Shown: positions 1 to 64,000 of the stretch, piece after piece | How positions within the stretch are numbered: the first letter of the stretch is position 1 | How the letters are laid out: each line of letters starts with the position of its first letter | Notes under the pieces: model-generated | What the model was told of the DNA's origin: nothing | Databases searched by the model: none | The model's input: the letters and a program-made list of their open reading frames with translations, nothing else | Source: an uncultured Opitutaceae bacterium | GTDB taxonomy: Bacteria > Verrucomicrobiota > Verrucomicrobiia > Opitutales > Opitutaceae | Length of the DNA: 64,000 nucleotides | NCBI GenBank assembly: GCA_937902925.1 | Contig: CALFNN010000013.1 | Coordinates: 62,001 to 126,000 of the forward strand | Reading direction: 5' to 3' | Program-made: the position numbers and the translations under genes

Positions 1-1527
1 GTGGTGTTTTTGTGGGTGCTGCCCGAGGACAAGCCCGGCCTGAATTTCAGCGAGGCGGAGACCGCCTTCCTGTTTCCGGCGCCGATCAGCCGGCGCGCCC
101 TGATCCACTACCGCCTCGTGAGCTCGCAGCTGGCGACGCTGCTGCAGTCGTTGTTCCTCACGCTCGTTTCCGGGCGCTGGAGCATCCTGGGCGGCAACCT
201 CCTGATCCGCGCGATCGGCTGGTGGGTGATTCTCTCGACGCTCAACCTCCACCGGACGGGCTCGGCCTTCACGCTCACGCGCTTGATCGAACGCGGGGTG
301 AGCCCCGGCCGGCGCCGCGTGGTCGTGTTCGGCGGTATCGGCCTCGTGCTTCTCATGACGGCGGCGTGGATCTGGCGCGGGTTTCAGCCGCCGCGCCCGG
401 AGGACACCGCGAATGTAGCCGCGATATTTCGCTACGGGCAGACCCTGCTCGAGGGCAGCGCGCTGGGCTGGCTCCTGCGGCCGTTCCGGCTGGTGATCGC
501 ACCGATTCTCGCCCCGGATTGGGTTTCCTTTGGCCGCGCCCTCGTCCCGGCGCTGGCGCTGATGGTCATGCACTACATCTGGGTGCTGCGCATGGAGGTG
601 TCCTTCGAGGAGGCCTCGATCGACCTCGCGCAAAAGCGTTCCGCCAAGGTCGCCGCCTGGCGCTCCGGCCAGCGCCGGATCGGCACCGCGCCGGCCAAGG
701 CGCGCCGGGGCCCGTTCGTGCTCCTCGACACCGGCCGCCCGGAAATCGCGTTCCTGTGGAAAAACCTCCTCTCGACCGCCCCCTACCTGAACCTCCGTTC
801 GCTCGCGTGGTGTGCCGCGGCGCTGGTCTTCGCCTGCAACTGGCTCGGCCGCCAACCCGAGTGGCGGGCGACCCTCCCCGCCGTCGGCATCGTCGCCGCC
901 TTCGCCGCGGGCTACATCCTGTTTCTCGGCCCGCAAATCGCCCGGCAGGACATCCGCAGCGACCTCACCAACGCCGACATCCTCAAGACCTACCCGCTGC
1001 CCGGCTGGCAGATCCTGCTGGGCGAAATGCTCGCGCCGATCGCGATCCTCAGCGGACTCCTCTGGCTGGCCGTGCTCGCGGCGGCGCTCGCCTGGCAGCC
1101 GCATCAGGCGAGCTGGCTGACCCACGGGCTCCGCGTGACGCTCGGCGTCTGCCTCGCCGTGCTCGCCCCGCCGCTCACGGCGCTGCAACTGCTCATCCCC
1201 AACGCCGCGGCCGTCATGTTTCCCGCCTGGTTTCAAGCGGTGCGCACCCGCGGGCCCGGCCTCGAGCGCATCGGCCAGCGGCTGATCTTTGTCGCCGGAC
1301 AGCTGGTCGTCATCGTGGTCGCGTTGATTCCAGCCGCCCTCGTGGCCCTCATCCCGCTCGGCGTGGCCGCGTGGCTATTCAAGGGCGCCGCCGTCGCGCT
1401 GCTCGGCGCGGTCATTGCCGCCACCGTGCTGGTGTTCGCCGCCATCGCCGCCGAGGTGTGGTTCGGCCTCTGGCTGCTTGGCGGACGGTTCGAAAAACTC
1501 GACCTGTCGTCGGAATTGCGGCCGTGA
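1..1527 (+). CDS. Putative ABC exporter membrane subunit, 5' end outside window
   Basis: Integral membrane protein of about 508 visible residues. Many hydrophobic helices are separated by a cytoplasmic stretch around residues 205-250 rich in Arg and Lys. The first base of the window is already in frame (GTG), so the gene very likely begins upstream and this is the C-terminal part. The architecture (an early TAFLFPAPISRRALI segment, about ten membrane spans, no ATPase motifs) resembles the putative ABC-exporter permease family that pairs with a separate ATPase gene, which would lie upstream. Its stop overlaps the GTG start of the next gene (GTGA), so the two are probably translationally coupled. 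The substrate is unknown. The family assignment is from recognition of the sequence style and is moderately sure. Confidence 0.65.
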   Translation: MVFLWVLPEDKPGLNFSEAETAFLFPAPISRRALIHYRLVSSQLATLLQSLFLTLVSGRWSILGGNLLIRAIGWWVILSTLNLHRTGSAFTLTRLIERGVSPGRRRVVVFGGIGLVLLMTAAWIWRGFQPPRPEDTANVAAIFRYGQTLLEGSALGWLLRPFRLVIAPILAPDWVSFGRALVPALALMVMHYIWVLRMEVSFEEASIDLAQKRSAKVAAWRSGQRRIGTAPAKARRGPFVLLDTGRPEIAFLWKNLLSTAPYLNLRSLAWCAAALVFACNWLGRQPEWRATLPAVGIVAAFAAGYILFLGPQIARQDIRSDLTNADILKTYPLPGWQILLGEMLAPIAILSGLLWLAVLAAALAWQPHQASWLTHGLRVTLGVCLAVLAPPLTALQLLIPNAAAVMFPAWFQAVRTRGPGLERIGQRLIFVAGQLVVIVVALIPAALVALIPLGVAAWLFKGAAVALLGAVIAATVLVFAAIAAEVWFGLWLLGGRFEKLDLSSELRP

Positions 1528-1895
1528 AGTTTTCCCGCCTCGCCGCCATCGCCGCCGATGCCGTCGGCGCCGCCCAGCGCCAGCTGCCGCCCGAACTCCG
1601 GCCACACGCCCGCGGCGTGCCGGTGCACTACGAAAGGGCGCCCGCGGCCGACGTGCTCGCCGACGGCTTCGAGCCCGACATCCTCGGTCTCTTCACCGGT
1701 TGCCCGCATGGCGAGGAACTCGCGGTCGACAGCCCGGCCCCGCCCCAAATCCTCCTTTACCTGGAGAGCCTCTGGGACTTCGCCGGGGAGGACGTGGAAG
1801 CGTTTCGCGAGGAAGTGCGCCTCACTTATTTGCACGAGCTTGGGCATTATTTTGGCTGGGACGAGGACGACCTGACCGCTCGCGGGCTCGACTAG
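1524..1895 (+). CDS. Metallopeptidase family protein (zincin-like, HExxH)
   Basis: Small 123-residue protein with the zinc-binding motif HELGH near the C-terminus, followed by FGWDEDDL. This is the signature of the small bacterial zincin-like family (DUF1025/Zincin_1). No signal peptide or membrane span is visible, so it is probably cytoplasmic. The GTG start at 1524 overlaps the stop of the preceding exporter gene. This start gives a length typical of the family (about 120 residues); the longer open frame upstream is only a shadow of the exporter gene. The family's physiological substrates are not established. Identification is sure, function is not. Confidence 0.85.
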   Translation: MKFSRLAAIAADAVGAAQRQLPPELRPHARGVPVHYERAPAADVLADGFEPDILGLFTGCPHGEELAVDSPAPPQILLYLESLWDFAGEDVEAFREEVRLTYLHELGHYFGWDEDDLTARGLD

Positions 1896-2034
1896 CCGCA
1901 GCCAGCCTCGCGGCACTTTGGGGCGATTTGGCAGTCTGGACCTTGGGTTCCGCCCCACCGGCGGGCTCACTCCGCGCTTTCCAAGTCTCCCGTGCCGTGC
2001 ATACACTCCCTCCGATTCAGCCTTTTTCATCGCT

Positions 2035-2712
2035 ATGAAGAGATTTTTGATCCTGTCCATCGTCGCGCTCTTCGGCGCCGCCATCGTGCGCGCCGAGGCC
2101 GCGCGCGCTGACTTGGTAAGCCAGGTCGAAACCTGCGAGGCAATTCTCCAGGAATTTCAAAGCCGCCCCGACACCGCCGTGCCCGCCGTGGTGCTGCAGC
2201 ACGCCAAGGCGATCATCATCACCAACCAGTTCAAGGCGGGGTTCCTCCTCGGCGTGAAGGCCGGCTACGGCGTCATCATGGTGAAGAAACCCAACGGCCG
2301 CTGGAGCCTCCCCGTCCTCCTCAACGCCGGCGAGGCCAGCCTCGGCCTGCAGGCCGGCGCGACCTCCGTCGAGACCATCGACATCATCAACGACGAGCAG
2401 ACCCCGCGCCTCCTGTTCAAGCACCGCTTCAGCATCGGCGTCGACGCCAAGGCCATCGCCGGCCCGAAGGCCGCCGAGGCCGAGCGCTACGGCTCCGACA
2501 TCTTCAAGACCCCCATCCTCACTTATCAAAAAGTGGCCGGCCTCTACGCCGGGGCGACCGTCAAGGCCGGGCAGGTTTCGCGCAACGACAGCGCCAACGC
2601 CACCCTCTACAACACGCGCTACACGATGCCCGAGCTGCTCTACAGCGACTTCGTCCAGCCCGTCGACGAGGTGAAGCCGCTGATGAACCTGATGCAGCGG
2701 CTCTCGCCCTGA
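2035..2712 (+). CDS. Secreted SYLF (YSC84-like) lipid-binding domain protein
   Basis: A 225-residue protein with a Sec signal peptide (about residues 1-20, ending near IVRAEAARA), followed by a SYLF domain over most of the remainder. The region AKAIIITNQFKAGFLLGVKAGYGVI and the later VDAKAIAGP and AGLYAGATV segments are typical of this fold. Known relatives bind phosphoinositides in eukaryotes; the bacterial secreted versions have no firmly known role but are probably periplasmic or envelope-associated. ATG 2035 was chosen because it places the signal peptide at the N-terminus. The gene stands alone and is followed by a GC-rich stem-loop. Confidence 0.85.
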   Translation: MKRFLILSIVALFGAAIVRAEAARADLVSQVETCEAILQEFQSRPDTAVPAVVLQHAKAIIITNQFKAGFLLGVKAGYGVIMVKKPNGRWSLPVLLNAGEASLGLQAGATSVETIDIINDEQTPRLLFKHRFSIGVDAKAIAGPKAAEAERYGSDIFKTPILTYQKVAGLYAGATVKAGQVSRNDSANATLYNTRYTMPELLYSDFVQPVDEVKPLMNLMQRLSP

Positions 2713-2743
2713 GCGCGCCGCGCCGCCGCGCCGCGGCATCTGC

Positions 2744-2760
2744 AGGGCGGGGATCGCCCT
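2744..2760 (+). terminator. Stem-loop after the SYLF gene
   Basis: AGGGCG, a 5-base loop GGGAT and CGCCCT form a perfect 6-bp stem 32 bases after the SYLF stop codon. There is no T-tract, so it may be a weak terminator or a copy of a dispersed palindromic repeat. Confidence 0.35.
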
Positions 2761-2863
2761 ACGGCTTGAAGCCTGGAATTCACGGACGCCCTTGTGGCGA
2801 GGTTAATCCCGCGTCCCAGTCTCGGGTTCTCCGCTCGTCTTGCGTCGTATTTTCCAAGTCACC

Positions 2864-3292
2864 ATGTCCTCCAATTCGATTCTCGGCGGCGGCGGTTTCC
2901 ACCACGTCTGCCTCAAGACCCGCGACTGGGACCGCACCATGCGGTTTTACCAGGAAACGCTCGGCTGCACCGTGAAGATCGCCTGGAACTTCCGCGACAC
3001 CGGCCGCCGCGCCACGATGCTGGACACCGGCGACGGCAACTACGTCGAGGTCTTCGAGGACCCCGATTACATCCCGGCTCCCAACGGTGCCATCACCCAT
3101 TTTGCGCTGCGCACCACGCGACTCGATGATGTCGCCGCGCGCGTCCGCGCCGCCGGCGCGAAAATCACGATGGAGCCGAAGGACGTCACGCTCGCGGCGA
3201 CCAACGGCCCCGGCCCGGTTCCGATCCGCATCTTCTTCTGCGAGGGGCCCGGCGGCGAGCTGATCGAGTTTTTCCAAAACGCGCTCACGTGA
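2864..3292 (+). CDS. VOC-family (glyoxalase-like) protein
   Basis: 142 residues with a single vicinal-oxygen-chelate fold. The FHHVCLKTRDWDRTMRFYQETLGC opening gives the first metal-ligand histidine pair, and IRIFFCEGPGGELIEFFQ gives the C-terminal glutamate ligand. Such proteins are metal-dependent lyases, dioxygenases or binding proteins. A small-molecule lyase or isomerase is plausible but the substrate cannot be read. ATG 2864 follows the non-coding leader and gives the usual family length. No operon partner is visible. Confidence 0.85.
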   Translation: MSSNSILGGGGFHHVCLKTRDWDRTMRFYQETLGCTVKIAWNFRDTGRRATMLDTGDGNYVEVFEDPDYIPAPNGAITHFALRTTRLDDVAARVRAAGAKITMEPKDVTLAATNGPGPVPIRIFFCEGPGGELIEFFQNALT

Positions 3293-3341
3293 ATCACCCC
3301 GCAACCTCACCCCACCGCGGCCCACGCCCGGCGAAGAGGTT

Positions 3342-3358
3342 GTCAACTATTAGTTGAC
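3342..3358. repeat. 17-bp perfect palindrome GTCAACTA-T-TAGTTGAC
   Basis: Two perfect 8-bp arms around a single central T lie in the space between the convergent VOC and pncC genes. Related palindromes occur at 7398-7420 and 61126-61142. AT-rich and without a T-tract, it looks more like a protein-binding site than a terminator, yet no promoter-proximal gene flanks it. Confidence 0.6.
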
Positions 3359-3388
3359 GTCGCACGCCGACCGCCGCCGCCGCTATTT

Positions 3389-3880
3389 TCACCGCTCGCG
3401 CAGGAACGCCACCAGCTCCGCCAGCGCCGCCGCCGCGACGATCGCCTGCACCTCGGTGCGCAGCTCGCCGGGGCATTCCACCCGCCCGTGCCGCAGCCGA
3501 TAGCTTCCGCCCGACCGTCGCGCCGCGACGGCCCACCAGGCAAACGCCGCCGCCACGCCGTCCGCCGGCGATGGCTCCGCGTAACCCGTGGTCGCCACGC
3601 CCACGTCGCTGCCGAACAATTCGCATACGCCGCGCGCCATCTCCTCCGCGACGACGGCCGACACGCAGTTCACCTTCTTCGCCGCCGCCCGGTTCACGCC
3701 GAGGTGCCGCACCTTTTCGTCGAGCGAATAGGCCGTGATGCCGCCGAGAAAATATTTCGACGCCCCCGGCACCGCCGCCACCCGCGCCTGCACGTGCCCC
3801 GCGGTGAGGCTCTCCGCCACCGCGAGCGTGCGGCGCGGTCTGGCCGACAGCAGCGTTTTCAGTTCCGCCGCGGCGCTCAT
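3389..3880 (-). CDS. pncC: CinA C-terminal family / nicotinamide-nucleotide amidohydrolase
   Basis: 163-residue stand-alone CinA C-terminal domain. The AESLTAGHVQARVAAVPGAS motif and YSLDEKVRHLGV are the conserved blocks of this family, whose characterised members (PncC) deamidate nicotinamide mononucleotide in pyridine-nucleotide salvage. Its length matches the single-domain type rather than the two-domain competence protein CinA. The start codon overlaps the stop of the upstream exonuclease III gene (ATGA), implying one transcript. Catalytic activity is inferred from family membership. Confidence 0.85.
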   Translation of the reverse strand: MSAAAELKTLLSARPRRTLAVAESLTAGHVQARVAAVPGASKYFLGGITAYSLDEKVRHLGVNRAAAKKVNCVSAVVAEEMARGVCELFGSDVGVATTGYAEPSPADGVAAAFAWWAVAARRSGGSYRLRHGRVECPGELRTEVQAIVAAAALAELVAFLRER

Positions 3881-4638
3881 TTGAGCTCCAGCCCCACGGG
3901 GCAGTGGTCGCTGCCCATGACCTCGGGCGAAATCCACGCGCGCTTCAGCGCCGGTTTCAGCGCGGCGCTCGCCACGAAATAATCGACGCGCCACCCGATG
4001 TTCCGCGCGCGGCAGTTCATCATCTGGCTCCACCACGTGTAGTGACCGGGCCCTCGCTCGAACTCGCGGAACGTGTCGACGAAGCCCTTCGCGAGCAGCG
4101 CCGAAAAATTCGCCCGCTCCTCGTCGGTGAAGCCCGCGTTGCGCCGGTTCGTCTTCGGGTTCGTGAGGTCGATCTCGGTGTGGGCGACATTGAGGTCGCC
4201 GCAGAACACGACCGGCTTGCCCTTCTTCTCGAGTTTCTTGAGGAACGCGAGAAACGCCGGATCCCATTCCTTCGTGCGGTAGTCGAGGCGCGTGAGCCCG
4301 CGCTGCGAGTTCGGCTGGTAGACATTCACCAGGAAAAAGTCCGGAAACTCCGCCGTGATCACGCGCCCCTCGTCGTCATGACCGGGCAGCCCGATGCCCA
4401 GCGTCACATTTTCCGGCGTCTTCCGCGTGAAAATCACCGTGCCGGAATAACCCTTCTTCACCGCCGAATTCCAGTGCGCCGCGTAGCCCGTGACCCAGGC
4501 GACGTGCTGGACGTCGCCGGGATGGGCCTTCGTCTCCTGCAGGCAGATGACATCCGCGTCCACCGCCTGCATGTAATCCATAAAGCCCTTCTTCAGCGCG
4601 GCGCGGACGCCGTTGACGTTCCAGGAAACGAGTTTCAT
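3877..4638 (-). CDS. xth: Exodeoxyribonuclease III
   Basis: 253-residue AP endonuclease and 3'-5' exonuclease of base-excision repair. It carries the conserved blocks of the exonuclease-endonuclease-phosphatase fold: KLVSWNVNGVRA at the N-terminus, CLQETKA (metal-binding Glu), FCGDLNVAHTEIDL in the middle, and the C-terminal GSDHCPVGLEL containing the catalytic Asp-His. The length is normal for the family. It is cotranscribed with pncC through a 4-base overlap. Confidence 0.95.
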   Translation of the reverse strand: MKLVSWNVNGVRAALKKGFMDYMQAVDADVICLQETKAHPGDVQHVAWVTGYAAHWNSAVKKGYSGTVIFTRKTPENVTLGIGLPGHDDEGRVITAEFPDFFLVNVYQPNSQRGLTRLDYRTKEWDPAFLAFLKKLEKKGKPVVFCGDLNVAHTEIDLTNPKTNRRNAGFTDEERANFSALLAKGFVDTFREFERGPGHYTWWSQMMNCRARNIGWRVDYFVASAALKPALKRAWISPEVMGSDHCPVGLELK

Positions 4639-4696
4639 GCGCGCCCGTTCAACGCGGGCGCGCCGCCGGGCGCAAACCGTTTCGCGCGCCGTGCCG

Positions 4697-5122
4697 TCAA
4701 TGCCACGCGCCGAGGATCGCGCCTTGCAAGGCGTAGAGCACCGCCTCGTGCCCCGCGTTGATGAGCTGCAGCTTCAGCGAACGCTTCTCGTAAACGGCGC
4801 CGTTGAGCATGCGCATCACGGGCCCGACCAGCCCGACAAACAATCCGAACGCCGCCCCGTGCTTCCAGTTCGGCGCCCCGTGCGCCGCGATCAGCGCCGC
4901 CAGCCCGAACGTGCTGAGCAGGGTGTAGACGAAGCCCTTGACGAGATAGCCGGCCATGCCGCCCTTCGCCTGCTCGTTCTTCATCATCTCGTCGGTGATC
5001 TTCATTTCCACTCTCCACGCCTTGCCGAACAGCAGGGAATACCAAACGGCGCCGAGCATGAAACCGGCGAGCGTCACGACGAGGACATGGACATAGTTCA
5101 GATGAAGGATGACATCTTTCAT
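4697..5122 (-). CDS. DUF1761 family membrane protein
   Basis: 141 residues with four predicted hydrophobic helices. The sequence NYVHVLVVTLAGFMLGAVWYSLLFGKAWR at the N-terminus and a central MMKNEQAKGGMAGYLVKGFVYTLL are typical of DUF1761, a family of small inner-membrane proteins of unknown function found in many bacteria. It is monocistronic as far as can be seen, with a divergent neighbour across a 310-bp gap. Confidence 0.8.
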   Translation of the reverse strand: MKDVILHLNYVHVLVVTLAGFMLGAVWYSLLFGKAWRVEMKITDEMMKNEQAKGGMAGYLVKGFVYTLLSTFGLAALIAAHGAPNWKHGAAFGLFVGLVGPVMRMLNGAVYEKRSLKLQLINAGHEAVLYALQGAILGAWH

Positions 5123-5432
5123 GGGGGTATGGGGGTTGAACTGTCGAACTGGACTGCGGGGGCGCCGGTCGTCGGCGCCACCGACCGGTCGATTCTGGCG
5201 GTCGCCCCGGAAAAACGAAGCCCGATGTTCGCAATCCGCCTGCGAAGCCGCGCTCCGCCGTCAACCGGCGGCATCGCCCTTCTCGCACCGGGCGATGCCA
5301 CCTTGAACCCAACCCTGGCCGGCCTGCCCGCCGCAGGCCTGCGGTGGTGGATGACACAGGCTGACGCACCGCGCGATTGCCCTGTGCTTCCGCCTTTCAA
5401 CTTTCGTCATTCAACCTTCAACTATCCCGCAC
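5123..5432. other. 310-bp divergent intergenic region
   Basis: This lies between the DUF1761 gene (minus) and the PLP enzyme gene (plus) and must hold both promoters. It contains GC-rich dyads such as GGCGCC repeats and the GCCTGC...GCAGGC pair around 5322-5342, then a CT-rich stretch of CTTTCAACTTTC-like words just before 5433. I see no conserved riboswitch core, no RNA gene and no convincing open frame. Confidence 0.5.
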
Positions 5433-6941
5433 GTGTCCTCCTTCGTTCATCTCCCCCTCGGCCAGCGCATCCCGGCGAGCCCCCACGCGGTCTCGTGCAG
5501 CCTGCCCGCCATGCGCGACGTGCGCGGCTACGAGGAAAGGGATCCCGCGACCATGCAGGCCGTCGCCTCCGGCTATCCGCGCTTCATCGTCCACCCGTTC
5601 GCGCGCGACCTCGCGCAGCATTTCGTCGCCACGACGCCCGCGCTCGCCGGCCGCACCCTCTGGCTCACGTCGTCGGAAAACATGGCCCACGCGCTCGCCG
5701 CCCATCTCGGAGGCGGAGCCGCCGGCGCGGCGGCCTTTGCGCGCGACGGCATCCACGGCGTCTCCCACCCGACCACACCCGACCTCGTCGCGCGGGCGAA
5801 AACTTTCCTTCAGAATCTCGGCGGTTTCCTCTCGTCGCGCGAAGCCGAGGACCAGCTCGTCCGCCTCGGCCGGTTGAAAGCGGCCCATGCCGAGGAAACA
5901 TTTCCTGGCGACTCGGCCGCCGAGGTGCGCCGTCACCTCCGCCGCGCCCTGCCCGGCGCCACCGACGCCGACCTCGTCCTCGCGAACTGCGGCATGAGCG
6001 CGATCTACGGCGCCTTCCGCGCCGTCGCCGATTTGCAGGCAGCCCGCGGCCGCACCCTCTGGCTCCAGCTCGGCTGGCTCTACCTCGACACCATCGCGAT
6101 CCTGAAAAAATTCACCGCGACGCCCGCCGACTACGTCTACGTGCGGGACGTGCTCGACCGCGACGGCCTCGAGCGGATTTTCCGCCAGCACGGCCACCGC
6201 ATCGCCGGCGTCTTTGCCGAGCTGCCGACCAATCCCCTCATCCAGACGCCCGACCTCGCCGCGCTTGCCGCGCTCTGCCGGCAGCACGGCGCCCGGCTGT
6301 TGCTCGATCCCTCGGTGGTGTCGGTCTTCAATCTCGATGCGCTCCCGCCCGCCGACGTCGTCGTTTGCAGTCTCACGAAATATGCGGCGAGCGAAGGCGA
6401 CCTCACCGCCGGTGTCGCCGCCGTCAACCCCGCCGGCCCCGACGCCGCCGAACTCCGTCGCCGCATTCCGGCGCACGTCGAGCCGCTCTACGCCCGCGAC
6501 CTCGCCCGCCTCGCCGCGCAGATCGGCCGCACCGGGTCCGTGCTCGCGCAGATTCACGCCAACACGCCGCTGGTCGCCGCGTTTCTCGAAACGCACCCCG
6601 CGGTGAAGGACGTCTATTGGGCGCTGCAACCCGCCTCGCGCGACAACTACCGCCGCATCGCCCGCGCGCCCGACGCCAGCGGTGGCATGATCACCTTTAC
6701 GCTGCGCGGCGACCTCGAGCCGTTCTACAACCGCCTGCGCCTGCCAAAAGGCCCGAGCTTCGGCATGAAGACCACGCTGATCTGTCCGTTCATGTATCTG
6801 GCGCACTACGATCTCGTGACCACCCCCGCCGGCCTCGCGGAGCTGGCTGCGAGCAAGTTGGATCCCGACCTTCTCCGCCTCTGCGTCGGCATCGAACCCG
6901 CCGCCGAAATCATCGCCGCCCTCGCCGAGGCGCTGGGATAA
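5433..6941 (+). CDS. Cys/Met-metabolism PLP-dependent enzyme, probably cystathionine gamma-synthase type
   Basis: 502-residue fold-type I PLP enzyme. The cofactor lysine is K316 in VCSLTKYAASEGDLTAG, preceded by DPSVVSVFNLD (PLP-ring Asp) and by NCGMSAIYGAF (phosphate-binding region). Transsulfuration enzymes usually have about 400 residues. The extra 100 or so N-terminal residues, with HPFARDLAQHF and SSENMAHALAAHL, resemble the long fungal (STR2-like) cystathionine gamma-synthases. The likely reaction joins an activated homoserine to cysteine, using product of the metX gene at 48239, but the exact substrate is inference. The start is GTG 5433; no closer ATG is in frame. Confidence 0.8.
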   Translation: MSSFVHLPLGQRIPASPHAVSCSLPAMRDVRGYEERDPATMQAVASGYPRFIVHPFARDLAQHFVATTPALAGRTLWLTSSENMAHALAAHLGGGAAGAAAFARDGIHGVSHPTTPDLVARAKTFLQNLGGFLSSREAEDQLVRLGRLKAAHAEETFPGDSAAEVRRHLRRALPGATDADLVLANCGMSAIYGAFRAVADLQAARGRTLWLQLGWLYLDTIAILKKFTATPADYVYVRDVLDRDGLERIFRQHGHRIAGVFAELPTNPLIQTPDLAALAALCRQHGARLLLDPSVVSVFNLDALPPADVVVCSLTKYAASEGDLTAGVAAVNPAGPDAAELRRRIPAHVEPLYARDLARLAAQIGRTGSVLAQIHANTPLVAAFLETHPAVKDVYWALQPASRDNYRRIARAPDASGGMITFTLRGDLEPFYNRLRLPKGPSFGMKTTLICPFMYLAHYDLVTTPAGLAELAASKLDPDLLRLCVGIEPAAEIIAALAEALG

Positions 6942-7054
6942 AACTGCCTCGCGACGAGGCCGAAGGAACCTGCGCAATTCCCTTTCCCCGTTTCCGCGCC
7001 GTGTCGCGCCGCCGCCCTCGGACCCTTCGATTCCTTCGCGCGACCACCCCCGTC

Positions 7055-7324
7055 ATGGATCCTTCCTGCACGCTCCCCATCAAGGCCATTCCCAACGCCC
7101 CGCACAGCGAGGTCATCGGCTGGCTCGGCGAGGCGTTGAAAATAAAAATCCACGCCCCCGCCCTCGACGGCCGCGCCAATGACGCGCTGTGCGAATTCCT
7201 CGCGGCCGAGCTCGGCCTCCCGCGGCGCGCCGTCGCCCTCGCCCACGGCGACAAGTCCCGCCGGAAACTCGTCCGCATCTCCGGCCTCACCCTCGCCGAC
7301 GTGCGTTCCCGGCTCCGCCTCTGA
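7055..7324 (+). CDS. DUF167 (YggU-like) family protein
   Basis: 89-residue small protein with the conserved PNAPHSEVIGWLGEALKIKIHAPALDGRANDALCEFLAAELG core, in which the GRAN motif and the KSRRKLVRI segment identify DUF167. The function is unknown; members are widespread cytoplasmic alpha/beta proteins. ATG 7055 starts 113 bases after the PLP enzyme gene, so it could be on the same transcript. The long in-frame extension upstream is only a shadow. Confidence 0.85.
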   Translation: MDPSCTLPIKAIPNAPHSEVIGWLGEALKIKIHAPALDGRANDALCEFLAAELGLPRRAVALAHGDKSRRKLVRISGLTLADVRSRLRL

Positions 7325-7397
7325 TGTCCGCCCCGAGAAAGTGTGCCCTCTGCGACAGGCCGGAGGCCTCCCTGACCGAAAACCGGCGGAATCGTCG

Positions 7398-7420
7398 TTT
7401 GTAAACTAATAGTTTACAAA
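7398..7420. repeat. 23-bp perfect palindrome with arms TTTGTAAACTA and TAGTTTACAAA
   Basis: Eleven-base arms pair perfectly around a central A at 7409. It lies between the convergent DUF167 and MATE genes and shares the GT-A-ACTA/TAGT-T-AC core with the sites at 3342 and 61126. It may be a regulator-binding site or a small dispersed element; it has no T-tract typical of intrinsic terminators. Confidence 0.6.
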
Positions 7421-7432
7421 CTCCTCCACCGC

Positions 7433-8755
7433 TCAGCGGGTCAGCCGGGCGAAGCGGGCGGCGAGGAAGATCGCGGCGAATGCCAGGCCGGTCGCGATCC
7501 CGCTCCAGACGCCCACCGCGCCGAAGCCGCGGTGCACGCCGAGAAAATAGCCGAGCGGCAGCGCGACCACCCAGTAGGCCAGGAACGTGATCAGCGCGGG
7601 CACCTTCACGTCGGTGATGCCACGCAGCGATGCCGCCCCGATGACCTGCCCGCCGTCGAAGAGCTGGAACAGCGCCGCCACCCCGAGCAGCTGCGCCGCC
7701 AGCGCGACCACCGTCGCATCGCGCACGAACCGCGCCGCGATGGGCGCGCCGAAGCAAAAAAACATCACCCCGAACGTGGCGGTCATCAGGGCGCCGAGCC
7801 CCATCGAACCGAACGCAATCGGCCGCCGCCGCGCCAGTTCGCCGGCGCCGACGGCCCGGCTCACCCGCATGCTGGTCGCCATGGAAAGCCCGAGGGGAAA
7901 CATGAACGAGAGCGACGCGCAGGTGATCGCGATCTGGTGCGCCGCCAGCGGCACCGCGCCCAGCCAGCCGACCATGACCGTGGAAGTGGCGAAGGCCGAG
8001 CTCTCGAACAGCAGCATGCCCGACGCGGGCAAACCGATGTGCAGCATCTCGCGAAACCGCGCGCGCGAATAATTTCCAAACCAGCGCGCCGGCCAGGCGG
8101 CGCGAATCGCCGGGTCGCGCCGCAGCCATGCGAAAATCACCACCGCGCCCAGCGTCCGCGACAGCAGCGTCGAAAGCCCGGCGCCGGTCAGCCCCAGCGC
8201 GGGCGCACCCAGGTGGCCGTAGATCAGCACCCAGTTGAGCGCCGCGTTGAGCCCGACTCCGCCGAGCATGATCAGCATCGGCACCCACGGGTGCCCCATG
8301 GCCTCGGAAAACTGCCGCAGCACGAGATAGATGAACACCGGCACGAGCGACGCCGCGATGAGGAGGAAGAACGGCGTGACCAACGCGAGCACCTCGGGCG
8401 CCTGCCCGAATCTGCCCAGTTGGGTGGCGAGCAGCCCCAACCCGAGGGTCTCGAGCAAACCCCAGGCCAGCGCGAGCGCGACCCCATGCCGCAGATACTC
8501 CGCACACTCCGCCGGCTGGTTCGCGCCGCGGGCACGCGACGCGAGAATCGACACCGGCAGCAACAGCCCGATGCCCAGCACGTAGAACACGGCAAAGACG
8601 TTCCCACCGAAGGACGACGCTGCCAGCGGGACCGTGCCCGCCCGCCCGATCATCAGGCTGTCGGTCACGCCCATGAGCATCTGGCTCACCTGGCCGACGA
8701 TGATCGGCAGGGCGAGCGCGAGCGTCGGGCGGATTTCGCGAAGGTAGCGCTGCAT
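7433..8755 (-). CDS. MATE-family efflux transporter
   Basis: 440-residue inner-membrane protein with twelve predicted helices in two related halves. The N-terminal LALPIIVGQVSQMLMGVTDSLMIGRAG is the classic MATE opening (Q-x-S-x-M-x3-D), and the second half contains GLPASGMLLFESSAFATSTVMVGWLG. These transporters exchange sodium ions or protons for cationic drugs and metabolites. ATG 8755 was chosen because translation upstream is not membrane-like. It is divergent from an EamA transporter, with a TCGCGG-C-CCGCGA palindrome in the shared promoter region. Confidence 0.92.
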   Translation of the reverse strand: MQRYLREIRPTLALALPIIVGQVSQMLMGVTDSLMIGRAGTVPLAASSFGGNVFAVFYVLGIGLLLPVSILASRARGANQPAECAEYLRHGVALALAWGLLETLGLGLLATQLGRFGQAPEVLALVTPFFLLIAASLVPVFIYLVLRQFSEAMGHPWVPMLIMLGGVGLNAALNWVLIYGHLGAPALGLTGAGLSTLLSRTLGAVVIFAWLRRDPAIRAAWPARWFGNYSRARFREMLHIGLPASGMLLFESSAFATSTVMVGWLGAVPLAAHQIAITCASLSFMFPLGLSMATSMRVSRAVGAGELARRRPIAFGSMGLGALMTATFGVMFFCFGAPIAARFVRDATVVALAAQLLGVAALFQLFDGGQVIGAASLRGITDVKVPALITFLAYWVVALPLGYFLGVHRGFGAVGVWSGIATGLAFAAIFLAARFARLTR

Positions 8756-8803
8756 GGCTGGACCCGGGAGCGTCGCGGCGAACCGCCCGAAAGACACGCC
8801 AAC

Positions 8804-8826
8804 TTTTCTCGCGGCCCGCGAAAAAT
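8804..8826. promoter_or_regulatory. Palindrome in the MATE/EamA divergent promoter
   Basis: TCGCGG (8809-8814), a central C and CCGCGA (8816-8821) form a perfect 6-bp dyad, flanked by TTTT on the left and AAAA on the right that nearly extend it. Its place between two divergent transporter genes suggests an operator. No regulator gene is adjacent. Confidence 0.35.
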
Positions 8827-8867
8827 CGTTTCGTGTTTTCCCGTGCAATCGTGGTTTCTCGCCGACG

Positions 8868-9734
8868 ATGACCGCCCTCGCGCTCTCCCTCATCCTCGTT
8901 GCCGCCGTGCTGCACGCGACCTGGAATCTCTGCGCGAAACGCGCGGGCGGCGGGCTGCCGTTCGTCTGGCTCGTCGGCGCGATCATCTGCACCGGCTACC
9001 TGCCCGTCCTCGCGTTCTATTGGGAGTGGAAGCATCCGGTCTTCCCGGCCGGCGCGGCGTGGTGGATTTTGGGGAGCGGCGTGCTCAAGACCGCCTATGC
9101 CCTCGTGCTCCAGCGCGGCTATCGCACCGGCGACTTCTCGCTCATCTATCCGCTCGCCCGTGGCACCGGCCCGCTGCTCTCGACGTTCGCCGCGATCGCC
9201 GTCCTCGGCGAACGCCCCTCCGCCCTCGCCCTCGCAGGCGGGATCGTGATCGTCGCCGCGATCTTTTTCCTGACCGGCGGCACGCGGCTCCTGCATCAGG
9301 ACCGCGCGCATCTGCGCCGGGCGGTCGGCTACGGCGTGATCTCGGGCGTGTCGATCGCGGCCTACACCCTGTGGGACCGGCACGGCGTCGCGGCGCTGCG
9401 CGTGCCACCGGTGCTCTACGACGCGGGCACGGCGTTCACCCAGCTCGCGTTGCTCACGCCGTTCGCGTGGCGGCGGCGGGCCGAGGTGCGCGCCGAGTGG
9501 CGGGGGAAAAAGCGCTGGGCGTTCGGCGTGGCGCTGCTCTCGCCGGTGGCCTACGTGCTCGTGCTCACGGCGCTGGCATTCACGCCCGTGAGCTACGTGG
9601 CTCCCGCCCGCGAGGTCAGCATCGTCATCGGCGCGTTCATCGGTGCACGCTGGCTCAAGGAAGCCGACGGCCGGCGCCGGCTGTGGGCGGCGGTGGCGGT
9701 GGCGGCGGGCGTGATCGCTCTGGCGTTGGGCTGA
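8868..9734 (+). CDS. EamA-family (drug/metabolite) transporter
   Basis: 288-residue membrane protein with about ten short helices in two EamA repeats. The first repeat has LHATWNLCAKRAGG and LIYPLARGTGPLLSTFAAIAVLGERPS; the second has SPVAYVLVLTALAFTPVSYVAPAREVSIVIGAFIGARWLKE. These are typical of the DMT superfamily, which exports amino acids, nucleotides or drugs. ATG 8868 sits at the natural N-terminus. The substrate cannot be assigned. The next small gene begins 21 bases after its stop and may be cotranscribed. Confidence 0.9.
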   Translation: MTALALSLILVAAVLHATWNLCAKRAGGGLPFVWLVGAIICTGYLPVLAFYWEWKHPVFPAGAAWWILGSGVLKTAYALVLQRGYRTGDFSLIYPLARGTGPLLSTFAAIAVLGERPSALALAGGIVIVAAIFFLTGGTRLLHQDRAHLRRAVGYGVISGVSIAAYTLWDRHGVAALRVPPVLYDAGTAFTQLALLTPFAWRRRAEVRAEWRGKKRWAFGVALLSPVAYVLVLTALAFTPVSYVAPAREVSIVIGAFIGARWLKEADGRRRLWAAVAVAAGVIALALG

Positions 9735-9755
9735 CGATTTGCTAGGTTCCACGCG

Positions 9756-10181
9756 ATGAAAGGTCGCGCCTTTTGGATTCTGGTCGTCGCCCTCGCCCTC
9801 GCCGCGACAGTGGTCCTGTGGCGGCGCGGCCGCACCCCGTCTCCGCCCGTTGCCAGCGTGGCGATTCCGGTCCCGGCCACGCCGCCGGCGCCGTCTCCCG
9901 CAACCGCGATCGCGGCGACCGCCAGCGCCAGTCCGCCGGCCCTCCCGACGCCCGCGCCGGTGATTCCGGCAGCCGCGAAGTCCGTGCCCGAGGTGCCGAT
10001 CCAGGACGGCAAGACCATCGATTTCTCGAGCGGCGTGCCCGTCGTGAAAGACGATCCGAACGAGAAAGCCGCCATCGACCGCGCCGTAAAGGCCATGGAT
10101 GACGCCGCGAAGGACGTCACGTTCGGTCCGCCGCAATCCATACCGGCCAGGCCGGCCGTCGCCGACCCGGAAAAGAAATAA
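9756..10181 (+). CDS. Small membrane-anchored Ala/Pro-rich hypothetical protein
   Basis: 141 residues, not recognised. Residues 1-24 (KGRAFWILVVALALAATVVLW) form one membrane anchor. It is followed by a disordered linker of about 50 residues made almost only of Ala, Pro, Ser, Thr and Val, and then a polar tail (VPIQDGKTIDFSSGVPVVKDDPNEKAAIDRAVKAMDDAAKDV). The shape suggests a periplasm-facing tail on an inner-membrane anchor. Codon use matches its neighbours. It lies 21 bases after the EamA gene and converges on the minus-strand envelope cluster. Confidence 0.65.
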   Translation: MKGRAFWILVVALALAATVVLWRRGRTPSPPVASVAIPVPATPPAPSPATAIAATASASPPALPTPAPVIPAAAKSVPEVPIQDGKTIDFSSGVPVVKDDPNEKAAIDRAVKAMDDAAKDVTFGPPQSIPARPAVADPEKK

Positions 10182-10233
10182 CGCCCGGCGGCCCGGGGAG
10201 ATTCGAAGCGCCGGTCGAAGACTCGGCGCCGCT

Positions 10234-11067
10234 TCACTTCGTGCCGGTCAGCATGTCCTGCATCAGCGCGAGCGCGGTGGCCTCGGTGATGTCGCGGACA
10301 TCGAACTGGCGGACAATCCGGCCCGCCTGCAGGTCTTTGCCGAGGATGTCGCTCGCGGCGGCCTGGCCAACGATCGCGGAATCCTTCAACCGGACCGCCG
10401 TCGCCTGGATATCGGGGACGGAGTAGGTCGTGTCGCCGGCAACGTCGGGCACAGTGAGCTTGCGGCTGGAAATAAGCACCTCGATCGCGATGTCCGCGAT
10501 CTTGCCGAGCGCCTCGCGGTCCTTCGCGGCCTGGTCGCCCACGAGCCGGTGGCCGGGGTCGTCGGCAAGCAACGCGGCGGCCGTGGCCTGATCGGCGAGC
10601 ATGGCGCCGGCGTTGCGAAACGCGCGGCCGAAGAGCCGCTCGACCTCGCGCACGGTTTGCTGGTCGGCGAGGGTCGGTGCGGGCGCGTCCTTGACCGCGT
10701 AGGTGTCCTGGCCGCTCGTCTTCATCGCCGTGTCGGTCTTCTCGTAATTCTCGGTGCGCCCCGTGAGGTTGAGCCCGGACGCGGCGTCGACGAGCGCGCG
10801 GTTGACGTAGATGACTACGCGCGGCGCGTGGTCGGCATTATAGACTTTGCGAAATCCCTCGAGGATGCCATCGGCCGTCTGCCGGGCGACGAGCGTGTCG
10901 GCGGACGGGCCGTAGACGCGCTGCTCGCCGGGCGGCGGCGGGGTCGGCGACATCCGCGGCAGCGCCTGCGCCACCGGCACGCCGGGCTCGGGCGCCGGCG
11001 ACGATTGCGCGGGGAGCAGCGGGGCGAGGAGGAGCGAAGCGGGAAGGAGCAGGAGACGCAGGTTCAT
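10234..11067 (-). CDS. Secreted protein of unknown function in the LpoB/YcfL cluster
   Basis: 277 residues with a signal peptide (NLRLLLLPASLLLAPLLPAQS) and a Pro-rich linker. The rest is soluble and contains APRVVIYVNRALVDAAS and a later IADIAIEVLISSRKLTVPDV...TYSVPDIQATAVRLKDSAIVGQA. The alternating strands resemble the CsgG/LpoB-type alpha/beta fold seen in the neighbour at 12973, but no signature motif proves this. It is the last gene of a minus-strand cluster with YcfL-, COG3014- and LpoB-like lipoproteins, so a role in envelope or peptidoglycan-synthase regulation is a reasonable guess only. ATG 11067 places the signal peptide correctly. Confidence 0.65.
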   Translation of the reverse strand: MNLRLLLLPASLLLAPLLPAQSSPAPEPGVPVAQALPRMSPTPPPPGEQRVYGPSADTLVARQTADGILEGFRKVYNADHAPRVVIYVNRALVDAASGLNLTGRTENYEKTDTAMKTSGQDTYAVKDAPAPTLADQQTVREVERLFGRAFRNAGAMLADQATAAALLADDPGHRLVGDQAAKDREALGKIADIAIEVLISSRKLTVPDVAGDTTYSVPDIQATAVRLKDSAIVGQAAASDILGKDLQAGRIVRQFDVRDITEATALALMQDMLTGTK

Positions 11068-11142
11068 GGCTTTGGGTGGTTGGAGGTGATGCGCTTGCCG
11101 CGCCCCGTTGCACGACCGACGTGCAGCCGACATGAAGCTTCT

Positions 11143-11562
11143 TTAGCGCGCCTGGCGGACGCGGATGGTGTATTTTTTCGCGGCGGTGTTCATCGCGGTG
11201 AACCGCACGGCCTCGGTGGAATTCTCGCCCAGGATGAGCGTCTGGAACGGGGTCTCGTCGCCCGTGGCGAAACCCTGGTCGTCCTTGAAGACGCAATCGA
11301 CCTGGACCTGAATGCGGCGGTTCTCGCGGTTCTTCACGTTGGCCACGACCTCGAGCCGGCCGTCGGCGAGTGCGCGCTCCTGCAGGCCGGTGCACGTCAC
11401 CGAATACTGGGTGGGCTTGTCGAGGAGGACGAAACGCTCGGTGTTTTCGAGGGTGAACTTCGTCGTGTCGGCAGCCTGGTAGGGACCCGGTTCCGTCACG
11501 CAGCCGGCGAGTAACGCGAGCCCGGCGGCGGCGGCGAAAAGGAGGATCGGCTTGGTGTTCAT
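11143..11562 (-). CDS. ycfL: YcfL-like lipoprotein
   Basis: 139 residues. The signal peptide ends in a lipobox (LALLAGC, Cys about residue 21), so the mature protein is lipid-anchored. The body (VVANVKNREN-RRIQVQVDCVFKDDQGFATGDETPFQTLILGENSTEAVRFTAMNTAAKKYTIRVR) is the beta-rich domain of the YcfL/DUF1425 family. In E. coli ycfL lies beside lpoB, and here an LpoB-like gene is two genes upstream, so the family call is supported by context. Its molecular function is unknown. Confidence 0.8.
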   Translation of the reverse strand: MNTKPILLFAAAAGLALLAGCVTEPGPYQAADTTKFTLENTERFVLLDKPTQYSVTCTGLQERALADGRLEVVANVKNRENRRIQVQVDCVFKDDQGFATGDETPFQTLILGENSTEAVRFTAMNTAAKKYTIRVRQAR

Positions 11563-11601
11563 GGGCGGCAGGGTGGTGTTGTGGGGCGGTGAGACTGCGG
11601 G

Positions 11602-12927
11602 TCAGCGGTTAAGTTCGCTCAAAATGACGACCGTGTCGCGGGCCGGATCGCCAACGTCGATGGTCAATCGGCGCGTGAGTGGCTCGACCACCCGGCCCTC
11701 GGCGTCGAAAAACTGCAGCATCGCCGGGTGCGGGCCGGCCGGCAGGCGCAACGCGGAAAAACTGAGGTATTGCGGCAGGTTGTCCCACGTCCGCGTGTCG
11801 GCCTGCGGCTGGGTCGCGGCGGAGGCGATCTTGGCGAAGACGCCGATGACGCCGAGCGCGATCGCGGTATTTTCCGCGCCCTGATCCTTTTCGTATTCGG
11901 GTTTGTCGTCGTGCTTGTCGTCGGGTTTGCCGTCCTGCTTGGCATCCGGCGGGGGCGAGCGCGGCTTTTCCTTGTAGATATTGTCCGCCGCCACCGACGC
12001 GCCGGCGAACGCCAGATCGCCGACCGCATTCGAGGCGCCCTTGAAGACCGCCTTGTTGCCGAGGATGTAGTCCATCACGCGGCCGCCGCGGGTGGTCGCC
12101 TGAAAGCTCAAATTGTCCCACGGCAAAAAATGGACGTTCTCGTCCACGAGCGAGAGCGCCGCCGAGCGCACGCGCGATGGCTCGGCCTGAAAGCGCAACT
12201 GCTCGCCGTATCGGCCGGTGGCGAGCTTGCGCGGGCCGCGCCCGAATTCGACGAAGACGAGGACGTTGGCCTTCGGGTCGTAGGGGGGCAGCGGGCTTTT
12301 GGAAAGCTTCTGCGCGCGGGCGAACGCATCGCTGCCGTCGGCGCCGAGTTTTGCGGAGACGAGGCCGTCGAGGTAATCGAGGAGCACGTAGTCGCTCTTG
12401 AAGCTGGCGGACTCGGCGTCGCTGTCGATGAACTGGGCGGAGCGGAAGCAGGCGCGGGCGTTGTCCGGCTGGCCGTCGCGCCAGTAAAGCAGGCCGCGGT
12501 AGTAGAACGCCATCACGCGCTCGTAGGGCTCGCCGATGAAGGTCTTCTCGCGTTCCGCGGCAAACAGGCTGCGTGCGCGCCGGGCCGCGTCGTCCGGGCC
12601 GGAGATGAGGCCGCCCATCCGCCGGATGGCGTCGTCGAGTTTCGCCCTGGCCTCGGCATAGTTGCCTTCGCGCAACGCCGCGGCGGCGACGCGATATTCC
12701 CACAATACGCGATCCCGTTCGGGCGCCGCGGCGAGCTGCGCGTCGCCGTCGACCACCGGATTGCCGGTGACGGGGATGGGGGGGCGGGCCGTCGGCAGGT
12801 CGGCGAGGTCGACGCAGCCGGTGAATGCTAGCGGCGCGAGCGACACGACGAGAGCGCCGGCGGCGTGCCGAAGGAACCTGACAGGCGACGCTGGCCGGCG
12901 CGACGATTCATGGCGTGAACGTGACAT
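11602..12927 (-). CDS. COG3014-like lipoprotein
   Basis: 441 residues. Hydrophobic residues 18-36 end in a lipobox-like LAFTGC, suggesting a lipid-anchored protein. The next 150 residues are helical, with tetratricopeptide-like spacing (AALREGNYAEARAKLDDAIRRM, AFYYRGLLYWRDGQPDNARACFRSAQ). The centre has the KANVLVFVEFGRGPRKLATGRYGEQLRF segment typical of the uncharacterised COG3014 family, which is often found with lpoB and ycfL. Residues about 325-355 are a charged KPDDKHDDKPEYEK linker. The shared envelope role with LpoB is inference from co-occurrence. Confidence 0.75.
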   Translation of the reverse strand: MSRSRHESSRRPASPVRFLRHAAGALVVSLAPLAFTGCVDLADLPTARPPIPVTGNPVVDGDAQLAAAPERDRVLWEYRVAAAALREGNYAEARAKLDDAIRRMGGLISGPDDAARRARSLFAAEREKTFIGEPYERVMAFYYRGLLYWRDGQPDNARACFRSAQFIDSDAESASFKSDYVLLDYLDGLVSAKLGADGSDAFARAQKLSKSPLPPYDPKANVLVFVEFGRGPRKLATGRYGEQLRFQAEPSRVRSAALSLVDENVHFLPWDNLSFQATTRGGRVMDYILGNKAVFKGASNAVGDLAFAGASVAADNIYKEKPRSPPPDAKQDGKPDDKHDDKPEYEKDQGAENTAIALGVIGVFAKIASAATQPQADTRTWDNLPQYLSFSALRLPAGPHPAMLQFFDAEGRVVEPLTRRLTIDVGDPARDTVVILSELNR

Positions 12928-12972
12928 GCGATGGCGGCACGCGGCTGGAGACGCGCGGCGCGAAAAGTTGTT

Positions 12973-13608
12973 TTAGCGGTAGGCGGCGTCCTCGAGGCCC
13001 TGCTTTTTGATTTCGGCGGAATCCTCCCACACGATCCGGCTGGTGCGCGCATCGGTGAGATGGAAGGTATAAAGGATGTAGTCGCTCGTGCCCTGCGACG
13101 TGCGCGTGGCCAGGCCGTCAAGCTGGCCGGTGAGAAAATAATCCGCGCCGCCGAACTCGACGACATTCGGGTCGCTGCTCGCCGTCACCTGGCCGGATTG
13201 CTTGAGCTGCCGCTCGTGCTCGAGCGTCTTCATCATCTGGCGGTCGAGGAAACTCACGCGGCCCGTGGCCTTCGAGTTGAGCTGCGAGCGCAGGCGGGTG
13301 AGGAAGATGTCCTTGTTGATCGGAAACCGGGTGTTGTTCGTCACCGGATCGAGCACGACGGTCGGCGCCATGCGGGCCTGCGCGATGGCGGGAATGCCGA
13401 GGATGCTGCGGGCCATCTTGTCGGTGACGGCCACGAGGTCCTGGGATTCGACGCCGGTGCCGGCGACGAAGCCGCGTTCGTCGGGCCGCATTTCGGTCAC
13501 GGCGACGCCGGAGGGATTTTGCACGCCCTGCGAGGTGACGCAGCCGGCGAAGAAGACGGGCGCCGCGGTGGCGCCGGCGAGAAGAAGAAAACGGGAGGTG
13601 CGGTTCAT
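12973..13608 (-). CDS. lpoB: LpoB-like penicillin-binding-protein activator lipoprotein
   Basis: 211 residues with lipobox VFFAGC (Cys about residue 23). The mature domain contains ARSILGIPAIAQARMAPTVVLDPVTNNTRFPINKDIFLTRLRSQL, SFLDRQMM, and DYFLTGQLDGLATRTSQGTSDYILYTFHLTDARTSRIVWED. These are the hallmark blocks of the outer-membrane lipoprotein LpoB, which activates the bifunctional peptidoglycan synthase PBP1b in enterobacteria. The linker between lipid anchor and domain is short. ATG 13608 was chosen for the signal peptide. It heads the run of three lipoproteins and is the best functional anchor for the cluster. Confidence 0.82.
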   Translation of the reverse strand: MNRTSRFLLLAGATAAPVFFAGCVTSQGVQNPSGVAVTEMRPDERGFVAGTGVESQDLVAVTDKMARSILGIPAIAQARMAPTVVLDPVTNNTRFPINKDIFLTRLRSQLNSKATGRVSFLDRQMMKTLEHERQLKQSGQVTASSDPNVVEFGGADYFLTGQLDGLATRTSQGTSDYILYTFHLTDARTSRIVWEDSAEIKKQGLEDAAYR

Positions 13609-13686
13609 GGTGTGGAGGGAAAGGAAGTCGGAGGGCGAACTGCGGGCGGCGCATCGGGCGGGCAACCCTTGTCGGTCACCCGTCAG

Positions 13687-13715
13687 GCCGGTTGCGATGC
13701 CAGGTCGCAACCGGC
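13687..13715 (-). terminator. Strong stem-loop after the glycine-zipper gene
   Basis: GCCGGTTGCGA and TCGCAACCGGC pair perfectly over 11 bp around a 7-base loop, starting 6 bases after the stop of the minus-strand glycine-zipper gene. No T-tract follows, so it may be a rho-assisted terminator or an mRNA-stabilising hairpin upstream of lpoB. Confidence 0.5.
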
Positions 13716-13720
13716 ATCGG

Positions 13721-14323
13721 TCAGTTTCGGCCGAACAGGCCGTTCGCCGCGGTCATCGGGGTCGCGGGGGTGTTGTAGTAATTGTTGATGATGGTGACCT
13801 GCTGCGGCGCCGGCGCCGGTTGTGCCGCCGCCATCACGGGCGCCTCGCGCACAATGACACGCGGTGGATAGGAATCGTCGTAAGCATTGGCATCGATGAC
13901 GGACCCCAGCAGCCAGCCCACGCCCGCACCCCAGGCGGCGCCGCGCCAGCCGTCGTGGCGGAAGCCGCGGTCGTGGCGTTCGATCACACCGCCCGCGAGT
14001 GCGCCCAGCCACAGACCGTCGGCCGCCGCGCTGCCATGGCCGTTATAGCCGTATCGACCGCGATAAACGTAAGGTCCGCCGTAGGTCACGGCACCCCCGA
14101 CCGGCCGCGGATAGCCCGCCGCGGCCTCAAGCAAAAGACCGGCGCCCGCGCCGATCGCGGCCCCCTGCCACGCGTTGTGGTGGAGCGAGCCGCTGTTGTT
14201 GCCAATGATCGCCCCGGCAATGCCGCCGAGGACCGCGCCGTTGAGTGACGGCCGGAAAAGCTGCGCCTGCGCCGGCACCGCCGCCACCAGGAGGGCGAGA
14301 CCGAGAAGAAAGGGCGTTTTCAT
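13721..14323 (-). CDS. Secreted glycine-zipper protein
   Basis: 200 residues with a clear signal peptide (PFLLGLALLVAAVPAQAQ). Two glycine-zipper segments follow: NGAVLGGIAGAIIGNNSGSLHHNAWQGAAIGAGAGLLLEAA and DGLWLGALAGGVIERHDRGFRHDGWRGAAWGAGVGWLLGSVID. A Tyr/Gly-rich stretch lies between them, and the tail ends in QQVTIINNYYNTPATPMTAANGLFGRN. Glycine-zipper proteins of this sort sit in or at the outer membrane. The two zippers look like an internal duplication. It precedes lpoB in the same direction; the precise role is unknown. Confidence 0.75.
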   Translation of the reverse strand: MKTPFLLGLALLVAAVPAQAQLFRPSLNGAVLGGIAGAIIGNNSGSLHHNAWQGAAIGAGAGLLLEAAAGYPRPVGGAVTYGGPYVYRGRYGYNGHGSAAADGLWLGALAGGVIERHDRGFRHDGWRGAAWGAGVGWLLGSVIDANAYDDSYPPRVIVREAPVMAAAQPAPAPQQVTIINNYYNTPATPMTAANGLFGRN

Positions 14324-14374
14324 GGTGAGGACAGCGTGTGCGACACGGCGGGCTTCGCAAGGTTTCAGCGAACC

Positions 14375-14402
14375 GCGGCCCGCTCAGCCAACAGCGGGCC
14401 GC
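14375..14402 (-). terminator. Stem-loop downstream of the RND efflux operon
   Basis: GCGGCCCGCT and AGCGGGCCGC pair perfectly around an 8-base loop (CAGCCAAC), about 100 bases after the RND stop codon. No T-tract is present. It is a candidate transcription end for the marR-adaptor-RND operon. Confidence 0.4.
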
Positions 14403-14450
14403 CTCGCCGCACCGGCTTGAGCTGCCGGATGCGGTGCGATTCGGGCGGCA

Positions 14451-14471
14451 AACCCAGGGCGGCTCGGAGCC
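14451..14471. repeat. Dispersed 21-nt element, copy 1
   Basis: This stretch, core CCCAGGGCGGCTCGGAGCC, is repeated exactly but in inverted orientation at 48071-48091 after yebC. At 48067-48085 the element forms a full hairpin; here the right arm is broken (AGCCAGCC). It looks like a small dispersed intergenic palindrome family. Confidence 0.5.
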
Positions 14472-14500
14472 AGCCCCACCCTGCTCGGGCGTTCGCCGGC

Positions 14501-17500
14501 TTATTTCGCCATCGCCGGCTCCCCGGCCGCGTGGCCGTGGTCCGCCGCCGTCTGCGATTGTCGCGCGCGGGCGGCAAACCGATCCATGTAAACGTAGATC
14601 ACCGGCGTGATGTAGAGCGTCAGCAACTGCGACACCACCAGCCCGCCGACCACCGCCAGGCCGAGCGGCCGGCGCGATTCCGCCCCGGCGCCGAGCCCGA
14701 GCGCGATCGGCGTCGCGCTCGCGAGGGCCGCGAAGGTGGTCATCATGATCGGCCGGAACCGCACGAGACACGCCTGGATGATCGCGTTCTGCGCCACCGT
14801 TTCGCCCTGCGCCCGCGCCGCGAGCGCAAAGTCGATCATCATGATCGCGTTCTTTTTCACGATGCCGACGAGCAGGATGATGCCGACATAGCCCATGACG
14901 TTCAGCTCCTGCCCGAACAGCCACAGCGTGAACAGCGCGCCGAAACTCGCCGCGGGCAGGCCGGACAGGATCGTCAGCGGGTGGATGAAATTCTCATAGA
15001 GGATGCCGAGCACGATGTAGATCACGAGCACCGCCATCACGAGGAGCAGGCCGAGGCCCTTCATCGACGACGCGAACGCCTGCGCCGAGCCCTGGAACCC
15101 GTAGCTGATCGTCGCGGGCAGGGTCTTGCGCGCGAGATCCGTGATGACGCCCGCCGCGTCGCCCAGCGAGTAACCGGGCCGGAGGTTGAACGAGATCGTC
15201 ACCGCCGGCACCTGCCCGAGATGGTTCACCGTGAGCGGGCCGACCTCGCGATCGAGCGACGCGACGGTCTCGAGCGGCACGGATTTGCCGCTCTGGGTGC
15301 GCAGGTAGATCAACGACAGGGCCTCCGCGTTTTTCTGGAAGCCCGGCGCCATCTCCATGATGACGTAATACTGGTTCGTCGGCGTGTAGATCGTCGATAC
15401 CTGCCGCGAGCCATAGGCGCTGTAGAGCGCGTCCTCGATCTGCTGCGGCGTGACCCCGAGCGTCGCGGCGCGGTCGCGCTTGATGTTCACGCGGAGCTGC
15501 GGGTTGGCGATCTGCAGGTCGGAGTTCACATCCTGCAGGTCGGTCAGCGCCCGCATCTTCGTTTCCATCGTGGCGGAAGCCGCGTAGAGTTCCTTCAGGT
15601 CGGAGCCGAACAGCGTGAATTGATACTGCGCCTTCGTGAGCGAGCCGCCGATCCGGATCGGCGGCAGGAGTTGCGGGTAAACCTTGATGCCGGGGACGAC
15701 GGCGAGCTGCTTGCGGAGATCCTGCACGATCTGCGAGGCGGGCGGGCGCTGGTTGCGCGGCTTGAGGCGCATGATGATGCGGCCCTGGTTGCCCGTCGCC
15801 GAGGACTTGCTCGCACCGATCGCCGACATGAACGCCTCGACATAGGGATTCTTCGCGACGATCGCCGCCGCCGCCTGCTGGTGCGCCATCATCTCCGCGA
15901 ACGAGACGTCCTGCGCCGCCTCGGTGAACGCGAAAATCTGGCCGGTGTCGTCCGTCGGGATGAAGCCCGTCGGCAGCGCGCGCGCCACGAACACCGTCAG
16001 CACCGCCATCACGCCTGCCACGCTGACCGTGAGCGCACGATGCCGCATCGCCCCGCGCAACGTGCGTTCGTAGAAGGCCACCATCGCGTTGAAGCCGCGT
16101 TCGCTCAGTTCGTAGAACTTCCCGTGCACCGCTGCGCCGCGCCCGGCGTGCGGTTTCAGGAAGCGGCTGCAGAGCATCGGCGTCAGCGTCAGCGACACGA
16201 TGCCCGAAACGAGGATCGACGACGTGATCGTCACCGCAAACTCGTGCAGCAACCGCCCCAGGATCCCGCCCATGAACAGCACCGGGATGAACACCGCGAC
16301 CAGCGACAGCGTCATCGACAGGATCGTGAACCCGATCTCGCCCGAGCCCTTGAACGCCGCCTCGCGCACCGGCATCCCCTGCTCGATGTAGCGCACGATG
16401 TTTTCCAGCATCACGATCGCATCGTCGACCACGAAGCCGACCGAGAGCGTCAGCGCGAGCAGCGAGAGGTTGTCGAGCGTGTAGCCGAAGAAATACATCG
16501 CGATGAACGTGCCCAGCAGCGCCATCGGGATCGCCACGCCGGGGATGATCGTCGCCGTGAGCGTGCGCAGGAAGATGAAGATCACCATCACCACCAGCGC
16601 GATCGAGAGCATCAGGGTGAACTGCACGTCGTCCACCGACTCGCGCACCGTCTGCGAGCGGTCGAAGAGGACGTTCAGCTTGATCGAGGCGGGCAGTTGC
16701 TGGCTGAACGCCGGGATCAGGTCCTTCACGCGCTGGACGACCTCGACGGTGTTCGTGCCCGGCTGGCGCTGGATCGCAAGGACGATCGCGCGGTTGCCGG
16801 TGCCCTGGTTGTAATACCAGCTCGCCACGCGGTTCTCCTGCACGCTGTCGATCACCTGCGCGAGCTCGCCCAGCCGCACGGGCGCGCCGTTGCGATACGC
16901 CACGACGATCTGCGTAAACTCGGACGTGTTGGTCAGCTGGCCGGTGGCGATGATCGTCATCGCCTGGTGGTTGCCGTCGAGGACGCCGGTGGGAAGATTG
17001 ACATTGTGGGCCGCGAGGGCGGCCTGGACCTCGCTCAGGGCGATGCCCCGGCTCGCGAGCAGCCGTGGGTCGAGCTGCACGCGCAGCGCGTATTTTTGCG
17101 AGCCGTAGACCTGCACCTGCGCGACCCCGTCGACGGTCGAGATGCGCTGGGCGAGATTCGCCTCGGCAAATTCGTCGACCACGGACAACGGCAGCGATGG
17201 CGAGCTGAGCGCGAGAAACAGGACCGGCTGGTCCGCCGGGTTCGTTTTCCGAAACGACGGCGGCGCCGGCATGTCCTGCGGCAGCAGCCGCTGCACCGCG
17301 GCGATCGAGGATTGCACATCCTGCGCCGCGGCATCGATGCTGCGGTCGAGCGTGAATTGCAGCGTGATCTGCGTGCTGCCGAGCGAGCTGGTCGACGTCA
17401 TCGAGTCGATGCCCGCGATCGTGGAGAATTGCTGCTCGAGCGGGGTCGCCACCGCCGACGCCATCGTCTCCGGCGTCGCGCCCGGCAGGGAGGCGTTCAC

Positions 17501-17638
17501 CACGATGGTGGGAAAATCGACGTTCGGCAGGTCGCTGACCGGCAGAAACGTGTAGGCCATCGCCCCGAACACGCACAACGCCGCCGTCAGCAGCGTCGTC
17601 ATCACCGGGCGCCGGATGCAGAGGGACGGCAGGTTCAT
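14501..17638 (-). CDS. RND multidrug efflux permease (HAE1/MdtB-like)
   Basis: 1045-residue inner-membrane RND pump with twelve helices and two large periplasmic loops. It opens with MNLPSLCIRRPVMTTLLTAALCVFGAMAYTFLPVSDLPNVDFPTIVVNASLPGATPETMA. Helix 4 has LLALTLSVGFVVDDAIVMLENIVRYIEQG, with the proton-relay Asp pair, and near the C-terminus VGIILLVGIVKKNAIMMIDFAL. These match the MdtB/MdtC branch of proton-driven drug exporters. It begins inside the adaptor stop codon (ATGA overlap). No TolC is in this operon; the TolC at 61144 belongs to another system. Confidence 0.95.
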   Translation of the reverse strand: MNLPSLCIRRPVMTTLLTAALCVFGAMAYTFLPVSDLPNVDFPTIVVNASLPGATPETMASAVATPLEQQFSTIAGIDSMTSTSSLGSTQITLQFTLDRSIDAAAQDVQSSIAAVQRLLPQDMPAPPSFRKTNPADQPVLFLALSSPSLPLSVVDEFAEANLAQRISTVDGVAQVQVYGSQKYALRVQLDPRLLASRGIALSEVQAALAAHNVNLPTGVLDGNHQAMTIIATGQLTNTSEFTQIVVAYRNGAPVRLGELAQVIDSVQENRVASWYYNQGTGNRAIVLAIQRQPGTNTVEVVQRVKDLIPAFSQQLPASIKLNVLFDRSQTVRESVDDVQFTLMLSIALVVMVIFIFLRTLTATIIPGVAIPMALLGTFIAMYFFGYTLDNLSLLALTLSVGFVVDDAIVMLENIVRYIEQGMPVREAAFKGSGEIGFTILSMTLSLVAVFIPVLFMGGILGRLLHEFAVTITSSILVSGIVSLTLTPMLCSRFLKPHAGRGAAVHGKFYELSERGFNAMVAFYERTLRGAMRHRALTVSVAGVMAVLTVFVARALPTGFIPTDDTGQIFAFTEAAQDVSFAEMMAHQQAAAAIVAKNPYVEAFMSAIGASKSSATGNQGRIIMRLKPRNQRPPASQIVQDLRKQLAVVPGIKVYPQLLPPIRIGGSLTKAQYQFTLFGSDLKELYAASATMETKMRALTDLQDVNSDLQIANPQLRVNIKRDRAATLGVTPQQIEDALYSAYGSRQVSTIYTPTNQYYVIMEMAPGFQKNAEALSLIYLRTQSGKSVPLETVASLDREVGPLTVNHLGQVPAVTISFNLRPGYSLGDAAGVITDLARKTLPATISYGFQGSAQAFASSMKGLGLLLVMAVLVIYIVLGILYENFIHPLTILSGLPAASFGALFTLWLFGQELNVMGYVGIILLVGIVKKNAIMMIDFALAARAQGETVAQNAIIQACLVRFRPIMMTTFAALASATPIALGLGAGAESRRPLGLAVVGGLVVSQLLTLYITPVIYVYMDRFAARARQSQTAADHGHAAGEPAMAK

Positions 17639-18798
17639 GGCGCCGCTCCTCCCGGGGCCCCCGCTGCGTCGACCGGCGTTCCCGCAATCGTGTGCGCCAC
17701 GACCTTGGCCCCCGGCACGAGCCGGAGCTGGCCGTCGGACACGACCGTCTCACCCGCATGCACCCCTTCCGCGATGAGCGACAGGTCTCCCGCGGTGCGG
17801 GTCACCTTCACGTCGCGGAGCTCGACGGAGTGATCCGGTTTGACGACGTAAACCTGCGATCCGTTCTGGCTGGTCTGGACCGCGGACGACGGGATCGAGA
17901 TCGCCCCATGGTCCACATCGACCTGCGTGTGCACGTGGACAAATTGCCCCGGCCACAACGCGTGGTCCGCGTTCGCCACGACCGCCTTGAGCGTGATCGT
18001 CCCCGTGGTCGGATCGACGGCGTTGTCCACGAACTCGAGCGTGCCGTCGGCCAGCGGGCGGTCGGACGCCTGCTCGATCACCGAGACGGTCGCGCGATGG
18101 GCGGTCAGCGCCGCACGGATCGCCGCCAGCGTAGTTTCCGGCACGGCATACGCCACGGAGATCGGCGCGAGCTGGTTGATCGTGAGGATGGACTGGCTGA
18201 CGTCGTTCGCCTTCACCAGCGCGCCCTCGTGCAGCACGAGCTGGCCGGTGCGGCCGGCGATCGGGGCGCGAATCTCCGCATAGCCCAGTTGCAGCTCCGC
18301 GTTGGCCACCGCCGCCTCCTTCGCCAGCACCTGCGCCTTGGTCGTCTCGGCCTTCGTCAGGACTTGCGCGAACTGCTCCTTCGAAATCGCCGACGTCTGG
18401 TCGAGATGGGTGTAACGATCCGCGTCCGCCGCCGCCTGCGTGGCCTCGGCGCGGGCGTTGGCCAGGTCCGCGCGGGCGATCCGCAGGCTGTTCTCGAACG
18501 GCCGCCGGTCGAGCGCCACCAGCAGGTCGCCGACCTTCACCTCGTCGCCCTCGCGAAAATGAATCTCGGCGATGATGCCGTCGACCTGGGATTTGATCGC
18601 CACGCTGCGGATCGACTGGACGTTGCCGATCGATTCGATCACGCGCGGCACATCGCCCTGGACGGCCACGGCGACTTGCACGGGCACGGCCGGCGTCGCG
18701 GCGACACCGCCTCCCGCGGACCGGCTGCAGCCGGCCAGGCACCCAACGGCCGCAACCAGGGCGGCGGATATTTTCCAACAGGGGTTAAGGTAGGTCAT
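17635..18798 (-). CDS. RND efflux periplasmic adaptor (MdtA-like)
   Basis: 387-residue membrane-fusion protein. The N-terminal signal ends in a lipobox-like CLAGCSR, so it is probably lipid-anchored. It has the split lipoyl/barrel-sandwich blocks (SQVDGIIAEIHFREGDEVKVGDLLVALDRRPFEN and ELQLGYAEIRAPIAGRTGQLVLHEGALVKAND), an alpha-helical hairpin between them, a beta-barrel domain and a Pro/Gly-rich tail. It bridges the permease to an outer-membrane channel. It lies between a marR gene and the RND pump and overlaps the latter by 4 bases. Confidence 0.93.
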   Translation of the reverse strand: MTYLNPCWKISAALVAAVGCLAGCSRSAGGGVAATPAVPVQVAVAVQGDVPRVIESIGNVQSIRSVAIKSQVDGIIAEIHFREGDEVKVGDLLVALDRRPFENSLRIARADLANARAEATQAAADADRYTHLDQTSAISKEQFAQVLTKAETTKAQVLAKEAAVANAELQLGYAEIRAPIAGRTGQLVLHEGALVKANDVSQSILTINQLAPISVAYAVPETTLAAIRAALTAHRATVSVIEQASDRPLADGTLEFVDNAVDPTTGTITLKAVVANADHALWPGQFVHVHTQVDVDHGAISIPSSAVQTSQNGSQVYVVKPDHSVELRDVKVTRTAGDLSLIAEGVHAGETVVSDGQLRLVPGAKVVAHTIAGTPVDAAGAPGGAAP

Positions 18799-18812
18799 GG
18801 AACGGAAAAGAA

Positions 18813-19268
18813 TTAGGCGGCCCCGTCCTCGAAACCGAGGAGATTGGATTTGATGTGCAGCAGGTCGTCAATCAGCGCGGCCCGCCGGCTGGCCGACAAG
18901 CCCGTCATCGCCTCGTCGCGAAGACGTTCGGAGACCGCGGCAAGTTCCGAAATAACTCGCGTCGCCCGCGGCGTGAGGTTCAGCCGGTAGGCGCGGCTGT
19001 CCTGCGCGTCGTCGGCCCGGCGCAGCCAGCCCCCGCTCTCCAGGCGCGCCGCCTGGCGGCTGACCGTGATCTTCTCCACCTGCAGCGATGCCGCCAGCTC
19101 GCTCTGCGACGCCCCCGGCCGCCGCGCCACGTGGTATAAGAGGAGCCATTGCGCGCGCGTCAGGCCCCGGCCGCGCACGCGCCGGTTGAACTCCTCGCGG
19201 AGGAGGCGGCTGATGTCGTTGACGATGAAACCGAGACTGCGGTCGAAGTTGGGCAACAGTTCTTCCAT
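18813..19268 (-). CDS. MarR-family transcriptional regulator
   Basis: 151-residue winged-helix protein. ARRPGASQSELAASLQVEKITVSRQAARLESGGWLRRADDAQDSRAYRLNLT is the recognition helix plus wing, with the DxRxY-type wing motif typical of MarR. It is the first gene of the efflux operon and almost certainly represses it until a ligand binds. An 18-bp perfect palindrome (19284-19301) lies 16 bases upstream of its ATG, a natural operator position for autoregulation. Confidence 0.93.
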   Translation of the reverse strand: MEELLPNFDRSLGFIVNDISRLLREEFNRRVRGRGLTRAQWLLLYHVARRPGASQSELAASLQVEKITVSRQAARLESGGWLRRADDAQDSRAYRLNLTPRATRVISELAAVSERLRDEAMTGLSASRRAALIDDLLHIKSNLLGFEDGAA

Positions 19269-19283
19269 GGGAGGGTCCGAGAG

Positions 19284-19301
19284 TGGTAAGCATGCTTACC
19301 A
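19284..19301. promoter_or_regulatory. Probable MarR operator, TGGTAAGCATGCTTACCA
   Basis: A perfect 18-bp palindrome lies directly upstream of marR (minus) and 63 bases before glpK (plus). Length and symmetry fit a MarR dimer site. On the minus strand a TTGCGA word just upstream could be the -35 box, so binding would block the efflux-operon promoter. Confidence 0.75.
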
Positions 19302-19364
19302 ATTTCGCAAGTGCGCCGCGCGCTTGCCGCCCGCCCGCCGCCGCGCGAACCTTCCCGCCTCCCC

Positions 19365-20867
19365 ATGCGTCCGCAATTCATCCTCGCGCTGGATCAGGGC
19401 ACCACGTCCTCGCGCGCCATCGTCTTCGACCGCCGCGGTCGCGCGCGCGGCGCCGCCCAGCAGGAATTTCCGCAGCATTTCCCCCAGCCCGGCTGGGTGG
19501 AGCACGATCCCGCCGATCTGTGGGAAACCACGCGGCGCGTCGCCCTCGCCGCCGTCGCCGAGGCCAATCTCACCGGCGCCGGCCTCGCCGCGATCGGCCT
19601 TACCAACCAGCGCGAGACCACGCTGCTGTGGGACCGCGCCACCGGCCGCCCGCTCGCGCCCGCGATCGTCTGGCAGGATCGCCGCACCGCGGACCTGTGC
19701 GCGCGCCTGAAACGCCGCGGGCTCGAGCCGCTGTTCCGCCGCAAAACCGGCCTCGTGCTCGATCCCTATTTCAGCGGCACCAAGCTCGCCTGGCTCCTCG
19801 ACCGCCTCCCCGGCGCGCGCCGGCGCGCCGCGCGCGGCGAGCTCGCCTTCGGCACCGTCGACACCTGGCTGTTGTGGCAGCTCACCGGCGGCCGGGTTCA
19901 CGCCACCGACGTCTCCAACGCCTCCCGCACCCTCCTCCTCGATCTCCGCACCGGCGCGTGGGACGACGAGCTGCTGAAACTCCTCCGCATCCCGCGGGCG
20001 GTGCTGCCCGCGATCCGCGCGAGCAGCGAGGTCTACGGCGAGGTCACCGCCATTCCCGCGTTGCGCGGCGTGCCCATCGGCGGCATCGCCGGCGACCAGC
20101 AGGCCGCGCTCTTCGGCCAGGCCTGCTTCCGCCCCGGCCTCGCGAAGAACACCTACGGCACCGGTTGCTTCCTCCTCCTGCACACCGGCGAAAAACCCGT
20201 CGTGTCGCGGCACCAGCTCCTCACCACGATCGCCTGGCGGCTCGGCCCCGGCGGGCCGCTCGAATACGCGCTCGAGGGCAGCGTCTTCATCGGCGGCGCC
20301 GTCGTCCAGTGGCTGCGCGACGGCCTGGGCCTGATCGCGCGGTCCGCCGACGTCGAGGCCCTCGCCGCCCGCGCCCCGGACAACGGCGGCGTTTTTCTCG
20401 TGCCCGCGTTCACCGGCCTCGGCGCGCCGCACTGGGACGCCGCCGCGCGCGGCGCGATCGTGGGCCTCACACGCGGCAGCACCTCCGCGCACGTCGCCCG
20501 CGCCGCGCTCGAAAGCATCGCCTATCAAAGTGCCGACCTGCTGTCCGCCATGGAAGCCGACGCCGGGCTCCGGCTCCGCGAGCTTCGCGTCGACGGCGGT
20601 GCGACCGTCAACGCCGGCCTCATGCAGTTCCAGAGCGACCTGCTGCGCGTCCCCGTCATCCGGCCGCGCACGCGCGAGACGACCGCGCTCGGCGCCGCCT
20701 ACCTCGCGGGCCTCGCCGTCGGTTTCTGGAAAAATCGCGCCGAGATCGCGGCGCTCTGGGGCGCGGACAAGACCTTTCGCCCCCGCGCCCCGCGCGCGGC
20801 CATGCGGAAACTTCAGGCCGACTGGCACCGCGCGGTCACCCGCGCGAAGGCGTGGGCGGATCGGTGA
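19365..20867 (+). CDS. glpK: Glycerol kinase
   Basis: 500-residue FGGY kinase that phosphorylates glycerol to sn-glycerol 3-phosphate with ATP. It shows [18 protein letters not shown] (phosphate-1 loop), [30 protein letters not shown], the [16 protein letters not shown] segment, and [23 protein letters not shown] near the nucleotide site. Length and motifs match GlpK rather than xylulose or gluconate kinases. ATG 19365 gives the canonical N-terminus. No glpF or glpD is adjacent; it is divergent from marR. Confidence 0.95.
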
Positions 20868-20952
20868 ACGTTTTTCCGCCCCGCGATTGGCATTCTGTCC
20901 GCCGCCCCACGAGGGGAATAACCTCCGGCACCCGGCCTCCCACCCTTTGCCT

Positions 20953-21576
20953 ATGAAGCTCACCATCCCTGTCCTCGTCGCGTCCCTCGCCCTTGGCCTG
21001 ACTGCATCCGCCCACGCCGCCATCGCCGCTTCCGCGGCGGAAGCGAAACCGCTGGCCGCCGGCGCCCGCGCGCCCGCGGTCACTCTCCGGGCCGTCGACG
21101 GCAGCGAGTTCGCGCTCGCCGCCGCCTTCGCGGAAAAGCCGACCGTCCTCGTTTTTTATCGCGGCAGCTGGTGCCCGTTCTGCAACCGTCAGCTCGCCGC
21201 GCTCGGCGAACTCGAACCGAAGCTGCTTGCGCTCGGTTATCAAATCATCGCCGTCAGCCCCGACACGGCCGAAGGCTTGCGCGCGATGGCCGGCAAGAAC
21301 CATCTCGACTACCGCCTGCTCTCCGATCGCGCCATGGCCGCCTCCGCGGCCTACGGCGTCGCCTTCCGCCTTTCGCCCGAACTCGAAAAATCATACGGCG
21401 GTCACGGCGTCCCCCTCACTCCCGTTCCCGGTGGCGAAGGCTACTGGCTGCCCGTGCCCACCGTCTACCTCGTGGGCCGCGACGGCGTCATCAAGTTCGC
21501 CTACTCGAATCCCGACTACAAGGTCCGCCTCTCTTCCGCCGATTTGCTCGCCGCCGCGGATGCGGCCGCAAAGTAA
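20953..21576 (+). CDS. Secreted peroxiredoxin-like (AhpC/TSA) protein
   Basis: 207 residues with a signal peptide (KLTIPVLVASLALGLTASAHA), so periplasmic. The thioredoxin-fold motif FYRGSWCPFCNRQLAALGELEPKLLALGYQIIAVSPD carries two cysteines as CPFC, and PTVYLVGRDGVIKFAYSNPDYKVR closes the domain. This matches peroxiredoxin-like family proteins that reduce peroxides or act as thiol oxidoreductases. ATG 20953 exposes the signal peptide. It precedes the LysM coiled-coil cluster in the same direction with a 138-bp gap, so a functional link is not established. Confidence 0.85.
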   Translation: MKLTIPVLVASLALGLTASAHAAIAASAAEAKPLAAGARAPAVTLRAVDGSEFALAAAFAEKPTVLVFYRGSWCPFCNRQLAALGELEPKLLALGYQIIAVSPDTAEGLRAMAGKNHLDYRLLSDRAMAASAAYGVAFRLSPELEKSYGGHGVPLTPVPGGEGYWLPVPTVYLVGRDGVIKFAYSNPDYKVRLSSADLLAAADAAAK

Positions 21577-21714
21577 ACGTTCGCTCCCTTCGCGGTCCAC
21601 GCCCGCGCCGGTGGTCCGGCGGCATTCTCGGGCCGGTCGTGACGCTGCGCACATCGATGCGTAACTTCGCGTGTTGTGTCGTCGGCGCAAAGCCCTAGCG
21701 TCGGGTCCTTCGCC

Positions 21715-24700
21715 ATGAAGTTCGCCCGCCTCGCGCCGCTGCTGCTCCCTTTCGTTTTCGCCCACCCCGTCCTGTCGGCCGAAAGCCCGGCGAAACCGGC
21801 GGCGGAGTCGGCCGAGGTCGCCAAGCTCCGGACCAGCGCCGAGCGCGGCAACCAGATCGCCGAATACAACCTCGGGCTGGCCTATCAGCTGGGTCGCGGC
21901 ATCCGCGCCGATCCGATCGAGGCGTATGTCTGGCTCACGCTTGCCGCGGAAAGCGGCAGTTCGGGCAAGGCGCTCGAGGCGCTCCTCGGCACCATGAACC
22001 CCGAACAGTTCGCCGAGGGCCGCCGGCGCCTCGCCGCGCTGCGCGCCACCAATCCCTACCTCAAGGCGCCCCCGCCCCGTCCCGCCCCCGCCGCCACGAC
22101 GTCTCCCACGATCCCTGACTCCGGCCGGGGCGCTCCACCCGCCGCCCCCGACCCGGGGCGCGGCGCACCTCCCGCCGCTCCCGGCGCCGACGCCTCGGTC
22201 GCCCACACCGCCGAGGCGAAAAATCTCTACGACCAGCTCTCCCATGTCACCGAGGAGAAACGCCAGGCCACCCTCGAACTCACCGCCGCCCGCGCGGAAA
22301 TCGACCGTCTCAAGGCCGGCGCCGGGCCCGCCCCCGTCGGCACCCGCGACGCCGCTCCGGCCCCCGCGGACGACACCGCGCACGAACTCGCCCAGGCGAA
22401 GGCGCGCATCGACGAACTCACCGCCACGCTCAATGCCCAGACCGCCGGCAAGGCCAGCTCGCAGGCGGCGGTCGCCAAGGCGGACGCCGCTCTCGCCGCG
22501 CAGACGCGCGATCTCGCCACCGCCCGCGCGGACGCGGAAAAAAACCGCGTCGCCCTCGCCGCCGCCCAGGAAAAACTCGCCGCCGCGGAGGCGGGCCGCA
22601 CCGAGCTCGCCGCCCAGGCCGGCGCCGCCGACAACCTCAACGCGCAACTCGCCGCCACCACCGCGAAGGCTGACGCGGCCAATCGCGAGAACGCCACGCT
22701 GCGGGAACAGGTGCAAACCCTCGAAGCTGCCCGCATCTCGCTCGGGACCGAAAAATCCCAGACGGCCGACGCCGCGGCCAGGGCCACCGCCGCCACCGCA
22801 GACCAGCTCGCCCGCCTCACCGCTGAACGCGATTCGCTCGCCGGCCGCCTCGCCTCCGCCGAGAATCTCGCCCGCGCCGCCGGCGACGCGCAGGCCAAGG
22901 CCGCGCTCACGGCCGGGGCTCTCGCCAAGGCCGACGCCCTCGCCGCCGAGCTTGCGACCGCTCGCCGCGACCTCGCCACCAGCGAGTCCAGGCTGGCTTC
23001 CGCTACGGTCGATCTCGCTGCCCGGACCGCCGCGGCCGGGGATGCCGCCGCCAAATCCGAGGCGCAGGCCCGCGATCTCGCTCAGGCAAAATCCCAGATC
23101 GTCGACCTCACGGCACGCGTCACCGCCGCCGAAGCCGCCCGCCCCGAGCCCGAGGCGCCGAAACTCCGCGCCGATCTCGCTGCCGTCCGCACCCGCCTCC
23201 AGGAGGCCGCCGATGAACTCACCCAGGCCCGCGCCGACCGGGAAAAGACCGCCGCCGAGACTGTCGCGACGCTGACCGCCGAAAAAGCCCGCGCAGCCGA
23301 CACCCTCGCCAAGCTCACGAACGAAAAGGACGCCCTCGCCGCGCGCCTTGCGCAGGTCGAGGCCGGCGCCCAGACCACGGCGAAGAACAACGCCGACAAG
23401 ATCGCGTCGCTCACCGCCGAGGCGGCCGCCAATTCCTCGGCCAGGGCGGATGCCGCCGGCAAGACCCGCGAACTCGACGCCGCCACTCGCGCCCTCGCCG
23501 ACTCCCGTCAGCAGCTCGCCTCCACCGAGGCGAAACTCCGCGACGCCACCACCGCAGCCCAGCGCTCCGACGCCTCCGCCCAGTCGGCCCAGACCGCCGC
23601 GGACGCCGCCACCCGCGAAACCACCGCCCAGCTCGCGCAGCTCCGCGCCCAGGTTCAATCGCTCGAAAGCGACCGCGCTTCCGTCGCGTCCGCCAAGGCA
23701 CAGTCCGACAACCGCGTCGCGCAACTCACCACCGACCTCGCCGCGGCGCGCCAGCAGACGGAGACCGCCCAATCCCGTGCCGCGCGCACCGACACCGCCG
23801 CCGCCCAGTCCGCCGACGCGCTTCGTGCCACGCAGGCCCAACTCGCCGACCTCACGAACCAGCTCGCCGCCGCCCGCCAGGCCGCCGACGACGCCCGCGC
23901 CGGGAAGGACCGCGCCGCCGTGGCACTCGCCGCCGAAACTTCCGCGCGGCAGGCGGCTGTCGCTTCCCGCGACAATTCCGACGCCGCGGCAAAAAAATCC
24001 GCCGATCAAATCGCTCAATTAAATGCTCAGGTCCAGTCGTTGGAGGGCGAACGCTCCGCGCTCTCCGCCGACAAAGCCCAGGCCGCCGATCGGATCGCAA
24101 AACTTACCGCCGACCTCGCCACCTCCCGGCAGACCGCCGACGACGCCCAGGGCCGTGCCGACCAGGGCGCCGCCTCCGCGGCCCAGGCCGCCCCGCAGCT
24201 TGCGGATCTCAGGTCCCGACTCGCCGCCGCGACCAGCGCCCGTGAAGCCGCCGAAGCCGCCGCGAAGACGACGGCCGACCAGCTGGCCGCGGCCCGCGAC
24301 CAGACGAAGTCCCTCGAAGCCAGCCGCGCCGCCCTCGCGGCGGACAAGACGAAGGCGGCTGACGCCCTCACCCGGGTCACTGCCGAGCGCGACGCGCTGG
24401 CCACCCGCGTCACGAAAGCCGAGGCCGCCGCGCTCAACAACGGCGAGGCGCAGACCAAGGCCGCCTCGCTCGCCGTCGAACTCGCCGGCACGCAGAAACA
24501 AATCGAGTCCGCCCGCGCCACCGCGACGCAGGCGACCGCCGAAAAAACCTCGGCCGAGGCCGACCTCGCCGCCGCGCAAAAGAAACTCGCCGGCGTTTCC
24601 GCCGATCTTTCCACGCGAACCGCCGAGGCCAAATCGGCCGCCGCCGCGCGCGATGCCGCCCAGGCCGCCGTCGCCGACGCGAAGGCCACCGCCGCCGCCC

Positions 24701-27700
24701 GAGCCCGCGAAATCGCCACGCTCAACGCCAGGCTCACCACCGCCGAATCCGCCGCGAAGGACGCGGCCGACGCGCAATCGCAGGCCTCGTCGGCCACCGG
24801 CAAACAGGTCGCCGCGCTGCAGGCCCAACTCGCCACGCTCCAGACGCGTCTCGCGTCCACCGAGTCGTCCGCGAAGGATGGTGCGGCCGAGCTCGCCCGC
24901 CTGCGCGACCAACTGCAGTCGGTTTCCGCCGAGCGGGCCAGCCTTGCCGCCGCGAAGACGCAGTCCGCCGACGCGCTCACCCGCCTGACGCGCGAGAAGG
25001 ACGACCTCTCCGCGCGGCTCACGAGGGCCGAGGCCGCCGCCGCGACCGGCGGCAACGCCCAGACCAAGGCGACCACGCTCGCCGCGGACCTCGCCGCCGC
25101 GCAACAGGAACTTTCCTCCGCCCGCGCCCTGGCCGCCCAGGCCGCCGCTGAAAAATCGCAGGCCGAATCCGCCCTGGCCGCCGCGCGCGACGAAGCCGCC
25201 ACACGCGCCCGCACGGCCTCCGATTCCACCAGCCAGGTTGCCGCCTTGCAGGCGCAACTCGCGACCGCACGGCAGCGCCTCAACGATTCCGAGTCCACCG
25301 CCAAGTCCGACGCCGCGGAACTCAAGAAGCTGCAAACCCAGCTCCAGTCGGTCTCCGCGGAGCGCGCCACGCTCGCCGCCGACAAAACGAAGTCCGCCGA
25401 TTCACTCGCCCAGCTGGCGCGCGAAAAAGACACGCTCACCGCCCGTCTCACGCGCGCCGAGGCTGCCGCACTCACTTCCGGCGAGGCCCAGACCAAGGCC
25501 GCCGATCTCGCCGACAAACTCGCCGCCGCCCAAAAGGACGCCGAGTCCGCCCGCACGCTCGCCGCGCAAAACGCCGCCACCCAGTCCAAGGCCGAAGCGG
25601 ACCTGGCGACCGCCCAGTCCAAACTCTCCGCCCAAGCGCAGGCCGGCGCCGACGCTGCGCGGCAAATCGCCACCCTGCAGGCCCAGCTCCAGTCGCTCTC
25701 CAGCGAGCGCTCCGCGCTCACCGCCGAGAACACGAAAGCCACCGGCGCGGCCAAGGCCCTCCAGGCCGAAAACGAAACGCTCGCCGCGCGCCTCACTCGC
25801 GCCGAATCCGCCGCGCGCACCGCTGGTGAAGCCCGGGCCCAGGCCGCCGATCTCTCCGCTCAACTCGCCGCCGCCCAGCGGGACGCGGAGTCCGCGCGCA
25901 CCCTCGCCGCGCAAAACGCCGCCGCCCACTCCAAGGCCGAGACCGATCTCGCCGCCGCGCAATCGCAGGTCGCCGCGCTCTCCACGCAGGTGCGGGCCGC
26001 CGCCGACGTGATGGCCCAGGTCACCGCCCTGCAGGCGCAACTTCAATCGCTCTCGGCCGAGCGCGCCAAGTCCGCCGACGCCGTGCAAAAGCTCACGACG
26101 GAAAAAGACGCCCTCGCCGCCCGGCTCGCGTCCGCCGAGGCCGCGAGCCGTGCCGGCAGCGACAACGCGGCCAGGCTGGAATCGCTGAACGCCGATCTCG
26201 CCGCGGCCCGCCGGGACGCGGCATCCGCCAGGGCGCTCGCCACCAAGACCGACGCCGAGCGCTCCGCCGCGCTCGCCGCGGCCGACCAGGCGCGCGCCAA
26301 ACTCGCCGCCAGCGAATCCACCCGCGCCGACCTGTCGGCTCGCGTGCAGGCCGCGACGCAGGCGTCCGCGACTGGTGCCCAGGCCGCGCAACAAGTCTCC
26401 GCACTCTCGACCCAGCTCGCCGAGGTCCGCTCCCAGTTGGCCGCGAGCCGGCAGGACGCCACCGCCGCCGCCGCGGAAAAGGACCGGCTCGGCGCGGCGC
26501 TCGCCGCGGCCACCTCGGCCAAAACCGACACCGAATCCGCCGAAAAGAATGCCGCCGCCGAACTCGCCCGCGCTCGCGCGCAAGTCGAAAGCCTGACCGC
26601 CGAGCGCGCGGCGCTCGCCGGGGAAAAAGACCGGACCGCGGCCGCGCTCACCCGCGAGAAGGACGATCTCGCCGCCCGACTCGCCCAGGCGGAAGCCGCC
26701 AGCCGCGTCGCCGCGAGCACCCCGCCGCCCGACGCCGGTCTCGCCGCCGAATTGTCCGCCAAGACCGCGGCCGCCGCGGAAGCCGCGGCCAGGGCGAATT
26801 CCCTCGCGGGCGAACTGGCCGAAGCCCGTCGCGCCCTCGCCGATTCCCGGCAGCAGCTCGCCGCGGTGCGCGAAGCCGCCGACACCTCCACCAAGGCTGC
26901 GGCAACGGCCGGGGCTTCCGCCAAAAACACCGCCGACCAGCTCGCGACACTTCGTGCGCAAGTCCAGTCGCTCGAGGCCGCCCGCACCGAGCAGGCCGAG
27001 ACCGCCACCCGCGCCGCCCGCCTCGCCGGGGAAAACCAATCGCTGTCGGCTCGTCTCGCCCAGGCCGAGTCCGCGCTCGCCGCCAAATCCAGCGCACCCG
27101 CCGCGGACGCCGCGGCCGATCACGACAAGCTCGCCCGCGAATCCGCGGCCCGCGCGGATGCCGAGGATAAACTCGCGACCGCGCTCCAGTCCTACACTCT
27201 CCTCACCAAGGAGCGCGACGATCTCGCGGCCCGCCTCGCCGAGGCGCAGGCGAAACCCGCGACGCCCGTCGCGGCTCCCGCCCCCGCTGTCTCCGCCACC
27301 GAACTCGAGGCGCTGCGCGACCGGGCCGCGGCCGCCGAGCGCCGCGCCGATCTCGCGCAGGCGGAGCTCGCGCGCGTCAACCACGCGCTCGCCACCTTGC
27401 CGCAGTCCCCGCCGCCCGCACGCGAACCGGTCCCCGCCGCGCGCGAGAACGTTGCCGCCCGTGAGCCGGGTCGCGCCACGCCCGTCCGCCCCGGCTCCGC
27501 CGCCGCCGCCGCGGTCCTTGGCGCACCCACCGGCGCACCGGTCGCGGCAACCGGGGCGCCGGCGCCGCGTTTCCACACCATCGCCCTCGGCGACACGCTG
27601 TCCAAGATTTCGCTGCAGTATTACGGCACCACCAGCCGCTGGACGGAAATTCTCGCGGCAAATCGCGACATCCTGCGCGACGAACGCAGCATGGTCGTCG

Positions 27701-27723
27701 GTCGCTCCTTACGTATTCCGTAG
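21715..27723 (+). CDS. Giant secreted coiled-coil protein with Sel1-like head and LysM tail
   Basis: 2002 residues. The order is a signal peptide (about 1-22), a Sel1-like helical repeat region (about 30-105, with NQIAEYNLGLAYQLGRGIRADPIEAYVWLTLAAE), a Pro-rich linker containing a tandem GRGAPPAAP, and then about 1700 residues of nearly unbroken Ala-rich coiled coil. A Pro/Ala linker and one C-terminal LysM domain (FHTIALGDTLSKISLQYYGTTSRWTEILAANRD) end the protein. Within the coiled coil a unit with ARLTRAEAAA and GEAQTKAADLA recurs, copies being roughly 115-205 residues apart. The LysM should bind peptidoglycan and the rod could span or organise the envelope; that is inference. Two smaller LysM paralogs follow. 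Confidence 0.85.
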   Translation: MKFARLAPLLLPFVFAHPVLSAESPAKPAAESAEVAKLRTSAERGNQIAEYNLGLAYQLGRGIRADPIEAYVWLTLAAESGSSGKALEALLGTMNPEQFAEGRRRLAALRATNPYLKAPPPRPAPAATTSPTIPDSGRGAPPAAPDPGRGAPPAAPGADASVAHTAEAKNLYDQLSHVTEEKRQATLELTAARAEIDRLKAGAGPAPVGTRDAAPAPADDTAHELAQAKARIDELTATLNAQTAGKASSQAAVAKADAALAAQTRDLATARADAEKNRVALAAAQEKLAAAEAGRTELAAQAGAADNLNAQLAATTAKADAANRENATLREQVQTLEAARISLGTEKSQTADAAARATAATADQLARLTAERDSLAGRLASAENLARAAGDAQAKAALTAGALAKADALAAELATARRDLATSESRLASATVDLAARTAAAGDAAAKSEAQARDLAQAKSQIVDLTARVTAAEAARPEPEAPKLRADLAAVRTRLQEAADELTQARADREKTAAETVATLTAEKARAADTLAKLTNEKDALAARLAQVEAGAQTTAKNNADKIASLTAEAAANSSARADAAGKTRELDAATRALADSRQQLASTEAKLRDATTAAQRSDASAQSAQTAADAATRETTAQLAQLRAQVQSLESDRASVASAKAQSDNRVAQLTTDLAAARQQTETAQSRAARTDTAAAQSADALRATQAQLADLTNQLAAARQAADDARAGKDRAAVALAAETSARQAAVASRDNSDAAAKKSADQIAQLNAQVQSLEGERSALSADKAQAADRIAKLTADLATSRQTADDAQGRADQGAASAAQAAPQLADLRSRLAAATSAREAAEAAAKTTADQLAAARDQTKSLEASRAALAADKTKAADALTRVTAERDALATRVTKAEAAALNNGEAQTKAASLAVELAGTQKQIESARATATQATAEKTSAEADLAAAQKKLAGVSADLSTRTAEAKSAAAARDAAQAAVADAKATAAARAREIATLNARLTTAESAAKDAADAQSQASSATGKQVAALQAQLATLQTRLASTESSAKDGAAELARLRDQLQSVSAERASLAAAKTQSADALTRLTREKDDLSARLTRAEAAAATGGNAQTKATTLAADLAAAQQELSSARALAAQAAAEKSQAESALAAARDEAATRARTASDSTSQVAALQAQLATARQRLNDSESTAKSDAAELKKLQTQLQSVSAERATLAADKTKSADSLAQLAREKDTLTARLTRAEAAALTSGEAQTKAADLADKLAAAQKDAESARTLAAQNAATQSKAEADLATAQSKLSAQAQAGADAARQIATLQAQLQSLSSERSALTAENTKATGAAKALQAENETLAARLTRAESAARTAGEARAQAADLSAQLAAAQRDAESARTLAAQNAAAHSKAETDLAAAQSQVAALSTQVRAAADVMAQVTALQAQLQSLSAERAKSADAVQKLTTEKDALAARLASAEAASRAGSDNAARLESLNADLAAARRDAASARALATKTDAERSAALAAADQARAKLAASESTRADLSARVQAATQASATGAQAAQQVSALSTQLAEVRSQLAASRQDATAAAAEKDRLGAALAAATSAKTDTESAEKNAAAELARARAQVESLTAERAALAGEKDRTAAALTREKDDLAARLAQAEAASRVAASTPPPDAGLAAELSAKTAAAAEAAARANSLAGELAEARRALADSRQQLAAVREAADTSTKAAATAGASAKNTADQLATLRAQVQSLEAARTEQAETATRAARLAGENQSLSARLAQAESALAAKSSAPAADAAADHDKLARESAARADAEDKLATALQSYTLLTKERDDLAARLAEAQAKPATPVAAPAPAVSATELEALRDRAAAAERRADLAQAELARVNHALATLPQSPPPAREPVPAARENVAAREPGRATPVRPGSAAAAAVLGAPTGAPVAATGAPAPRFHTIALGDTLSKISLQYYGTTSRWTEILAANRDILRDERSMVVGRSLRIP

Positions 27724-27790
27724 TCCGTAATTTCCGCACGCGCTAAAGATTGCGCGACTTTCGGCGATTTCTTTCCTTTTTTGGACGCCG

Positions 27791-29239
27791 ATGCGCCTTC
27801 CCCGCGACATATCCGCCCTCGCCCTTCTCGCCATCCTGGCGTTGAGCGGATGCAGCTACGTTCACTTCGGCCGGCTGCCCGTGTCAGAGGCCACCGTCGT
27901 CGGCGACGAGCAGGTGCTGAAGGAAAACGCCGACCTGCGCACGGAGAAGAAAATGCTCCAGCAGGAGCTCGCCCTCTCGCACGCCCAGGGCGAGGCGCTG
28001 CGCTCCGCGATCGAGAACCGGGCCTCCGACGGCGACACCTCCAAGCGCCTCACCGAAAAACTCAACGAGACGACTCGCGAACTCGCGACGCTCCGCGCCA
28101 ACTATGCGAAGCTCCAGGCCGAGCGCGCGCAGTCGCCCGGCGCCAATCCCGCGGACATCGCCGCGCTCCAATCCAAGCTCGGCACGACCGAGGAAAAGCT
28201 CGCCGATTCCCTGCACAACTACACCCAGCTCCAGGAGGAGATCGGCCGGCTGCGCACCGAGGTCGACCACACCCGCACCGAGAATCTCGCGCTGACCGAG
28301 AAGGTGAAGGTCGTCACCGCGCAAAACGCCGAGGCCCAGGCCGCGCTCGCGCAGCTCAACACCCAGTTGCTCGCACAAAAAGAGGAGCGCACCCGCGTCG
28401 AGCAGGATGCCGCCACGCTCCGCACCCAGTTGCAGTCGGCCAATTCCCGCCTCTCCGCCCTCGCCCAGCAGCGCACCGGCGCCGCCGGCGATGCGCGCGC
28501 CCTCGCCGCCACGACCGACCCGAAGGCCGCCGACGCCGGCTCCGTGGAGGTTCGGACGCAGCTCGAGGCGCTGCGCAAGCAGGTGTGGACGCTCGAGAGC
28601 GAACGCACCGAGCTGGAGCAGAAACTCGCGGCCGCCGAGGCCATCGCCAAAAACCCGGCCTACGCCAACGCCCAGGCCCAGGCGGAAACCAAGGCCAAAC
28701 TCACCGAGGCACTGGAGAACGCCAAGATGCTCCGGGATGAAAACGACCACCTCAAGACCAGCGTCGCCGATTTCGTAAAGACCAAGGCCGACCTCGAGGC
28801 CGCGCTCGCCAAGGCGAGGAGCGATGCGCTCGACCCCGGCCAGGCCCAATCCCTCCGCGACCAGTTGCGGCAGGCACAGGCCCAGGTTTCCACGCTGGCC
28901 GATGAAAACTCCCTGCTGAAGGCCCGCGTCGCCGCCGCCGGCGGTGCCAGCGGTTCCGGCGCCGCCACCAGCGTCGCTCCGGCCGGAGTGCAACCCGGCT
29001 CCGCCGTCACCGCGACGTTCGTCACCAGCTCGGGCAGTCCCGTGAATTCCGGCCTCTCGGTTCGATCGAGCGGCGGACCGCTGCGCTTCCACACCGTCGC
29101 GTCGGGCGACACCCTCTCGAAAATTTCCAATCTCTACTACGGCACGCCCTCCCGTTGGGCCGACATCCTCGTGGCCAATCGCGACGTCCTCGGCGAGAAC
29201 AACAACCTCGTCATCGGCCGCACGCTCCGGATTCCGTAG
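27791..29239 (+). CDS. LysM coiled-coil lipoprotein, paralog A
   Basis: 482 residues. The lipobox ALSGC is followed by SYVHFGRLPVSEA, then by about 350 residues of coiled coil containing LADSLHNYTQLQEE. A Gly/Ser linker precedes a C-terminal LysM domain (RFHTVASGDTLSKISNLYYGTPSRWADILVANRD) almost identical to that of the giant upstream. It is probably anchored to a membrane by lipid and to peptidoglycan by LysM. It starts 67 bases after the giant gene. Function unknown; no close characterised homolog is recognised. Confidence 0.85.
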   Translation: MRLPRDISALALLAILALSGCSYVHFGRLPVSEATVVGDEQVLKENADLRTEKKMLQQELALSHAQGEALRSAIENRASDGDTSKRLTEKLNETTRELATLRANYAKLQAERAQSPGANPADIAALQSKLGTTEEKLADSLHNYTQLQEEIGRLRTEVDHTRTENLALTEKVKVVTAQNAEAQAALAQLNTQLLAQKEERTRVEQDAATLRTQLQSANSRLSALAQQRTGAAGDARALAATTDPKAADAGSVEVRTQLEALRKQVWTLESERTELEQKLAAAEAIAKNPAYANAQAQAETKAKLTEALENAKMLRDENDHLKTSVADFVKTKADLEAALAKARSDALDPGQAQSLRDQLRQAQAQVSTLADENSLLKARVAAAGGASGSGAATSVAPAGVQPGSAVTATFVTSSGSPVNSGLSVRSSGGPLRFHTVASGDTLSKISNLYYGTPSRWADILVANRDVLGENNNLVIGRTLRIP

Positions 29240-29356
29240 CGCGGCGATCTGCGTTTGCCGCGCCGGCCCGCGGCAGGCCCGGCGGGAAACTCCGTCCGGG
29301 CCGCCCTCCGCAGCGGAAAGATTGCCTGCCGCCGCGAATCCGCCTTCATCGCGCTC

Positions 29357-30352
29357 ATGCGAATTTTCCGCACCCTGCTCGCGCTCGCCCTGCTCCCCGT
29401 GCTCGGCGGCTGCGGCTATATTCACTTCGGCCGGCTGCCCGAATCGTCGGCGCCCCCGGGCGACTCCGCGCTCTCGACCGCCTACTCGAATCTCAGCACC
29501 GAGCACAAGATGCTCCAGCAGGAACTCCTGCTGGCCCAAAAGGAACGCAACACCCTCCGCGACGCCCTCGACAATCGCTCGACCGACGGCGCCGCCTCCT
29601 CCGACCTGACCACCCGCCTCAACGAAACCACCCGCGAACTCGCCGCCCTCCGCGCAAGCTACGCCAAGCTGCAGGCGGCGCATGCCGACCAACCCGCCGC
29701 CGCAGCCGCCGATCCCGCGCTGCAGCAAAAACTCAACGGCCTCGAGGACCAGCTCGCCACGTCCCTCCACAACTACACGCAGCTGCAGGAGGAAAACACG
29801 CGGCTCCGGGCCGAGGTCGACTCCACCCGGGCCGAAAACACCACGCTCGCCGCGCAGGTGAAAACCGTCACCGCCCGGAACGAGGAGGCCCAGGCCGCGC
29901 TCGCCCAGCTCAACACGGAATTGCTGATGCAAAAGGAGGCCCGCGCCCGCGCCGAGCAACAGACGGCCGCGACCCATGCCCAACTCACCGCCGTCCTCGC
30001 CCAAAATTCCACCACCGCACCCACGCTCGCCAGCGCACGCGAGTCCTCCGCCGACAGCGCCGCGACGCTGCGCCTTGCGAAGGCTCCGCCCGCCGACGCC
30101 CCCGCCACCGCCGAGCTGCGCACCAACCCCGACCGCCTCCGTTCCGCCGCGTCGCCGGAGACGGCCTCGGCTCCCGCTCCCGCGCCGAGAATCCACGTGG
30201 TCAAGGCCGGCGACACGCTCGAGATCATCGCCCAGAAATACTACGGCGACCCCAGTCGCTGGCCCCTGCTCTACTCGGCCAACAACGCCCTCCTGAGCGG
30301 CGGCCGTCAGCTCAAGCCCGGCATGGAGCTGGAGATTCCGCCCGCCAACTGA
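29357..30352 (+). CDS. LysM coiled-coil lipoprotein, paralog B
   Basis: 331 residues. It is a shorter sister of the preceding gene: lipobox VLGGC, then GYIHFGRLPESSA. The coiled coil has the same LATSLHNYTQLQEE, AEAQ/EEAQAALAQLNTELL blocks, and the C-terminal LysM reads RIHVVKAGDTLEIIAQKYYGDPSRWPLLYSANNALLSGG. The shared N-terminal motif and central block show that the two genes arose by duplication. The start is ATG 29357; the 117-bp gap before it contains no other gene. Confidence 0.85.
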   Translation: MRIFRTLLALALLPVLGGCGYIHFGRLPESSAPPGDSALSTAYSNLSTEHKMLQQELLLAQKERNTLRDALDNRSTDGAASSDLTTRLNETTRELAALRASYAKLQAAHADQPAAAAADPALQQKLNGLEDQLATSLHNYTQLQEENTRLRAEVDSTRAENTTLAAQVKTVTARNEEAQAALAQLNTELLMQKEARARAEQQTAATHAQLTAVLAQNSTTAPTLASARESSADSAATLRLAKAPPADAPATAELRTNPDRLRSAASPETASAPAPAPRIHVVKAGDTLEIIAQKYYGDPSRWPLLYSANNALLSGGRQLKPGMELEIPPAN

Positions 30353-30400
30353 CCGCGGCCCCGCACCGGTCATACCCGCTGCCGGTCGCAACGGACACGA

Positions 30401-30417
30401 CATGACGCAGCGTCATG
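30401..30417. repeat. 17-bp palindrome CATGACGC-A-GCGTCATG
   Basis: Perfect 8-bp arms around one A lie between two converging genes. It may act as a bidirectional hairpin or be a protein-binding site. It has a different core from the TAGTT palindromes. Confidence 0.4.
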
Positions 30418-30489
30418 GACGCGATCCAGATGGCGCGTTCGCCAGTCCGGTGAACGCAGGCTGGTGATCCGCCGTGCGCCAATGACGCC

Positions 30490-31317
30490 TCAGGTCTTCA
30501 CCCGCGGATTTTTCCGCCGGTAGTCGCGCAGGATTCTCCACGTGTCGTCCAGCACCGCATCGGGGCCGACATAGCTCCCATGGCGGTTCGTGTCGGAGAG
30601 CACCCGGCCGTTCTCGTCCACCAGCACGAGGCACGGGATGCCATCGCCACAGTAACGCGTGATTTCGCGCGCCGCCGGGATCGCAGCGAAGCGCAACGCC
30701 GGCCACGCCATGTGGTCGTCCCGCATGTAGGCGGACATGTCGGCGGCGGAGTGGTCGCTGCTGACCAGCACGACTTCGAACTCGGGATAAAGTGCCCGGA
30801 TCTTGCCGTAGGCGTCGACGAACCCGGGCGTGAACTCGCGGCACGGCGGACACCAGCTCGCGGAAAAATACAGCGCGTAAAACTTCACCCCCGCTAGGCG
30901 GGCTGCGGCAACCGGTTTGAGCGCGCCGCCCTCGAGCGCCACGAGCCGGCCGGCGAGTTCCCGCTCCAGCGCGTTGGCGGGCACAGCGACCGCGGGCGCG
31001 ACGGCCGGCGGCGGCGCTGGCACCGCCTCCCGCGGCAACACCGGCGCAGCTTCCGTTGCAGCCGGCGCCGCCTCGGCGCGCGGCAGGTCCGTGCGGTCGG
31101 CCGGCACACGCCCGTTCACATTGCGGTAACGCACGAGGGCATATCCCCCGGCGAGGTCGACCAGCGAGAGTTTCGCGCCCGGCTCCAGCCCGATGCTGCC
31201 GGTCACCTTGTCGCCGCGCACGAGTTCGAGCCGCGTCGGCGCGGTCACGGTGATTTCATCCGGCAACGCCGCGCCCAGCCGCAGCCCGAGGCCCGCAACG
31301 AGGATCACGCCAACCAT
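30490..31317 (-). CDS. Thioredoxin-like (nucleoredoxin-type) protein with N-terminal SH3-like region
   Basis: 275 residues. A hydrophobic N-terminus (VGVILVAGLGLRLGAALP) targets it to the periplasm. Residues about 25-80 (ITVTAPTRLELVRGDKVTGSIGLEPGAKLSLVDLAGGYALVRYRN) look like a bacterial SH3-type barrel, followed by an Ala/Pro linker. The thioredoxin domain has FSASWCPPCREFTPGFVDAYGKIRALYPEFEVVLVSSD, with the CPPC redox motif typical of tryparedoxin/nucleoredoxin. It probably reduces disulfides in the envelope. ATG 31317 is chosen for the signal sequence. Confidence 0.85.
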   Translation of the reverse strand: MVGVILVAGLGLRLGAALPDEITVTAPTRLELVRGDKVTGSIGLEPGAKLSLVDLAGGYALVRYRNVNGRVPADRTDLPRAEAAPAATEAAPVLPREAVPAPPPAVAPAVAVPANALERELAGRLVALEGGALKPVAAARLAGVKFYALYFSASWCPPCREFTPGFVDAYGKIRALYPEFEVVLVSSDHSAADMSAYMRDDHMAWPALRFAAIPAAREITRYCGDGIPCLVLVDENGRVLSDTNRHGSYVGPDAVLDDTWRILRDYRRKNPRVKT

Positions 31318-31396
31318 GCGACATGGGAACAACACGACGCCGGAGGCTGCCCGGCCCCGCGGGCCTTTCCAAGCCTGCACGGATTCGCAAAAACGC

Positions 31397-32710
31397 TTAC
31401 TCGGTCCCCGTATCGCCCGCCGCCTCGGCCGCGGCGATCCGCCCGTCGAGAAACATCCGCTCCGCGCCCAGCGCCGCCAGCGCGTGCGCCCGGCGGAAAC
31501 TTTCCGCCGCTTTCGCCGGCTCCCCGGACTCGAGCCAGAGTTGTCCCGCCACCGCGTGCCGCAGGTGATAATTCTCCAGCGCCTCGCGCCCGCGCATCGC
31601 GTCGATGGCGCGCAACCCGGCCGCCGGCCCGTGCACCCGCGCCAGCGCCACCGCGCGGTTGAGCGCGACCACCGGGGAGGCGTCGAGGGCGAGCAGCGCA
31701 TCATAGAGGGTGAGAATCTGCCGCCAGTCGGTCGATGCCTCGTCCGCCGCGAGGCTGTGGCAGGCGGCGATCCCGGCCTCGAGATGGAATCGCGTCACCT
31801 GTTCACCCGCGCCGGATCGTTCGAGTTCCGCGATCCCGCGTGCCAGGTGCTCCCGGTCCCAGCGGCGGCGGTCCTGCTCCGCGAGCCGGAGCATGCCGCC
31901 CGCATCGTCCACGCGCGCCGGCAGCCGCGCGGCATTGAAATGCATCAGCGCCAGCAGCGCATGGGTCGCCGGCCGGTCGCCCACCGGATGGGCCGCGAGC
32001 AGTTTGCCGAGGCGCAACGCCTCCGTGCAAAGGTCCCCGCGCAGGAGCGATTCGCCGTGCGACGCCTTGTAGCCCTCGTTGAACAGCAGGTAGAGCGCCT
32101 GCTGCACGGCCGCGAGCCGGGGTGCGAGTTGCGCCGCCTCCGGCAGGTCGAGCGAGATGCTTTTTTCGCGCAACAGCTGGCGGGCGCGCACCAGCCGCTT
32201 CGTCACCGCCGCCTCGTGCGCGAGGAACGCCGCGGCAATCTCCCGCTCGCCGAAGCCGCACAGCGTCTTGAGCGTGAGCGCCACCTGCGTCTCGCCGGGC
32301 AGCTCCGGGTGACAGCACACGAACATCATCCGCAGCTGGCTGTCGCGAATCTCGTCCTCGAACTGCGGCGCCGGTGCGGCCACGGCCGCGTGGAGGCAAT
32401 CCTCCATCAGCGGCGCGAGCGTTTCCTGCCGGCCGCGCCACAGGCTCGCGCGCCGCGTGTGGTCGAACGCGCGGTTCTTCGCGGTCTGGAGCAGCCACGC
32501 CGAGGGATTCTGCGGCACGCCGGTGAACGGCCAGGTCTGCATCGCGCGGACCAGCGCGTCCTGCACCACGTCTTCCGCGAGGTGCAGGTGCTGGGCGCCA
32601 AACCGCCGCGTGAGAATCGCGACGAGCCGGCCCGCCTCGCGCCGGAACAAATGATCGACGAGCCGGCCGATGTCGCCCGGCGGCGGCTCAAATGGGGGGG
32701 AGCGATTCAA
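31397..32710 (-). CDS. ECF42-type RNA polymerase sigma factor with C-terminal TPR-like extension
   Basis: 437 residues: sigma-2 (AEDVVQDALVRAMQTWPF), sigma-4 (LTLKTLCGFGEREIAAAFLAHEAAVTKRLVRARQLLRE), then a roughly 240-residue helical extension (the DUF6596 region) with ALNRAVALARVHGPAAGLRAID. This fits ECF42 (SigJ-like) sigma factors, which lack an anti-sigma and instead carry this extension. The start is TTG 32710, with a GAGGTG word 8 bases upstream; no ATG fits. It overlaps by 23 bases the upstream YciI/DGPF gene, the hallmark partner of ECF42. Confidence 0.9.
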   Translation of the reverse strand: MNRSPPFEPPPGDIGRLVDHLFRREAGRLVAILTRRFGAQHLHLAEDVVQDALVRAMQTWPFTGVPQNPSAWLLQTAKNRAFDHTRRASLWRGRQETLAPLMEDCLHAAVAAPAPQFEDEIRDSQLRMMFVCCHPELPGETQVALTLKTLCGFGEREIAAAFLAHEAAVTKRLVRARQLLREKSISLDLPEAAQLAPRLAAVQQALYLLFNEGYKASHGESLLRGDLCTEALRLGKLLAAHPVGDRPATHALLALMHFNAARLPARVDDAGGMLRLAEQDRRRWDREHLARGIAELERSGAGEQVTRFHLEAGIAACHSLAADEASTDWRQILTLYDALLALDASPVVALNRAVALARVHGPAAGLRAIDAMRGREALENYHLRHAVAGQLWLESGEPAKAAESFRRAHALAALGAERMFLDGRIAAAEAAGDTGTE

Positions 32711-33053
32711 TCGGTCGCACCTCGACGATGGTGCCGCCGTCGAGCCCGGGGCATCCGCGGGCGATTTCCGTGGCCTGCGCCAGGTCGTCCGCGGTGACGA
32801 TCACGTAGCCGCCCATGACTTCCTTCGACTCGACGAACGGGCCGTCGGTGACGGTCGCGCCGCGCGGGCCGCGGAGGACCTTGCCGGTTTCCTCGAGCCG
32901 GTCGGCCCCGACGAACTGGCCGCGGGACTTCATGCCCTTCATCCAGTCCATCCACCGCCCGAAAATCTGCTGCATCTCCTCGGGGGTCGGATCGGGGCCT
33001 TCCTGGGAGTGGCGGAAAACGAGCAGGAACTGTGGTTTTTCTATTTTTGTCAT
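32688..33053 (-). CDS. YciI/DGPF-domain protein, partner of the ECF42 sigma factor
   Basis: 121 residues with the dimeric alpha-beta fold of the DGPF/YCII family (FLLVFRHSQEGPDPTPEEMQQIFGRWMDWMKGMKSRGQFVGADRLEETGKVLRG, then VTDGPFVESKEVMGGYVIVTADDLAQATEIA). The DGPF signature appears as DGPF in VTDGPFVESKE. Such genes are repeatedly found beside ECF42 sigma factors and are thought to be controlled by them. It overlaps the sigma gene, so both are made from one transcript. Confidence 0.9.
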   Translation of the reverse strand: MTKIEKPQFLLVFRHSQEGPDPTPEEMQQIFGRWMDWMKGMKSRGQFVGADRLEETGKVLRGPRGATVTDGPFVESKEVMGGYVIVTADDLAQATEIARGCPGLDGGTIVEVRPIESLPPI

Positions 33054-33153
33054 GTTTGGTTTGGGTTCGCTGTCATGACGAACGTCCCGCGGAGGTCAGG
33101 ACATGGCCCGCGGGTTTCCGCTCGTTTTTTTCGCCGGCCGAGATTTCCGCTCC

Positions 33154-33906
33154 TCACGCCGCCTTCTTCAAGGCCGCGGCCGCCGCTTCCGCCCGGCATC
33201 GCTCGATGGCGGCGCGAAACGCGGCGGTCTTCTTCAATTCCGCCACCCCGGCCTCCGCCATCCGCCGTCCGCCCTCGAGATCGGTCGGAAAGTGCACGCC
33301 GCCGATGATGCGGCCCCAGGCCACGTAGCGGGCGCGCTCGAAGATCTCGGCGCGTTTCTCCGGGAATATCTCCGACAGCAGCGCGGCGTTCAGGTAGGCG
33401 TTGTAGGCATGTCCGCTCGGATAGGAACCGGTCGACGCCATCGGCACGCAGGGCTTCACGCGCGCATCGACCACGAAGGGCCGCGGGCGTGCATAGCGTT
33501 TCTTCGCCGCGTCGACCAGCGGGCGCAGGTCCTCGTTGGCTTGTTTCCCCAGTTCAACGAAGAGCGGAAAGTTTTCCTTCGTGAATCCAGGGCCGAGCAG
33601 TTCGCCCGCGCCAAACGTCGCAAAGAAGTCGGCCTTGTCGACGAGTGCCGCCCACGCGAGCTGCTCCACCGTGCGCGCGGCCTGCACCTGCAGGACCGTG
33701 TCGAGGTCCGTGTTCGCGGCGAGCGAACCGGCGGCCGGCGGATCGGGCAGGATCGCCGCGAGATCGAGGGCGTCGACCTTCGCGAAGTGCACGATGCGGG
33801 CCGGCGCCGCCGGACTCATCGGGTTGTCCTGCGCCGGCGCCCGTGGTGCGATGACCAGGGCGGCGACCAGGATGCTCACGAACACGGGGGTGGGAAACCG
33901 TTTCAT
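33154..33906 (-). CDS. Periplasmic class A (PAP2) acid phosphatase
   Basis: 250 residues with a signal peptide (RFPTPVFVSILVAALVIAPRAPA). The three PAP2 motifs are visible: KKRYARPRP (phosphate-binding Lys and Arg), TGSYPSGH (catalytic His) and GRIIGGVHFPTD (nucleophile His with Asp). This is the PhoN-like non-specific acid phosphatase arrangement, hydrolysing organic phosphomonoesters in the periplasm. ATG 33906 fits the signal peptide. No operon partner is obvious. Confidence 0.92.
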   Translation of the reverse strand: MKRFPTPVFVSILVAALVIAPRAPAQDNPMSPAAPARIVHFAKVDALDLAAILPDPPAAGSLAANTDLDTVLQVQAARTVEQLAWAALVDKADFFATFGAGELLGPGFTKENFPLFVELGKQANEDLRPLVDAAKKRYARPRPFVVDARVKPCVPMASTGSYPSGHAYNAYLNAALLSEIFPEKRAEIFERARYVAWGRIIGGVHFPTDLEGGRRMAEAGVAELKKTAAFRAAIERCRAEAAAAALKKAA

Positions 33907-34008
33907 GGCGGTCGAAGCTGCCAGCGCCGCGCCGCGCCGCAATCGCGAATCGCACCCCGCCACACCACGCTTGCGTCGGCCCGTTCGCGCCGGCATCACT
34001 TCCCCGCC

Positions 34009-34341
34009 ATGCCCAATCACCCCGCGCAAATCGCCGGTGTCACGGTTCTGACCAAGGCGAACGTTTACTTCGACGGCAATGTGCTCAGCCACACCGTCCT
34101 CCTGCCCGACGGCGCGAAGAAGACCCTCGGTCTCATCCGCCCCGGCCCCTACCATTTCAACACGGGCGCCCCCGAACGCATGGCCATCATCGCCGGCGCC
34201 TGCACGGTCACCCTCGACGGCACGGATGCCGCCCACCACTACACCGGCGGCACGTTCTTCGACGTCCCCGGCAACAGCGGCTTCACCATCGTGGTCGCGG
34301 GCGGCCTCTGCGAATACATCTGCTCGTTCCTGTCCGCGTAA
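34009..34341 (+). CDS. ppnP: Pyrimidine/purine nucleoside phosphorylase PpnP
   Basis: 110-residue cupin of the DUF1255/PpnP family. ANVYFDGNVLSHTVLLPDGAKKTLGLIRPGPYHFNTGAPERMAIIAGACTVTL and GGTFFDVPGNSGFTIVVAGGLCEYICSFL are diagnostic. Characterised members phosphorolyse a broad range of purine and pyrimidine nucleosides. It is a single-domain cytoplasmic protein. The next gene starts 52 bases downstream. Confidence 0.93.
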   Translation: MPNHPAQIAGVTVLTKANVYFDGNVLSHTVLLPDGAKKTLGLIRPGPYHFNTGAPERMAIIAGACTVTLDGTDAAHHYTGGTFFDVPGNSGFTIVVAGGLCEYICSFLSA

Positions 34342-34393
34342 ACCGCGCCCCGCCGTCGTCGTGGCGCCCGTCCGGTTCATCCCGCTTCCCGCC

Positions 34394-35554
34394 ATGCAAC
34401 GCCTGCCGCTTCCCCCGGTCGCCCTGCTGCTCGCGGCGCTCGCGACTCCGCTCTGCGCCGCCGATTCGCCCGCCGCCGATCCCGCCGGCGCGCTGCCCGA
34501 CGGCCTCTACGCCGAGTTCACCACGCCGCGCGGCACCTTCACCGCGCAGCTGTTTTACCGGCTGACGCCGATGACGTGCGCCTCGTTCGTCGGCCTCGCC
34601 GAGGGCACGCTCGGTCCCGCGAACGAGCGCCCGTTCTTCCAGCACCTGACGTGGTATCGCGTCGTCCCCGACTTCGTCATCCAGAGCGGCAATCCGGGCA
34701 ACAAGGACACCGGCGACGAGCCGCGCCCGTATGCGTTTCCGGACGAATTCGTGCGCGGCCTCCGCCACGAGGCCGCCGGCGTGCTCTCGATGGCCAACGC
34801 CGGCCCCGACACCAACGGCTGCGAGTTCTTTCTCACTCTGCGCGAGACGAACCGCCTGAATTACCTGCACGCCGTCTTCGGCCGCGTCGTCCGGGGCCTC
34901 ATCGTGCTGCCGCAGGTCCGGCAGGACGATCCGTTCACGATCAAGATTCTCCGCCTCGGCGCCGACGCGAAGAATTTCAAGGCGGACGAAGCCACGTTTC
35001 GCGCGCTCGTGGCCGCCGCCAAAAAATATCCCGGCACCGCCGAGCCCGGGCCCACCGCGAATTTCGACGATCCCGGCCATCTCATTCCCACCGATCCGCC
35101 GCGCGCGAAGAATTTCAATTTCAAGCTCGCCAACTTCGAGCGCGTCACCGGCGTCCGCATCGTCGCCCGCCTGCTCGCCAAATCCCCGCCCGACACCGAC
35201 GGCCGCAAGCTCACCACCTACGTCCATGACCTCGCGACGAAGCTCGGCGTCGAGAAAACCGGCGCCCTCGCGCTTTACGTCGCCGATCGCGACGAATGGA
35301 AGCTCTGGACGGGCGACGACTCGGCCGCTGCGTTCATGGGCCGCACCGGCACGGTGAAGGATTTCATGCAGGACGGCGCCTTTCACCAGGCCAAGCAGGC
35401 CTTCCTCGATGCCGCCAGGGCCGAGGGCGACGCCGATTTCGCGAAACAAAAGGCCGCCGCCGCCGCCGACCACCCGCCCGCGCCCGGTCAGCGCCTGAAG
35501 CTCCAGACCGACGCCGTCCTTGACGGCCTGATCGCCAAGCTCGAACCCAAATGA
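34394..35554 (+). CDS. Secreted cyclophilin-type peptidyl-prolyl isomerase with C-terminal extension
   Basis: 386 residues. A signal peptide (LPLPPVALLLAALATPLCAA) leads to a cyclophilin domain (about 35-195), with FQHLTWYRVVPDFVIQSGNPGNKDTG, SMANAGPDTNGCEFFLTL and LHAVFGRVV. Residues about 240-386 form an unrelated alpha/beta region (VTGVRIVARLLAKSPPDTDGRKLTTYVHDLATKLGVEKTGALALYVADRDEWKLWTGDD), which recalls TPM-type domains but is not proven. It folds prolines of exported proteins. Its stop overlaps the next gene's start (ATGA). Confidence 0.85.
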   Translation: MQRLPLPPVALLLAALATPLCAADSPAADPAGALPDGLYAEFTTPRGTFTAQLFYRLTPMTCASFVGLAEGTLGPANERPFFQHLTWYRVVPDFVIQSGNPGNKDTGDEPRPYAFPDEFVRGLRHEAAGVLSMANAGPDTNGCEFFLTLRETNRLNYLHAVFGRVVRGLIVLPQVRQDDPFTIKILRLGADAKNFKADEATFRALVAAAKKYPGTAEPGPTANFDDPGHLIPTDPPRAKNFNFKLANFERVTGVRIVARLLAKSPPDTDGRKLTTYVHDLATKLGVEKTGALALYVADRDEWKLWTGDDSAAAFMGRTGTVKDFMQDGAFHQAKQAFLDAARAEGDADFAKQKAAAAADHPPAPGQRLKLQTDAVLDGLIAKLEPK

Positions 35555-36879
35555 AATCCGTCCGCCTGCTTCCGCTCCTCCTGCTCCTCACCCCGCTCCT
35601 CGCAGCGGACGATTCGGCCCGCCGCGCCGCGGCGCGGAAGCTCGACGCGGACTATGCCTCGCTCGAGAGCCTCTATCGCGACCTGCACACGCACCCCGAG
35701 CTTTCGCTGATGGAGGAGCGCACTGCCGGCGTGATGGCGCGCGAGCTGCGCGCCGTCGGCTGCGAGGTCACCGAAAAAATCGGCGGCTTCGGCGTGGTCG
35801 GCGTCCTGAAAAACGGTCCCGGCCCGACCGTCCTCCTCCGCACCGAACTCGATGCGCTGCCGGTCCACGAGGAAACCGGCCTCGCCTACGCGAGCACCGT
35901 GCACGTGAAAAACCTCGAGGGCGACACCGTGCCGGTCATGCACGCGTGCGGGCACGATGCGCACATGACGGCGTTCATCGGCACCGCGCGGGTGCTCGCC
36001 GCGTTGCGCGAGCGCTGGTCCGGCACCCTGCTCTTCATCGGCCAGCCCGCCGAGGAACGCGGCGTCGGCGCCCGCGCCATGCTCGCCGCCGGCCTCTACG
36101 AAAAGTTTCCGCGCCCCGACTTCGCGCTCGCGCTCCACGACATGGCCACGCTGCCCGCGGGCACGATCGGCGCCGTCCCGGGTTTCGCGCAGGCCAACGT
36201 CGATTTCGTCGACGTCACCGTCCGCGGCGTCGGCGGCCACGGCGCCTACCCGCACACCACCAAGGATCCCGTCGTCCTCGCCGCGCAGATCGTGCTCGCG
36301 CTGCAGACCATCGTGAGCCGCGAGACGCGCCCGATCGATCCCGCGGTCGTCACGGTCGGCTCGATCCACGGCGGCACGAAACACAACATCATCCCCGACG
36401 AGGTGAAGCTGCAGCTCACGTTACGTTCCTACTCGGACGCGGTGCGGGCGCACACCATCGAGGCGATCAAGCGCATCTGCCGCGGCGAGGCGATCGCCGC
36501 CGGCGTGCCGGAGGACCGGATGCCGGTCGTCAACGTCCTCGAGGACGACTTTACTCCCGCGCTCTACAACGACCCCGCGCTCACCCAGCGCGTCCTTGCC
36601 GCCGCCGGCGCGTGGATCGGCGCGGCCAACGTCAAGCCGATCCAGGCCGAGATGGGCGGCGACGATTTCTGCGAATTCGGCCGCACCGCCGCCCACGTGC
36701 CGCTCTGCTATTTCCGGCTCGGCGCCGTCGCCCCGGAAAAAGTCGCCGAGAGCGAGCGGACCGGCGTGCCGCTGCCGTCGCTGCATTCCAGCAAGTTCGC
36801 CCCGGTCCCCGAGCCCACGATCAAGACCGGCGTCACCGCGCTGACGGCCGCCGTGCTCGATCTGCTCGCGAAGCCATAG
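35551..36879 (+). CDS. Secreted M20-family amidohydrolase
   Basis: 442 residues with a signal peptide (SVRLLPLLLLLTPLLAAD). The amidohydrolase fold is seen in LHTHPELSLMEERTAGVMARELRAVG, TVLLRTELDALPVHEETGL, VMHACGHDAHMTAFIGTARVL (metal ligands) and IGQPAEERGVGARAM (catalytic Glu). DFALALHDMATLPAGTIG and GVGGHGAYPHTTKDP complete the dimerisation lid. Family members hydrolyse N-acyl amino acids or related amides. It is translationally coupled to the upstream isomerase gene. The substrate is unknown. Confidence 0.92.
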   Translation: MKSVRLLPLLLLLTPLLAADDSARRAAARKLDADYASLESLYRDLHTHPELSLMEERTAGVMARELRAVGCEVTEKIGGFGVVGVLKNGPGPTVLLRTELDALPVHEETGLAYASTVHVKNLEGDTVPVMHACGHDAHMTAFIGTARVLAALRERWSGTLLFIGQPAEERGVGARAMLAAGLYEKFPRPDFALALHDMATLPAGTIGAVPGFAQANVDFVDVTVRGVGGHGAYPHTTKDPVVLAAQIVLALQTIVSRETRPIDPAVVTVGSIHGGTKHNIIPDEVKLQLTLRSYSDAVRAHTIEAIKRICRGEAIAAGVPEDRMPVVNVLEDDFTPALYNDPALTQRVLAAAGAWIGAANVKPIQAEMGGDDFCEFGRTAAHVPLCYFRLGAVAPEKVAESERTGVPLPSLHSSKFAPVPEPTIKTGVTALTAAVLDLLAKP

Positions 36880-36903
36880 CGCCGGCGCACCGCGCCCGCC
36901 GCC

Positions 36904-37686
36904 TCACCGGCGCCAGTTAAATTTCGTCGCGCCCAGTGCGGAGTCGTCCTCGCCGCGATTGAACACCCGCACCGACGCAGCCACCAGCACCGCGATGACG
37001 CCCGCCAGCACCGTGAGCGACAGCCACACGGGAAAGAAAAACCGCCCGAGCAGCGCGCCGCGCATCAGGTCCACCGCGTAGGCCACCGGGTCGCAGTGCG
37101 CCGCCATTTGCATCCACTGCGGGGTCGACGCCAGCGGATAGAGCGCGCCCGACAGGAAAAACATCGGCAGCAGCACCGCATTGCTCACGATGGGAAACAC
37201 CGTCGTCGACGAGAACCGCGAGGCGAACGCCACGCCCACGGCGGAAAACGTCACCGCCGCGAGCAGCATCGCGCCGATCAGCTCGACCGTCTCGCCGAAT
37301 CCCAGCGGCACGCCGGCCAGCGGGGCGAAGGGCAGCACGATCAGGCCCTGCACAAACGCCTGCGCCGCGCCCGCGCCGATCTTGCCCAGCGCGATCGCCG
37401 CCCGCGGCACCGGCGCCACCAGCACCGCCTTGAAAAAACCGATCTGCCGGTCGAACACGATCGTGATCGCCGCAAACGTCGCCGTGAACAGCAGCGACAG
37501 CCCGAGGACGCCGGGGAAAATATAGCGCTGGTAGTCGCCGCCGCCGAGCCGCGAGCTCGCGCCGAGGCCCGCGCCCAGCACGAACAGATATAGCAGCGGC
37601 TGCGCGAGGCCCGCGATCAGCCGCGCGCGGTCGAGCCAGAACCGTTTCAGGTCGAGCACCATGACGGCGTAGATTCCCCGCATCAT
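36904..37686 (-). CDS. ABC-2 type transporter permease
   Basis: 260 residues with six predicted helices. GIYAVMVLDLKRFWLDRARLIAGLAQPLLYLFVLGAGLG and YQRYIFPGVLGLSLLFTATFAAITIVFDRQIGFFKAVLVAPVPR match the ABC-2 permease family (DrrB/NodJ-like). Near the C-terminus ALYPLASTPQWMQMAAHCDPVAYAVDLMRGAL is typical. It forms an exporter with the ATPase encoded just upstream; their genes overlap by 4 bases (ATGA). ATG 37686 is followed at once by a second ATG, either of which could be used. Confidence 0.9.
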   Translation of the reverse strand: MMRGIYAVMVLDLKRFWLDRARLIAGLAQPLLYLFVLGAGLGASSRLGGGDYQRYIFPGVLGLSLLFTATFAAITIVFDRQIGFFKAVLVAPVPRAAIALGKIGAGAAQAFVQGLIVLPFAPLAGVPLGFGETVELIGAMLLAAVTFSAVGVAFASRFSSTTVFPIVSNAVLLPMFFLSGALYPLASTPQWMQMAAHCDPVAYAVDLMRGALLGRFFFPVWLSLTVLAGVIAVLVAASVRVFNRGEDDSALGATKFNWRR

Positions 37687-38687
37687 GACGCACCTCCGCG
37701 ATTCGGGCCGCCGGCGCGCGGACCGGCCGGCACGGGCGCATCGCCGCCGAGCCCCCGGCCGGTTAGTTTCAGGAAAACGTCCTCGAGGCTGGGTTCGTTC
37801 ACGGAGACGCGGTGCACCTTGATCGGCATTGCGCGCAGCACCTCCGGCAGCACCGCCGCGGGATCGGCGTGCACCAGCATGAGTTCCTGGCCGCCCGGCT
37901 CGGGCGCCAGCCCGTGCGCACCGAGCCACTCCCGCGCCTGCGCGTCGTCGTCCGTTTGCAGGCGGATCACGCCCCCGCCGAGCCGGGCCTTGAGCGCCCG
38001 CGGCGTGTCCAGCGCCACGATCCGGCCGGCATCGATCAACGCGATGCGATCCGCCACCTCCGCCTCCTCCATGTAATGCGTGGTGAAAAACACGGTCCGC
38101 CCCGCCGCCGCCAGCAGGCTCACCTGCGCCCAGAATCCGCGGCGCGAATCCACGTCCAACCCGAGCGTCGCCTCGTCGAGAAACAGGATGCGCGGATCGC
38201 TCACCAGCGCGCGGGCGAGCTCGAGCTTGCGCCGCTGGCCGCCGGACAGCGTCCGCGCCGGCCGGTCGGCGGCGTCGGCCAGCCCGAGCTGCGTCAGGAT
38301 TTCCGTGGCACGCTGCCGCGCGGCCGCGGTTTTCAGGCCGTAAAACAATCCCATCAGCAGCAGGTTGTCGCGACCGCTCAGCCGCTGCTCGATCGCCGGC
38401 TCCTGGAAAACGATCCCCATCGCGCGGCGCACCGCGTCGCGGCCGGTCACGACGTCATGTCCGAGCACGCGCGCCGTGCCCTCCGACGGCGCCCGGAGCG
38501 TGGCGAGGATCGAGAACAAGGTCGTCTTCCCCGCGCCATTCGGGCCGAGCAGGGCAAACCGCTCGCCCGCCCGCACGGCCAGGTCGACGCCGCGCAACGC
38601 CTCGACCTTGTCGTAGCGTTTCACCAACCCGCGCACGTCCACCACCAGCGCAGCGTCGGGGGCGGGCGGAGCGGCAGGGGGACTCAC
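37683..38687 (-). CDS. ABC transporter ATP-binding protein (DrrA/NodI-like)
   Basis: 334 residues. Walker A GPNGAGKTT, the signature LSGGQRRKLELARAL, Walker B ILFLDEATLGLDVDSR and the switch His in VFFTTHYMEEAE are all intact. The C-terminal 90 residues form the extra domain of daunorubicin-resistance-type ATPases, and the protein ends in a disordered Pro/Gly tail. It energises export with the permease at 36904. The start is GTG 38687. The substrate is unknown. Confidence 0.93.
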   Translation of the reverse strand: MSPPAAPPAPDAALVVDVRGLVKRYDKVEALRGVDLAVRAGERFALLGPNGAGKTTLFSILATLRAPSEGTARVLGHDVVTGRDAVRRAMGIVFQEPAIEQRLSGRDNLLLMGLFYGLKTAAARQRATEILTQLGLADAADRPARTLSGGQRRKLELARALVSDPRILFLDEATLGLDVDSRRGFWAQVSLLAAAGRTVFFTTHYMEEAEVADRIALIDAGRIVALDTPRALKARLGGGVIRLQTDDDAQAREWLGAHGLAPEPGGQELMLVHADPAAVLPEVLRAMPIKVHRVSVNEPSLEDVFLKLTGRGLGGDAPVPAGPRAGGPNRGGAS

Positions 38688-38797
38688 GGCGCGGACAAAA
38701 TCGCGCCGCCGGGTCGAGGCAAACTTCTTTTACCGGCAGTCGCCTGGCCGGGACAAGCGGTTGCCTTTCGCGCCGTTCGCTGCCATCCCTCTGGGCC

Positions 38798-39346
38798 ATG
38801 GCCACGACTCCCGTTCGCAGTTTTTTCTACCTGGTGCTCCTGGGCGTGATCCTCGCGACGATCGCGATCGTCGTGCGCTCCGGCATGCTGGCGCGCAAGG
38901 ATCCCGGCCGCCCGATCAACAGCGCGATGCGCGAGGCGCTCAACGCCGAGCAGCCCCAGCTCGACACCGAGGACGCCCTGCTGATCGACAAGACCTACGC
39001 CAATGCCCGCCGCTCGGCCTCGGGACTCCGCTGGGTCGTGCGCGCCCCCGGCACCGGTGACGCCACACCGCGGGCCGGCGACGAGGTCATCTGCAATTAC
39101 GACGGCCGCCTCCTCGACGGCACCCACTTCGACAGCTCCTACCAGCGCGGCGTGCCCTTCACGTTCCGCCTCGGCACGGGCGGTGTGATCAAGGGTTGGG
39201 ACGAGGCTTTTCTTGCGATGAAGAAAGGCGAGAAACGCACGCTCATCATCCCCTACTGGCTCGGCTACGGCCTCAAGGGCAACCCGCCGTCGATCCCGCC
39301 GAAGGCCACGCTGATCTTCGAGGTCGAGTTGATCGACTGGCGCTGA
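38798..39346 (+). CDS. Membrane-anchored FKBP-type peptidyl-prolyl isomerase
   Basis: 182 residues. Residues 7-28 form a single membrane anchor (FFYLVLLGVILATIAIVV), followed by a linker of about 50 residues. The FKBP domain contains DEVICNYDGRLLDGTHFDSSYQRGVPFTFRLGTGGVIKGWDEAFLAMKKGEKRTLIIPYWLGYGLKG and ends in LIFEVELIDW. It acts on exported proteins, probably in the periplasm. The start ATG 38798 fits. The divergent ABC exporter shares the 110-bp promoter region. Confidence 0.92.
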   Translation: MATTPVRSFFYLVLLGVILATIAIVVRSGMLARKDPGRPINSAMREALNAEQPQLDTEDALLIDKTYANARRSASGLRWVVRAPGTGDATPRAGDEVICNYDGRLLDGTHFDSSYQRGVPFTFRLGTGGVIKGWDEAFLAMKKGEKRTLIIPYWLGYGLKGNPPSIPPKATLIFEVELIDWR

Positions 39347-39358
39347 GCCGCGCGGCGC

Positions 39359-39495
39359 GCGGAAGCTCCAAGGTCCAGGAACCAAACTCCAGCGAAGCCC
39401 CAAAATCCAGTTTCGATCCTCGCCGCGGCGCTCCGCGGCTGAAGCTTGAAGTTTCTCTGGTGCTTGGAGGTTGGAGCGTGGAGTTCCCCGGGCGT
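39359..39495. repeat. TCCA/TGGA-rich imperfect inverted repeat
   Basis: This sits in the 264-bp gap between the FKBP gene and the histidine kinase gene. The left part is rich in CTCCA/GTCCA words (39364-39412). The right part (39445-39485) carries the complementary CTTGGAGG, TTGGAGCG and TGGAG words. A GCGGCGC palindromic middle joins them. It looks like a dispersed intergenic element of a kind common in Opitutaceae. No gene is visible in the gap. Confidence 0.4.
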
Positions 39496-39610
39496 CGATT
39501 CCCCCGTTGCCCGCGTGGCCGCCGCCGCGGCGCAGTCTCACGTTTATTTTACCGGGCGGAAAATTGCCTGCCGGAATCGCCCGGGCATACTCTGCGATGT
39601 TCCCGCCCTC

Positions 39611-41731
39611 ATGAACTCATGGATCTCGGAATTGTGCGGCGCCGTCTTCATGCCGCACGGGCAGTGCTACCTGTGGAATCCGACCCTGATCGGCCTGCAC
39701 GCGGTGTCCGACACCCTCATCGCGTTCGCCTACTACTCGATCCCTCTTTCGCTCCTCTATTTCGTCCGGAAGCGCCGCGATCTGCCGTTTCCCTCGATCT
39801 TTCTCCTGTTCGGCGGCTTCATCGTCGCCTGCGGCACCACGCACCTGCTCGAGGTGTGGACCATCTGGCACCCGCAATACTGGCTGAGCGGCGGCGTCAA
39901 GTTCGGCACGGCCGCGATTTCGCTCTTCACCGCCGTCGCGTTGGTGCGCGCGATGCCCGTCGCCCTCGAACTCCCCGGCCCCGACGCTCTCCGGCTCCTC
40001 AACAACCAGCTCGAGGACCGCGTGCGCACCCGCACCGCCGATCTCACCGCTGCCAACGCACAGCTCCGCCGCGAAGCCGAACAGCGCCTGGAGGCCGAGG
40101 CCGAGGTCCGCCGCCTCAACGCCACGCTCGAGCGGCGCGTCGCCGAGCTGCAGACGCTCTTCGACCTGCTGCCCGTCGGCGTCGGCATCGCCACCGATGC
40201 GACCTGCCGCACCATCCGCACCAACGACGCCTTCGCCACGATCCTCGGCCTGCCCCGCCACGCGAACGCCTCGCTTTCCGCACCGCCCGGCGAGGCACGG
40301 CAAAGTCACCGGATCTTCAAGGACGGCCGCGAGCTCCCGCCCGCCGAACTCCCGATGCAGCGCGCCGCCGCGAACAACACCTCGATCCGCCACTTCGAGG
40401 AGACCATCGTCCGCAACGACGGCACGCACGTCGACGTGCTCGTCAGCGCCGTGCCGATCCGCGATGACGCCGGCCAGCCCACCGGCTGCGTGGCGACGTT
40501 CCAGGATCTCACCACACACAACCACGCCGAGCAGCAGCGGCAGGAATTCGAACGCCGCCTCCAGGAAACCCAGAAACTCGAGAGCATCGGCGTCCTCGCC
40601 GGGGGCATCGCACACGATTTCAACAACCTCCTCACCGGCATCCTCGGCTACTCCAGCCTCGTGCGCACGAACCTCCCGCCCAGCGCCGTCGCGCCCCGCC
40701 GCATGCTCGGCCTCGTCGAGACCTCCGCCAAGCAGGCCGCGGAACTCTGCCGCCAGCTCCTCGCCTACGCCGGCAAGGGCATCTACGTGCTCCGGTCGCT
40801 CTCGCTCAACAGCGTCGTGACCAAGTCCACCGCCCTGCTCGAGGTCTCGCTCGGCCGGCACGCCGCGCTGCACCTGGAACTCGCCGACGATCTCCCGCTC
40901 TGCCGCGGCGATTCCGACCAGCTTCGCCAGGTGCTGGTCAACCTGGTCACCAACGCCTCCGAGGCCATCGCCGAGAAGGCCGGCACCGTGACCATCCGCA
41001 CCACCCGCACCGCGCTCACCGCCGACGATCTGGAAGTCCTGGTGCCCGGCCACGCGCTCCGGCCCGTCGACCACGTCTGCCTCGACGTGGTCGACGACGG
41101 CTGCGGGATGCCGCCCGCCACCCTCGTGCGGATCTTCGAGCCGTTCTTCACCACCAAGTTCATCGGCCGCGGCCTCGGGCTCCCCGTGGCGCTCGGCATC
41201 GTGCACGGCCTGCACGGCGGCATCCGCATCACCAGCGCGCCGGGCACGGGCACCACGGTCCGCCTCCTGTTTCCGCTCGAGACCGCCAGCCAGTCGCCGG
41301 CGGGACACTCGGCCTCCGCCTTCCCGGTCGACGCGCTCCGGGCGAAACGCGTGCTCGTCGTCGACGACGAACAAGCGGTGCGCCACTTCGCCGCCGACGC
41401 CCTGGTGCGCGCCGGCTACCGGGTCACGACCGCCAACGACGGCCTGGAAGCCCTCGCCGCCATCCGCGCGAAGCCCAACGGATTCGACGCCGTGCTCCTC
41501 GACGTCACGATGCCGCGCCTCGACGGCGAGAGCACCCTGCTCGCGCTGCGCACGATCGCGCCGGACCTGCCGGTCGTCCTCATGAGCGGGCACAAGGAGA
41601 GCCTGGTCACGGATCGTTTTGTCGGCCGGGGCCTCGCGGATTTTCTCCAAAAACCCTTCGTCGCGGAGGACCTCACCGCCCGCCTCGAGGCGGCGATCGC
41701 CCGCCGCGACGGCCCGCCGGCCACGCCTTGA
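39611..41731 (+). CDS. Hybrid histidine kinase with ethylene-receptor-like N-terminal domain
   Basis: 706 residues. Three N-terminal helices (about 30-120) match the ethylene-binding domain of plant ETR1, in the blocks SDTLIAFAYYSIPLSLLYF and FGGFIVACGTTHLLEVW. D34, Y41, I44, P45, I71, C74 and H78 correspond, at a constant +9 offset, to ETR1 D25, Y32, I35, P36, I62, C65 and H69. A coiled coil, a PAS-like domain (about 180-300), a HisKA/HATPase (phospho-site H335 in IAHDFNNLL, then VVDDGCGM) and a receiver domain (VVDDEQ, LLDVTMP) follow. It is probably a membrane-bound copper-dependent sensor; ethylene as ligand is inference. Confidence 0.9.
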   Translation: MNSWISELCGAVFMPHGQCYLWNPTLIGLHAVSDTLIAFAYYSIPLSLLYFVRKRRDLPFPSIFLLFGGFIVACGTTHLLEVWTIWHPQYWLSGGVKFGTAAISLFTAVALVRAMPVALELPGPDALRLLNNQLEDRVRTRTADLTAANAQLRREAEQRLEAEAEVRRLNATLERRVAELQTLFDLLPVGVGIATDATCRTIRTNDAFATILGLPRHANASLSAPPGEARQSHRIFKDGRELPPAELPMQRAAANNTSIRHFEETIVRNDGTHVDVLVSAVPIRDDAGQPTGCVATFQDLTTHNHAEQQRQEFERRLQETQKLESIGVLAGGIAHDFNNLLTGILGYSSLVRTNLPPSAVAPRRMLGLVETSAKQAAELCRQLLAYAGKGIYVLRSLSLNSVVTKSTALLEVSLGRHAALHLELADDLPLCRGDSDQLRQVLVNLVTNASEAIAEKAGTVTIRTTRTALTADDLEVLVPGHALRPVDHVCLDVVDDGCGMPPATLVRIFEPFFTTKFIGRGLGLPVALGIVHGLHGGIRITSAPGTGTTVRLLFPLETASQSPAGHSASAFPVDALRAKRVLVVDDEQAVRHFAADALVRAGYRVTTANDGLEALAAIRAKPNGFDAVLLDVTMPRLDGESTLLALRTIAPDLPVVLMSGHKESLVTDRFVGRGLADFLQKPFVAEDLTARLEAAIARRDGPPATP

Positions 41732-41758
41732 GGCCGCTCCCGTGCGCGGCGCCGGCGG

Positions 41759-42499
41759 TTACAGCCCGAGCAGGCTGCCGTTGCGCTTGATCCAGTGTTC
41801 CGCCTCGCGCCAGCCCGGGCAGACCTCCTCGACGCGCGCCCAGAATCTCGCCGAGTGGTTCATCTCCCGCAGGTGCATCAACTCGTGGTAGACGATGTAG
41901 TCGCGCACGAAATCCGGGGTCTGCACGAGCCGCCAGTTGAGCGAAATCGTGCCGTTCGCCGAGCACGAGCCCCAGCGCGAACGCTGGTTGCGGACCGTCA
42001 CGTGGCGCACCTCCATGCCCGTCACCGCCGCGAGTTCCCACGTGCGCGCCGGCAGCTCGATCCGCGCGCGCCGGGCGAAATGCGCCTCCAGCGTCGGCCG
42101 CATGTCCCCGTCGAGCCGCGCCACGCGAAACACATCCGCCGCCAGGCACACCTGCGGGCGCGCGCCCGCCGCCGCGACGCGGATTTCCGTGAGTTCGCCG
42201 CGCCACAGGACACGCGTCCCGACCGTCCAGACCTCCGCGACGCGCGGCCGGCGCCGCTGCCGCTCCCGCGCGCGCTCCAGCCACTCGCGGTGCTGCTCGA
42301 CAAACCGCCACGCCTCGCGCTCCGAACCGCGCGCCGGGATTGTCGCGACTGCCGTGCCGTCGCGGCGCAGTGTCAGCCGGTAGCGCCGCGCGCGGTGGCT
42401 GCGCTCGAGCACGATCCCGCCGCCGGCCGGCGGCGTCTTGTGCACGCCCGAGGCCGGCGAAAACAGCCCGAACAAATCCTGCTGTTGCTCCGCTCCCAT
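41759..42499 (-). CDS. YgjP/SprT-like zinc metallopeptidase
   Basis: 246 residues. The C-terminal half carries the WGSCSANGTISLNWRLVQTP block and the zinc site YHELMHLREMNHSARFWARVEEVCPGW, which together define the YgjP (DUF45/M48-like) family. The first 100 residues are basic and Arg-rich (RRYRLTLRRDGTAVATIPARGSEREAWRFVEQHREWLERARER), as in family members. It is cytoplasmic, with no signal peptide. It is followed on the same strand by another small gene cluster. Biochemical role unknown. Confidence 0.9.
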   Translation of the reverse strand: MGAEQQQDLFGLFSPASGVHKTPPAGGGIVLERSHRARRYRLTLRRDGTAVATIPARGSEREAWRFVEQHREWLERARERQRRRPRVAEVWTVGTRVLWRGELTEIRVAAAGARPQVCLAADVFRVARLDGDMRPTLEAHFARRARIELPARTWELAAVTGMEVRHVTVRNQRSRWGSCSANGTISLNWRLVQTPDFVRDYIVYHELMHLREMNHSARFWARVEEVCPGWREAEHWIKRNGSLLGL

Positions 42500-42509
42500 G
42501 ATGCGTCCG

Positions 42510-42947
42510 TCAGATTCGCACGCGGACCCAACTCGTCAACCTTCCGCCCTCCACCGTCAGCCACGCAAAGCCCGGTGTCGTGCCGGCGCGCGGCCGCGTG
42601 ATGCAACCCGGATTGAGCCAGCGCACGCCGCCGATCGTCTCGTCGCGCGGCACGTGCGTGTGGCCGTGCAGCACCACCGTGCACCGGGCCGGCACCCGGC
42701 CCGGGGGAATGTGGGTGAGATAAAACCTCACGCCCTCGCACTCCAGTTCCAGCTCCACCGGCCAGACCGGGTGCGAGTCGCAGTTGCCAAGCACGACGCG
42801 CAACGGTGGCCCGAGCTGCTCGAGTTCCACCAGCACCGCCGGATCGCACACGTCGCCCAGGTGCCAGATTTCATCCGCACCGCGCAACCTCTCCGGAAGC
42901 GACGGCGGCATCCGGTCATGGGTGTCGGAAAGGACGGCAATGCGCAT
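42510..42947 (-). CDS. YfcE-type metallophosphoesterase
   Basis: 145 residues with calcineurin-like motifs: AVLSDTHDRMP (D-x-H), WHLGDVCD (G-D), VLGNCDS (GN(H/D)), THIPPG and VLHGHTHVPRDE (GHTH). The compact length matches the YfcE/MJ0936 phosphodiesterase family. The substrate may be a small phosphodiester. Translation starts at ATG 42947, 19 bases after the stop of the upstream M28 peptidase gene, suggesting one minus-strand transcript. Confidence 0.9.
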   Translation of the reverse strand: MRIAVLSDTHDRMPPSLPERLRGADEIWHLGDVCDPAVLVELEQLGPPLRVVLGNCDSHPVWPVELELECEGVRFYLTHIPPGRVPARCTVVLHGHTHVPRDETIGGVRWLNPGCITRPRAGTTPGFAWLTVEGGRLTSWVRVRI

Positions 42948-42966
42948 CGGACCGGGACGCCCAGGC

Positions 42967-44361
42967 TTACATGCCCATCCGCGGCTTGGGATAAACCGCC
43001 GGGCTCGCGTGGCCGCCCGCGTCGATCGCTTCCACGCCGAAGATCAGGTTGTCCTTCGAGAATCCCTTCACCGTCTGCCGCGTCACGGTTTTCGGCACGT
43101 CGAGCGCGTGCTCCCACTGCGGCGCGGTCGTGTCGCGCCACACGATCCGGTAGCCGGCAAGGTCGGGCTCGGCGTTCGGCTCCCAGCGCAGCGTCGTGTC
43201 GTTCTCCAGCTTCACCGTCTCGATCTCCACGCCCCGCGGCGGGGCCGGCGCCAGCGCCAGCTCCGCCAGCGCCGCCGCATTCACGCGGGCGACATCGGCG
43301 GTGTAGGCAAAGTCGACGTAGTCGATCGTGTCGCCGTAGTGGATGCCGTTTTCCTCGCGGACATTCTCGTGCTCGCGCGCGAACACTTCATACGGCTCCG
43401 TGAACCGCACGGCCGGAAACCCGTCGTCGAGAAACGGCGAGTGATCGCCGCCGCGCAGGTAGCGGTCGCGCCGGTAGATGATCTTCACCGGCAGTTGCGG
43501 CACGTAGCGCTCGCCGACCGACTGGATCAGCCGCGCGAGCTGGCGGGTCGGAAAATCGCTCTCCCCGCCCGTGCGCAACTGCGCCAGCTCGTCGGCCGGC
43601 AGCTCCTTCAGCGGCGGCACGCCCTCGGCGAACAGCCGCACGTGCGAACGGTCGCGCGTGCCGTCCTCGTGCTGGGTGTTGCCGATGATGTCGTCCGTGA
43701 ACATCGCCGCCACGTTCACGCCCTTCGCCTTCGCCTCGTTCGCCCAATGGGTCGAGCCGTTGAGCCCCTGCTCCTCCGACGCCACCGTCAGGAAGACGAT
43801 CGTCGCATCGAACGAGTAGTGCGACATCACGCGCGCGAGCTCCATCGCCGCCGCCGTGCCCGACGCATCGTCGTTGGCGCCGGGCGCAAGCGTGTCGGTG
43901 TCCATGATCGCCAGCGAGCGCGAGTCGTAGTGCCCGCTGACCACGTAAACCCGGTCCTTCGCGCCCGCCTGCGTGCCCGGCAGCGTGGCGACGACGTTCA
44001 CGATGTCGGCGCCCTGGGGCAGCCGCGGCGGGACCGGTGGTTGATGGAACGCATCGAACGCCACGACGAGCCGGCCGCCGGATTCGCGGCTGTAGCGCTC
44101 CAGCTCCGCCTTGATCCAGTTGCGCGCCGCGCCGATGCCGGTGTCGGGGCTCGTGGTCGTCGACAACGTGTGGCGCGTCTTGAACGAAACCAGTTTCCGG
44201 ATGATCGCCTCGATGTTCGCCGGTGAGATTTCGGCGGTGATTTTCTCGATTTGCGGATCGCGTGGCGCGGCCAAATTCGCATCCTGGGCAAAGATTGCGG
44301 TGGCAAGGCCGGCTGACAGCAGGGCATGGCGGCAAAACAAGCGCATGAAAGACCGTGACAT
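42967..44361 (-). CDS. Secreted M28-family metallopeptidase
   Basis: 464 residues. A signal peptide (MRLFCRHALLSAGLATAIFAQ) follows the chosen ATG 44361, whose upstream GGAG is well placed. The M28 domain shows VVSGHYDSRSL (metal His/Asp), NDDASGTAAAMELARV, TVASEEQGLNGSTHWA (catalytic Glu) and DHSPFLDDGFPAVRFTEP. A C-terminal beta domain of about 90 residues (TTLRWEPNAEPDLAGYRIVWRD) looks like a fibronectin-III-like module. It probably acts as an exported aminopeptidase. Confidence 0.9.
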   Translation of the reverse strand: MSRSFMRLFCRHALLSAGLATAIFAQDANLAAPRDPQIEKITAEISPANIEAIIRKLVSFKTRHTLSTTTSPDTGIGAARNWIKAELERYSRESGGRLVVAFDAFHQPPVPPRLPQGADIVNVVATLPGTQAGAKDRVYVVSGHYDSRSLAIMDTDTLAPGANDDASGTAAAMELARVMSHYSFDATIVFLTVASEEQGLNGSTHWANEAKAKGVNVAAMFTDDIIGNTQHEDGTRDRSHVRLFAEGVPPLKELPADELAQLRTGGESDFPTRQLARLIQSVGERYVPQLPVKIIYRRDRYLRGGDHSPFLDDGFPAVRFTEPYEVFAREHENVREENGIHYGDTIDYVDFAYTADVARVNAAALAELALAPAPPRGVEIETVKLENDTTLRWEPNAEPDLAGYRIVWRDTTAPQWEHALDVPKTVTRQTVKGFSKDNLIFGVEAIDAGGHASPAVYPKPRMGM

Positions 44362-44442
44362 CGCTCCGTCCCGCGAGTCAAACCGGCCCTTGACACTCCC
44401 CGTGTCGTCGGGCACCTCTGACCCTCTTTTTCTTTAAACGTC

Positions 44443-44580
44443 ATGCAACCCACATTCCGCCCGCACCGCAAGAAGCGCGCCCGCAAGATTGGTTACCGTG
44501 CCCGCATGGCCACCAAGGGCGGCCGCAAAGTCATCAAGTCCCGCCGCCTCAAGGGCCGCAAGCGCCTGACGGTCGTCTGA
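44443..44580 (+). CDS. rpmH: 50S ribosomal protein L34
   Basis: Only 45 residues, easy to miss. It begins [20 protein letters not shown] and ends [19 protein letters not shown], very basic and fully typical of L34. It is the first gene of the rpmH-rnpA-yidD-yidC block. An 81-bp gap separates it from the divergent M28 peptidase gene and must hold its promoter. A TTGACA word lies at 44390-44395, but no clear -10 follows at the usual distance. No DnaA boxes or dnaA gene adjoin. Confidence 0.97.
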
Positions 44581-44642
44581 TCCGCCGCCGCGGCCACCAG
44601 CGCACGCGAGTGGCTGCGACGTTTCGCCCCGCCACCGCCCCC

Positions 44643-45017
44643 ATGCGTTTCCGCCCTGCGCAGCACCTCCGCCGCCAGGGCGACATTCGCCCCGTCCGCG
44701 AGCAGGGTCGTCGCGTCGACTGCCGCGCCTTCACGCTCTTCTGGCGCGTCCGCCCGGCCTTCCTCGCCCCCCTCGGCGGCGCCCGGGTCTGCGTGGTCGC
44801 CTCGACCGCTGCCGTCGGTGCCGCCGTCCAGCGCAACCGCGCCAAGCGCCGGCTTCGCGAGGTTTTCCGGCATCAACAAAATCTCGTCCCCGCCGGCTGC
44901 GACCTCATGCTCGTCGCCCGCGCCGCCGCCACCTGCTGGCCGCTCGCCGACCTCGAGAAGAAATTCGCCGAGGCCTGTGGACTCATCGCCGCCGCCCCGT
45001 TGCCTGAAAAGAAATGA
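44643..45017 (+). CDS. rnpA: Ribonuclease P protein component
   Basis: 124 residues. [38 protein letters not shown] leads to the signature [13 protein letters not shown] motif, with [16 protein letters not shown] beyond it. It is the protein subunit that joins the RNA subunit to cleave tRNA 5' leaders. ATG 44643 was chosen over GTG 44610 because family members begin close to this motif. It overlaps yidD by 4 bases (ATGA). Confidence 0.92.
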
Positions 45018-45400
45018 CCGAAACCATCCCGCCCTCCGCCGTCGCCCCGGTCTCCGACCGCGATCAGGCTTCGCGCGCGCCCGCGCCGGCCGTGGCGGCG
45101 ATTCGCCCGTCCATCATGGTTTCCGTTGTGCATTGGCCGGCGCTCGCTCTCCTCGTTCTCATCCGCCTCTATCAACGCCTCCTTTCGCCCGCGCTGCCCG
45201 CCCTCCTCGGCCCGGGCTGCGGCTGCCGCTTCTCGCCGACCTGCTCGCACTATGCGATCGAGGTCATCGCCTCCCGCGGCGTGCTGGTCGGCTCGTGGCT
45301 TGCGCTGCGCCGGCTCCTGAAATGCACGCCGTTTCACCCGGGCGGTTTCGATCCCGTCCCATCCCGCCTCCCGCCGCGCTGCACCCGCGTCACTGCCTGA
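45014..45400 (+). CDS. yidD: Membrane protein insertion efficiency factor YidD
   Basis: 128 residues. The conserved core [72 protein letters not shown] is complete, including the [11 protein letters not shown] block. It has an unusual N-terminal extension of about 35 Ala/Pro-rich residues. The ATGA-coupled start at 45014 is used here; an internal ATG at 45116 would give the normal family length. It sits between rnpA and yidC as usual. Confidence 0.9.
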
Positions 45401-45427
45401 GCCTCCGACCCGTCCCCGACCCTTTTC

Positions 45428-47248
45428 ATGGATAAGAAGAACACTGTCATCGGCGTGCTGCTCATCGTGGCGGCCATTGTCGCAATGTATCTCTCGCCGA
45501 AGGTGGCCCCGCCCCCGCCGGCGCCGCCACCCGCCGTCGTCTCGCCCGCCGCCGCCGCAGCAGCGACTCCCGCCGGCACCGTGACGCCCGCTAGCGCGAC
45601 CGCTCCCGCCGCCCGGCCCCCCGCCACGAATCCCAGCAACGCCGCGTTCGCCGCGGTCGCGAGCGATGCCTCGGGCTCCACGGTCACGACGCTGGCCAAC
45701 GACTTCATCGCCGTCCGTCTCACCAATTTTGGCGGCGCGATCCGCGAGATCGCGTTCCAGAAGCGCGACAGCCGCGACCATCTGGTCTATCCCGACCACG
45801 TCGGTGGCTCCGAGCCCTATGTGTTCAACGCGCTGCATGCCGATCCGATGCTGGCGTTCGTCGACTTTCCCGGGCTCGACCGGAACGTCCGCTTCGACCT
45901 GGTTTCGCAGAGCGCCAACGATGTCGTTTACCGCGCCGTGCTCGACGGGCGGATCGAGGTCACGCGCCGCTACACGCTCGCGCCGAATCAATCGCCCACC
46001 ACCGAGCCCTACCAACTCCGCCACGAAACCACGTTCCGCAACCTCACCGACCAGGTCGTGCCGCTGGCGCGGGTGGCGTTGAGCATCGGCACCGCCGCGC
46101 CCACCAGCGAACTCGACCTCGGCGACCAGCTCACCGCCGGGCTTTCGAACGGCAAGGACCAGGCCTTTGTCTCCCGCCGCAACCTGGAAGGCGGCAGCGG
46201 CATGTTCGGCCTCGGCGCCAGCGCGCAGAAACCCTCGATCGTCACGCCCGGCCCTGCCGTCTGGGCCATCGTGGACAATCAGTTTTTCACCACGATCCTC
46301 ACGCCGGACGAACCCGCCGCGGACCTCGTCGCCCGCCGGGTCAAACTCTTTCCCGAACTGCCCGACGACAACCACAGCGCCTACGGGCTCACCGGGGCGG
46401 TGGAGTTCGACCTCAAGCCGCTGCCCGCCCACGGCGCGACGACGCTGGCCGCCAATTTCTATGTCGGCCCGAAGGAATACCGCCGCCTCGCCAATACCGC
46501 GGTGTTCAAGGACGACCAGGACAAGGTCATGCAGTATGGTTTCTGGAAATTTTTCAGCGCCCTCCTGATCACGCTCATGGGCTGGATGCACGCGCTCGTC
46601 CCCAACTGGGGTGTCGCACTCGTCCTCACCACGCTCTCGCTCAAGCTCGTCTTCCTCCCGCTCACGATGAAGGCCTCCCGCTCCATGAAACGCATGGCGA
46701 AGCTCGCGCCGTTCATGAAGGAGATTAAGGAAAAATATAAGGACAACCCCGCGAAGCAGCAGACCGCGATGATGGAGCTCTACAAGGAGCACAAGGTGAA
46801 CCCGCTCGGTGGCTGTCTCCCGATGCTCATCCCGTTTCCGTTTTTCATCGGCTTCTTCTCGATGTTGCGCAGCACCGCCGAGCTGCGCTACGCGCCGTTC
46901 CTGTGGGTCCACGATCTCGCCGCGCCCGACACCGTCGGCCATCTCCTCGGCTTCTCGGTCAACATCCTGCCCATCCTGCTGACCGTGCTGTCGTTCTTCC
47001 AGATGCGGCTCACGCCCACGCCGAACGCCGATCCCACGCAGGCCAAGATGATGCAGTTCATGCCGCTGTTCTTCCTGTTCATCTACTACCGGATGCCCGC
47101 CGCCCTCTCGCTTTACTCGACCGCCAACGCACTCTTCACCATCGGCCAGCAGCTCGTCATCAACCGGCTGAAGGAATTCGACGATGTGCCCGCCACCGCC
47201 GGGCCCGGCGGCCGGCCGGTCAAGAACGTGACGCCCCGAAAGAAGTAG
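45428..47248 (+). CDS. yidC: Membrane protein insertase YidC
   Basis: 606 residues, the two-domain Gram-negative form. The N-terminal anchor (KKNTVIGVLLIVAAIVAMYL) is followed by an Ala/Pro linker and a large periplasmic beta domain (about 75-355). The five-helix insertase core begins at MHALVPNWGVALVLTTLSLKLVFLPLTMKASRSMKRMAKLAPFMKEIKEKYKDNP. GGCLPMLIPFPFFIGFFSMLRSTAELRYAPFLWVHDLAAPD completes the core. It inserts and folds inner-membrane proteins with or without Sec. It is located with rpmH-rnpA-yidD in the standard order. Confidence 0.95.
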   Translation: MDKKNTVIGVLLIVAAIVAMYLSPKVAPPPPAPPPAVVSPAAAAAATPAGTVTPASATAPAARPPATNPSNAAFAAVASDASGSTVTTLANDFIAVRLTNFGGAIREIAFQKRDSRDHLVYPDHVGGSEPYVFNALHADPMLAFVDFPGLDRNVRFDLVSQSANDVVYRAVLDGRIEVTRRYTLAPNQSPTTEPYQLRHETTFRNLTDQVVPLARVALSIGTAAPTSELDLGDQLTAGLSNGKDQAFVSRRNLEGGSGMFGLGASAQKPSIVTPGPAVWAIVDNQFFTTILTPDEPAADLVARRVKLFPELPDDNHSAYGLTGAVEFDLKPLPAHGATTLAANFYVGPKEYRRLANTAVFKDDQDKVMQYGFWKFFSALLITLMGWMHALVPNWGVALVLTTLSLKLVFLPLTMKASRSMKRMAKLAPFMKEIKEKYKDNPAKQQTAMMELYKEHKVNPLGGCLPMLIPFPFFIGFFSMLRSTAELRYAPFLWVHDLAAPDTVGHLLGFSVNILPILLTVLSFFQMRLTPTPNADPTQAKMMQFMPLFFLFIYYRMPAALSLYSTANALFTIGQQLVINRLKEFDDVPATAGPGGRPVKNVTPRKK

Positions 47249-47309
47249 CCCGCCCGTCGCGCCGGCGGCGCTCGATTCCCAACCGTCACCGCTCAACTTC
47301 GTCCTCCTC

Positions 47310-48062
47310 ATGGCCGGCCATAACAAGTGGTCCAAGGTCAAGCGGCTCAAGGCCGTGACCGACTCGCGCAGGGGCAAGGTCTTCTCCCGCCTCGCGCGCG
47401 ACATCACCCTCGCCGCGAAATCCGGCGGCGGCAGCCCCGACGCCAACGCCCGCCTCCGCACCCTCGTCCTCAAGGCCCGCGAGGCCAACATGCCCGCCGA
47501 CAACGTCGACCGCGCGATCAAGAAGGGCACCGGCGAACTGCCCGGCGTCGTCTACGAGGAGATCACCTACGAGGGCTACGGTCCCGGCGGCGTGGCGTTC
47601 GTCGTCAAGGTCACCACCGACAACAAGCAGCGCGCCGCGCAGGAGGTGCGCTCCATCTTCGCCCACAGCGGCGGCAATCTCGCCAGCACCGGCGCGGTCG
47701 CGTTCCAGTTCCTGCATGCCGGCCAGTTTCTCGTGGCCCGCGAAAAAATCGCCGAGGACGCCTTGATGGAAATCGCGCTCGAGGCTGGCGCCGACGACAT
47801 TATCGCGAGCGAGCAGGGTTTCGAGGTCCGCTGCGCCATCGCCGCCTTCGACAAGGTCGCGCACGCGCTCGAGCAAAAGGGCGTCAAGCCCGACAGCGCC
47901 GAGATCGCCTACATCCCGGTGAACACCGTGCCCGTGACCGATGCCACCGCCGCCAGGAACATCGCGAAGCTGCACGACGCCCTCGACGAGTTCGACGACG
48001 TGCAGGAGGTCTTCTCCAACGAGGACATGGACGACGCGCTTGGCGAGCCCACGCGTTCCTAA
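47310..48062 (+). CDS. yebC: YebC/PmpR-family protein
   Basis: 250 residues. It opens with MAGHNKWSKVKRLKAVTDSRRGKVFSRLARDITLAAKSGG, the invariant YebC start, and continues with ANMPADNVDRAIKKGTGELPGVVYEEITYEGYGPGGVAFVVKVTTDNKQR. Members act as transcriptional regulators or as helpers of translation at difficult motifs. It sits 61 bases after yidC and is followed at once by a stem-loop. Confidence 0.95.
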   Translation: MAGHNKWSKVKRLKAVTDSRRGKVFSRLARDITLAAKSGGGSPDANARLRTLVLKAREANMPADNVDRAIKKGTGELPGVVYEEITYEGYGPGGVAFVVKVTTDNKQRAAQEVRSIFAHSGGNLASTGAVAFQFLHAGQFLVAREKIAEDALMEIALEAGADDIIASEQGFEVRCAIAAFDKVAHALEQKGVKPDSAEIAYIPVNTVPVTDATAARNIAKLHDALDEFDDVQEVFSNEDMDDALGEPTRS

Positions 48063-48066
48063 GACG

Positions 48067-48085
48067 GGGCGGCTCCGAGCCGCCC
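48067..48085 (+). terminator. Stem-loop immediately after yebC
   Basis: GGGCGGCTC and GAGCCGCCC pair perfectly beginning 5 bases after the yebC stop, with an effective small loop at the centre. It has no T-tract. The right part belongs to the element that recurs at 14451-14471, so it may be a repeat recruited as a terminator. Confidence 0.5.
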
Positions 48086-48091
48086 TGGGTT
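48071..48091. repeat. Dispersed 21-nt element, copy 2
   Basis: This is identical over 21 bases, in inverted orientation, to 14451-14471. Here it overlaps the hairpin after yebC. The remaining bases to 48238 carry no gene and must include the metX leader and promoter. No SAM-riboswitch core is visible there. Confidence 0.5.
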
Positions 48092-48238
48092 CCAGCCCCT
48101 CGCCGCGCTCCGTGGCCCGCCTGTCCTCCGCACGCCCGTTGCACCACCCCACGCAGATTTTGCGCCGCGGCGACCTCGCGTCATAACTCCCGCCCGCCCT
48201 TGCTTCCCCCCGCCCGGGTTGGTTTGTTATCCGCTCCG

Positions 48239-49435
48239 ATGACCGACGACGTCGAAGTCACGTCCGACACCGACTCCACGCCGCGCCACCTTGCGCCCGG
48301 CGACGTCGGTCTCGTGTCGCCGCGCGACTTCGTCCACGCGCAGCCCTTCACGTTCAAAAGCGGCCAGGTCCTGCCGGGCTTCACGCTCCGCTACGAGACC
48401 TACGGCCAGCTCAACGCCACGCGCGACAACGCCATCCTCATCTGCCACGCGCTGAGCGGCGACCATCACTGCGCCGGCTGGCATTCGCCCACCGACCGGA
48501 AGCCGGGCTGGTGGAACAATCTCATCGGCCCCGGCAAGGCCGTCGACTCGCGCCGCTTTTTCGTCGTCTCCGTCAACGTCCTCGGCGGCTGCCAGGGCTC
48601 GACCGGTCCCTCCTCGACCAATCCGGAAACCGGCCGGCCGTATGGCACGTTGTTTCCGTTCGTCACCATCCGCGACATGGTGCGCTCGCAGAAACTGCTG
48701 CTCGACCACCTCGGCGTCGCCGAACTCCACGGCGTCATCGGCGGCTCGATGGGCGGCATGACCGCGATGCTGTTCGCGATCGAGTATCCCCGCTTCGTCC
48801 GCCGCGTGCTCGCCATGGCCACCACCGGGCGCGAGAGCGCGCAGGCCATTGCATTCAACGAGGTCGGCCGCCAGGCGATCATGCAGGACCCCGCGTGGAA
48901 CCGCGGCGACTACCCGCGCGACGGCGGCCCGCGCGTCGGCCTCGCCATCGCGCGCATGATGGCCCACATCACTTACGTCTCCGACGCCAGCATGGACCGG
49001 AAGTTCGGCCGCCGGAAAAAAGAGACCGCCACCGGCGACGCCTACACGTTCGACGTCCAGTTCGAGGTCGAGGGCTACCTGCGCCACCAGGGCCAGAGCT
49101 TCATCAACCGTTTCGACGCGAACTCGTATCTCTACATCACGCGCGCGCTCGACCAGTTCGATCTTGCCGACGCCCACGGCTCGCTCGAGGCCGCCTTTGC
49201 CCCGGTCGAGGCCGAGACGCTCGTCGTCGGCTTCACGAGCGACTGGCTGTTCCCGCCCGAGCAAAACCGCGCGCTCACGCTCGCGCTCCTCCGCGCCGGC
49301 AAGCGCGCCAGCTACGCCGAGCTCTCCACCGACCTCGGCCACGATTCGTTCCTTCTCGAGTCCGAGGAGCTCTACACGCTCGTCCGCGGCTTCCTCGAGC
49401 GCGACCAGCCGTTCGTGTTCGACTACTCGATCTAG
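48239..49435 (+). CDS. metX: Homoserine O-acyltransferase (MetX)
   Basis: 398 residues, alpha/beta hydrolase. The nucleophile Ser170 is in VIGGSMGGM, the acid Asp in GFTSDWLFPPEQ and the His in LGHDSFLLES. ICHALSGDHHCAGWH, GGCQGSTGPSSTNPETGRPYG and the rest fit the MetX family throughout. It activates homoserine with acetyl-CoA or succinyl-CoA in the first committed step of methionine synthesis. The donor is not decided by motif reading here. metW follows after 3 bases, as in many genomes. Confidence 0.95.
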   Translation: MTDDVEVTSDTDSTPRHLAPGDVGLVSPRDFVHAQPFTFKSGQVLPGFTLRYETYGQLNATRDNAILICHALSGDHHCAGWHSPTDRKPGWWNNLIGPGKAVDSRRFFVVSVNVLGGCQGSTGPSSTNPETGRPYGTLFPFVTIRDMVRSQKLLLDHLGVAELHGVIGGSMGGMTAMLFAIEYPRFVRRVLAMATTGRESAQAIAFNEVGRQAIMQDPAWNRGDYPRDGGPRVGLAIARMMAHITYVSDASMDRKFGRRKKETATGDAYTFDVQFEVEGYLRHQGQSFINRFDANSYLYITRALDQFDLADAHGSLEAAFAPVEAETLVVGFTSDWLFPPEQNRALTLALLRAGKRASYAELSTDLGHDSFLLESEELYTLVRGFLERDQPFVFDYSI

Positions 49436-49438
49436 ACC

Positions 49439-50044
49439 ATGACCAAGCTCGTTGAAAAACGCACGGTGGACATGGAGATCATCGGGGACTGGGTGGAACC
49501 CAACACCCGGGTGCTCGACCTCGGCTGCGGGCCCGGCGTGCTGCTCGACTACCTCGTCCAGACGAAAAAAGTCTCCGCCGTCGGCGTCGACCTCGACTTC
49601 ACGAAGATCACCGCCTGCGTCCGCCGCGGCGTCGCGGCCTACCAGGGCGACATGATCGCGTTCATGCGCACGTTTCCGGAAAGGCATTTCGACCGCGTGA
49701 TCTGCTCGCGCACCGTTCAGGAGCTGAGCGATCCCACCGCCGTCATCACCGAGGCGCTGCGCGTCGGCCGGGCGCTCACGGTCGGCTTCGTGAACCACGG
49801 TTTCTGGAAAAACCGCCTGCACACCCTCCTCCGCGGCCGCAAGATCCGCAACGAGGTCTACACCACCGAGTGGTTCGAGAGCCGCCCGGCGAATCCCGTC
49901 ACGATCGCCGACTTCGAGCATTTCTGCGCCGCCAAGGGCATCCGCGTCGCGCGCCGCGCCCACCTCGCCGGCAACTGGCATAAGCCCTGCCGCACGCTCC
50001 CCAACCTCCTCGCCGGCTACGCGCTCTACGACCTGACGCGCTGA
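49439..50044 (+). CDS. metW: Methionine biosynthesis protein MetW
   Basis: 201 residues with a methyltransferase fold: RVLDLGCGPGVLLDYLVQTKKVSAVGVDLDF is the nucleotide-binding region, followed by VICSRTVQELSDPTAVITEALRVG. NHGFWKNRLHTLLRGRKIRNE and HKPCRTLPNLLAGYALYDL are MetW-specific. In other bacteria MetW forms a complex with MetX and is needed for its activity. The gene starts 3 bases after the metX stop, so both are made together. Confidence 0.93.
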   Translation: MTKLVEKRTVDMEIIGDWVEPNTRVLDLGCGPGVLLDYLVQTKKVSAVGVDLDFTKITACVRRGVAAYQGDMIAFMRTFPERHFDRVICSRTVQELSDPTAVITEALRVGRALTVGFVNHGFWKNRLHTLLRGRKIRNEVYTTEWFESRPANPVTIADFEHFCAAKGIRVARRAHLAGNWHKPCRTLPNLLAGYALYDLTR

Positions 50045-50129
50045 CCGCTTCCGTCTTTCCGCACTCCGGGCATCCATCAAGGATCCGGCCTTCGCTCCCC
50101 CCGCCGCGTTGCCGGCGAAAGGGGCGTTC

Positions 50130-50465
50130 CTATCGCTCGAACACGCCGGCCTGCTTCGCCAGCTGCCTCTCGAGGCTGCCGCACACCAGTTCGCACAACT
50201 GGAAGATCGACGGATCCGCGATCGAGTAGAAGACCTGCAGGCCCTCCTTCCGGCGCCCGAGGATATGCGCGTGGATCAGCGTCTGGAGGTGCCGCGAGAC
50301 GTTCGCCTGCGTGCCGCCGGTCAGCTCCACGAGCGTGTTGACGCTCTTCTCGCCGTCGAAGAGGGCGTGGACCAACCGCAACCGCAGCGGCTCCGACAGC
50401 ACGGCGAACCGGTGCGCGATCATCACGAGCGCTTCATCCGACAATGGGCGGGGCTTCTTTGGCAT
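50130..50465 (-). CDS. ArsR-family regulator 1
   Basis: 111-residue winged helix: VMIAHRFAVLSEPLRLRLVHALFDGEKSVNTLVELTGGTQANVSRHLQTLIHAHILGRRKEGLQVFYSI. The last helix contains two cysteines in FQLCELVCGSL. It is close to the regulator at 60275 (same SEPxRLRL, GGTQxNxSRHLQTL, GRRKEGLQ blocks). It is divergent from the sulfur cassette and followed on the other side by metW. A GTG 50492 start would add 9 residues. The ligand is unknown; a sulfur or thiol signal is inferred from context and the paired cysteines. Confidence 0.88.
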   Translation of the reverse strand: MPKKPRPLSDEALVMIAHRFAVLSEPLRLRLVHALFDGEKSVNTLVELTGGTQANVSRHLQTLIHAHILGRRKEGLQVFYSIADPSIFQLCELVCGSLERQLAKQAGVFER

Positions 50466-50484
50466 GGGAGGAAGGGAGGCCGGC

Positions 50485-50520
50485 TTGACCACGAAGTCAA
50501 ATATGCGGATATATGGATAA
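50485..50520 (+). promoter_or_regulatory. Cassette promoter and ArsR operator
   Basis: TTGACC (50485-50490) and GATATA (50508-50513, 17-base spacer) make a plausible sigma-70 promoter for the FadL-to-MOSC genes. The word ATATGCGGATAT (50501-50512) overlaps the -10 box. It matches 11 of 12 bases with the site before ArsR 2 (60645-60656), so ArsR binding would block transcription. Confidence 0.5.
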
Positions 50521-50665
50521 ACTAATACTGTGCTTGCGCAGGATTAGTCGTTCTTTCGTTCATGTCCGCAGTTTCGGCCGGATGCGGGATCGAAGGCAAC
50601 CCCTTCCCCGCCTGGCCGGGCGTCTCCCCCGCCGGCCCTGGATATCGCCCGTCAGTCGCCAACCT

Positions 50666-52078
50666 ATGAAAACCACCCAGTCCGCTCCGCGTCCCGCCAT
50701 CATTCTTGCCGGCGTCGTGCTCGCCTTCGCCGGCCCCCGCCTTGCCGCCACCAACGGCATGAACATGGAGGGCTACGGGCCGGTTGCGACCGCCCTGGGC
50801 GGCGCCTCCTTCGCCTACGACAACGGCACCGCCGCCATCATCAACAACCCCGCCACGCTCAGCCTGATGCCGGACAACTCCCGGCTCGATGTCGCCGTCG
50901 GCATCCTCGGGCCGGACATCACGGCAACCAATCCCGCCGGCCAGACCGCGAAATCGAAGGCGACGGCGTTCTTCATGCCGGCGTTCGGCTACACCGAGCG
51001 CACCGGCGATTTCACCTACGGCCTCGGCGTGTTCGGCCAGGGCGGCATGGGCTGCCAGTATGACGGCAGCACGTGGCGGGGACTCGGCTTCAATCTCGAA
51101 AACCGCACCGAGGTCTCGGTCGGCCGCGTCATCGCGCCGCTTTCCTGGAAGGTCAACGACCGGCTCAGCGTCGCCGCCACCGCCGACTTCGTCTGGGCCG
51201 GCATGGATCTGAAGATGGCGATGAGCGGAGCGCAGTTCTTCGACCTCGCCACGCCCGGCAGCCAGCAGTTCGGCCGCGCCGATGGCACCATCGTGCAGAG
51301 CTTCGGCCAGATCATGCAGCAGATGCCCGCCGGCACGAACGTCGACTACGCCTACTTCAATTTCTGCAACGGCAATCCGTTCACCGGCGCCGCCAAGGGC
51401 TACGGCTACGCCGGCAAGGTCGGCGTCGTCTATCGCCCCACTCCCGAACTCACCTTTGGCTTCACCTACCACTCGGAGACCGAACTCGCCGATCTGAAGG
51501 CGCCCGGCTCGTCGATTAGCTTTCAGCTGAATGTCCCCGGCATGGGCGCCATGCCGCAAACTCTCACCGGCGACCTCCGCGTGCGCGACTTCGAATGGCC
51601 CGCGATGGCCGGCGCCGGGCTCGCGTGGAACCCGCCCGGCCAGTGGTCGTTCGTCGCCGACGTGCGCGAGGTGTTCTGGAGCGACGTCATGCAGAACTTC
51701 AACATGTCGTTCGTGGCCTCCGGCGCCGCGGCCAACGGGCCCTTCGCCCGCCAGTCGCTCGCCGCCACGCTGTTCCAACGCTGGGACAACCAGCTCATCT
51801 TCCAGGGCGGCACCTCCTTCGCTGCGACCCGCGCGCTTACCCTCCGCGGCGGCGTCAACCTGAGCAGCAATCCGATCCCGGACAAATACCTGAACTGCCT
51901 CTTCCCGGCGACCATCGAGCGCCACGTGACCGCGGGCTTCTCCTACCGGTTCGGCGAAAGCTCCAGTGTCGATTGCTCGGTGACCTACGGCCTCAAGGCC
52001 ACCTATACGAACGGCTACGGCATCACCATCAGCCACCGGCAGCTCAACACGCAGCTCATGTATGCCCGACGGTTCTGA
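50666..52078 (+). CDS. FadL/TodX-like outer-membrane channel
   Basis: 470 residues with a signal peptide (AIILAGVVLAFAGPRLAA). NGMNMEGYGPVATALGGASFAYDNGTAAIINNPATLSLMPDNSRLDVAVGILGP is the FadL-type N-terminal plug with NPA motif, followed by alternating strands ending in Phe (QLMYARRF). Members import hydrophobic molecules across the outer membrane. Its place as first gene of a putative sulfur-reductase cassette suggests it admits a poorly soluble substrate, perhaps elemental sulfur or polysulfide; this is inference. Confidence 0.82.
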   Translation: MKTTQSAPRPAIILAGVVLAFAGPRLAATNGMNMEGYGPVATALGGASFAYDNGTAAIINNPATLSLMPDNSRLDVAVGILGPDITATNPAGQTAKSKATAFFMPAFGYTERTGDFTYGLGVFGQGGMGCQYDGSTWRGLGFNLENRTEVSVGRVIAPLSWKVNDRLSVAATADFVWAGMDLKMAMSGAQFFDLATPGSQQFGRADGTIVQSFGQIMQQMPAGTNVDYAYFNFCNGNPFTGAAKGYGYAGKVGVVYRPTPELTFGFTYHSETELADLKAPGSSISFQLNVPGMGAMPQTLTGDLRVRDFEWPAMAGAGLAWNPPGQWSFVADVREVFWSDVMQNFNMSFVASGAAANGPFARQSLAATLFQRWDNQLIFQGGTSFAATRALTLRGGVNLSSNPIPDKYLNCLFPATIERHVTAGFSYRFGESSSVDCSVTYGLKATYTNGYGITISHRQLNTQLMYARRF

Positions 52079-52093
52079 CCGCCACCGTCCGCC

Positions 52094-54286
52094 ATGTCGC
52101 CCACGCTTTCCCGCCGCCGTTTCTTGAAAATCTCCGCCGCCACGATCGTGGCCGGCGCGGCGGCGGGACGCGTGAGTTCGGCCATCGCCGCGTCCACGGC
52201 ACCGACGGGCCTGCGCCGGGTTCCGACGTTTTGCGACCTCTGCTTCTGGAAGTGCAACGCCATCGCGACCGTGCGCGATGGCCGCCTCTGGAAAATCGAG
52301 GGCAACTCCAATGACCCGCTCAGCCGCGGCCGGCTCTGTCCGCGCGGCACCGGCGGCATCGGCGCGTCGAGCGACCCCGACCGGCTCCGCTCCCCACTCA
52401 TCCGCACCCGCGAACGCGGCGCCGAGGAATGGAAGGAAGTCACCTGGGACGAGGCACTCGACTACGTCGCCACCCGGATGAAAAAAATCGCCGTCGAGCA
52501 CGGCCCGGAGTCGATGGCGCTCTTTGCCCACGGCATCGGCGGCACCTTCGTCAAGCACACGCTCAAGGCCTACGGCACGCCCAACATCGCCGCGCCGTCC
52601 TTCGCGCAATGCCGCGGCCCGCGCGACGTCGGCTTCAATCTCACCTTCGGCGAGGAGGTCGGTTCGCCCGAGCGCACCGACATCGCCAACACCGACTGCC
52701 TCGTGCTCATCGGTTCGCACCTCGGCGAAAACATGCACAACACGCAGGTGCAGGAGTTCGCCGAGGCCGTCGGTCGCGGCGCCACGGTGATCGTCGTCGA
52801 CCCGCGGTTCTCCGTCGCCGCCAGCAAGGCCAAGCATTACCTGCCGATCCGTCCCGGCACCGACCTCGCGCTGCTCCTCGCGTGGATGCACGTGATCGTC
52901 ACCGAGAAACTCTACGATGCCGGCTACGTCGCGAAATACGGCTACGGCTTCGAGCCGTTTGCCGCCTCGCTCGCGACGTTCACTCCCGAGTGGGCCCATC
53001 CCGAGACCGGGATCGATCCGGAGACGATCCGCGCCACCGCGCGCGAGATGGCGCGCCACCGCCCCGCCACACTCGTCCACCCCGGCCGCCACGTGAATTG
53101 GAACGGCGACGATGCGCAGCGCAGTCGCGCCATCGCCTTGCTCAACGCGCTCCTCGGCAGCTGGGGCCGCAAGGGCGGCTTCTACGCGCCGGCCAGCATG
53201 GACGTGCCGCCCTACGCCTATCCGCCTTATCCGAAGCCCGCGCGCCCGAAGCTCGACAATCCCGACAAAAAATATCCGTTCGCCACCGAGAGCATCACGA
53301 CCGGCATCCGCGATGCGACGCTCACGGGCCAGCCCTACCCGATCAAGGGCTGGATGGTCTACGCGACGAACCTGATCAATGCCTTGCCGAAGCAGGCCGA
53401 CACGATTCGCGCGATCCAGCAGCTCGACCTCCTCGTCGTCGTCGACGTGATCCCGAGCGAAATCGCCGGCTGGGCCGACGTGGTTCTCCCCGAGTCGACC
53501 TACCTCGAACGCCACGACGAGTTGAACGTGGAGCTCTTCAAGGAGCCGTTCGTCGCGTTGCGCCAGCCCGTCATCGACTCGCCGCACGACCAGAAACCGA
53601 ATTGGTGGATCGCCAAAATACTCGCGGAGAAACTCGGTCTCGGTGCGTTCTATCCGTGGCACGACATCGAGGAGTATCTCGAAACGCGCCTCAAGGGCGC
53701 GAACCTGAGCCTCGCCGAACTCAAGCGCGCCGGCGTCGTGCGCGGACCGCGTCAGCCGATCTATTTCGACGAGGGCGTTCCGGCCGAATTTCCCACGCCG
53801 TCCGGCAAGATCGAGTTCTACTCGCCACAGCTTGCCGCCGCGGGCTTCGACCCGGTGCCGCGCTACACGGCGCCCGAGGCCGGGCCGCCGGGCGCATTCC
53901 GCCTCCTCTACGGCCGCGCGCCGATGCACTCGTTCAGCCGCACGCAGTCCAACCGCCTCCTCAGCGATCTCATGGACGAAAACGCCGTGTGGCTCAATGC
54001 CGTCGCCGCCCGCCGGCTCGGCCTGAAGACCGGTGACTACGTGCAGCTCCGCAACCAAGATGGCGCCGTCAGCCACCGCGTCCGCGTCAAGGCCACCGAG
54101 CGCATTCATCCCGATTGCGTCTATCTCGTCCACGGCTTCGGCCACACCGCGCGCGGCCTGCGCCACACGTTCGGCCGGGGCGCGAACGACGCCCAACTCA
54201 TCACGCGCTACAAGACCGACCCGCTCATGGGCGGCACCGCGATGAACGTGAACTTCGTCACCCTCGAACCCGCGGAGGCGACCTGA
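52094..54286 (+). CDS. Tat-exported molybdopterin oxidoreductase (PhsA/PsrA-like catalytic subunit)
   Basis: 730 residues. The Tat signal SRRRFLKISAAT (residues 6-17) sends it folded to the periplasm. The 4Fe-4S cysteines are C47, C50, C54 and C82, in CDLCFWKC and RGRLCPRG. The probable Mo-ligand Cys173 is in SFAQCRGPRDVGFNLTFGEEVGSPERTD. Two MGD-binding domains follow, with VVDPRFSVAASKAKHYLPIRPGTDLALLLAWMH and a C-terminal barrel ending near GGTAMNVNFV. It resembles thiosulfate/polysulfide-reductase A subunits in length and motifs. Ferredoxin and NrfD genes follow directly, completing the trimer. The substrate remains unknown. Confidence 0.9.
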   Translation: MSPTLSRRRFLKISAATIVAGAAAGRVSSAIAASTAPTGLRRVPTFCDLCFWKCNAIATVRDGRLWKIEGNSNDPLSRGRLCPRGTGGIGASSDPDRLRSPLIRTRERGAEEWKEVTWDEALDYVATRMKKIAVEHGPESMALFAHGIGGTFVKHTLKAYGTPNIAAPSFAQCRGPRDVGFNLTFGEEVGSPERTDIANTDCLVLIGSHLGENMHNTQVQEFAEAVGRGATVIVVDPRFSVAASKAKHYLPIRPGTDLALLLAWMHVIVTEKLYDAGYVAKYGYGFEPFAASLATFTPEWAHPETGIDPETIRATAREMARHRPATLVHPGRHVNWNGDDAQRSRAIALLNALLGSWGRKGGFYAPASMDVPPYAYPPYPKPARPKLDNPDKKYPFATESITTGIRDATLTGQPYPIKGWMVYATNLINALPKQADTIRAIQQLDLLVVVDVIPSEIAGWADVVLPESTYLERHDELNVELFKEPFVALRQPVIDSPHDQKPNWWIAKILAEKLGLGAFYPWHDIEEYLETRLKGANLSLAELKRAGVVRGPRQPIYFDEGVPAEFPTPSGKIEFYSPQLAAAGFDPVPRYTAPEAGPPGAFRLLYGRAPMHSFSRTQSNRLLSDLMDENAVWLNAVAARRLGLKTGDYVQLRNQDGAVSHRVRVKATERIHPDCVYLVHGFGHTARGLRHTFGRGANDAQLITRYKTDPLMGGTAMNVNFVTLEPAEAT

Positions 54287-54288
54287 CC

Positions 54289-54828
54289 ATGGCCCGCTAC
54301 ATCATGGTCATCGACACCCGTCGCTGCGTCGGCTGCATGGACTGCGTCGTCGCGTGCAAGACCGAGAACAGCGTCCCCGAGGGCTTCTGCCGCGACTGGA
54401 TCACCGAGACCGTCCACGGCGAGTTTCCCACCGTGCAGTTGGAAATCCGCTCCGAGCGCTGCAACCACTGCGCCAACCCGCCGTGCGTCGACTGCTGTCC
54501 GACCGGCGCCAGCCACGTCCACGAACGCGGCGGCGTGGTGCTCGTCACGCCCGAAAAATGCATCGGCTGCAAGGCCTGTCTCGCCGCCTGTCCCTACGAC
54601 GCCCGCTTCATTCACCCCGACGGCTACGCCTCGAAATGCACGTTCTGCATTCACCGCGTCGAGCAGGGTCTCCTTCCCGCGTGCGTTTCGGTCTGCCCGA
54701 CCCACTGCATGCATTTCGGCGACGCCGACGATCCGCTCAGCGACGTGAGCCGCCTGCTCGCCTCCCGCCCCAATTACACGCTGCTGCCGGAAGCCGGCAC
54801 GAAGCCTGGCGTTTACTACCTCACGTGA
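54289..54828 (+). CDS. Four-cluster ferredoxin electron-transfer subunit (PhsB/PsrB-like)
   Basis: 179 residues with sixteen cluster cysteines in four groups: C13-16-19-23, C58-61-66-70, C91-94-97-101 and C117-120-132-136 (CVGCMDCVVAC, CNHCANPPCVDCC, CIGCKACLAAC, CTFC...CVSVC). This is the small iron-sulfur subunit that passes electrons between the NrfD membrane subunit and the molybdoenzyme. ATG 54289 begins immediately after the oxidoreductase stop. It has no signal of its own and probably rides with the Tat partner. Confidence 0.93.
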   Translation: MARYIMVIDTRRCVGCMDCVVACKTENSVPEGFCRDWITETVHGEFPTVQLEIRSERCNHCANPPCVDCCPTGASHVHERGGVVLVTPEKCIGCKACLAACPYDARFIHPDGYASKCTFCIHRVEQGLLPACVSVCPTHCMHFGDADDPLSDVSRLLASRPNYTLLPEAGTKPGVYYLT

Positions 54829-54849
54829 ACCGCCGCCCGCCCAACCGCC

Positions 54850-55893
54850 ATGACTGAGTTCACCAACTTCCGCCACAATCCCGGCCTCGACCCCGCGGTG
54901 CACGTCTGGGGTTGGGAAATCCCTGTCTACCTCTTCCTCGGCGGGCTGGTGGCCGGCCTGATGATCATCGCCGGTGTCCGCCTCATGATCATGCGCCCGA
55001 CCGCGCGCCAGGCGCTGGTCTGCTGCACTATCGGCCCGCTCGCCGGGCTCGCGCTCCTCAGCTCGGGGATGCTCGCGCTGTTTCTCGACCTCACGAACAA
55101 GGTCAACGTCTGGCGCCTCTACCTCACGTTCGAGCCGACGTCGCCAATGTCGTGGGGCTCGTGGATTCTCCTGCTCGTCTATCCCGCGCTGCTCGCCAAC
55201 GCCCTCACGCATCTGCCGGAGGCGATTCCCGCCCTTGCCAAACGCGTCCCGGCGTTCGTCAAGATCAGCGACTACATCCTCGCCCGCCCTCGCTTCGTCG
55301 TGGGCATCGGCCTGGCCAACATCGCCATCGGCGTCGCCCTCGGGATCTACACCGGCCTCCTCCTCGGCACGCTCGGCGCCCGGCCGCTGTGGAACAGCGC
55401 CGTCCTCGGGCCGCTGTTCCTCTTTTCCGGACTCTCCACCGCTGCGGCGTTGCTGCACGGCATCCTCGTCCTCTCCACGCCGGACAACGAACGCCCCGAG
55501 TTCGCCGACTTCCTGCTCTCCATGCTGACCCGCTGGTCGGAGGCAAAGCCGCTCGACATCCGCATCGCGCCCACGCTCGCGCAGGCCGACAACAGTTTCC
55601 TCACCATCGAGCTGGCGCTGATCGGCCTGCTGCTGATCGGCCATCTCACCTCGACCGCCGCCCACCAGGCAGCCGCGCACCTCCTGCTGAACGGCCCTTA
55701 CGCCGCCGTCTTCTGGGTCTTCGTGATCGGCCTCGGCATTCTCATGCCGCTTTTCCTGCAGCACCTCGAACTGCGTCACCGCATCCGGCACACGATCGCG
55801 CCTTCGCTGCTCGTGCTTTGCGGCGGCCTGGTGCTGCGCTTCGTCCTCGTCGCCGCCGGCCAGGCCAGCCACTGGACCACCGCCCTTCACTAA
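54850..55893 (+). CDS. NrfD/PsrC-like membrane quinone subunit
   Basis: 347 residues with eight predicted helices. HVWGWEIPVYLFLGGLVAGLMIIAGVRL is the typical NrfD opening. Later come LFLDLTNKVNVWRLYLTFEPTSPMSWGSWILLLVYPAL and PLWNSAVLGPLFLFSGLSTAAALLHG. It anchors the ferredoxin and catalytic subunits and exchanges electrons with menaquinone, so the trimer is a respiratory complex. It starts 21 bases after the ferredoxin gene. Confidence 0.92.
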   Translation: MTEFTNFRHNPGLDPAVHVWGWEIPVYLFLGGLVAGLMIIAGVRLMIMRPTARQALVCCTIGPLAGLALLSSGMLALFLDLTNKVNVWRLYLTFEPTSPMSWGSWILLLVYPALLANALTHLPEAIPALAKRVPAFVKISDYILARPRFVVGIGLANIAIGVALGIYTGLLLGTLGARPLWNSAVLGPLFLFSGLSTAAALLHGILVLSTPDNERPEFADFLLSMLTRWSEAKPLDIRIAPTLAQADNSFLTIELALIGLLLIGHLTSTAAHQAAAHLLLNGPYAAVFWVFVIGLGILMPLFLQHLELRHRIRHTIAPSLLVLCGGLVLRFVLVAAGQASHWTTALH

Positions 55894-55914
55894 CCAACTC
55901 AACCCGCGCATCGC

Positions 55915-56454
55915 ATGAGTGCATCCACCGAAACTCCCCCGCCGGCGAAGCCGCACATGAATCCCTACTGGGCCGGATTCGGCCTCGGACTCGTGCTGCT
56001 CTCCGCCTTCGTCGTCATGGGCCGCGGCCTCGGCGCGTCCGGGGCGTTCACCACCGCCCTCGCCACGACCGTCCACGCCGTCGCGCCCGCGCACGCCGAG
56101 GGCAACGCTTTCTACCGCGAATACCTCGGTGACGGCACCACCAACCCGCTGAAAGACTGGCTCGTGTTCGAGGTGCTCGGCGTGTTCGTCGGCGGCTTCC
56201 TCTCCGGCGCGCTCGCCAACCGCCTCAGGCTCACCATCGAAAAAGGCCCGCGCATCTCGACCCTCGGCCGCCTCGTGCTCGCTTTTCTCGGCGGCGCGCT
56301 GATGGGCATCGGCGCGAAACTCGCGCTCGGCTGCACCAGCGGTCAGGCGCTCACCGGCGGTGCGCTGCTCAACGTCGGCAGCTGGGCCTTCATGCTGTGC
56401 GTGTTCGGCGGCGCCTACGGCCTCGCCTGGTTTCTCCGGAGGGAATGGCTATGA
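55915..56454 (+). CDS. YeeE/YedE-family transporter subunit 1
   Basis: 179 residues. A first helix (ISA GLGLVLLSAFVVMGRGLG region) is followed by a periplasmic loop and then FEVLGVFVGGFLSGALANRL. The family signature MGIGAKLALGCTSGQALTGGALLNVGSWAF closes it, including the cysteine used for thiosulfate relay in characterised members. It probably forms a split transporter with the next gene, whose start overlaps its stop (ATGATG). It is thought to move thiosulfate or another reduced sulfur species inward. Confidence 0.88.
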   Translation: MSASTETPPPAKPHMNPYWAGFGLGLVLLSAFVVMGRGLGASGAFTTALATTVHAVAPAHAEGNAFYREYLGDGTTNPLKDWLVFEVLGVFVGGFLSGALANRLRLTIEKGPRISTLGRLVLAFLGGALMGIGAKLALGCTSGQALTGGALLNVGSWAFMLCVFGGAYGLAWFLRREWL

Positions 56455-57710
56455 TGGCGCCCTTCTTCAAATACGGACTCTTCGGCGACGAGGTCTCGCT
56501 CATCGTCGCGTTCGTCACGGGCATCGGCTTCGGCTTTTTCCTCGAGCGCGCCGGCTTCGGCAACGCCCGGCTTCTCGCCGCCCAGTTCTACTTTCGCGAT
56601 CTGCGCGTCCTGAAGGTCATGTTCACCGCCATCGTCACCGCGATGGTCGGCCTCTTCGTCCTCGCCCGCATCGGCCTCGTCGACCTGTCGCTCGTTTATC
56701 TCACGCCGACGTTCCTCGTGCCGCAGATTGTGGGCGGATTGATTCTCGGCGCCGGGTTCATCGTCGGCGGCTACTGTCCCGGCACCTCGTGCGTCTCGGC
56801 GGCGATCGGCCGCGTCGACGGCATGGTTTTCCTCGCCGGCATGATCGGCGGGCTCGTCGGCTTCGCCGAAATTTATCCGCACATCGCCGCCTTTGCCCAC
56901 TCCACCCCGATGGGTCAGTTGACGCTCGCGCAGTTGTTCCACATTCCCTACGGCGTCCTCGTCTTCGCCGTCGTCGTGATGGCGCTCGGCGCGTTTGTCG
57001 CCGCCGAGTGGGCCGAGATGAAAATCGGCGGCAAGCAACCCGACGCCGGCTCCCTTCTCGCGCCAACCGCCCGGCTGACGCCCGTCCGCCGGTTCGCCGT
57101 CGCCCTGCTCGCCATCGGCCTCGTCGCCGCCTTCGCCGGCAATCCGTATCGCGGGCCGTTCGCCCGCATCGACGCCCGGCAACTCGCGCTCGACGCCGGC
57201 TCGCCCGCCGACCAGGTCGCCGCCGGGCAGCTCGCCGACTGGTTGATCGCCGGCCGCAACGATTTTCTCCTCGTGGATGTCCGCGACGCCGCGGCCTTCG
57301 CGCAGTATCATATTCCCGCCGCGCTCAACGTGCCGCTCGCCAATCTCGCCGCGGATTTCGCCTCGCGCAACGAACGGATCGTCGTCTACGGCGAGGGCGG
57401 CACCGCCGCCGCTCAGGCGTGGATGCTGTTGCGCTCCCTCGGTTATCCCGCCGTTCATCTGCTCGCCGGCGGGCTCGAGGAATGGAAAGCCACGGTGCTC
57501 TTCCCGAAGGCGCCGGCGGCCGACGCCCCGCCCATCGAGCAAATTGAATTCGCCCGTCGCTCCGCGATGGCGAAATATTTCGGCGGCACCCCGCAATGCA
57601 CCGGCGCCTCGGCACCGACTGCGCCGGAGTTGCCCAAGCTTCTGCCGCCGCCGGCTGCCGCTCCCGGCGCGACGCCCGTCGCCCAGCGCAAAAAGAAGGA
57701 AGGTTGCTGA
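56451..57710 (+). CDS. YeeE/YedE-family subunit 2 fused to a rhodanese domain lacking the catalytic Cys
   Basis: 419 residues. The first 190 form the second YeeE/YedE half, with C109 and C114 in FIVGGYCPGTSCVSAAIGRVDG. A membrane helix and linker then lead to a rhodanese domain (about 235-350: FLLVDVRDAAAFAQYHIPAALNVPL). At the active-site loop, IVVYGEGGTAAAQ has Gly314 where rhodaneses carry the catalytic Cys. The chain ends in a Pro-rich tail and a final Cys. ATG 56451 has GGAGGG 7 bases upstream; an earlier ATG at 56445 is too close to it. The domain may bind but not transfer sulfur. Confidence 0.88.
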   Translation: MMAPFFKYGLFGDEVSLIVAFVTGIGFGFFLERAGFGNARLLAAQFYFRDLRVLKVMFTAIVTAMVGLFVLARIGLVDLSLVYLTPTFLVPQIVGGLILGAGFIVGGYCPGTSCVSAAIGRVDGMVFLAGMIGGLVGFAEIYPHIAAFAHSTPMGQLTLAQLFHIPYGVLVFAVVVMALGAFVAAEWAEMKIGGKQPDAGSLLAPTARLTPVRRFAVALLAIGLVAAFAGNPYRGPFARIDARQLALDAGSPADQVAAGQLADWLIAGRNDFLLVDVRDAAAFAQYHIPAALNVPLANLAADFASRNERIVVYGEGGTAAAQAWMLLRSLGYPAVHLLAGGLEEWKATVLFPKAPAADAPPIEQIEFARRSAMAKYFGGTPQCTGASAPTAPELPKLLPPPAAAPGATPVAQRKKKEGC

Positions 57711-57747
57711 GCCGGGCGGGCCTCCGCCCGTCGACCGGAAAGGAATC

Positions 57748-59793
57748 ATGCGGCGCGAAAGTCAAAACGCATCGCCGCAACCGCACCGTCGCTGGACGCT
57801 CTTCATGCGGCTCGGCGGCGCCGTCGCCACGATCGCCGCCGCCGTCGCGCTCGTTGCCGGGCTCGGTGGTCTGTTGATGTCACGCCTGCTCTCTCGCTGG
57901 CCGGCCGGATGGACAACGCGCGCCGCGGTCGGCGTGTTCGCTCTCACTGCCACCGACGCCGCGTTCGTCGCGACGACCACCTCGCCGCATCTGACAAACA
58001 ATCCCGCTCAAGCCGAAAGCTGCCTCACCTGCCACGCCGGCATCACCGGCTTCAGCGAATTTCACCGGCCGGAAAACATCGGCTGCGCCGCGTGCCACGC
58101 GGGCAACCCGCGGGCGCCCGACGCCACGCAGGCCCACGCCGGCATGGTCCTCGTCCCCGGCAATTTCGCCGATGCGCCGCGCACCTGCGCCACCGCGAAT
58201 TGCCACGCGACGATTCTCCCGCGCATCGAGCACTCGATCATGACGACGTTCGCCGGCGTCATCGCCACCGACCGCCACGTCTTCGGCGAATCCGTCGATC
58301 CCGCCGCGCCGCCGCCGCACGTTCACGACCTCGGCACGAGCGCCGCCGACACCCATCTCCGCCAGCTCTGCGCATCCTGCCATCTCGGCCAGACCAAATC
58401 CGCCTGGGGCCCGATCGGTCAGGAATCCCGCGGCGGCGGCTGCAACGCCTGCCACCTCGCCTACCCGCCCGACGCCGCCCGCGAACTCGCCCGCTACTCC
58501 GGCACGCGGCCCGCCGACCGCATCGCGATTCCCCGCGTGCATCCGGCGCTGACCGTGAACATCGGCGACGACCACTGCTTCGGCTGCCACAGCCGCTCCG
58601 GCCGCATCGCCACCAACTACGAAGGCTGGCACGAGCTCCGCGACCCGCCCACATCCGCCGAACTCGCCTCCGCCGCCGGTCCGTCGCAATTTCGCCAGCT
58701 CGACGACGGCCGGTTCTTCACGCGCATCGTGCCCGACATCCATCAGGAGCGCGGCCTCGCCTGCATCGACTGCCACTCCGCCAGCGAAGTCATGGGCACC
58801 GGCGCCGTGGTCGCCCACAAGAGCGATCAGGTCCATCTTCGCTGCGAGGACTGCCACGCCGACCAACTCGCCTCGCGCCCCGCATCCTCGCTCGACGCTG
58901 AATCGCTCATGATCGCAACGATCCGTCGCTGGCCACCCGCGGCCGGTCAGCGCATCGGCGTCACGCAATCCGGCGATGCGCTGGTCAATGTCACAGTCGA
59001 TGAAAACGGCCGCGGCAACCTGCGTCTCAAACGCACCGGCCGGACGCTATCGCTCACGCCTCCGCAGCCCGTCTGCACCGCCGGCAAGGGCCACGAACGC
59101 CTCTCGTGCAGCAGTTGCCACACCGCGTGGGCGCCGCGCTGCGCGAGTTGCCACACGCAATACGAGCCCGCCACGCGCAGCTTCGATCACCTCGCGCAGG
59201 CCGAAATCACCGGAGCGTGGACCGAATCGTCCGGTCCGTTCGAGGCGGTGCCGCCAACGCTCGGCATCCGCCTCGACCCGCGCGACCCGAGTCACCCGCG
59301 CGGCGTCGTCGACACGTTCGTCCCCGGCATGATCCTCGACCTCGATCGCAACCGCGATCCAGCCAAACCCGCCGACCCGGTTTTCCGCCGGCTCTACGCA
59401 CGCACGTCGGCTCACACCATCCGCCGCGAGACGCGCTCCTGCGAATCGTGCCACAACGATCCCGTCGCGCTCGGCTACGGCCGCGGCACGTTGCGCTACG
59501 AGGTCTCCGGCACCACCGGCCGCTGGCGCTTCACGCCGGAACACGCCGCGCTTCCATCCGACGGCCTGCCCGCCGACGCGTGGATCGGTTTCCTCCAGAC
59601 TCGCGGCGGCATGGTGTCCACGCGCGACGACGTCCGCCCGTTCACCGCCGACGAGCAACGCCGCATCCTCCGCGTCGGCGCCTGCCTCACCTGTCACGCC
59701 GCCGACTCGCCAGTCATGCAACGCTCCGTCGCCGACTTCGACGCGTTGCTGGCTCGTCGCACTCCGCGATGCGCACTACCTTTATGGCCATGA
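57748..59793 (+). CDS. Dodecaheme-type multiheme cytochrome c
   Basis: 681 residues. An N-terminal membrane anchor (FMRLGGAVATIAAAVALVAGLGGLLM) is followed by a periplasmic part with eleven CxxCH heme motifs and one CX4CH (CATANCH). The motifs are CLTCH, CAACH, CASCH, CNACH, CFGCH, CIDCH, CEDCH, CSSCH, CASCH, CESCH and CLTCH. Additional His residues could supply distal ligands. No known family name is certain; it has the feel of sulfur- or nitrogen-cycle multiheme proteins. AAAGG sits 7 bases before ATG 57748. It may conduct electrons to or from the molybdoenzyme. Confidence 0.88.
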   Translation: MRRESQNASPQPHRRWTLFMRLGGAVATIAAAVALVAGLGGLLMSRLLSRWPAGWTTRAAVGVFALTATDAAFVATTTSPHLTNNPAQAESCLTCHAGITGFSEFHRPENIGCAACHAGNPRAPDATQAHAGMVLVPGNFADAPRTCATANCHATILPRIEHSIMTTFAGVIATDRHVFGESVDPAAPPPHVHDLGTSAADTHLRQLCASCHLGQTKSAWGPIGQESRGGGCNACHLAYPPDAARELARYSGTRPADRIAIPRVHPALTVNIGDDHCFGCHSRSGRIATNYEGWHELRDPPTSAELASAAGPSQFRQLDDGRFFTRIVPDIHQERGLACIDCHSASEVMGTGAVVAHKSDQVHLRCEDCHADQLASRPASSLDAESLMIATIRRWPPAAGQRIGVTQSGDALVNVTVDENGRGNLRLKRTGRTLSLTPPQPVCTAGKGHERLSCSSCHTAWAPRCASCHTQYEPATRSFDHLAQAEITGAWTESSGPFEAVPPTLGIRLDPRDPSHPRGVVDTFVPGMILDLDRNRDPAKPADPVFRRLYARTSAHTIRRETRSCESCHNDPVALGYGRGTLRYEVSGTTGRWRFTPEHAALPSDGLPADAWIGFLQTRGGMVSTRDDVRPFTADEQRRILRVGACLTCHAADSPVMQRSVADFDALLARRTPRCALPLWP

Positions 59794-60299
59794 TCACCGC
59801 CCCCACCGTCACGATCGCCGTGCACCGGCTCGCGATTTCGCCCGGTCACAATTTCTTCGGCCACCACGGCCACCCCGCCGGCGCGCATCCCACCGTGCTC
59901 GTCGACGCCGTCGAGTGCGTCGCCGGCCGCGGCATTCGCGGCGACCGCTTCTTCGACTACGAGCCGGACTACGAAGGCCAGATCACGTTCTTCTCGCTCG
60001 AAATCTTCGACGCCCTCCGGCGCGAACTCCCTCTCCCCGCTGCCCGGCCCGAGGCGACCCGCCGCAACGTCTTCACCCGCGGGGTCGATCTCAACGCGCT
60101 CATCGGGGCCGAATTCGAACTGCACGGCGTGCGCTTCCTCGGCGTCGAGGAATGCCGCCCGTGTTACTGGATGGACCGCGCACTCGCGCCCGGCGCCGAG
60201 GACTGGATGCGCGGCCGGGGCGGCCTGCGCGCCCGGATCGTGTCCGGCGGCTGGCTCCGCTGCGACGGGGCGCCTCAGGGCGCCAGCGCGTCGACCTGA
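59790..60299 (+). CDS. MOSC-domain protein
   Basis: 169 residues. VHRLAISPGHNFFGHHGHPAGAHPTVLVDAVECVAGRGIRGDRFFDYEPDYEGQITFFSLEIFD, RRNVFTRGVDLNALIGAEFELHGVRFLGVEECRPCYWMD and the rest are the MOSC fold, with the conserved Cys in EECRPC. MOSC domains carry sulfur or act with molybdenum cofactors. ATG 59790 overlaps the cytochrome stop (ATGA); ATG 59784 or 59769 are alternatives. Being the last cassette gene, it could mature the Mo cofactor of the 52094 enzyme or pass sulfane sulfur on. Confidence 0.85.
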   Translation: MITAPTVTIAVHRLAISPGHNFFGHHGHPAGAHPTVLVDAVECVAGRGIRGDRFFDYEPDYEGQITFFSLEIFDALRRELPLPAARPEATRRNVFTRGVDLNALIGAEFELHGVRFLGVEECRPCYWMDRALAPGAEDWMRGRGGLRARIVSGGWLRCDGAPQGASAST

Positions 60300-60634
60300 C
60301 TGCTCAACTGCTGCTTCAGGCAACCGCACACGAGCTCGCACAACTGGCCGATCGAGGGATCGGTGATCGCGTAGATCGTCTGCAGCCCTTCCTTCCGGCG
60401 TCCCACGATTCCCGCCTGCGCCAGCGTCTGCAGGTGCCGCGAGATGTTCGTCTGTGTGCCGCCCGTGAGATCCACCAGCTCGTTCACGCTGCGCTCACCC
60501 GCGAACAGAGCGTGAATCAGCCGCAGTCGCATCGGCTCGGACAACACCGCAAACCGCCGCGCGACCAGCGCAATCGCCGCTTCGTTGAGCGGCGCCGGCT
60601 TGACTCCGGCGGGGGAAAAATCGGGGGTTGACAT
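60275..60634 (-). CDS. ArsR-family regulator 2
   Basis: 119 residues, a paralog of the regulator at 50130: LVARRFAVLSEPMRLRLIHALFAGERSVNELVDLTGGTQTNISRHLQTLAQAGIVGRRKEGLQTIYAITD. The last helix has three cysteines (GQLCELVCGCL). Its 3' end overlaps the MOSC gene by 25 bases on the opposite strand. It is divergent from the DUF2892-to-RND operon, an arrangement like E. coli ygaV-ygaP, where an ArsR protein senses sulfide. The signal here is inferred, not shown. Confidence 0.9.
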   Translation of the reverse strand: MSTPDFSPAGVKPAPLNEAAIALVARRFAVLSEPMRLRLIHALFAGERSVNELVDLTGGTQTNISRHLQTLAQAGIVGRRKEGLQTIYAITDPSIGQLCELVCGCLKQQLSSQVDALAP

Positions 60635-60672
60635 GAAATACGCTATATGCGTATATGCGCATCTAGTGTCAA
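60628..60672. promoter_or_regulatory. Overlapping face-to-face promoters with ArsR operator
   Basis: Plus strand: TTGACA (60628-60633), 17-18 bases, then GTATAT/TATATG (60651-60657). Minus strand: TTGACA (60672-60667), 17-18 bases, then CATATA/ATATAG (60649-60643). The word ATATGCGTATAT (60645-60656) covers both -10 boxes, and ATGCGCAT follows. One bound ArsR dimer could silence both directions. Confidence 0.6.
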
Positions 60673-60680
60673 CCCCAATC

Positions 60681-60905
60681 ATGAAGACCGATTCCCTTGT
60701 TCGCCTCCTCGCCGGCACCGTCACCCTGGCCGGCGTCGCCCTCACCTATTTCGTCAATCCGTGGTGGCTGCTGTTGCCCGCGTTTGTCGGGGCCAACCTC
60801 ATCCAATCCGTTTTCACCGGCTTCTGCCCGCCGACCTTGCTCGTCCGCAAGCTCGGCTGGGTCGACGAGCACGACGTCATCCACTGGGGCGGCCGCCAGC
60901 GCTGA
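60681..60905 (+). CDS. DUF2892 (YgaP-tail-like) membrane protein
   Basis: 74 residues with two helices: LVRLLAGTVTLAGVALTYFVNPWWLLLPAFVGANLIQSVFTGFCPPTLLVRKLG. The FTGFCPP motif is typical of DUF2892, which forms the membrane tail of the E. coli rhodanese YgaP. The rhodanese part is absent here, so it stands alone. It is the first gene of the operon divergent from ArsR 2. Members are linked to sulfur stress by context; molecular function is unknown. Confidence 0.85.
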   Translation: MKTDSLVRLLAGTVTLAGVALTYFVNPWWLLLPAFVGANLIQSVFTGFCPPTLLVRKLGWVDEHDVIHWGGRQR

Positions 60906-60933
60906 ATCCCGGCCTCGCGACACCGCCGCCGTC

Positions 60934-61137
60934 ATGCATTCCCCCTTCCTCCGTTTCGCCGCCACCATCCTCGCCGGCGCCGCCGCCGGCGCCCTGCTCG
61001 GCACGTTCGGGCAATGCACCTCCGGCACCTGCCCGCTCACCTCCACTTGGTGGCGCGGCGCGCTCTACGGCGCCTTCCTCGGGTTGGCCGTCGCCCTTTC
61101 CGGCCGCACCGTCCGAACCCTCAATGTCATCTATTAG
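60934..61137 (+). CDS. DUF6132-like small membrane protein
   Basis: 67 residues: one N-terminal helix (FLRFAATILAGAAAGALLG), the motif GQCTSGTCPLTSTWWRGALYGAFLGLAVAL and a short tail. The Cys pair in CTSGTC recalls the CTSGQ motif of YeeE proteins. Small proteins of this type often accompany sulfur or redox genes, but no function is known. It starts 28 bases after the DUF2892 gene. Confidence 0.75.
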   Translation: MHSPFLRFAATILAGAAAGALLGTFGQCTSGTCPLTSTWWRGALYGAFLGLAVALSGRTVRTLNVIY

Positions 61138-61146
61138 TTGACAATG
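61122..61146. repeat. Imperfect TAGTT palindrome before tolC
   Basis: GTCATCTA-T-TAGTTGAC (61126-61142) has one mismatch in the 8-bp arms. Arms can be extended to 12 bases with one more mismatch. It overlaps the stop of the DUF6132 gene and the start region of the TolC gene. It shares the core of the sites at 3342 and 7398, and may be a regulator site for the efflux genes. Confidence 0.5.
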
Positions 61147-62484
61147 CCTCGTGCCCCCATGCATCTCCCAAAACTGGCCGTCGTCGCCGTCAGCCTTGCC
61201 GCCTGCGCCGCACCCGCCGCGTTCGGCGCCGAGCCGTGGACGCTCGACCGCGCCGTCGCCACCGCGCTCGAGCACAGCCCCGACGCCCGCGTCGCCCGCG
61301 CCCGCGCCGACGGCGCTCAGGCGCTCGTCGAACAGGCCGGCGCCGCCTGGCTGCCGCAGGTCTCGCTCTCCGGCCGCTACACGGACACGAACAGCCCGAT
61401 GATGGCGTTCGGGTCGATCCTCAACCAGCGCGCGTTCAACTTCGGCCTCGACTTCAACCACCCCGGCCGGATCGACAACCTCAACGCCACCGGCACGGTC
61501 GCCTACAATATTTACAGCGGTGGCCGCGCCACCGCCGGCCGCACCGCCGCCAAGGCGGGCGCCGCCGCCGCGGACCTCGATTTGCGCGCGGCGCAGCAGC
61601 AGCTCGCGACCGAGGTCGTCAAGGCCGCCCTCAATCTCCGCAAGGCCCGCGAGGCCGTCACCGCCATCGAGGGCGGCGTGCGCGCCTACGACGCCGCGGT
61701 CAGCACCGCCCGCGCGCGGTTCGACGCCGGCCAGTTGCTCAAGGCCGATCTCCTCAGCCTCGAGGTGCAACTCTCCCAAACGCGCGAGTCGCTTTCCTCC
61801 GCCCGCCATGGCGCCGCGCTTGCCGCCCGCGCCTTTCAATTCGCCCTCGGCCTCGATCCGACCGACGCGCCCATCGAGCTCGCCAACGACGATCTCGCCC
61901 TCGCGCGCCTCACCGTCCCCGACACCCGCGATTTTTCGCAGCGCCCGGAGCTTCTGGGTCTGCAGGCTCGCGTCGATGCCGCCGAGGCAATGCTCCGTGT
62001 CTCCCGCGGCGGCCGTCAGCCCAACATCAACGCCTTCGCCAGCTACCAATACGACCACGGCTGGAAGCTCGACCGCGGCGCCGACAACTGGCTCGCTAGC
62101 GTGTCCGTCGATCTCAACGTCTTCGATGGCGGCACCACCTCCGGAAAAATCCGCCAGAGCAGCGCCGAACTCACCCAGGTCAGGGAGATGCTCCGCAAGG
62201 CCACGCTCGGCATCGGTCTCGAAGTTGAACAGGCGCGCCTCGCCCACGACGACGCGTCCGAACGCCTCTCGGTTTCCGCCCAAGCAGTCGCCCAGGCGAC
62301 CGAAAGCGCCGCGCTCAGCCGCGCCCGCTTCGAGCAGGGCGCGCTCCTCACCGCCGACCTCATCGGCGTCGAGAGCCGTCTCCTCGAGGCGCAGATGCGC
62401 CACGCCTTCGCCGCCGCCGACGAACGCATCGCCATCGCCGATCTTCGCCGCGCCCTCGGCCTGCCCGTTCTCCCGACGCCCTGA
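61144..62484 (+). CDS. TolC-family outer-membrane efflux protein
   Basis: 446 residues. A signal peptide (LAVVAVSLAACAAPAAFG) is followed by two outer-membrane efflux repeats: WTLDRAVATALEHSPDARVARARADGAQALVEQAGAAWLPQVSLSGRY and, in the second half, ELLGLQARVDAAEAMLRVSRGGRQPNINAFASYQYDHGW. The long helical segments that make the periplasmic tunnel are clear. It is the channel for the adaptor and RND pump that follow. ATG 61144 is used; a TTG at 61138 is a weaker alternative. Confidence 0.92.
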   Translation: MPRAPMHLPKLAVVAVSLAACAAPAAFGAEPWTLDRAVATALEHSPDARVARARADGAQALVEQAGAAWLPQVSLSGRYTDTNSPMMAFGSILNQRAFNFGLDFNHPGRIDNLNATGTVAYNIYSGGRATAGRTAAKAGAAAADLDLRAAQQQLATEVVKAALNLRKAREAVTAIEGGVRAYDAAVSTARARFDAGQLLKADLLSLEVQLSQTRESLSSARHGAALAARAFQFALGLDPTDAPIELANDDLALARLTVPDTRDFSQRPELLGLQARVDAAEAMLRVSRGGRQPNINAFASYQYDHGWKLDRGADNWLASVSVDLNVFDGGTTSGKIRQSSAELTQVREMLRKATLGIGLEVEQARLAHDDASERLSVSAQAVAQATESAALSRARFEQGALLTADLIGVESRLLEAQMRHAFAAADERIAIADLRRALGLPVLPTP

Positions 62485-62494
62485 TTCTATTCCC

Positions 62495-63523
62495 ATGAAG
62501 TCATCCCCCTCGCTCCTTTTCGCCGCCGCGCTCGCCACCCTCGCCGGCTGCTCGCGCTCCGAGCCCACCGCGGCCACTGCCGCCAGCCTGCCGCCGGTCC
62601 GCGTCCGCGCCGCGACTGTCCGCCTCGAATCCGTGCCCGCGCTCGACGAGCTCACCGGCACGGTGCGTCCTGTCCGCCGCGCGCTCATCGCCGCCAAGGT
62701 CATGGGCGCCATCTCCGAACTTCCCGTCGCCCTCGGCCAGCCGGTGAAAGCCGGCGACTTGCTGGTGCGCATCTCCGCCAGCGAAATCTCCTCCCGCCTC
62801 GCCCAGGCGCAGGCCCAGCTCGATCAGGCCAGACGCGACTACGCCCGCGAAAGCGAACTGCTTCCGAAAAACGCGAGCACGCCCGACATGGTCAGGAACC
62901 TCGAAACCCGCGTCACGCTCTCCGCGGCCGGCCTCCGCGAGGCCGAGACGATGCTCGGCTACGCCACGGTCCGCGCGCCCTTCGACGGCGTCGTCGCCCG
63001 CAAGCTCGCCGATGTCGGCGACTTCGCCTCGCCCGGCGTGCCACTCATCGAGATCGAGGGCGCCGACGCGTTCCAGATCGAGGCCGGCATTCCCGATTCG
63101 CTCGCCGCGGCATTGAAGGTCGGCGCCTCCGTCAGCGTCACGCTTCCTTCCGCCGGCATCACGTTCGAGGCGCCGCTGGTCGAGCTTTCCTCGGCCGCGG
63201 ATCCGGCGACGCACACGGTTGCCGCGAAGTTCACCGTTCCCCCAGGCGTCGCCGTCCGCTCGGGCGCGTTCGCCCGGCTGCAGATCGCGGGCAAGGCGGT
63301 GCAGGGCCTGTTCGCGCCCGCGACCGCGGTCACAACGCTCGGCCAGATGGAACGCGTGTTCGTCGTCGGCGATGACGACCACGCCGCACTTCGGCTCGTC
63401 AAGACCGGCGCCGCGCGCGATGACCGCATCGAAATCCTCTCGGGCCTCGGCGATGGCGAACGCGTTGTCGTCGCCCCGCCCGCCACCTTGCGCGAAGGTC
63501 AGCCCCTGGAGGTCACGCCGTGA
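62495..63523 (+). CDS. RND efflux periplasmic adaptor, lipoprotein
   Basis: 342 residues. A lipobox (LATLAGC) ends the signal peptide. The lipoyl halves are [31 protein letters not shown] and [39 protein letters not shown], with a helical hairpin between and a beta-barrel and C-terminal domain after. It connects the TolC channel to the RND pump. Its stop overlaps the GTG start of the pump gene (GTGA). Confidence 0.93.
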
Positions 63524-64000
63524 GCCACAACCAGCCGTCGCCGTTTCCCGATCCCGCGAAATACGGCTTCGCGGGCCGGATGGCCTCGCTGTTCATCGAT
63601 TCGAAGCTGACGCCGATCATCGTCGCCGCGTCGCTCCTGCTCGGCTTCTTCGCCATCCTCATGCTCCCTCGCGAGGAGGAGCCGCAGATCAAGGTGCCGA
63701 TGATCGATGTGATGGTCGGCATGCCCGGCGCCACCGCGGCCGAGGTGGAAAACCGCGTCACCCGCCCGATGGAGAAGCTCCTCTGGGAAATCCCCGGCGT
63801 CGAATACCTCTACTCCACCGCCGCCCCGGGCTCCAACCTCACCATCGTCCGCTTCAAGGTCGGCACCGACCTCGAGGCCGCGCTCGTCCGGCTCAACCAG
63901 AAACTCCAGGCCAACGCCGACCGCATCCCCCTCGGCGTGAGTCCGCCGCTCGTCAAGGCGCGCACGATCGACGACGTGCCGATCCTCGCGCTCACGTTCC
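63520..64000 (+). CDS. RND efflux permease, N-terminal part cut by the window end
   Basis: 160 residues are visible. GTG 63520 overlaps the adaptor stop. The first helix is [87 protein letters not shown], the characteristic RND start of drug- and heavy-metal-type pumps. The motif [18 protein letters not shown] is found in the HAE1-like branch often called TriC/AcrB relatives. The rest lies outside the window. Substrate unknown. Confidence 0.92.

Follow-up and report, generated by a model that had tools for sequence, protein, structure and literature searches.

Annotation usually treats Psr-type enzymes as reductases that act on their own. Their closest described representatives here are Thermus thermophilus PsrABC (PDB 2vpw) and the enterobacterial thiosulfate reductase PhsABC, which belongs to the same family as the enzyme described below; in the one plasmid phs operon that we inspected, phsABC lies between IS26 copies, and neither YeeE nor a multihaem cytochrome is annotated. 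In Desulfurivibrio dismutans, a Psr occurs with a rhodanese-type sulfur transferase, and elsewhere a porin and YeeE/YedE lie near periplasmic sulfur transferases, as in our locus; however, the YeeE and porin locus numbers are away from the Psr operon, and a dodecaheme partner is not mentioned in the available part of that report (PMC12142623). PmpA and PmpB, described in the accessible text as proteins of roughly 130 aa, carry one conserved cysteine per half, at the Cys293- and Cys91-type sites (PMC11582611). Finally, the extHIJKLMNOPQS cluster of Geobacter sulfurreducens encodes ExtM, a cytochrome with 12 haems; neither Psr nor YeeE is named in the portion of the report available (PMC5877670).

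Here, we describe an operon in which these elements meet. Comparison across genomes shows a genetic link between a Psr/Phs-type trimer, a split (PmpA/PmpB-type) YeeE transporter and a conserved non-catalytic rhodanese domain. The trimer and the split YeeE are known, whereas their cross-phylum union, partly with an ExtM-like dodecaheme cytochrome, appears to be new. The initial annotation had not recognized the gene combination as a standard set, and the full set was likewise not found in open PMC full text, among the matches listed.

Organization of the operon

The window, a stretch of 64,000 nucleotides from an uncultured Opitutaceae bacterium, contains eight closely packed plus-strand genes at positions 50666–60299, all with open reading frames. 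These genes and their neighbors are:

50130..50492, − strand: ArsR-type regulator 1, divergent from the operon (Pfam HTH_5)
50666..52078, + strand: FadL/TodX-type outer-membrane channel (PF03349, 104 bits)
52094..54286, + strand: PsrA/PhsA-type molybdopterin catalytic subunit with twin-arginine signal SRRRFLK (2vpw, 703 bits)
54289..54828, + strand: PsrB-type ferredoxin with four 4Fe-4S motifs (PF13247; four cysteine groups)
54850..55893, + strand: NrfD/PsrC-type quinone-reactive membrane anchor (PF03916, 131 bits; 8 hydrophobic segments)
55915..56454, + strand: YeeE/YedE C-terminal half, PmpA-like, with GCTSGQ (PF04143 positions 176-309; TsuA match)
56451..57710, + strand: YeeE/YedE N-terminal half, PmpB-like, with a rhodanese-like domain (PF04143 positions 2-200; PF00581)
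57748..59793, + strand: ExtM-like dodecaheme c-type cytochrome (NCBIfam ExtM, 235 bits; 12 haem motifs)
59769..60299, + strand: MOSC-domain protein, molybdenum-cofactor/sulfur handling (PF03473, 34 bits)
60275..60745, − strand: ArsR-type regulator 2, convergent with the operon, start uncertain (Pfam HTH_5; C-terminal CELVCGC motif)
60585..60905, + strand: YgaP-like transmembrane protein, start uncertain (PF11127, 35.7 bits)

From FadL to MOSC, the genes are spaced by 15, 2, 21, 21, −4, 37 and −25 bases, and matches to FadL, Molybdopterin, Fer4_11, NrfD, Sulf_transp (twice), Rhodanese, Cytochrome_C7 and MOSC pass the curated Pfam cut-offs. All families named in the initial annotation are therefore present on the plus strand and nearly without gaps, in eight genes rather than the seven it counted. 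Its description of the composition as unusual applies to the gene content but not to the bases: the GC content is 0.682 in the operon vs 0.692 in the remaining window, and a 9.6-kb frame moved along the window in steps of 500 bases gives a mean of 0.691 (s.d. 0.015), making the base composition of the operon ordinary.

The molybdoenzyme trimer

The catalytic subunit matches Thermus PsrA (2vpw) at full length, with 703 bits over residues 6–728 compared with 193 bits for the next chain; identity is 47% over 720 columns, vs 34% to PhsA. Its best NCBIfam profile is PhsA at 508 bits, below the cut-off of 694, while TtrA and ArrA score 67 and 160 bits. Our tree comprised the cassette PsrAs, Thermus PsrA, PhsA, a DMSO/selenate enzyme, TorA, NapA, NasA, FdhF, FdnG and three genome paralogues, without Wolinella PsrA, SreA or SoeA, and with TtrA and ArrA compared by profile score alone. 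In this tree, the catalytic subunit groups with Thermus PsrA and then PhsA, apart from six other enzymes, and the cassette PsrAs form a clade of their own. By this position it does not belong with the formate, DMSO/selenate, TMAO or nitrate enzymes of the tree, and the outcome that would have refuted the initial annotation, a place inside a non-sulfur clade, was not seen among the enzymes compared.

The Fe-S cysteines (Cys 47, 50, 54 and 82) are kept in 47 of 47 alignment rows and, like the Mo-ligand cysteine, are common to the Thermus enzyme. The Mo-ligand column is Cys in all 45 cassette PsrAs, Thermus PsrA and PhsA; it is not specific to Psr/Phs, because the same column holds Cys in NapA, NasA, FdhF, FdnG and the three paralogues. 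Subunits of the Psr/Phs B and C types are present as the four-cluster ferredoxin and the NrfD-type quinone anchor. Alongside the cassette PsrAs stand the YeeE halves, the pseudo-rhodanese and, in some cases, the dodecaheme cytochrome.

Split YeeE/YedE transporter and pseudo-rhodanese

Like PmpA and PmpB, the two half-size proteins of the window match the C- and N-terminal halves of YeeE/YedE and have one invariant cysteine apiece, as far as the accessible account of the Pmp pair goes (PMC11582611). In the PmpA-like half this is Cys140, within GCTSGQ, found in 51 of 51 readable loci (52 matches); in the PmpB-like half it is Cys109, found in 50 of 50 (51 matches). Cys109 of the window protein (P0006) is a putative equivalent of Cys91. 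The window halves are larger than PmpA and PmpB (179 aa, and about 205 aa ahead of the rhodanese part) and, unlike that pair, they include a pseudo-rhodanese fusion and share an operon with a molybdoenzyme.

The rhodanese-like domain is membrane-anchored and has G at the catalytic position, in agreement with the dead rhodanese of the initial annotation. Across the 49 readable loci out of 51 with YeeE, this position is S in 36, A in nine, G in three and D in one, and never C. Judged from these alignments, a rhodanese without the catalytic cysteine is a conserved, general feature of the cassette.

The dodecaheme cytochrome

The twelve hemes initially annotated for the cytochrome are borne out, as 11 CxxCH motifs and one CX4CH. 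Counting the latter is justified because it is replaced by CxxCH in one aligned homologue and because 44 homologues all retain its cysteines and histidine. The NCBIfam ExtM profile scores 235 bits over residues 81–667 (equivalog cut-off 800), and by sequence the protein is distantly related, over its full length, to Geobacter ExtM, which shares its number of haems. It has one N-terminal membrane helix (residues 13–49). The predicted model has a pLDDT of 85; compared with known multihaem cytochrome folds, this haem-free model gave no Foldseek match at E <= 0.001 and a best VIA Z of 3.0.

More than 270 aa precede the first haem in 52 of 82 relative cytochrome ORFs, forming a cytochrome-b-like region, and for 41 of those 52 a Rieske ORF lies in the locus. 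The cytochrome b part, profiled in three relatives, is ExtP-like in all three and exceeds the Pfam Cytochrome_B cut-off in two. As in the Geobacter ext cluster, relatives can be accompanied by genes for Rieske, cytochrome b, rhodanese and porin proteins, whereas Rieske, cytochrome b, ExtI and ExtH are not beside the cytochrome in the window. Some Bacteroidota relatives adjoin sulfur genes, namely rhodaneses, a porin, type III SQR, DsrC and DsrE.

Conservation across genomes

Among 40 loci with full-length PsrA beside the cytochrome, ferredoxin and NrfD are present in all 40, at least one YeeE half in 39 and both halves in 37. A YeeE half also occurs in 14 of 16 loci fetched via psrA, the remaining two contigs stopping before nrfD. 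The psrABC-yeeE-yeeE core spans Verrucomicrobiota, Gemmatimonadota, Acidobacteriota and Ignavibacteria/Bacteroidota, with many of the relatives being metagenome bins. Because it is conserved across such distant phyla, the gene block is a real unit, more than chance, and the neighbors are indeed kept together in relatives. A whole PsrA clade is thereby tied to a sulfur importer and partly to a dodecaheme cytochrome, providing the ExtM cytochromes, a family with no assigned role, with a partner and a class of substrate that can be tested.

The cytochrome itself is less constant. This psrA is present in 10 of 11 cytochrome-bearing non-seed genomes (stratified P 1.2e-13, shared ancestry ignored), whereas 19 of 33 PsrA-bearing genomes in four class samples have no cytochrome, which therefore cannot be essential to the core reaction. 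The 10 include two Bacteroidia genomes with the two genes on different contigs and one genome of the window's family with 0.77 Mb between them. From these distributions, the cytochrome is accessory rather than a fixed part of the set. The union of Psr/Phs, YeeE/YedE, FadL and a multiheme cytochrome in the initial annotation is thus conserved, with the cytochrome as an accessory and with FadL and MOSC confined to certain lineages.

Cultured hosts with psrA and yeeE in the cytochrome locus include Lutibacter maritimus DSM 24450, Lutibacter flavus DSM 27993, Hyunsoonleella jejuensis DSM 21035, Maribellus luteus and Draconibacterium aestuarii, which puts direction and substrate within reach of laboratory work.

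Proposed function and alternatives

We propose, with a probability of about 0.5, that the operon encodes a quinone-linked oxidoreductase that acts on sulfane sulfur in the periplasm and has its own route for importing sulfur. Sulfur chains or thiosulfate would enter the periplasm, in Opitutae perhaps via FadL, and undergo two-electron S-S chemistry at the PsrA molybdenum centre, with ferredoxin and NrfD relaying electrons to or from menaquinone. The pseudo-rhodanese may hold sulfane sulfur, or present it, where the YeeE pair opens; the pair would then move sulfur into the cytoplasm via its two invariant cysteines. The dodecaheme cytochrome would drain quinol electrons to periplasmic or outer-membrane acceptors. 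About half of the relatives would feed it through the Rieske/cytochrome b pair, the organism of the window through some other donor. Where the cytochrome is present, we lean slightly (about 55:45) towards net sulfur oxidation over reduction, because the cytochrome's usual partners, quinol oxidisers by family, would need a quinol-producing enzyme. This argument is weakened in the window, since it rests on Rieske and cytochrome b, which do not lie beside the cytochrome there. It also counts against the oxidative reading that the Psr/Phs enzymes with a name are reductases.

Reductive sulfur respiration, the direction proposed in the initial annotation, is the strongest competitor, though we consider it less probable. 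Here, electrons would pass from menaquinol via NrfD and ferredoxin to PsrA, reducing polysulfide or thiosulfate to sulfide, while the cytochrome would act as a supply or store of electrons and YeeE would recover sulfur. The closest solved relative, Thermus Psr (named thiosulfate reductase in the PDB), followed by PhsA, fits this scheme, as do the many hosts in Ignavibacteria and Bacteroidales, which are largely anaerobic groups. However, it offers no ready reason for the cytochrome's dependence on Psr, Rieske/cytochrome b would compete for quinol, and several hosts (Lutibacter, Polaribacter, Hyunsoonleella) belong to the mostly aerobic Flavobacteriaceae. Also counted against it is Caldithrix abyssi: it has a Psr/Phs trimer, possibly homologous to the one described here, in the vicinity of two single-domain sulfur transferases and, according to the available text, showed no growth by respiring sulfur or thiosulfate (PMC5317091). 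As its authors blame a missing TorD chaperone, and sulfur and thiosulfate were reduced to sulfide during fermentation, this case says little on direction (PMC5317091). That the Psr-YeeE operon and an unrelated cytochrome, acting for instance on nitrogen oxides or extracellular acceptors, are two separate systems side by side seems distinctly unlikely. In its favor, many genomes have PsrA but no cytochrome (13 of 19 in the Ignavibacteria class), and psrA is out of reach in eight of 34 cytochrome loci having at least 9 kb on either side. The two genes also lie far apart in one genome of the window's family. Nevertheless, the cytochrome is almost confined to Psr-bearing genomes even when unlinked, and its adjacency to psrA recurs across several phyla in different gene orders. 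We give even less credence to chalcogen-oxyanion reduction, to which the ExtM label points and in which cytochrome and porin would reduce selenite or tellurite and the Psr-like enzyme would handle selenium analogues. The cytochrome is a full-length ExtM relative, and ExtI-, ExtH- and ExtP-like genes occur in some Bacteroidota loci; in the accessible reports, Geobacter without ExtI is impaired in selenite and tellurite reduction (PMC5877670), and a YedE-like protein transports selenium (PMC11582611). Yet the Ext scores fall far under the NCBIfam cut-offs (ExtM 235/800, ExtI 40/150, ExtH 75/200, ExtP 42-65/290), the core enzyme is of the Psr/Phs type and does not neighbor the DMSO/selenate enzyme in the tree, and the Geobacter phenotype belongs to a porin absent from the window operon.

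Extending the sulfane-sulfur oxidoreductase reading, we speculate, while thinking it rather doubtful, that a single, as yet undescribed respiratory chain has the Psr-YeeE operon as one half and the ExtM-like complex as the other. In the periplasm, the Psr-type molybdoenzyme would oxidise sulfane sulfur or sulfide and pass the electrons into menaquinone. From there they would be carried onward by the Rieske/cytochrome b/dodecaheme complex or, in the window, by a reduced version of it consisting of one protein, and the pseudo-rhodanese would hand sulfur to the split YeeE importer. If true, such a chain would be at work in Bacteroidota, Ignavibacteria, Gemmatimonadota, Acidobacteriota and Verrucomicrobiota, and it would suggest reduced sulfur as the physiological substrate of the Geobacter ext cluster, with selenite and tellurite as look-alikes.

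Flanking and lineage-specific genes

The sole cysteines of ArsR regulator 1, C100 and C104, form a C-x3-C motif in the C-terminal helix that is common to its relatives in loci L034, L036, L066 and L067. BigR/SqrR/SoxR repressors have two conserved cysteines, Cys50 and Cys116 of sHdrR in the available text (PMC12423496). Both ArsR regulators lack this arrangement and have low NCBIfam BigR scores (43 and 44 bits vs a cut-off of 155); they are therefore no proof of sulfane-sulfur sensing.

Judged from gene neighborhoods, FadL, MOSC and ArsR are local to some lineages, with the predicted FadL pore being part of the set in Opitutae. FadL is the next gene upstream of psrA in the window and in L034, L036, L066, L067, L137 and L138, and MOSC homologues lie within the same cluster in L034, L066, L067, L084 and L137. 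A YgaP-like gene also adjoins the cluster in L034.

Gene content of the block

At 50666-60299, eight plus-strand genes (families from Pfam) follow each other almost without gaps; two minus-strand ArsR-type genes flank them, and a gene for a YgaP-like membrane protein comes after.

Features of the block and its flanks
50130-50492 (-): ArsR-type regulator
50666-60299 (+), in order: FadL channel; Tat-exported molybdoenzyme; four-cluster ferredoxin; NrfD; YeeE/YedE half; YeeE/YedE half with a rhodanese-like domain; 12-haem c-type cytochrome; MOSC protein
60275-60745 (-): ArsR-type regulator

The initial annotation described a tightly packed, plus-strand cassette of seven genes with unusual composition. 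The packing holds and the count becomes eight; the gene content is indeed unusual, while the base composition is ordinary and lends no support to a foreign one. A plasmid origin was also rejected: the best plasmid match of the catalytic subunit (PsrA) is PhsA at about 33%, and this PsrA clade is absent from the plasmids searched.

Among the papers listed in full-text searches of open PMC, none was found that describes Psr, YeeE, FadL and a multihaem cytochrome in combination. The nearest described case is Desulfurivibrio dismutans, where Psr, sulfur transferases of the periplasm, YeeE proteins and a porin are treated as parts of several loci (PMC12142623).

Catalytic subunit and YeeE pair

The catalytic subunit is matched over its full length by Thermus thermophilus Psr with 703 bits, against 193 for the next PDB chain. 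The best NCBIfam profile is PhsA (508 bits, under its cut-off of 694), ahead of formate dehydrogenase (239), DMSO/selenate reductase (232), ArrA (160) and TtrA (67). A tree was built from 45 cassette PsrAs together with PsrA of Thermus, PhsA, six further enzymes of the superfamily and three same-genome paralogues; in it, the cassette PsrAs branch as one group of their own, nearest to Thermus PsrA (47% identity), with PhsA (34%) next. This position, outside the six other enzymes included, agrees with the sulfur-related role first proposed. All members of the group keep the four cysteines of the Fe-S site and the one that ligates Mo.

One YeeE protein corresponds to the C-terminal half of the family profile and the other to the N-terminal half, and in each a single cysteine is invariant (51/51 and 50/50 readable loci). 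In both respects they resemble PmpA and PmpB, half-length proteins with one conserved cysteine apiece according to PMC11582611. The rhodanese-like domain linked to the pair had been called dead at the outset, and its catalytic cysteine is missing in the window and generally (49/49 readable of 51 loci); other rhodaneses, encoded away from the YeeE pair in some loci, have this cysteine. The linked domain, a separate gene in one locus (L153), comes after a membrane helix whose N-terminal side is basic and would therefore be periplasmic by the positive-inside rule. That a rhodanese without its catalytic cysteine is conserved hints at a domain that binds or presents sulfane sulfur instead of transferring it.

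Conservation across genomes

A contig scan with three cytochrome homologues gave 223 confirmed relatives, and the loci of the best 80 of these were studied. The best 80 come from Bacteroidota, Ignavibacteria, Gemmatimonadota, Acidobacteriota, Verrucomicrobiota and Rubrivivax. Lacunisphaera and uncultured Opitutae are among the close matches of the window, whose 6.0-Mb genome (G000) is on that account probably from an Opitutae-type verrucomicrobium. Searched with the window's proteins, 44 of the 80 loci, many of them on contigs that stop early, contain a PsrA match, which is full length in 40. Ferredoxin and NrfD genes are present in all 40 full-length psrA loci; at least one of the YeeE halves accompanies them in 39, and both do so in 37. 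In the sole locus lacking YeeE (L060), the contig stops inside nrfD. The psrABC-yeeE core of the cassette thus recurs across phyla. Where at least 9 kb is available on either side of the cytochrome, psrA is present in 26 of 34 loci; both Rubrivivax loci have the cytochrome with no psrA within reach. A further 12 psrA loci were taken from the Ignavibacteria and Gemmatimonadetes classes: 10 have a YeeE half and the remaining two contigs stop before nrfD. The psr genes may lie divergent from, downstream or upstream of the cytochrome, and since gene order differs in this way, the linkage was formed or retained in several forms.

FadL, MOSC and ArsR are more local than psrABC-yeeE-yeeE. FadL stands immediately upstream of psrA in the seven psr loci seen in the window's family or in named Opitutae (the window, L034, L036, L066, L067, L137 and L138, where L066 and L067 count as two despite identical PsrAs); elsewhere it occurs close to the cassette genes in a handful of loci (L046, L069, L084, L095 and L149) from Ignavibacteria, Acidobacteria and Flavobacteriaceae. 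One genome (G093) has the entire block together with its flanking genes, the two for ArsR and the one for the YgaP-like protein, a second (G141) has FadL-psrABC-yeeE-yeeE-MOSC with the cytochrome missing, and a third (G085) has FadL-psrABC-yeeE-yeeE and the cytochrome in separate places.

Dependence of the cytochrome on Psr was assessed in whole-genome samples from four classes, which were picked as classes where the set had already been seen.

Orthologous PsrA and cytochrome in four whole-genome samples (P values exclude the seed genomes G000, G289, G290 and G291)
Class sampled; genomes; PsrA; cytochrome; both; P
Window's class; 286; 4; 3; 3; 7.4e-5
Class of Lutibacter; 247; 3; 3; 3; 3.3e-5
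Class of a Gemmatimonadetes bin; 149; 7; 2; 2; 0.041
Class of an Ignavibacteriae bin; 149; 19; 7; 6; 8.6e-5

With the four seeds excluded, Psr is found in 10 of 11 cytochrome genomes (stratified hypergeometric P 1.2e-13, which ignores kinship); the cytochrome is broken by a stop in one genome (G713), which was entered as a cytochrome genome without Psr. In two genomes (G439 and G470), psrA and the cytochrome gene are on separate contigs. In the window's own class, 37 of 286 genomes match the cytochrome at E<=0.001; 34 of these matches, short and partial with E values of 4e-9 or weaker, were discarded. Also discarded were Psr paralogues in Bacteroidia (one, 35%, G324) and in the Gemmatimonadetes class (seven, 30-33%). 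Because cytochrome genomes nearly always have Psr, while 19 of the 33 PsrA genomes are without the cytochrome, the stable unit, judged by gene distribution, is psrABC-yeeE-yeeE, and the cytochrome seems to be an accessory that needs it.

The dodecaheme cytochrome and its neighbors

The cytochrome is distantly related to Geobacter ExtM over its full length, scoring 235 bits against a cut-off of 800; both have 12 haems (for ExtM, PMC5877670). Exactly 12 haem motifs occur in 78 of 82 homologous ORFs, the window's counted, and the other four (L043, L044, L087 and L091) are cut by contig ends or are shorter than their own tblastn match. A stretch of over 270 residues lies ahead of the haems in 52 of the 82, and 41 of those 52 loci also have a Rieske ORF; the remaining 30, classed as short, include ORFs truncated at contig ends or by frameshifts. 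Of three pre-haem regions scanned, all match ExtP below cut-off and two match Pfam Cytochrome_B above it. The window's cytochrome is the short version, in which a single membrane helix accompanies the haem part, and because no Rieske or cytochrome b gene lies beside it, it would need another donor. Its PDB sequence matches are weak and local, and the fold of its AlphaFold model (pLDDT 85) gave no useful match, which is not counted as a sign of a new fold.

Octaheme tetrathionate reductase was rejected as a fixed partner: it adjoins the cytochrome in six loci, but above the TIGR04315 cut-off it is present in 3/15 cytochrome genomes, 4/19 PsrA-only genomes, 2/24 chosen genomes with neither and 0/4 carriers in the window's family. 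Seven Bacteroidota cytochrome loci (L051, L059, L061, L064, L073, L079 and L105) combine an ExtI-like porin, an ExtH-like rhodanese and a rhodanese lipoprotein, the ExtI and ExtH assignments resting on one scanned representative per family with scores under the cut-offs. These loci may be the equivalent, in Bacteroidota, of the Geobacter ext cluster. Four Bacteroidota cytochrome loci (L059, L062, L075 and L102) carry a type III sulfide:quinone reductase (scanned representative above its NCBIfam cut-off) with DUF1641, DsrC-like and DsrE-like genes. In G085, an ExtM-like 12-haem protein (locus L035, 8793-11633), distant from the psr operon, is encoded right behind a small membrane protein that by eye resembles a DUF4405-type cytochrome b.

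Proposed mechanism and direction

PsrABC and its partners would form an S-S oxidoreductase of the periplasm that exchanges electrons with menaquinone via NrfD and passes sulfur on to the YeeE importer. Where the cytochrome is present, we favor sulfur oxidation over reduction by about 55:45. Rieske/cytochrome b complexes oxidize quinol and the cytochrome depends on Psr, so that the simplest account would have Psr making quinol; that several hosts are Flavobacteriaceae was weighed in the same direction. Net reduction of sulfur compounds by a Psr-type enzyme, for which the named relatives of PsrA speak, is nearly as probable. According to PMC5317091, Caldithrix abyssi has a Psr/Phs trimer with two sulfur transferases nearby and could not be grown with sulfur or thiosulfate as acceptor, a failure that its authors blame on a missing TorD and that we weighed toward oxidation.

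ArsR regulators and flanking genes

Both window ArsRs share with relatives in L034, L036, L066 and L067 a C-x3-C motif of the CELVC/CEQVC type in the C-terminal helix. Sulfane-sulfur sensing via the known cysteine pair is not supported, as that pair is missing; unlike the site of BigR/SqrR, the C-terminal motif may be another thiol or metal sensor site. Adjoining the Lacunisphaera copy of the cluster, a second ArsR-like protein (L036, 359-718, minus strand) has a different, richer cysteine pattern. Just upstream of the block (48500-50044, plus strand), MetW (PF07021) follows an alpha/beta-hydrolase ORF that by eye resembles MetX; that methionine genes adjoin a sulfur cassette may be chance. 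After the cassette (61138-63523, plus strand), visual inspection suggests genes for a TolC-like protein and for a membrane fusion protein of RND type.
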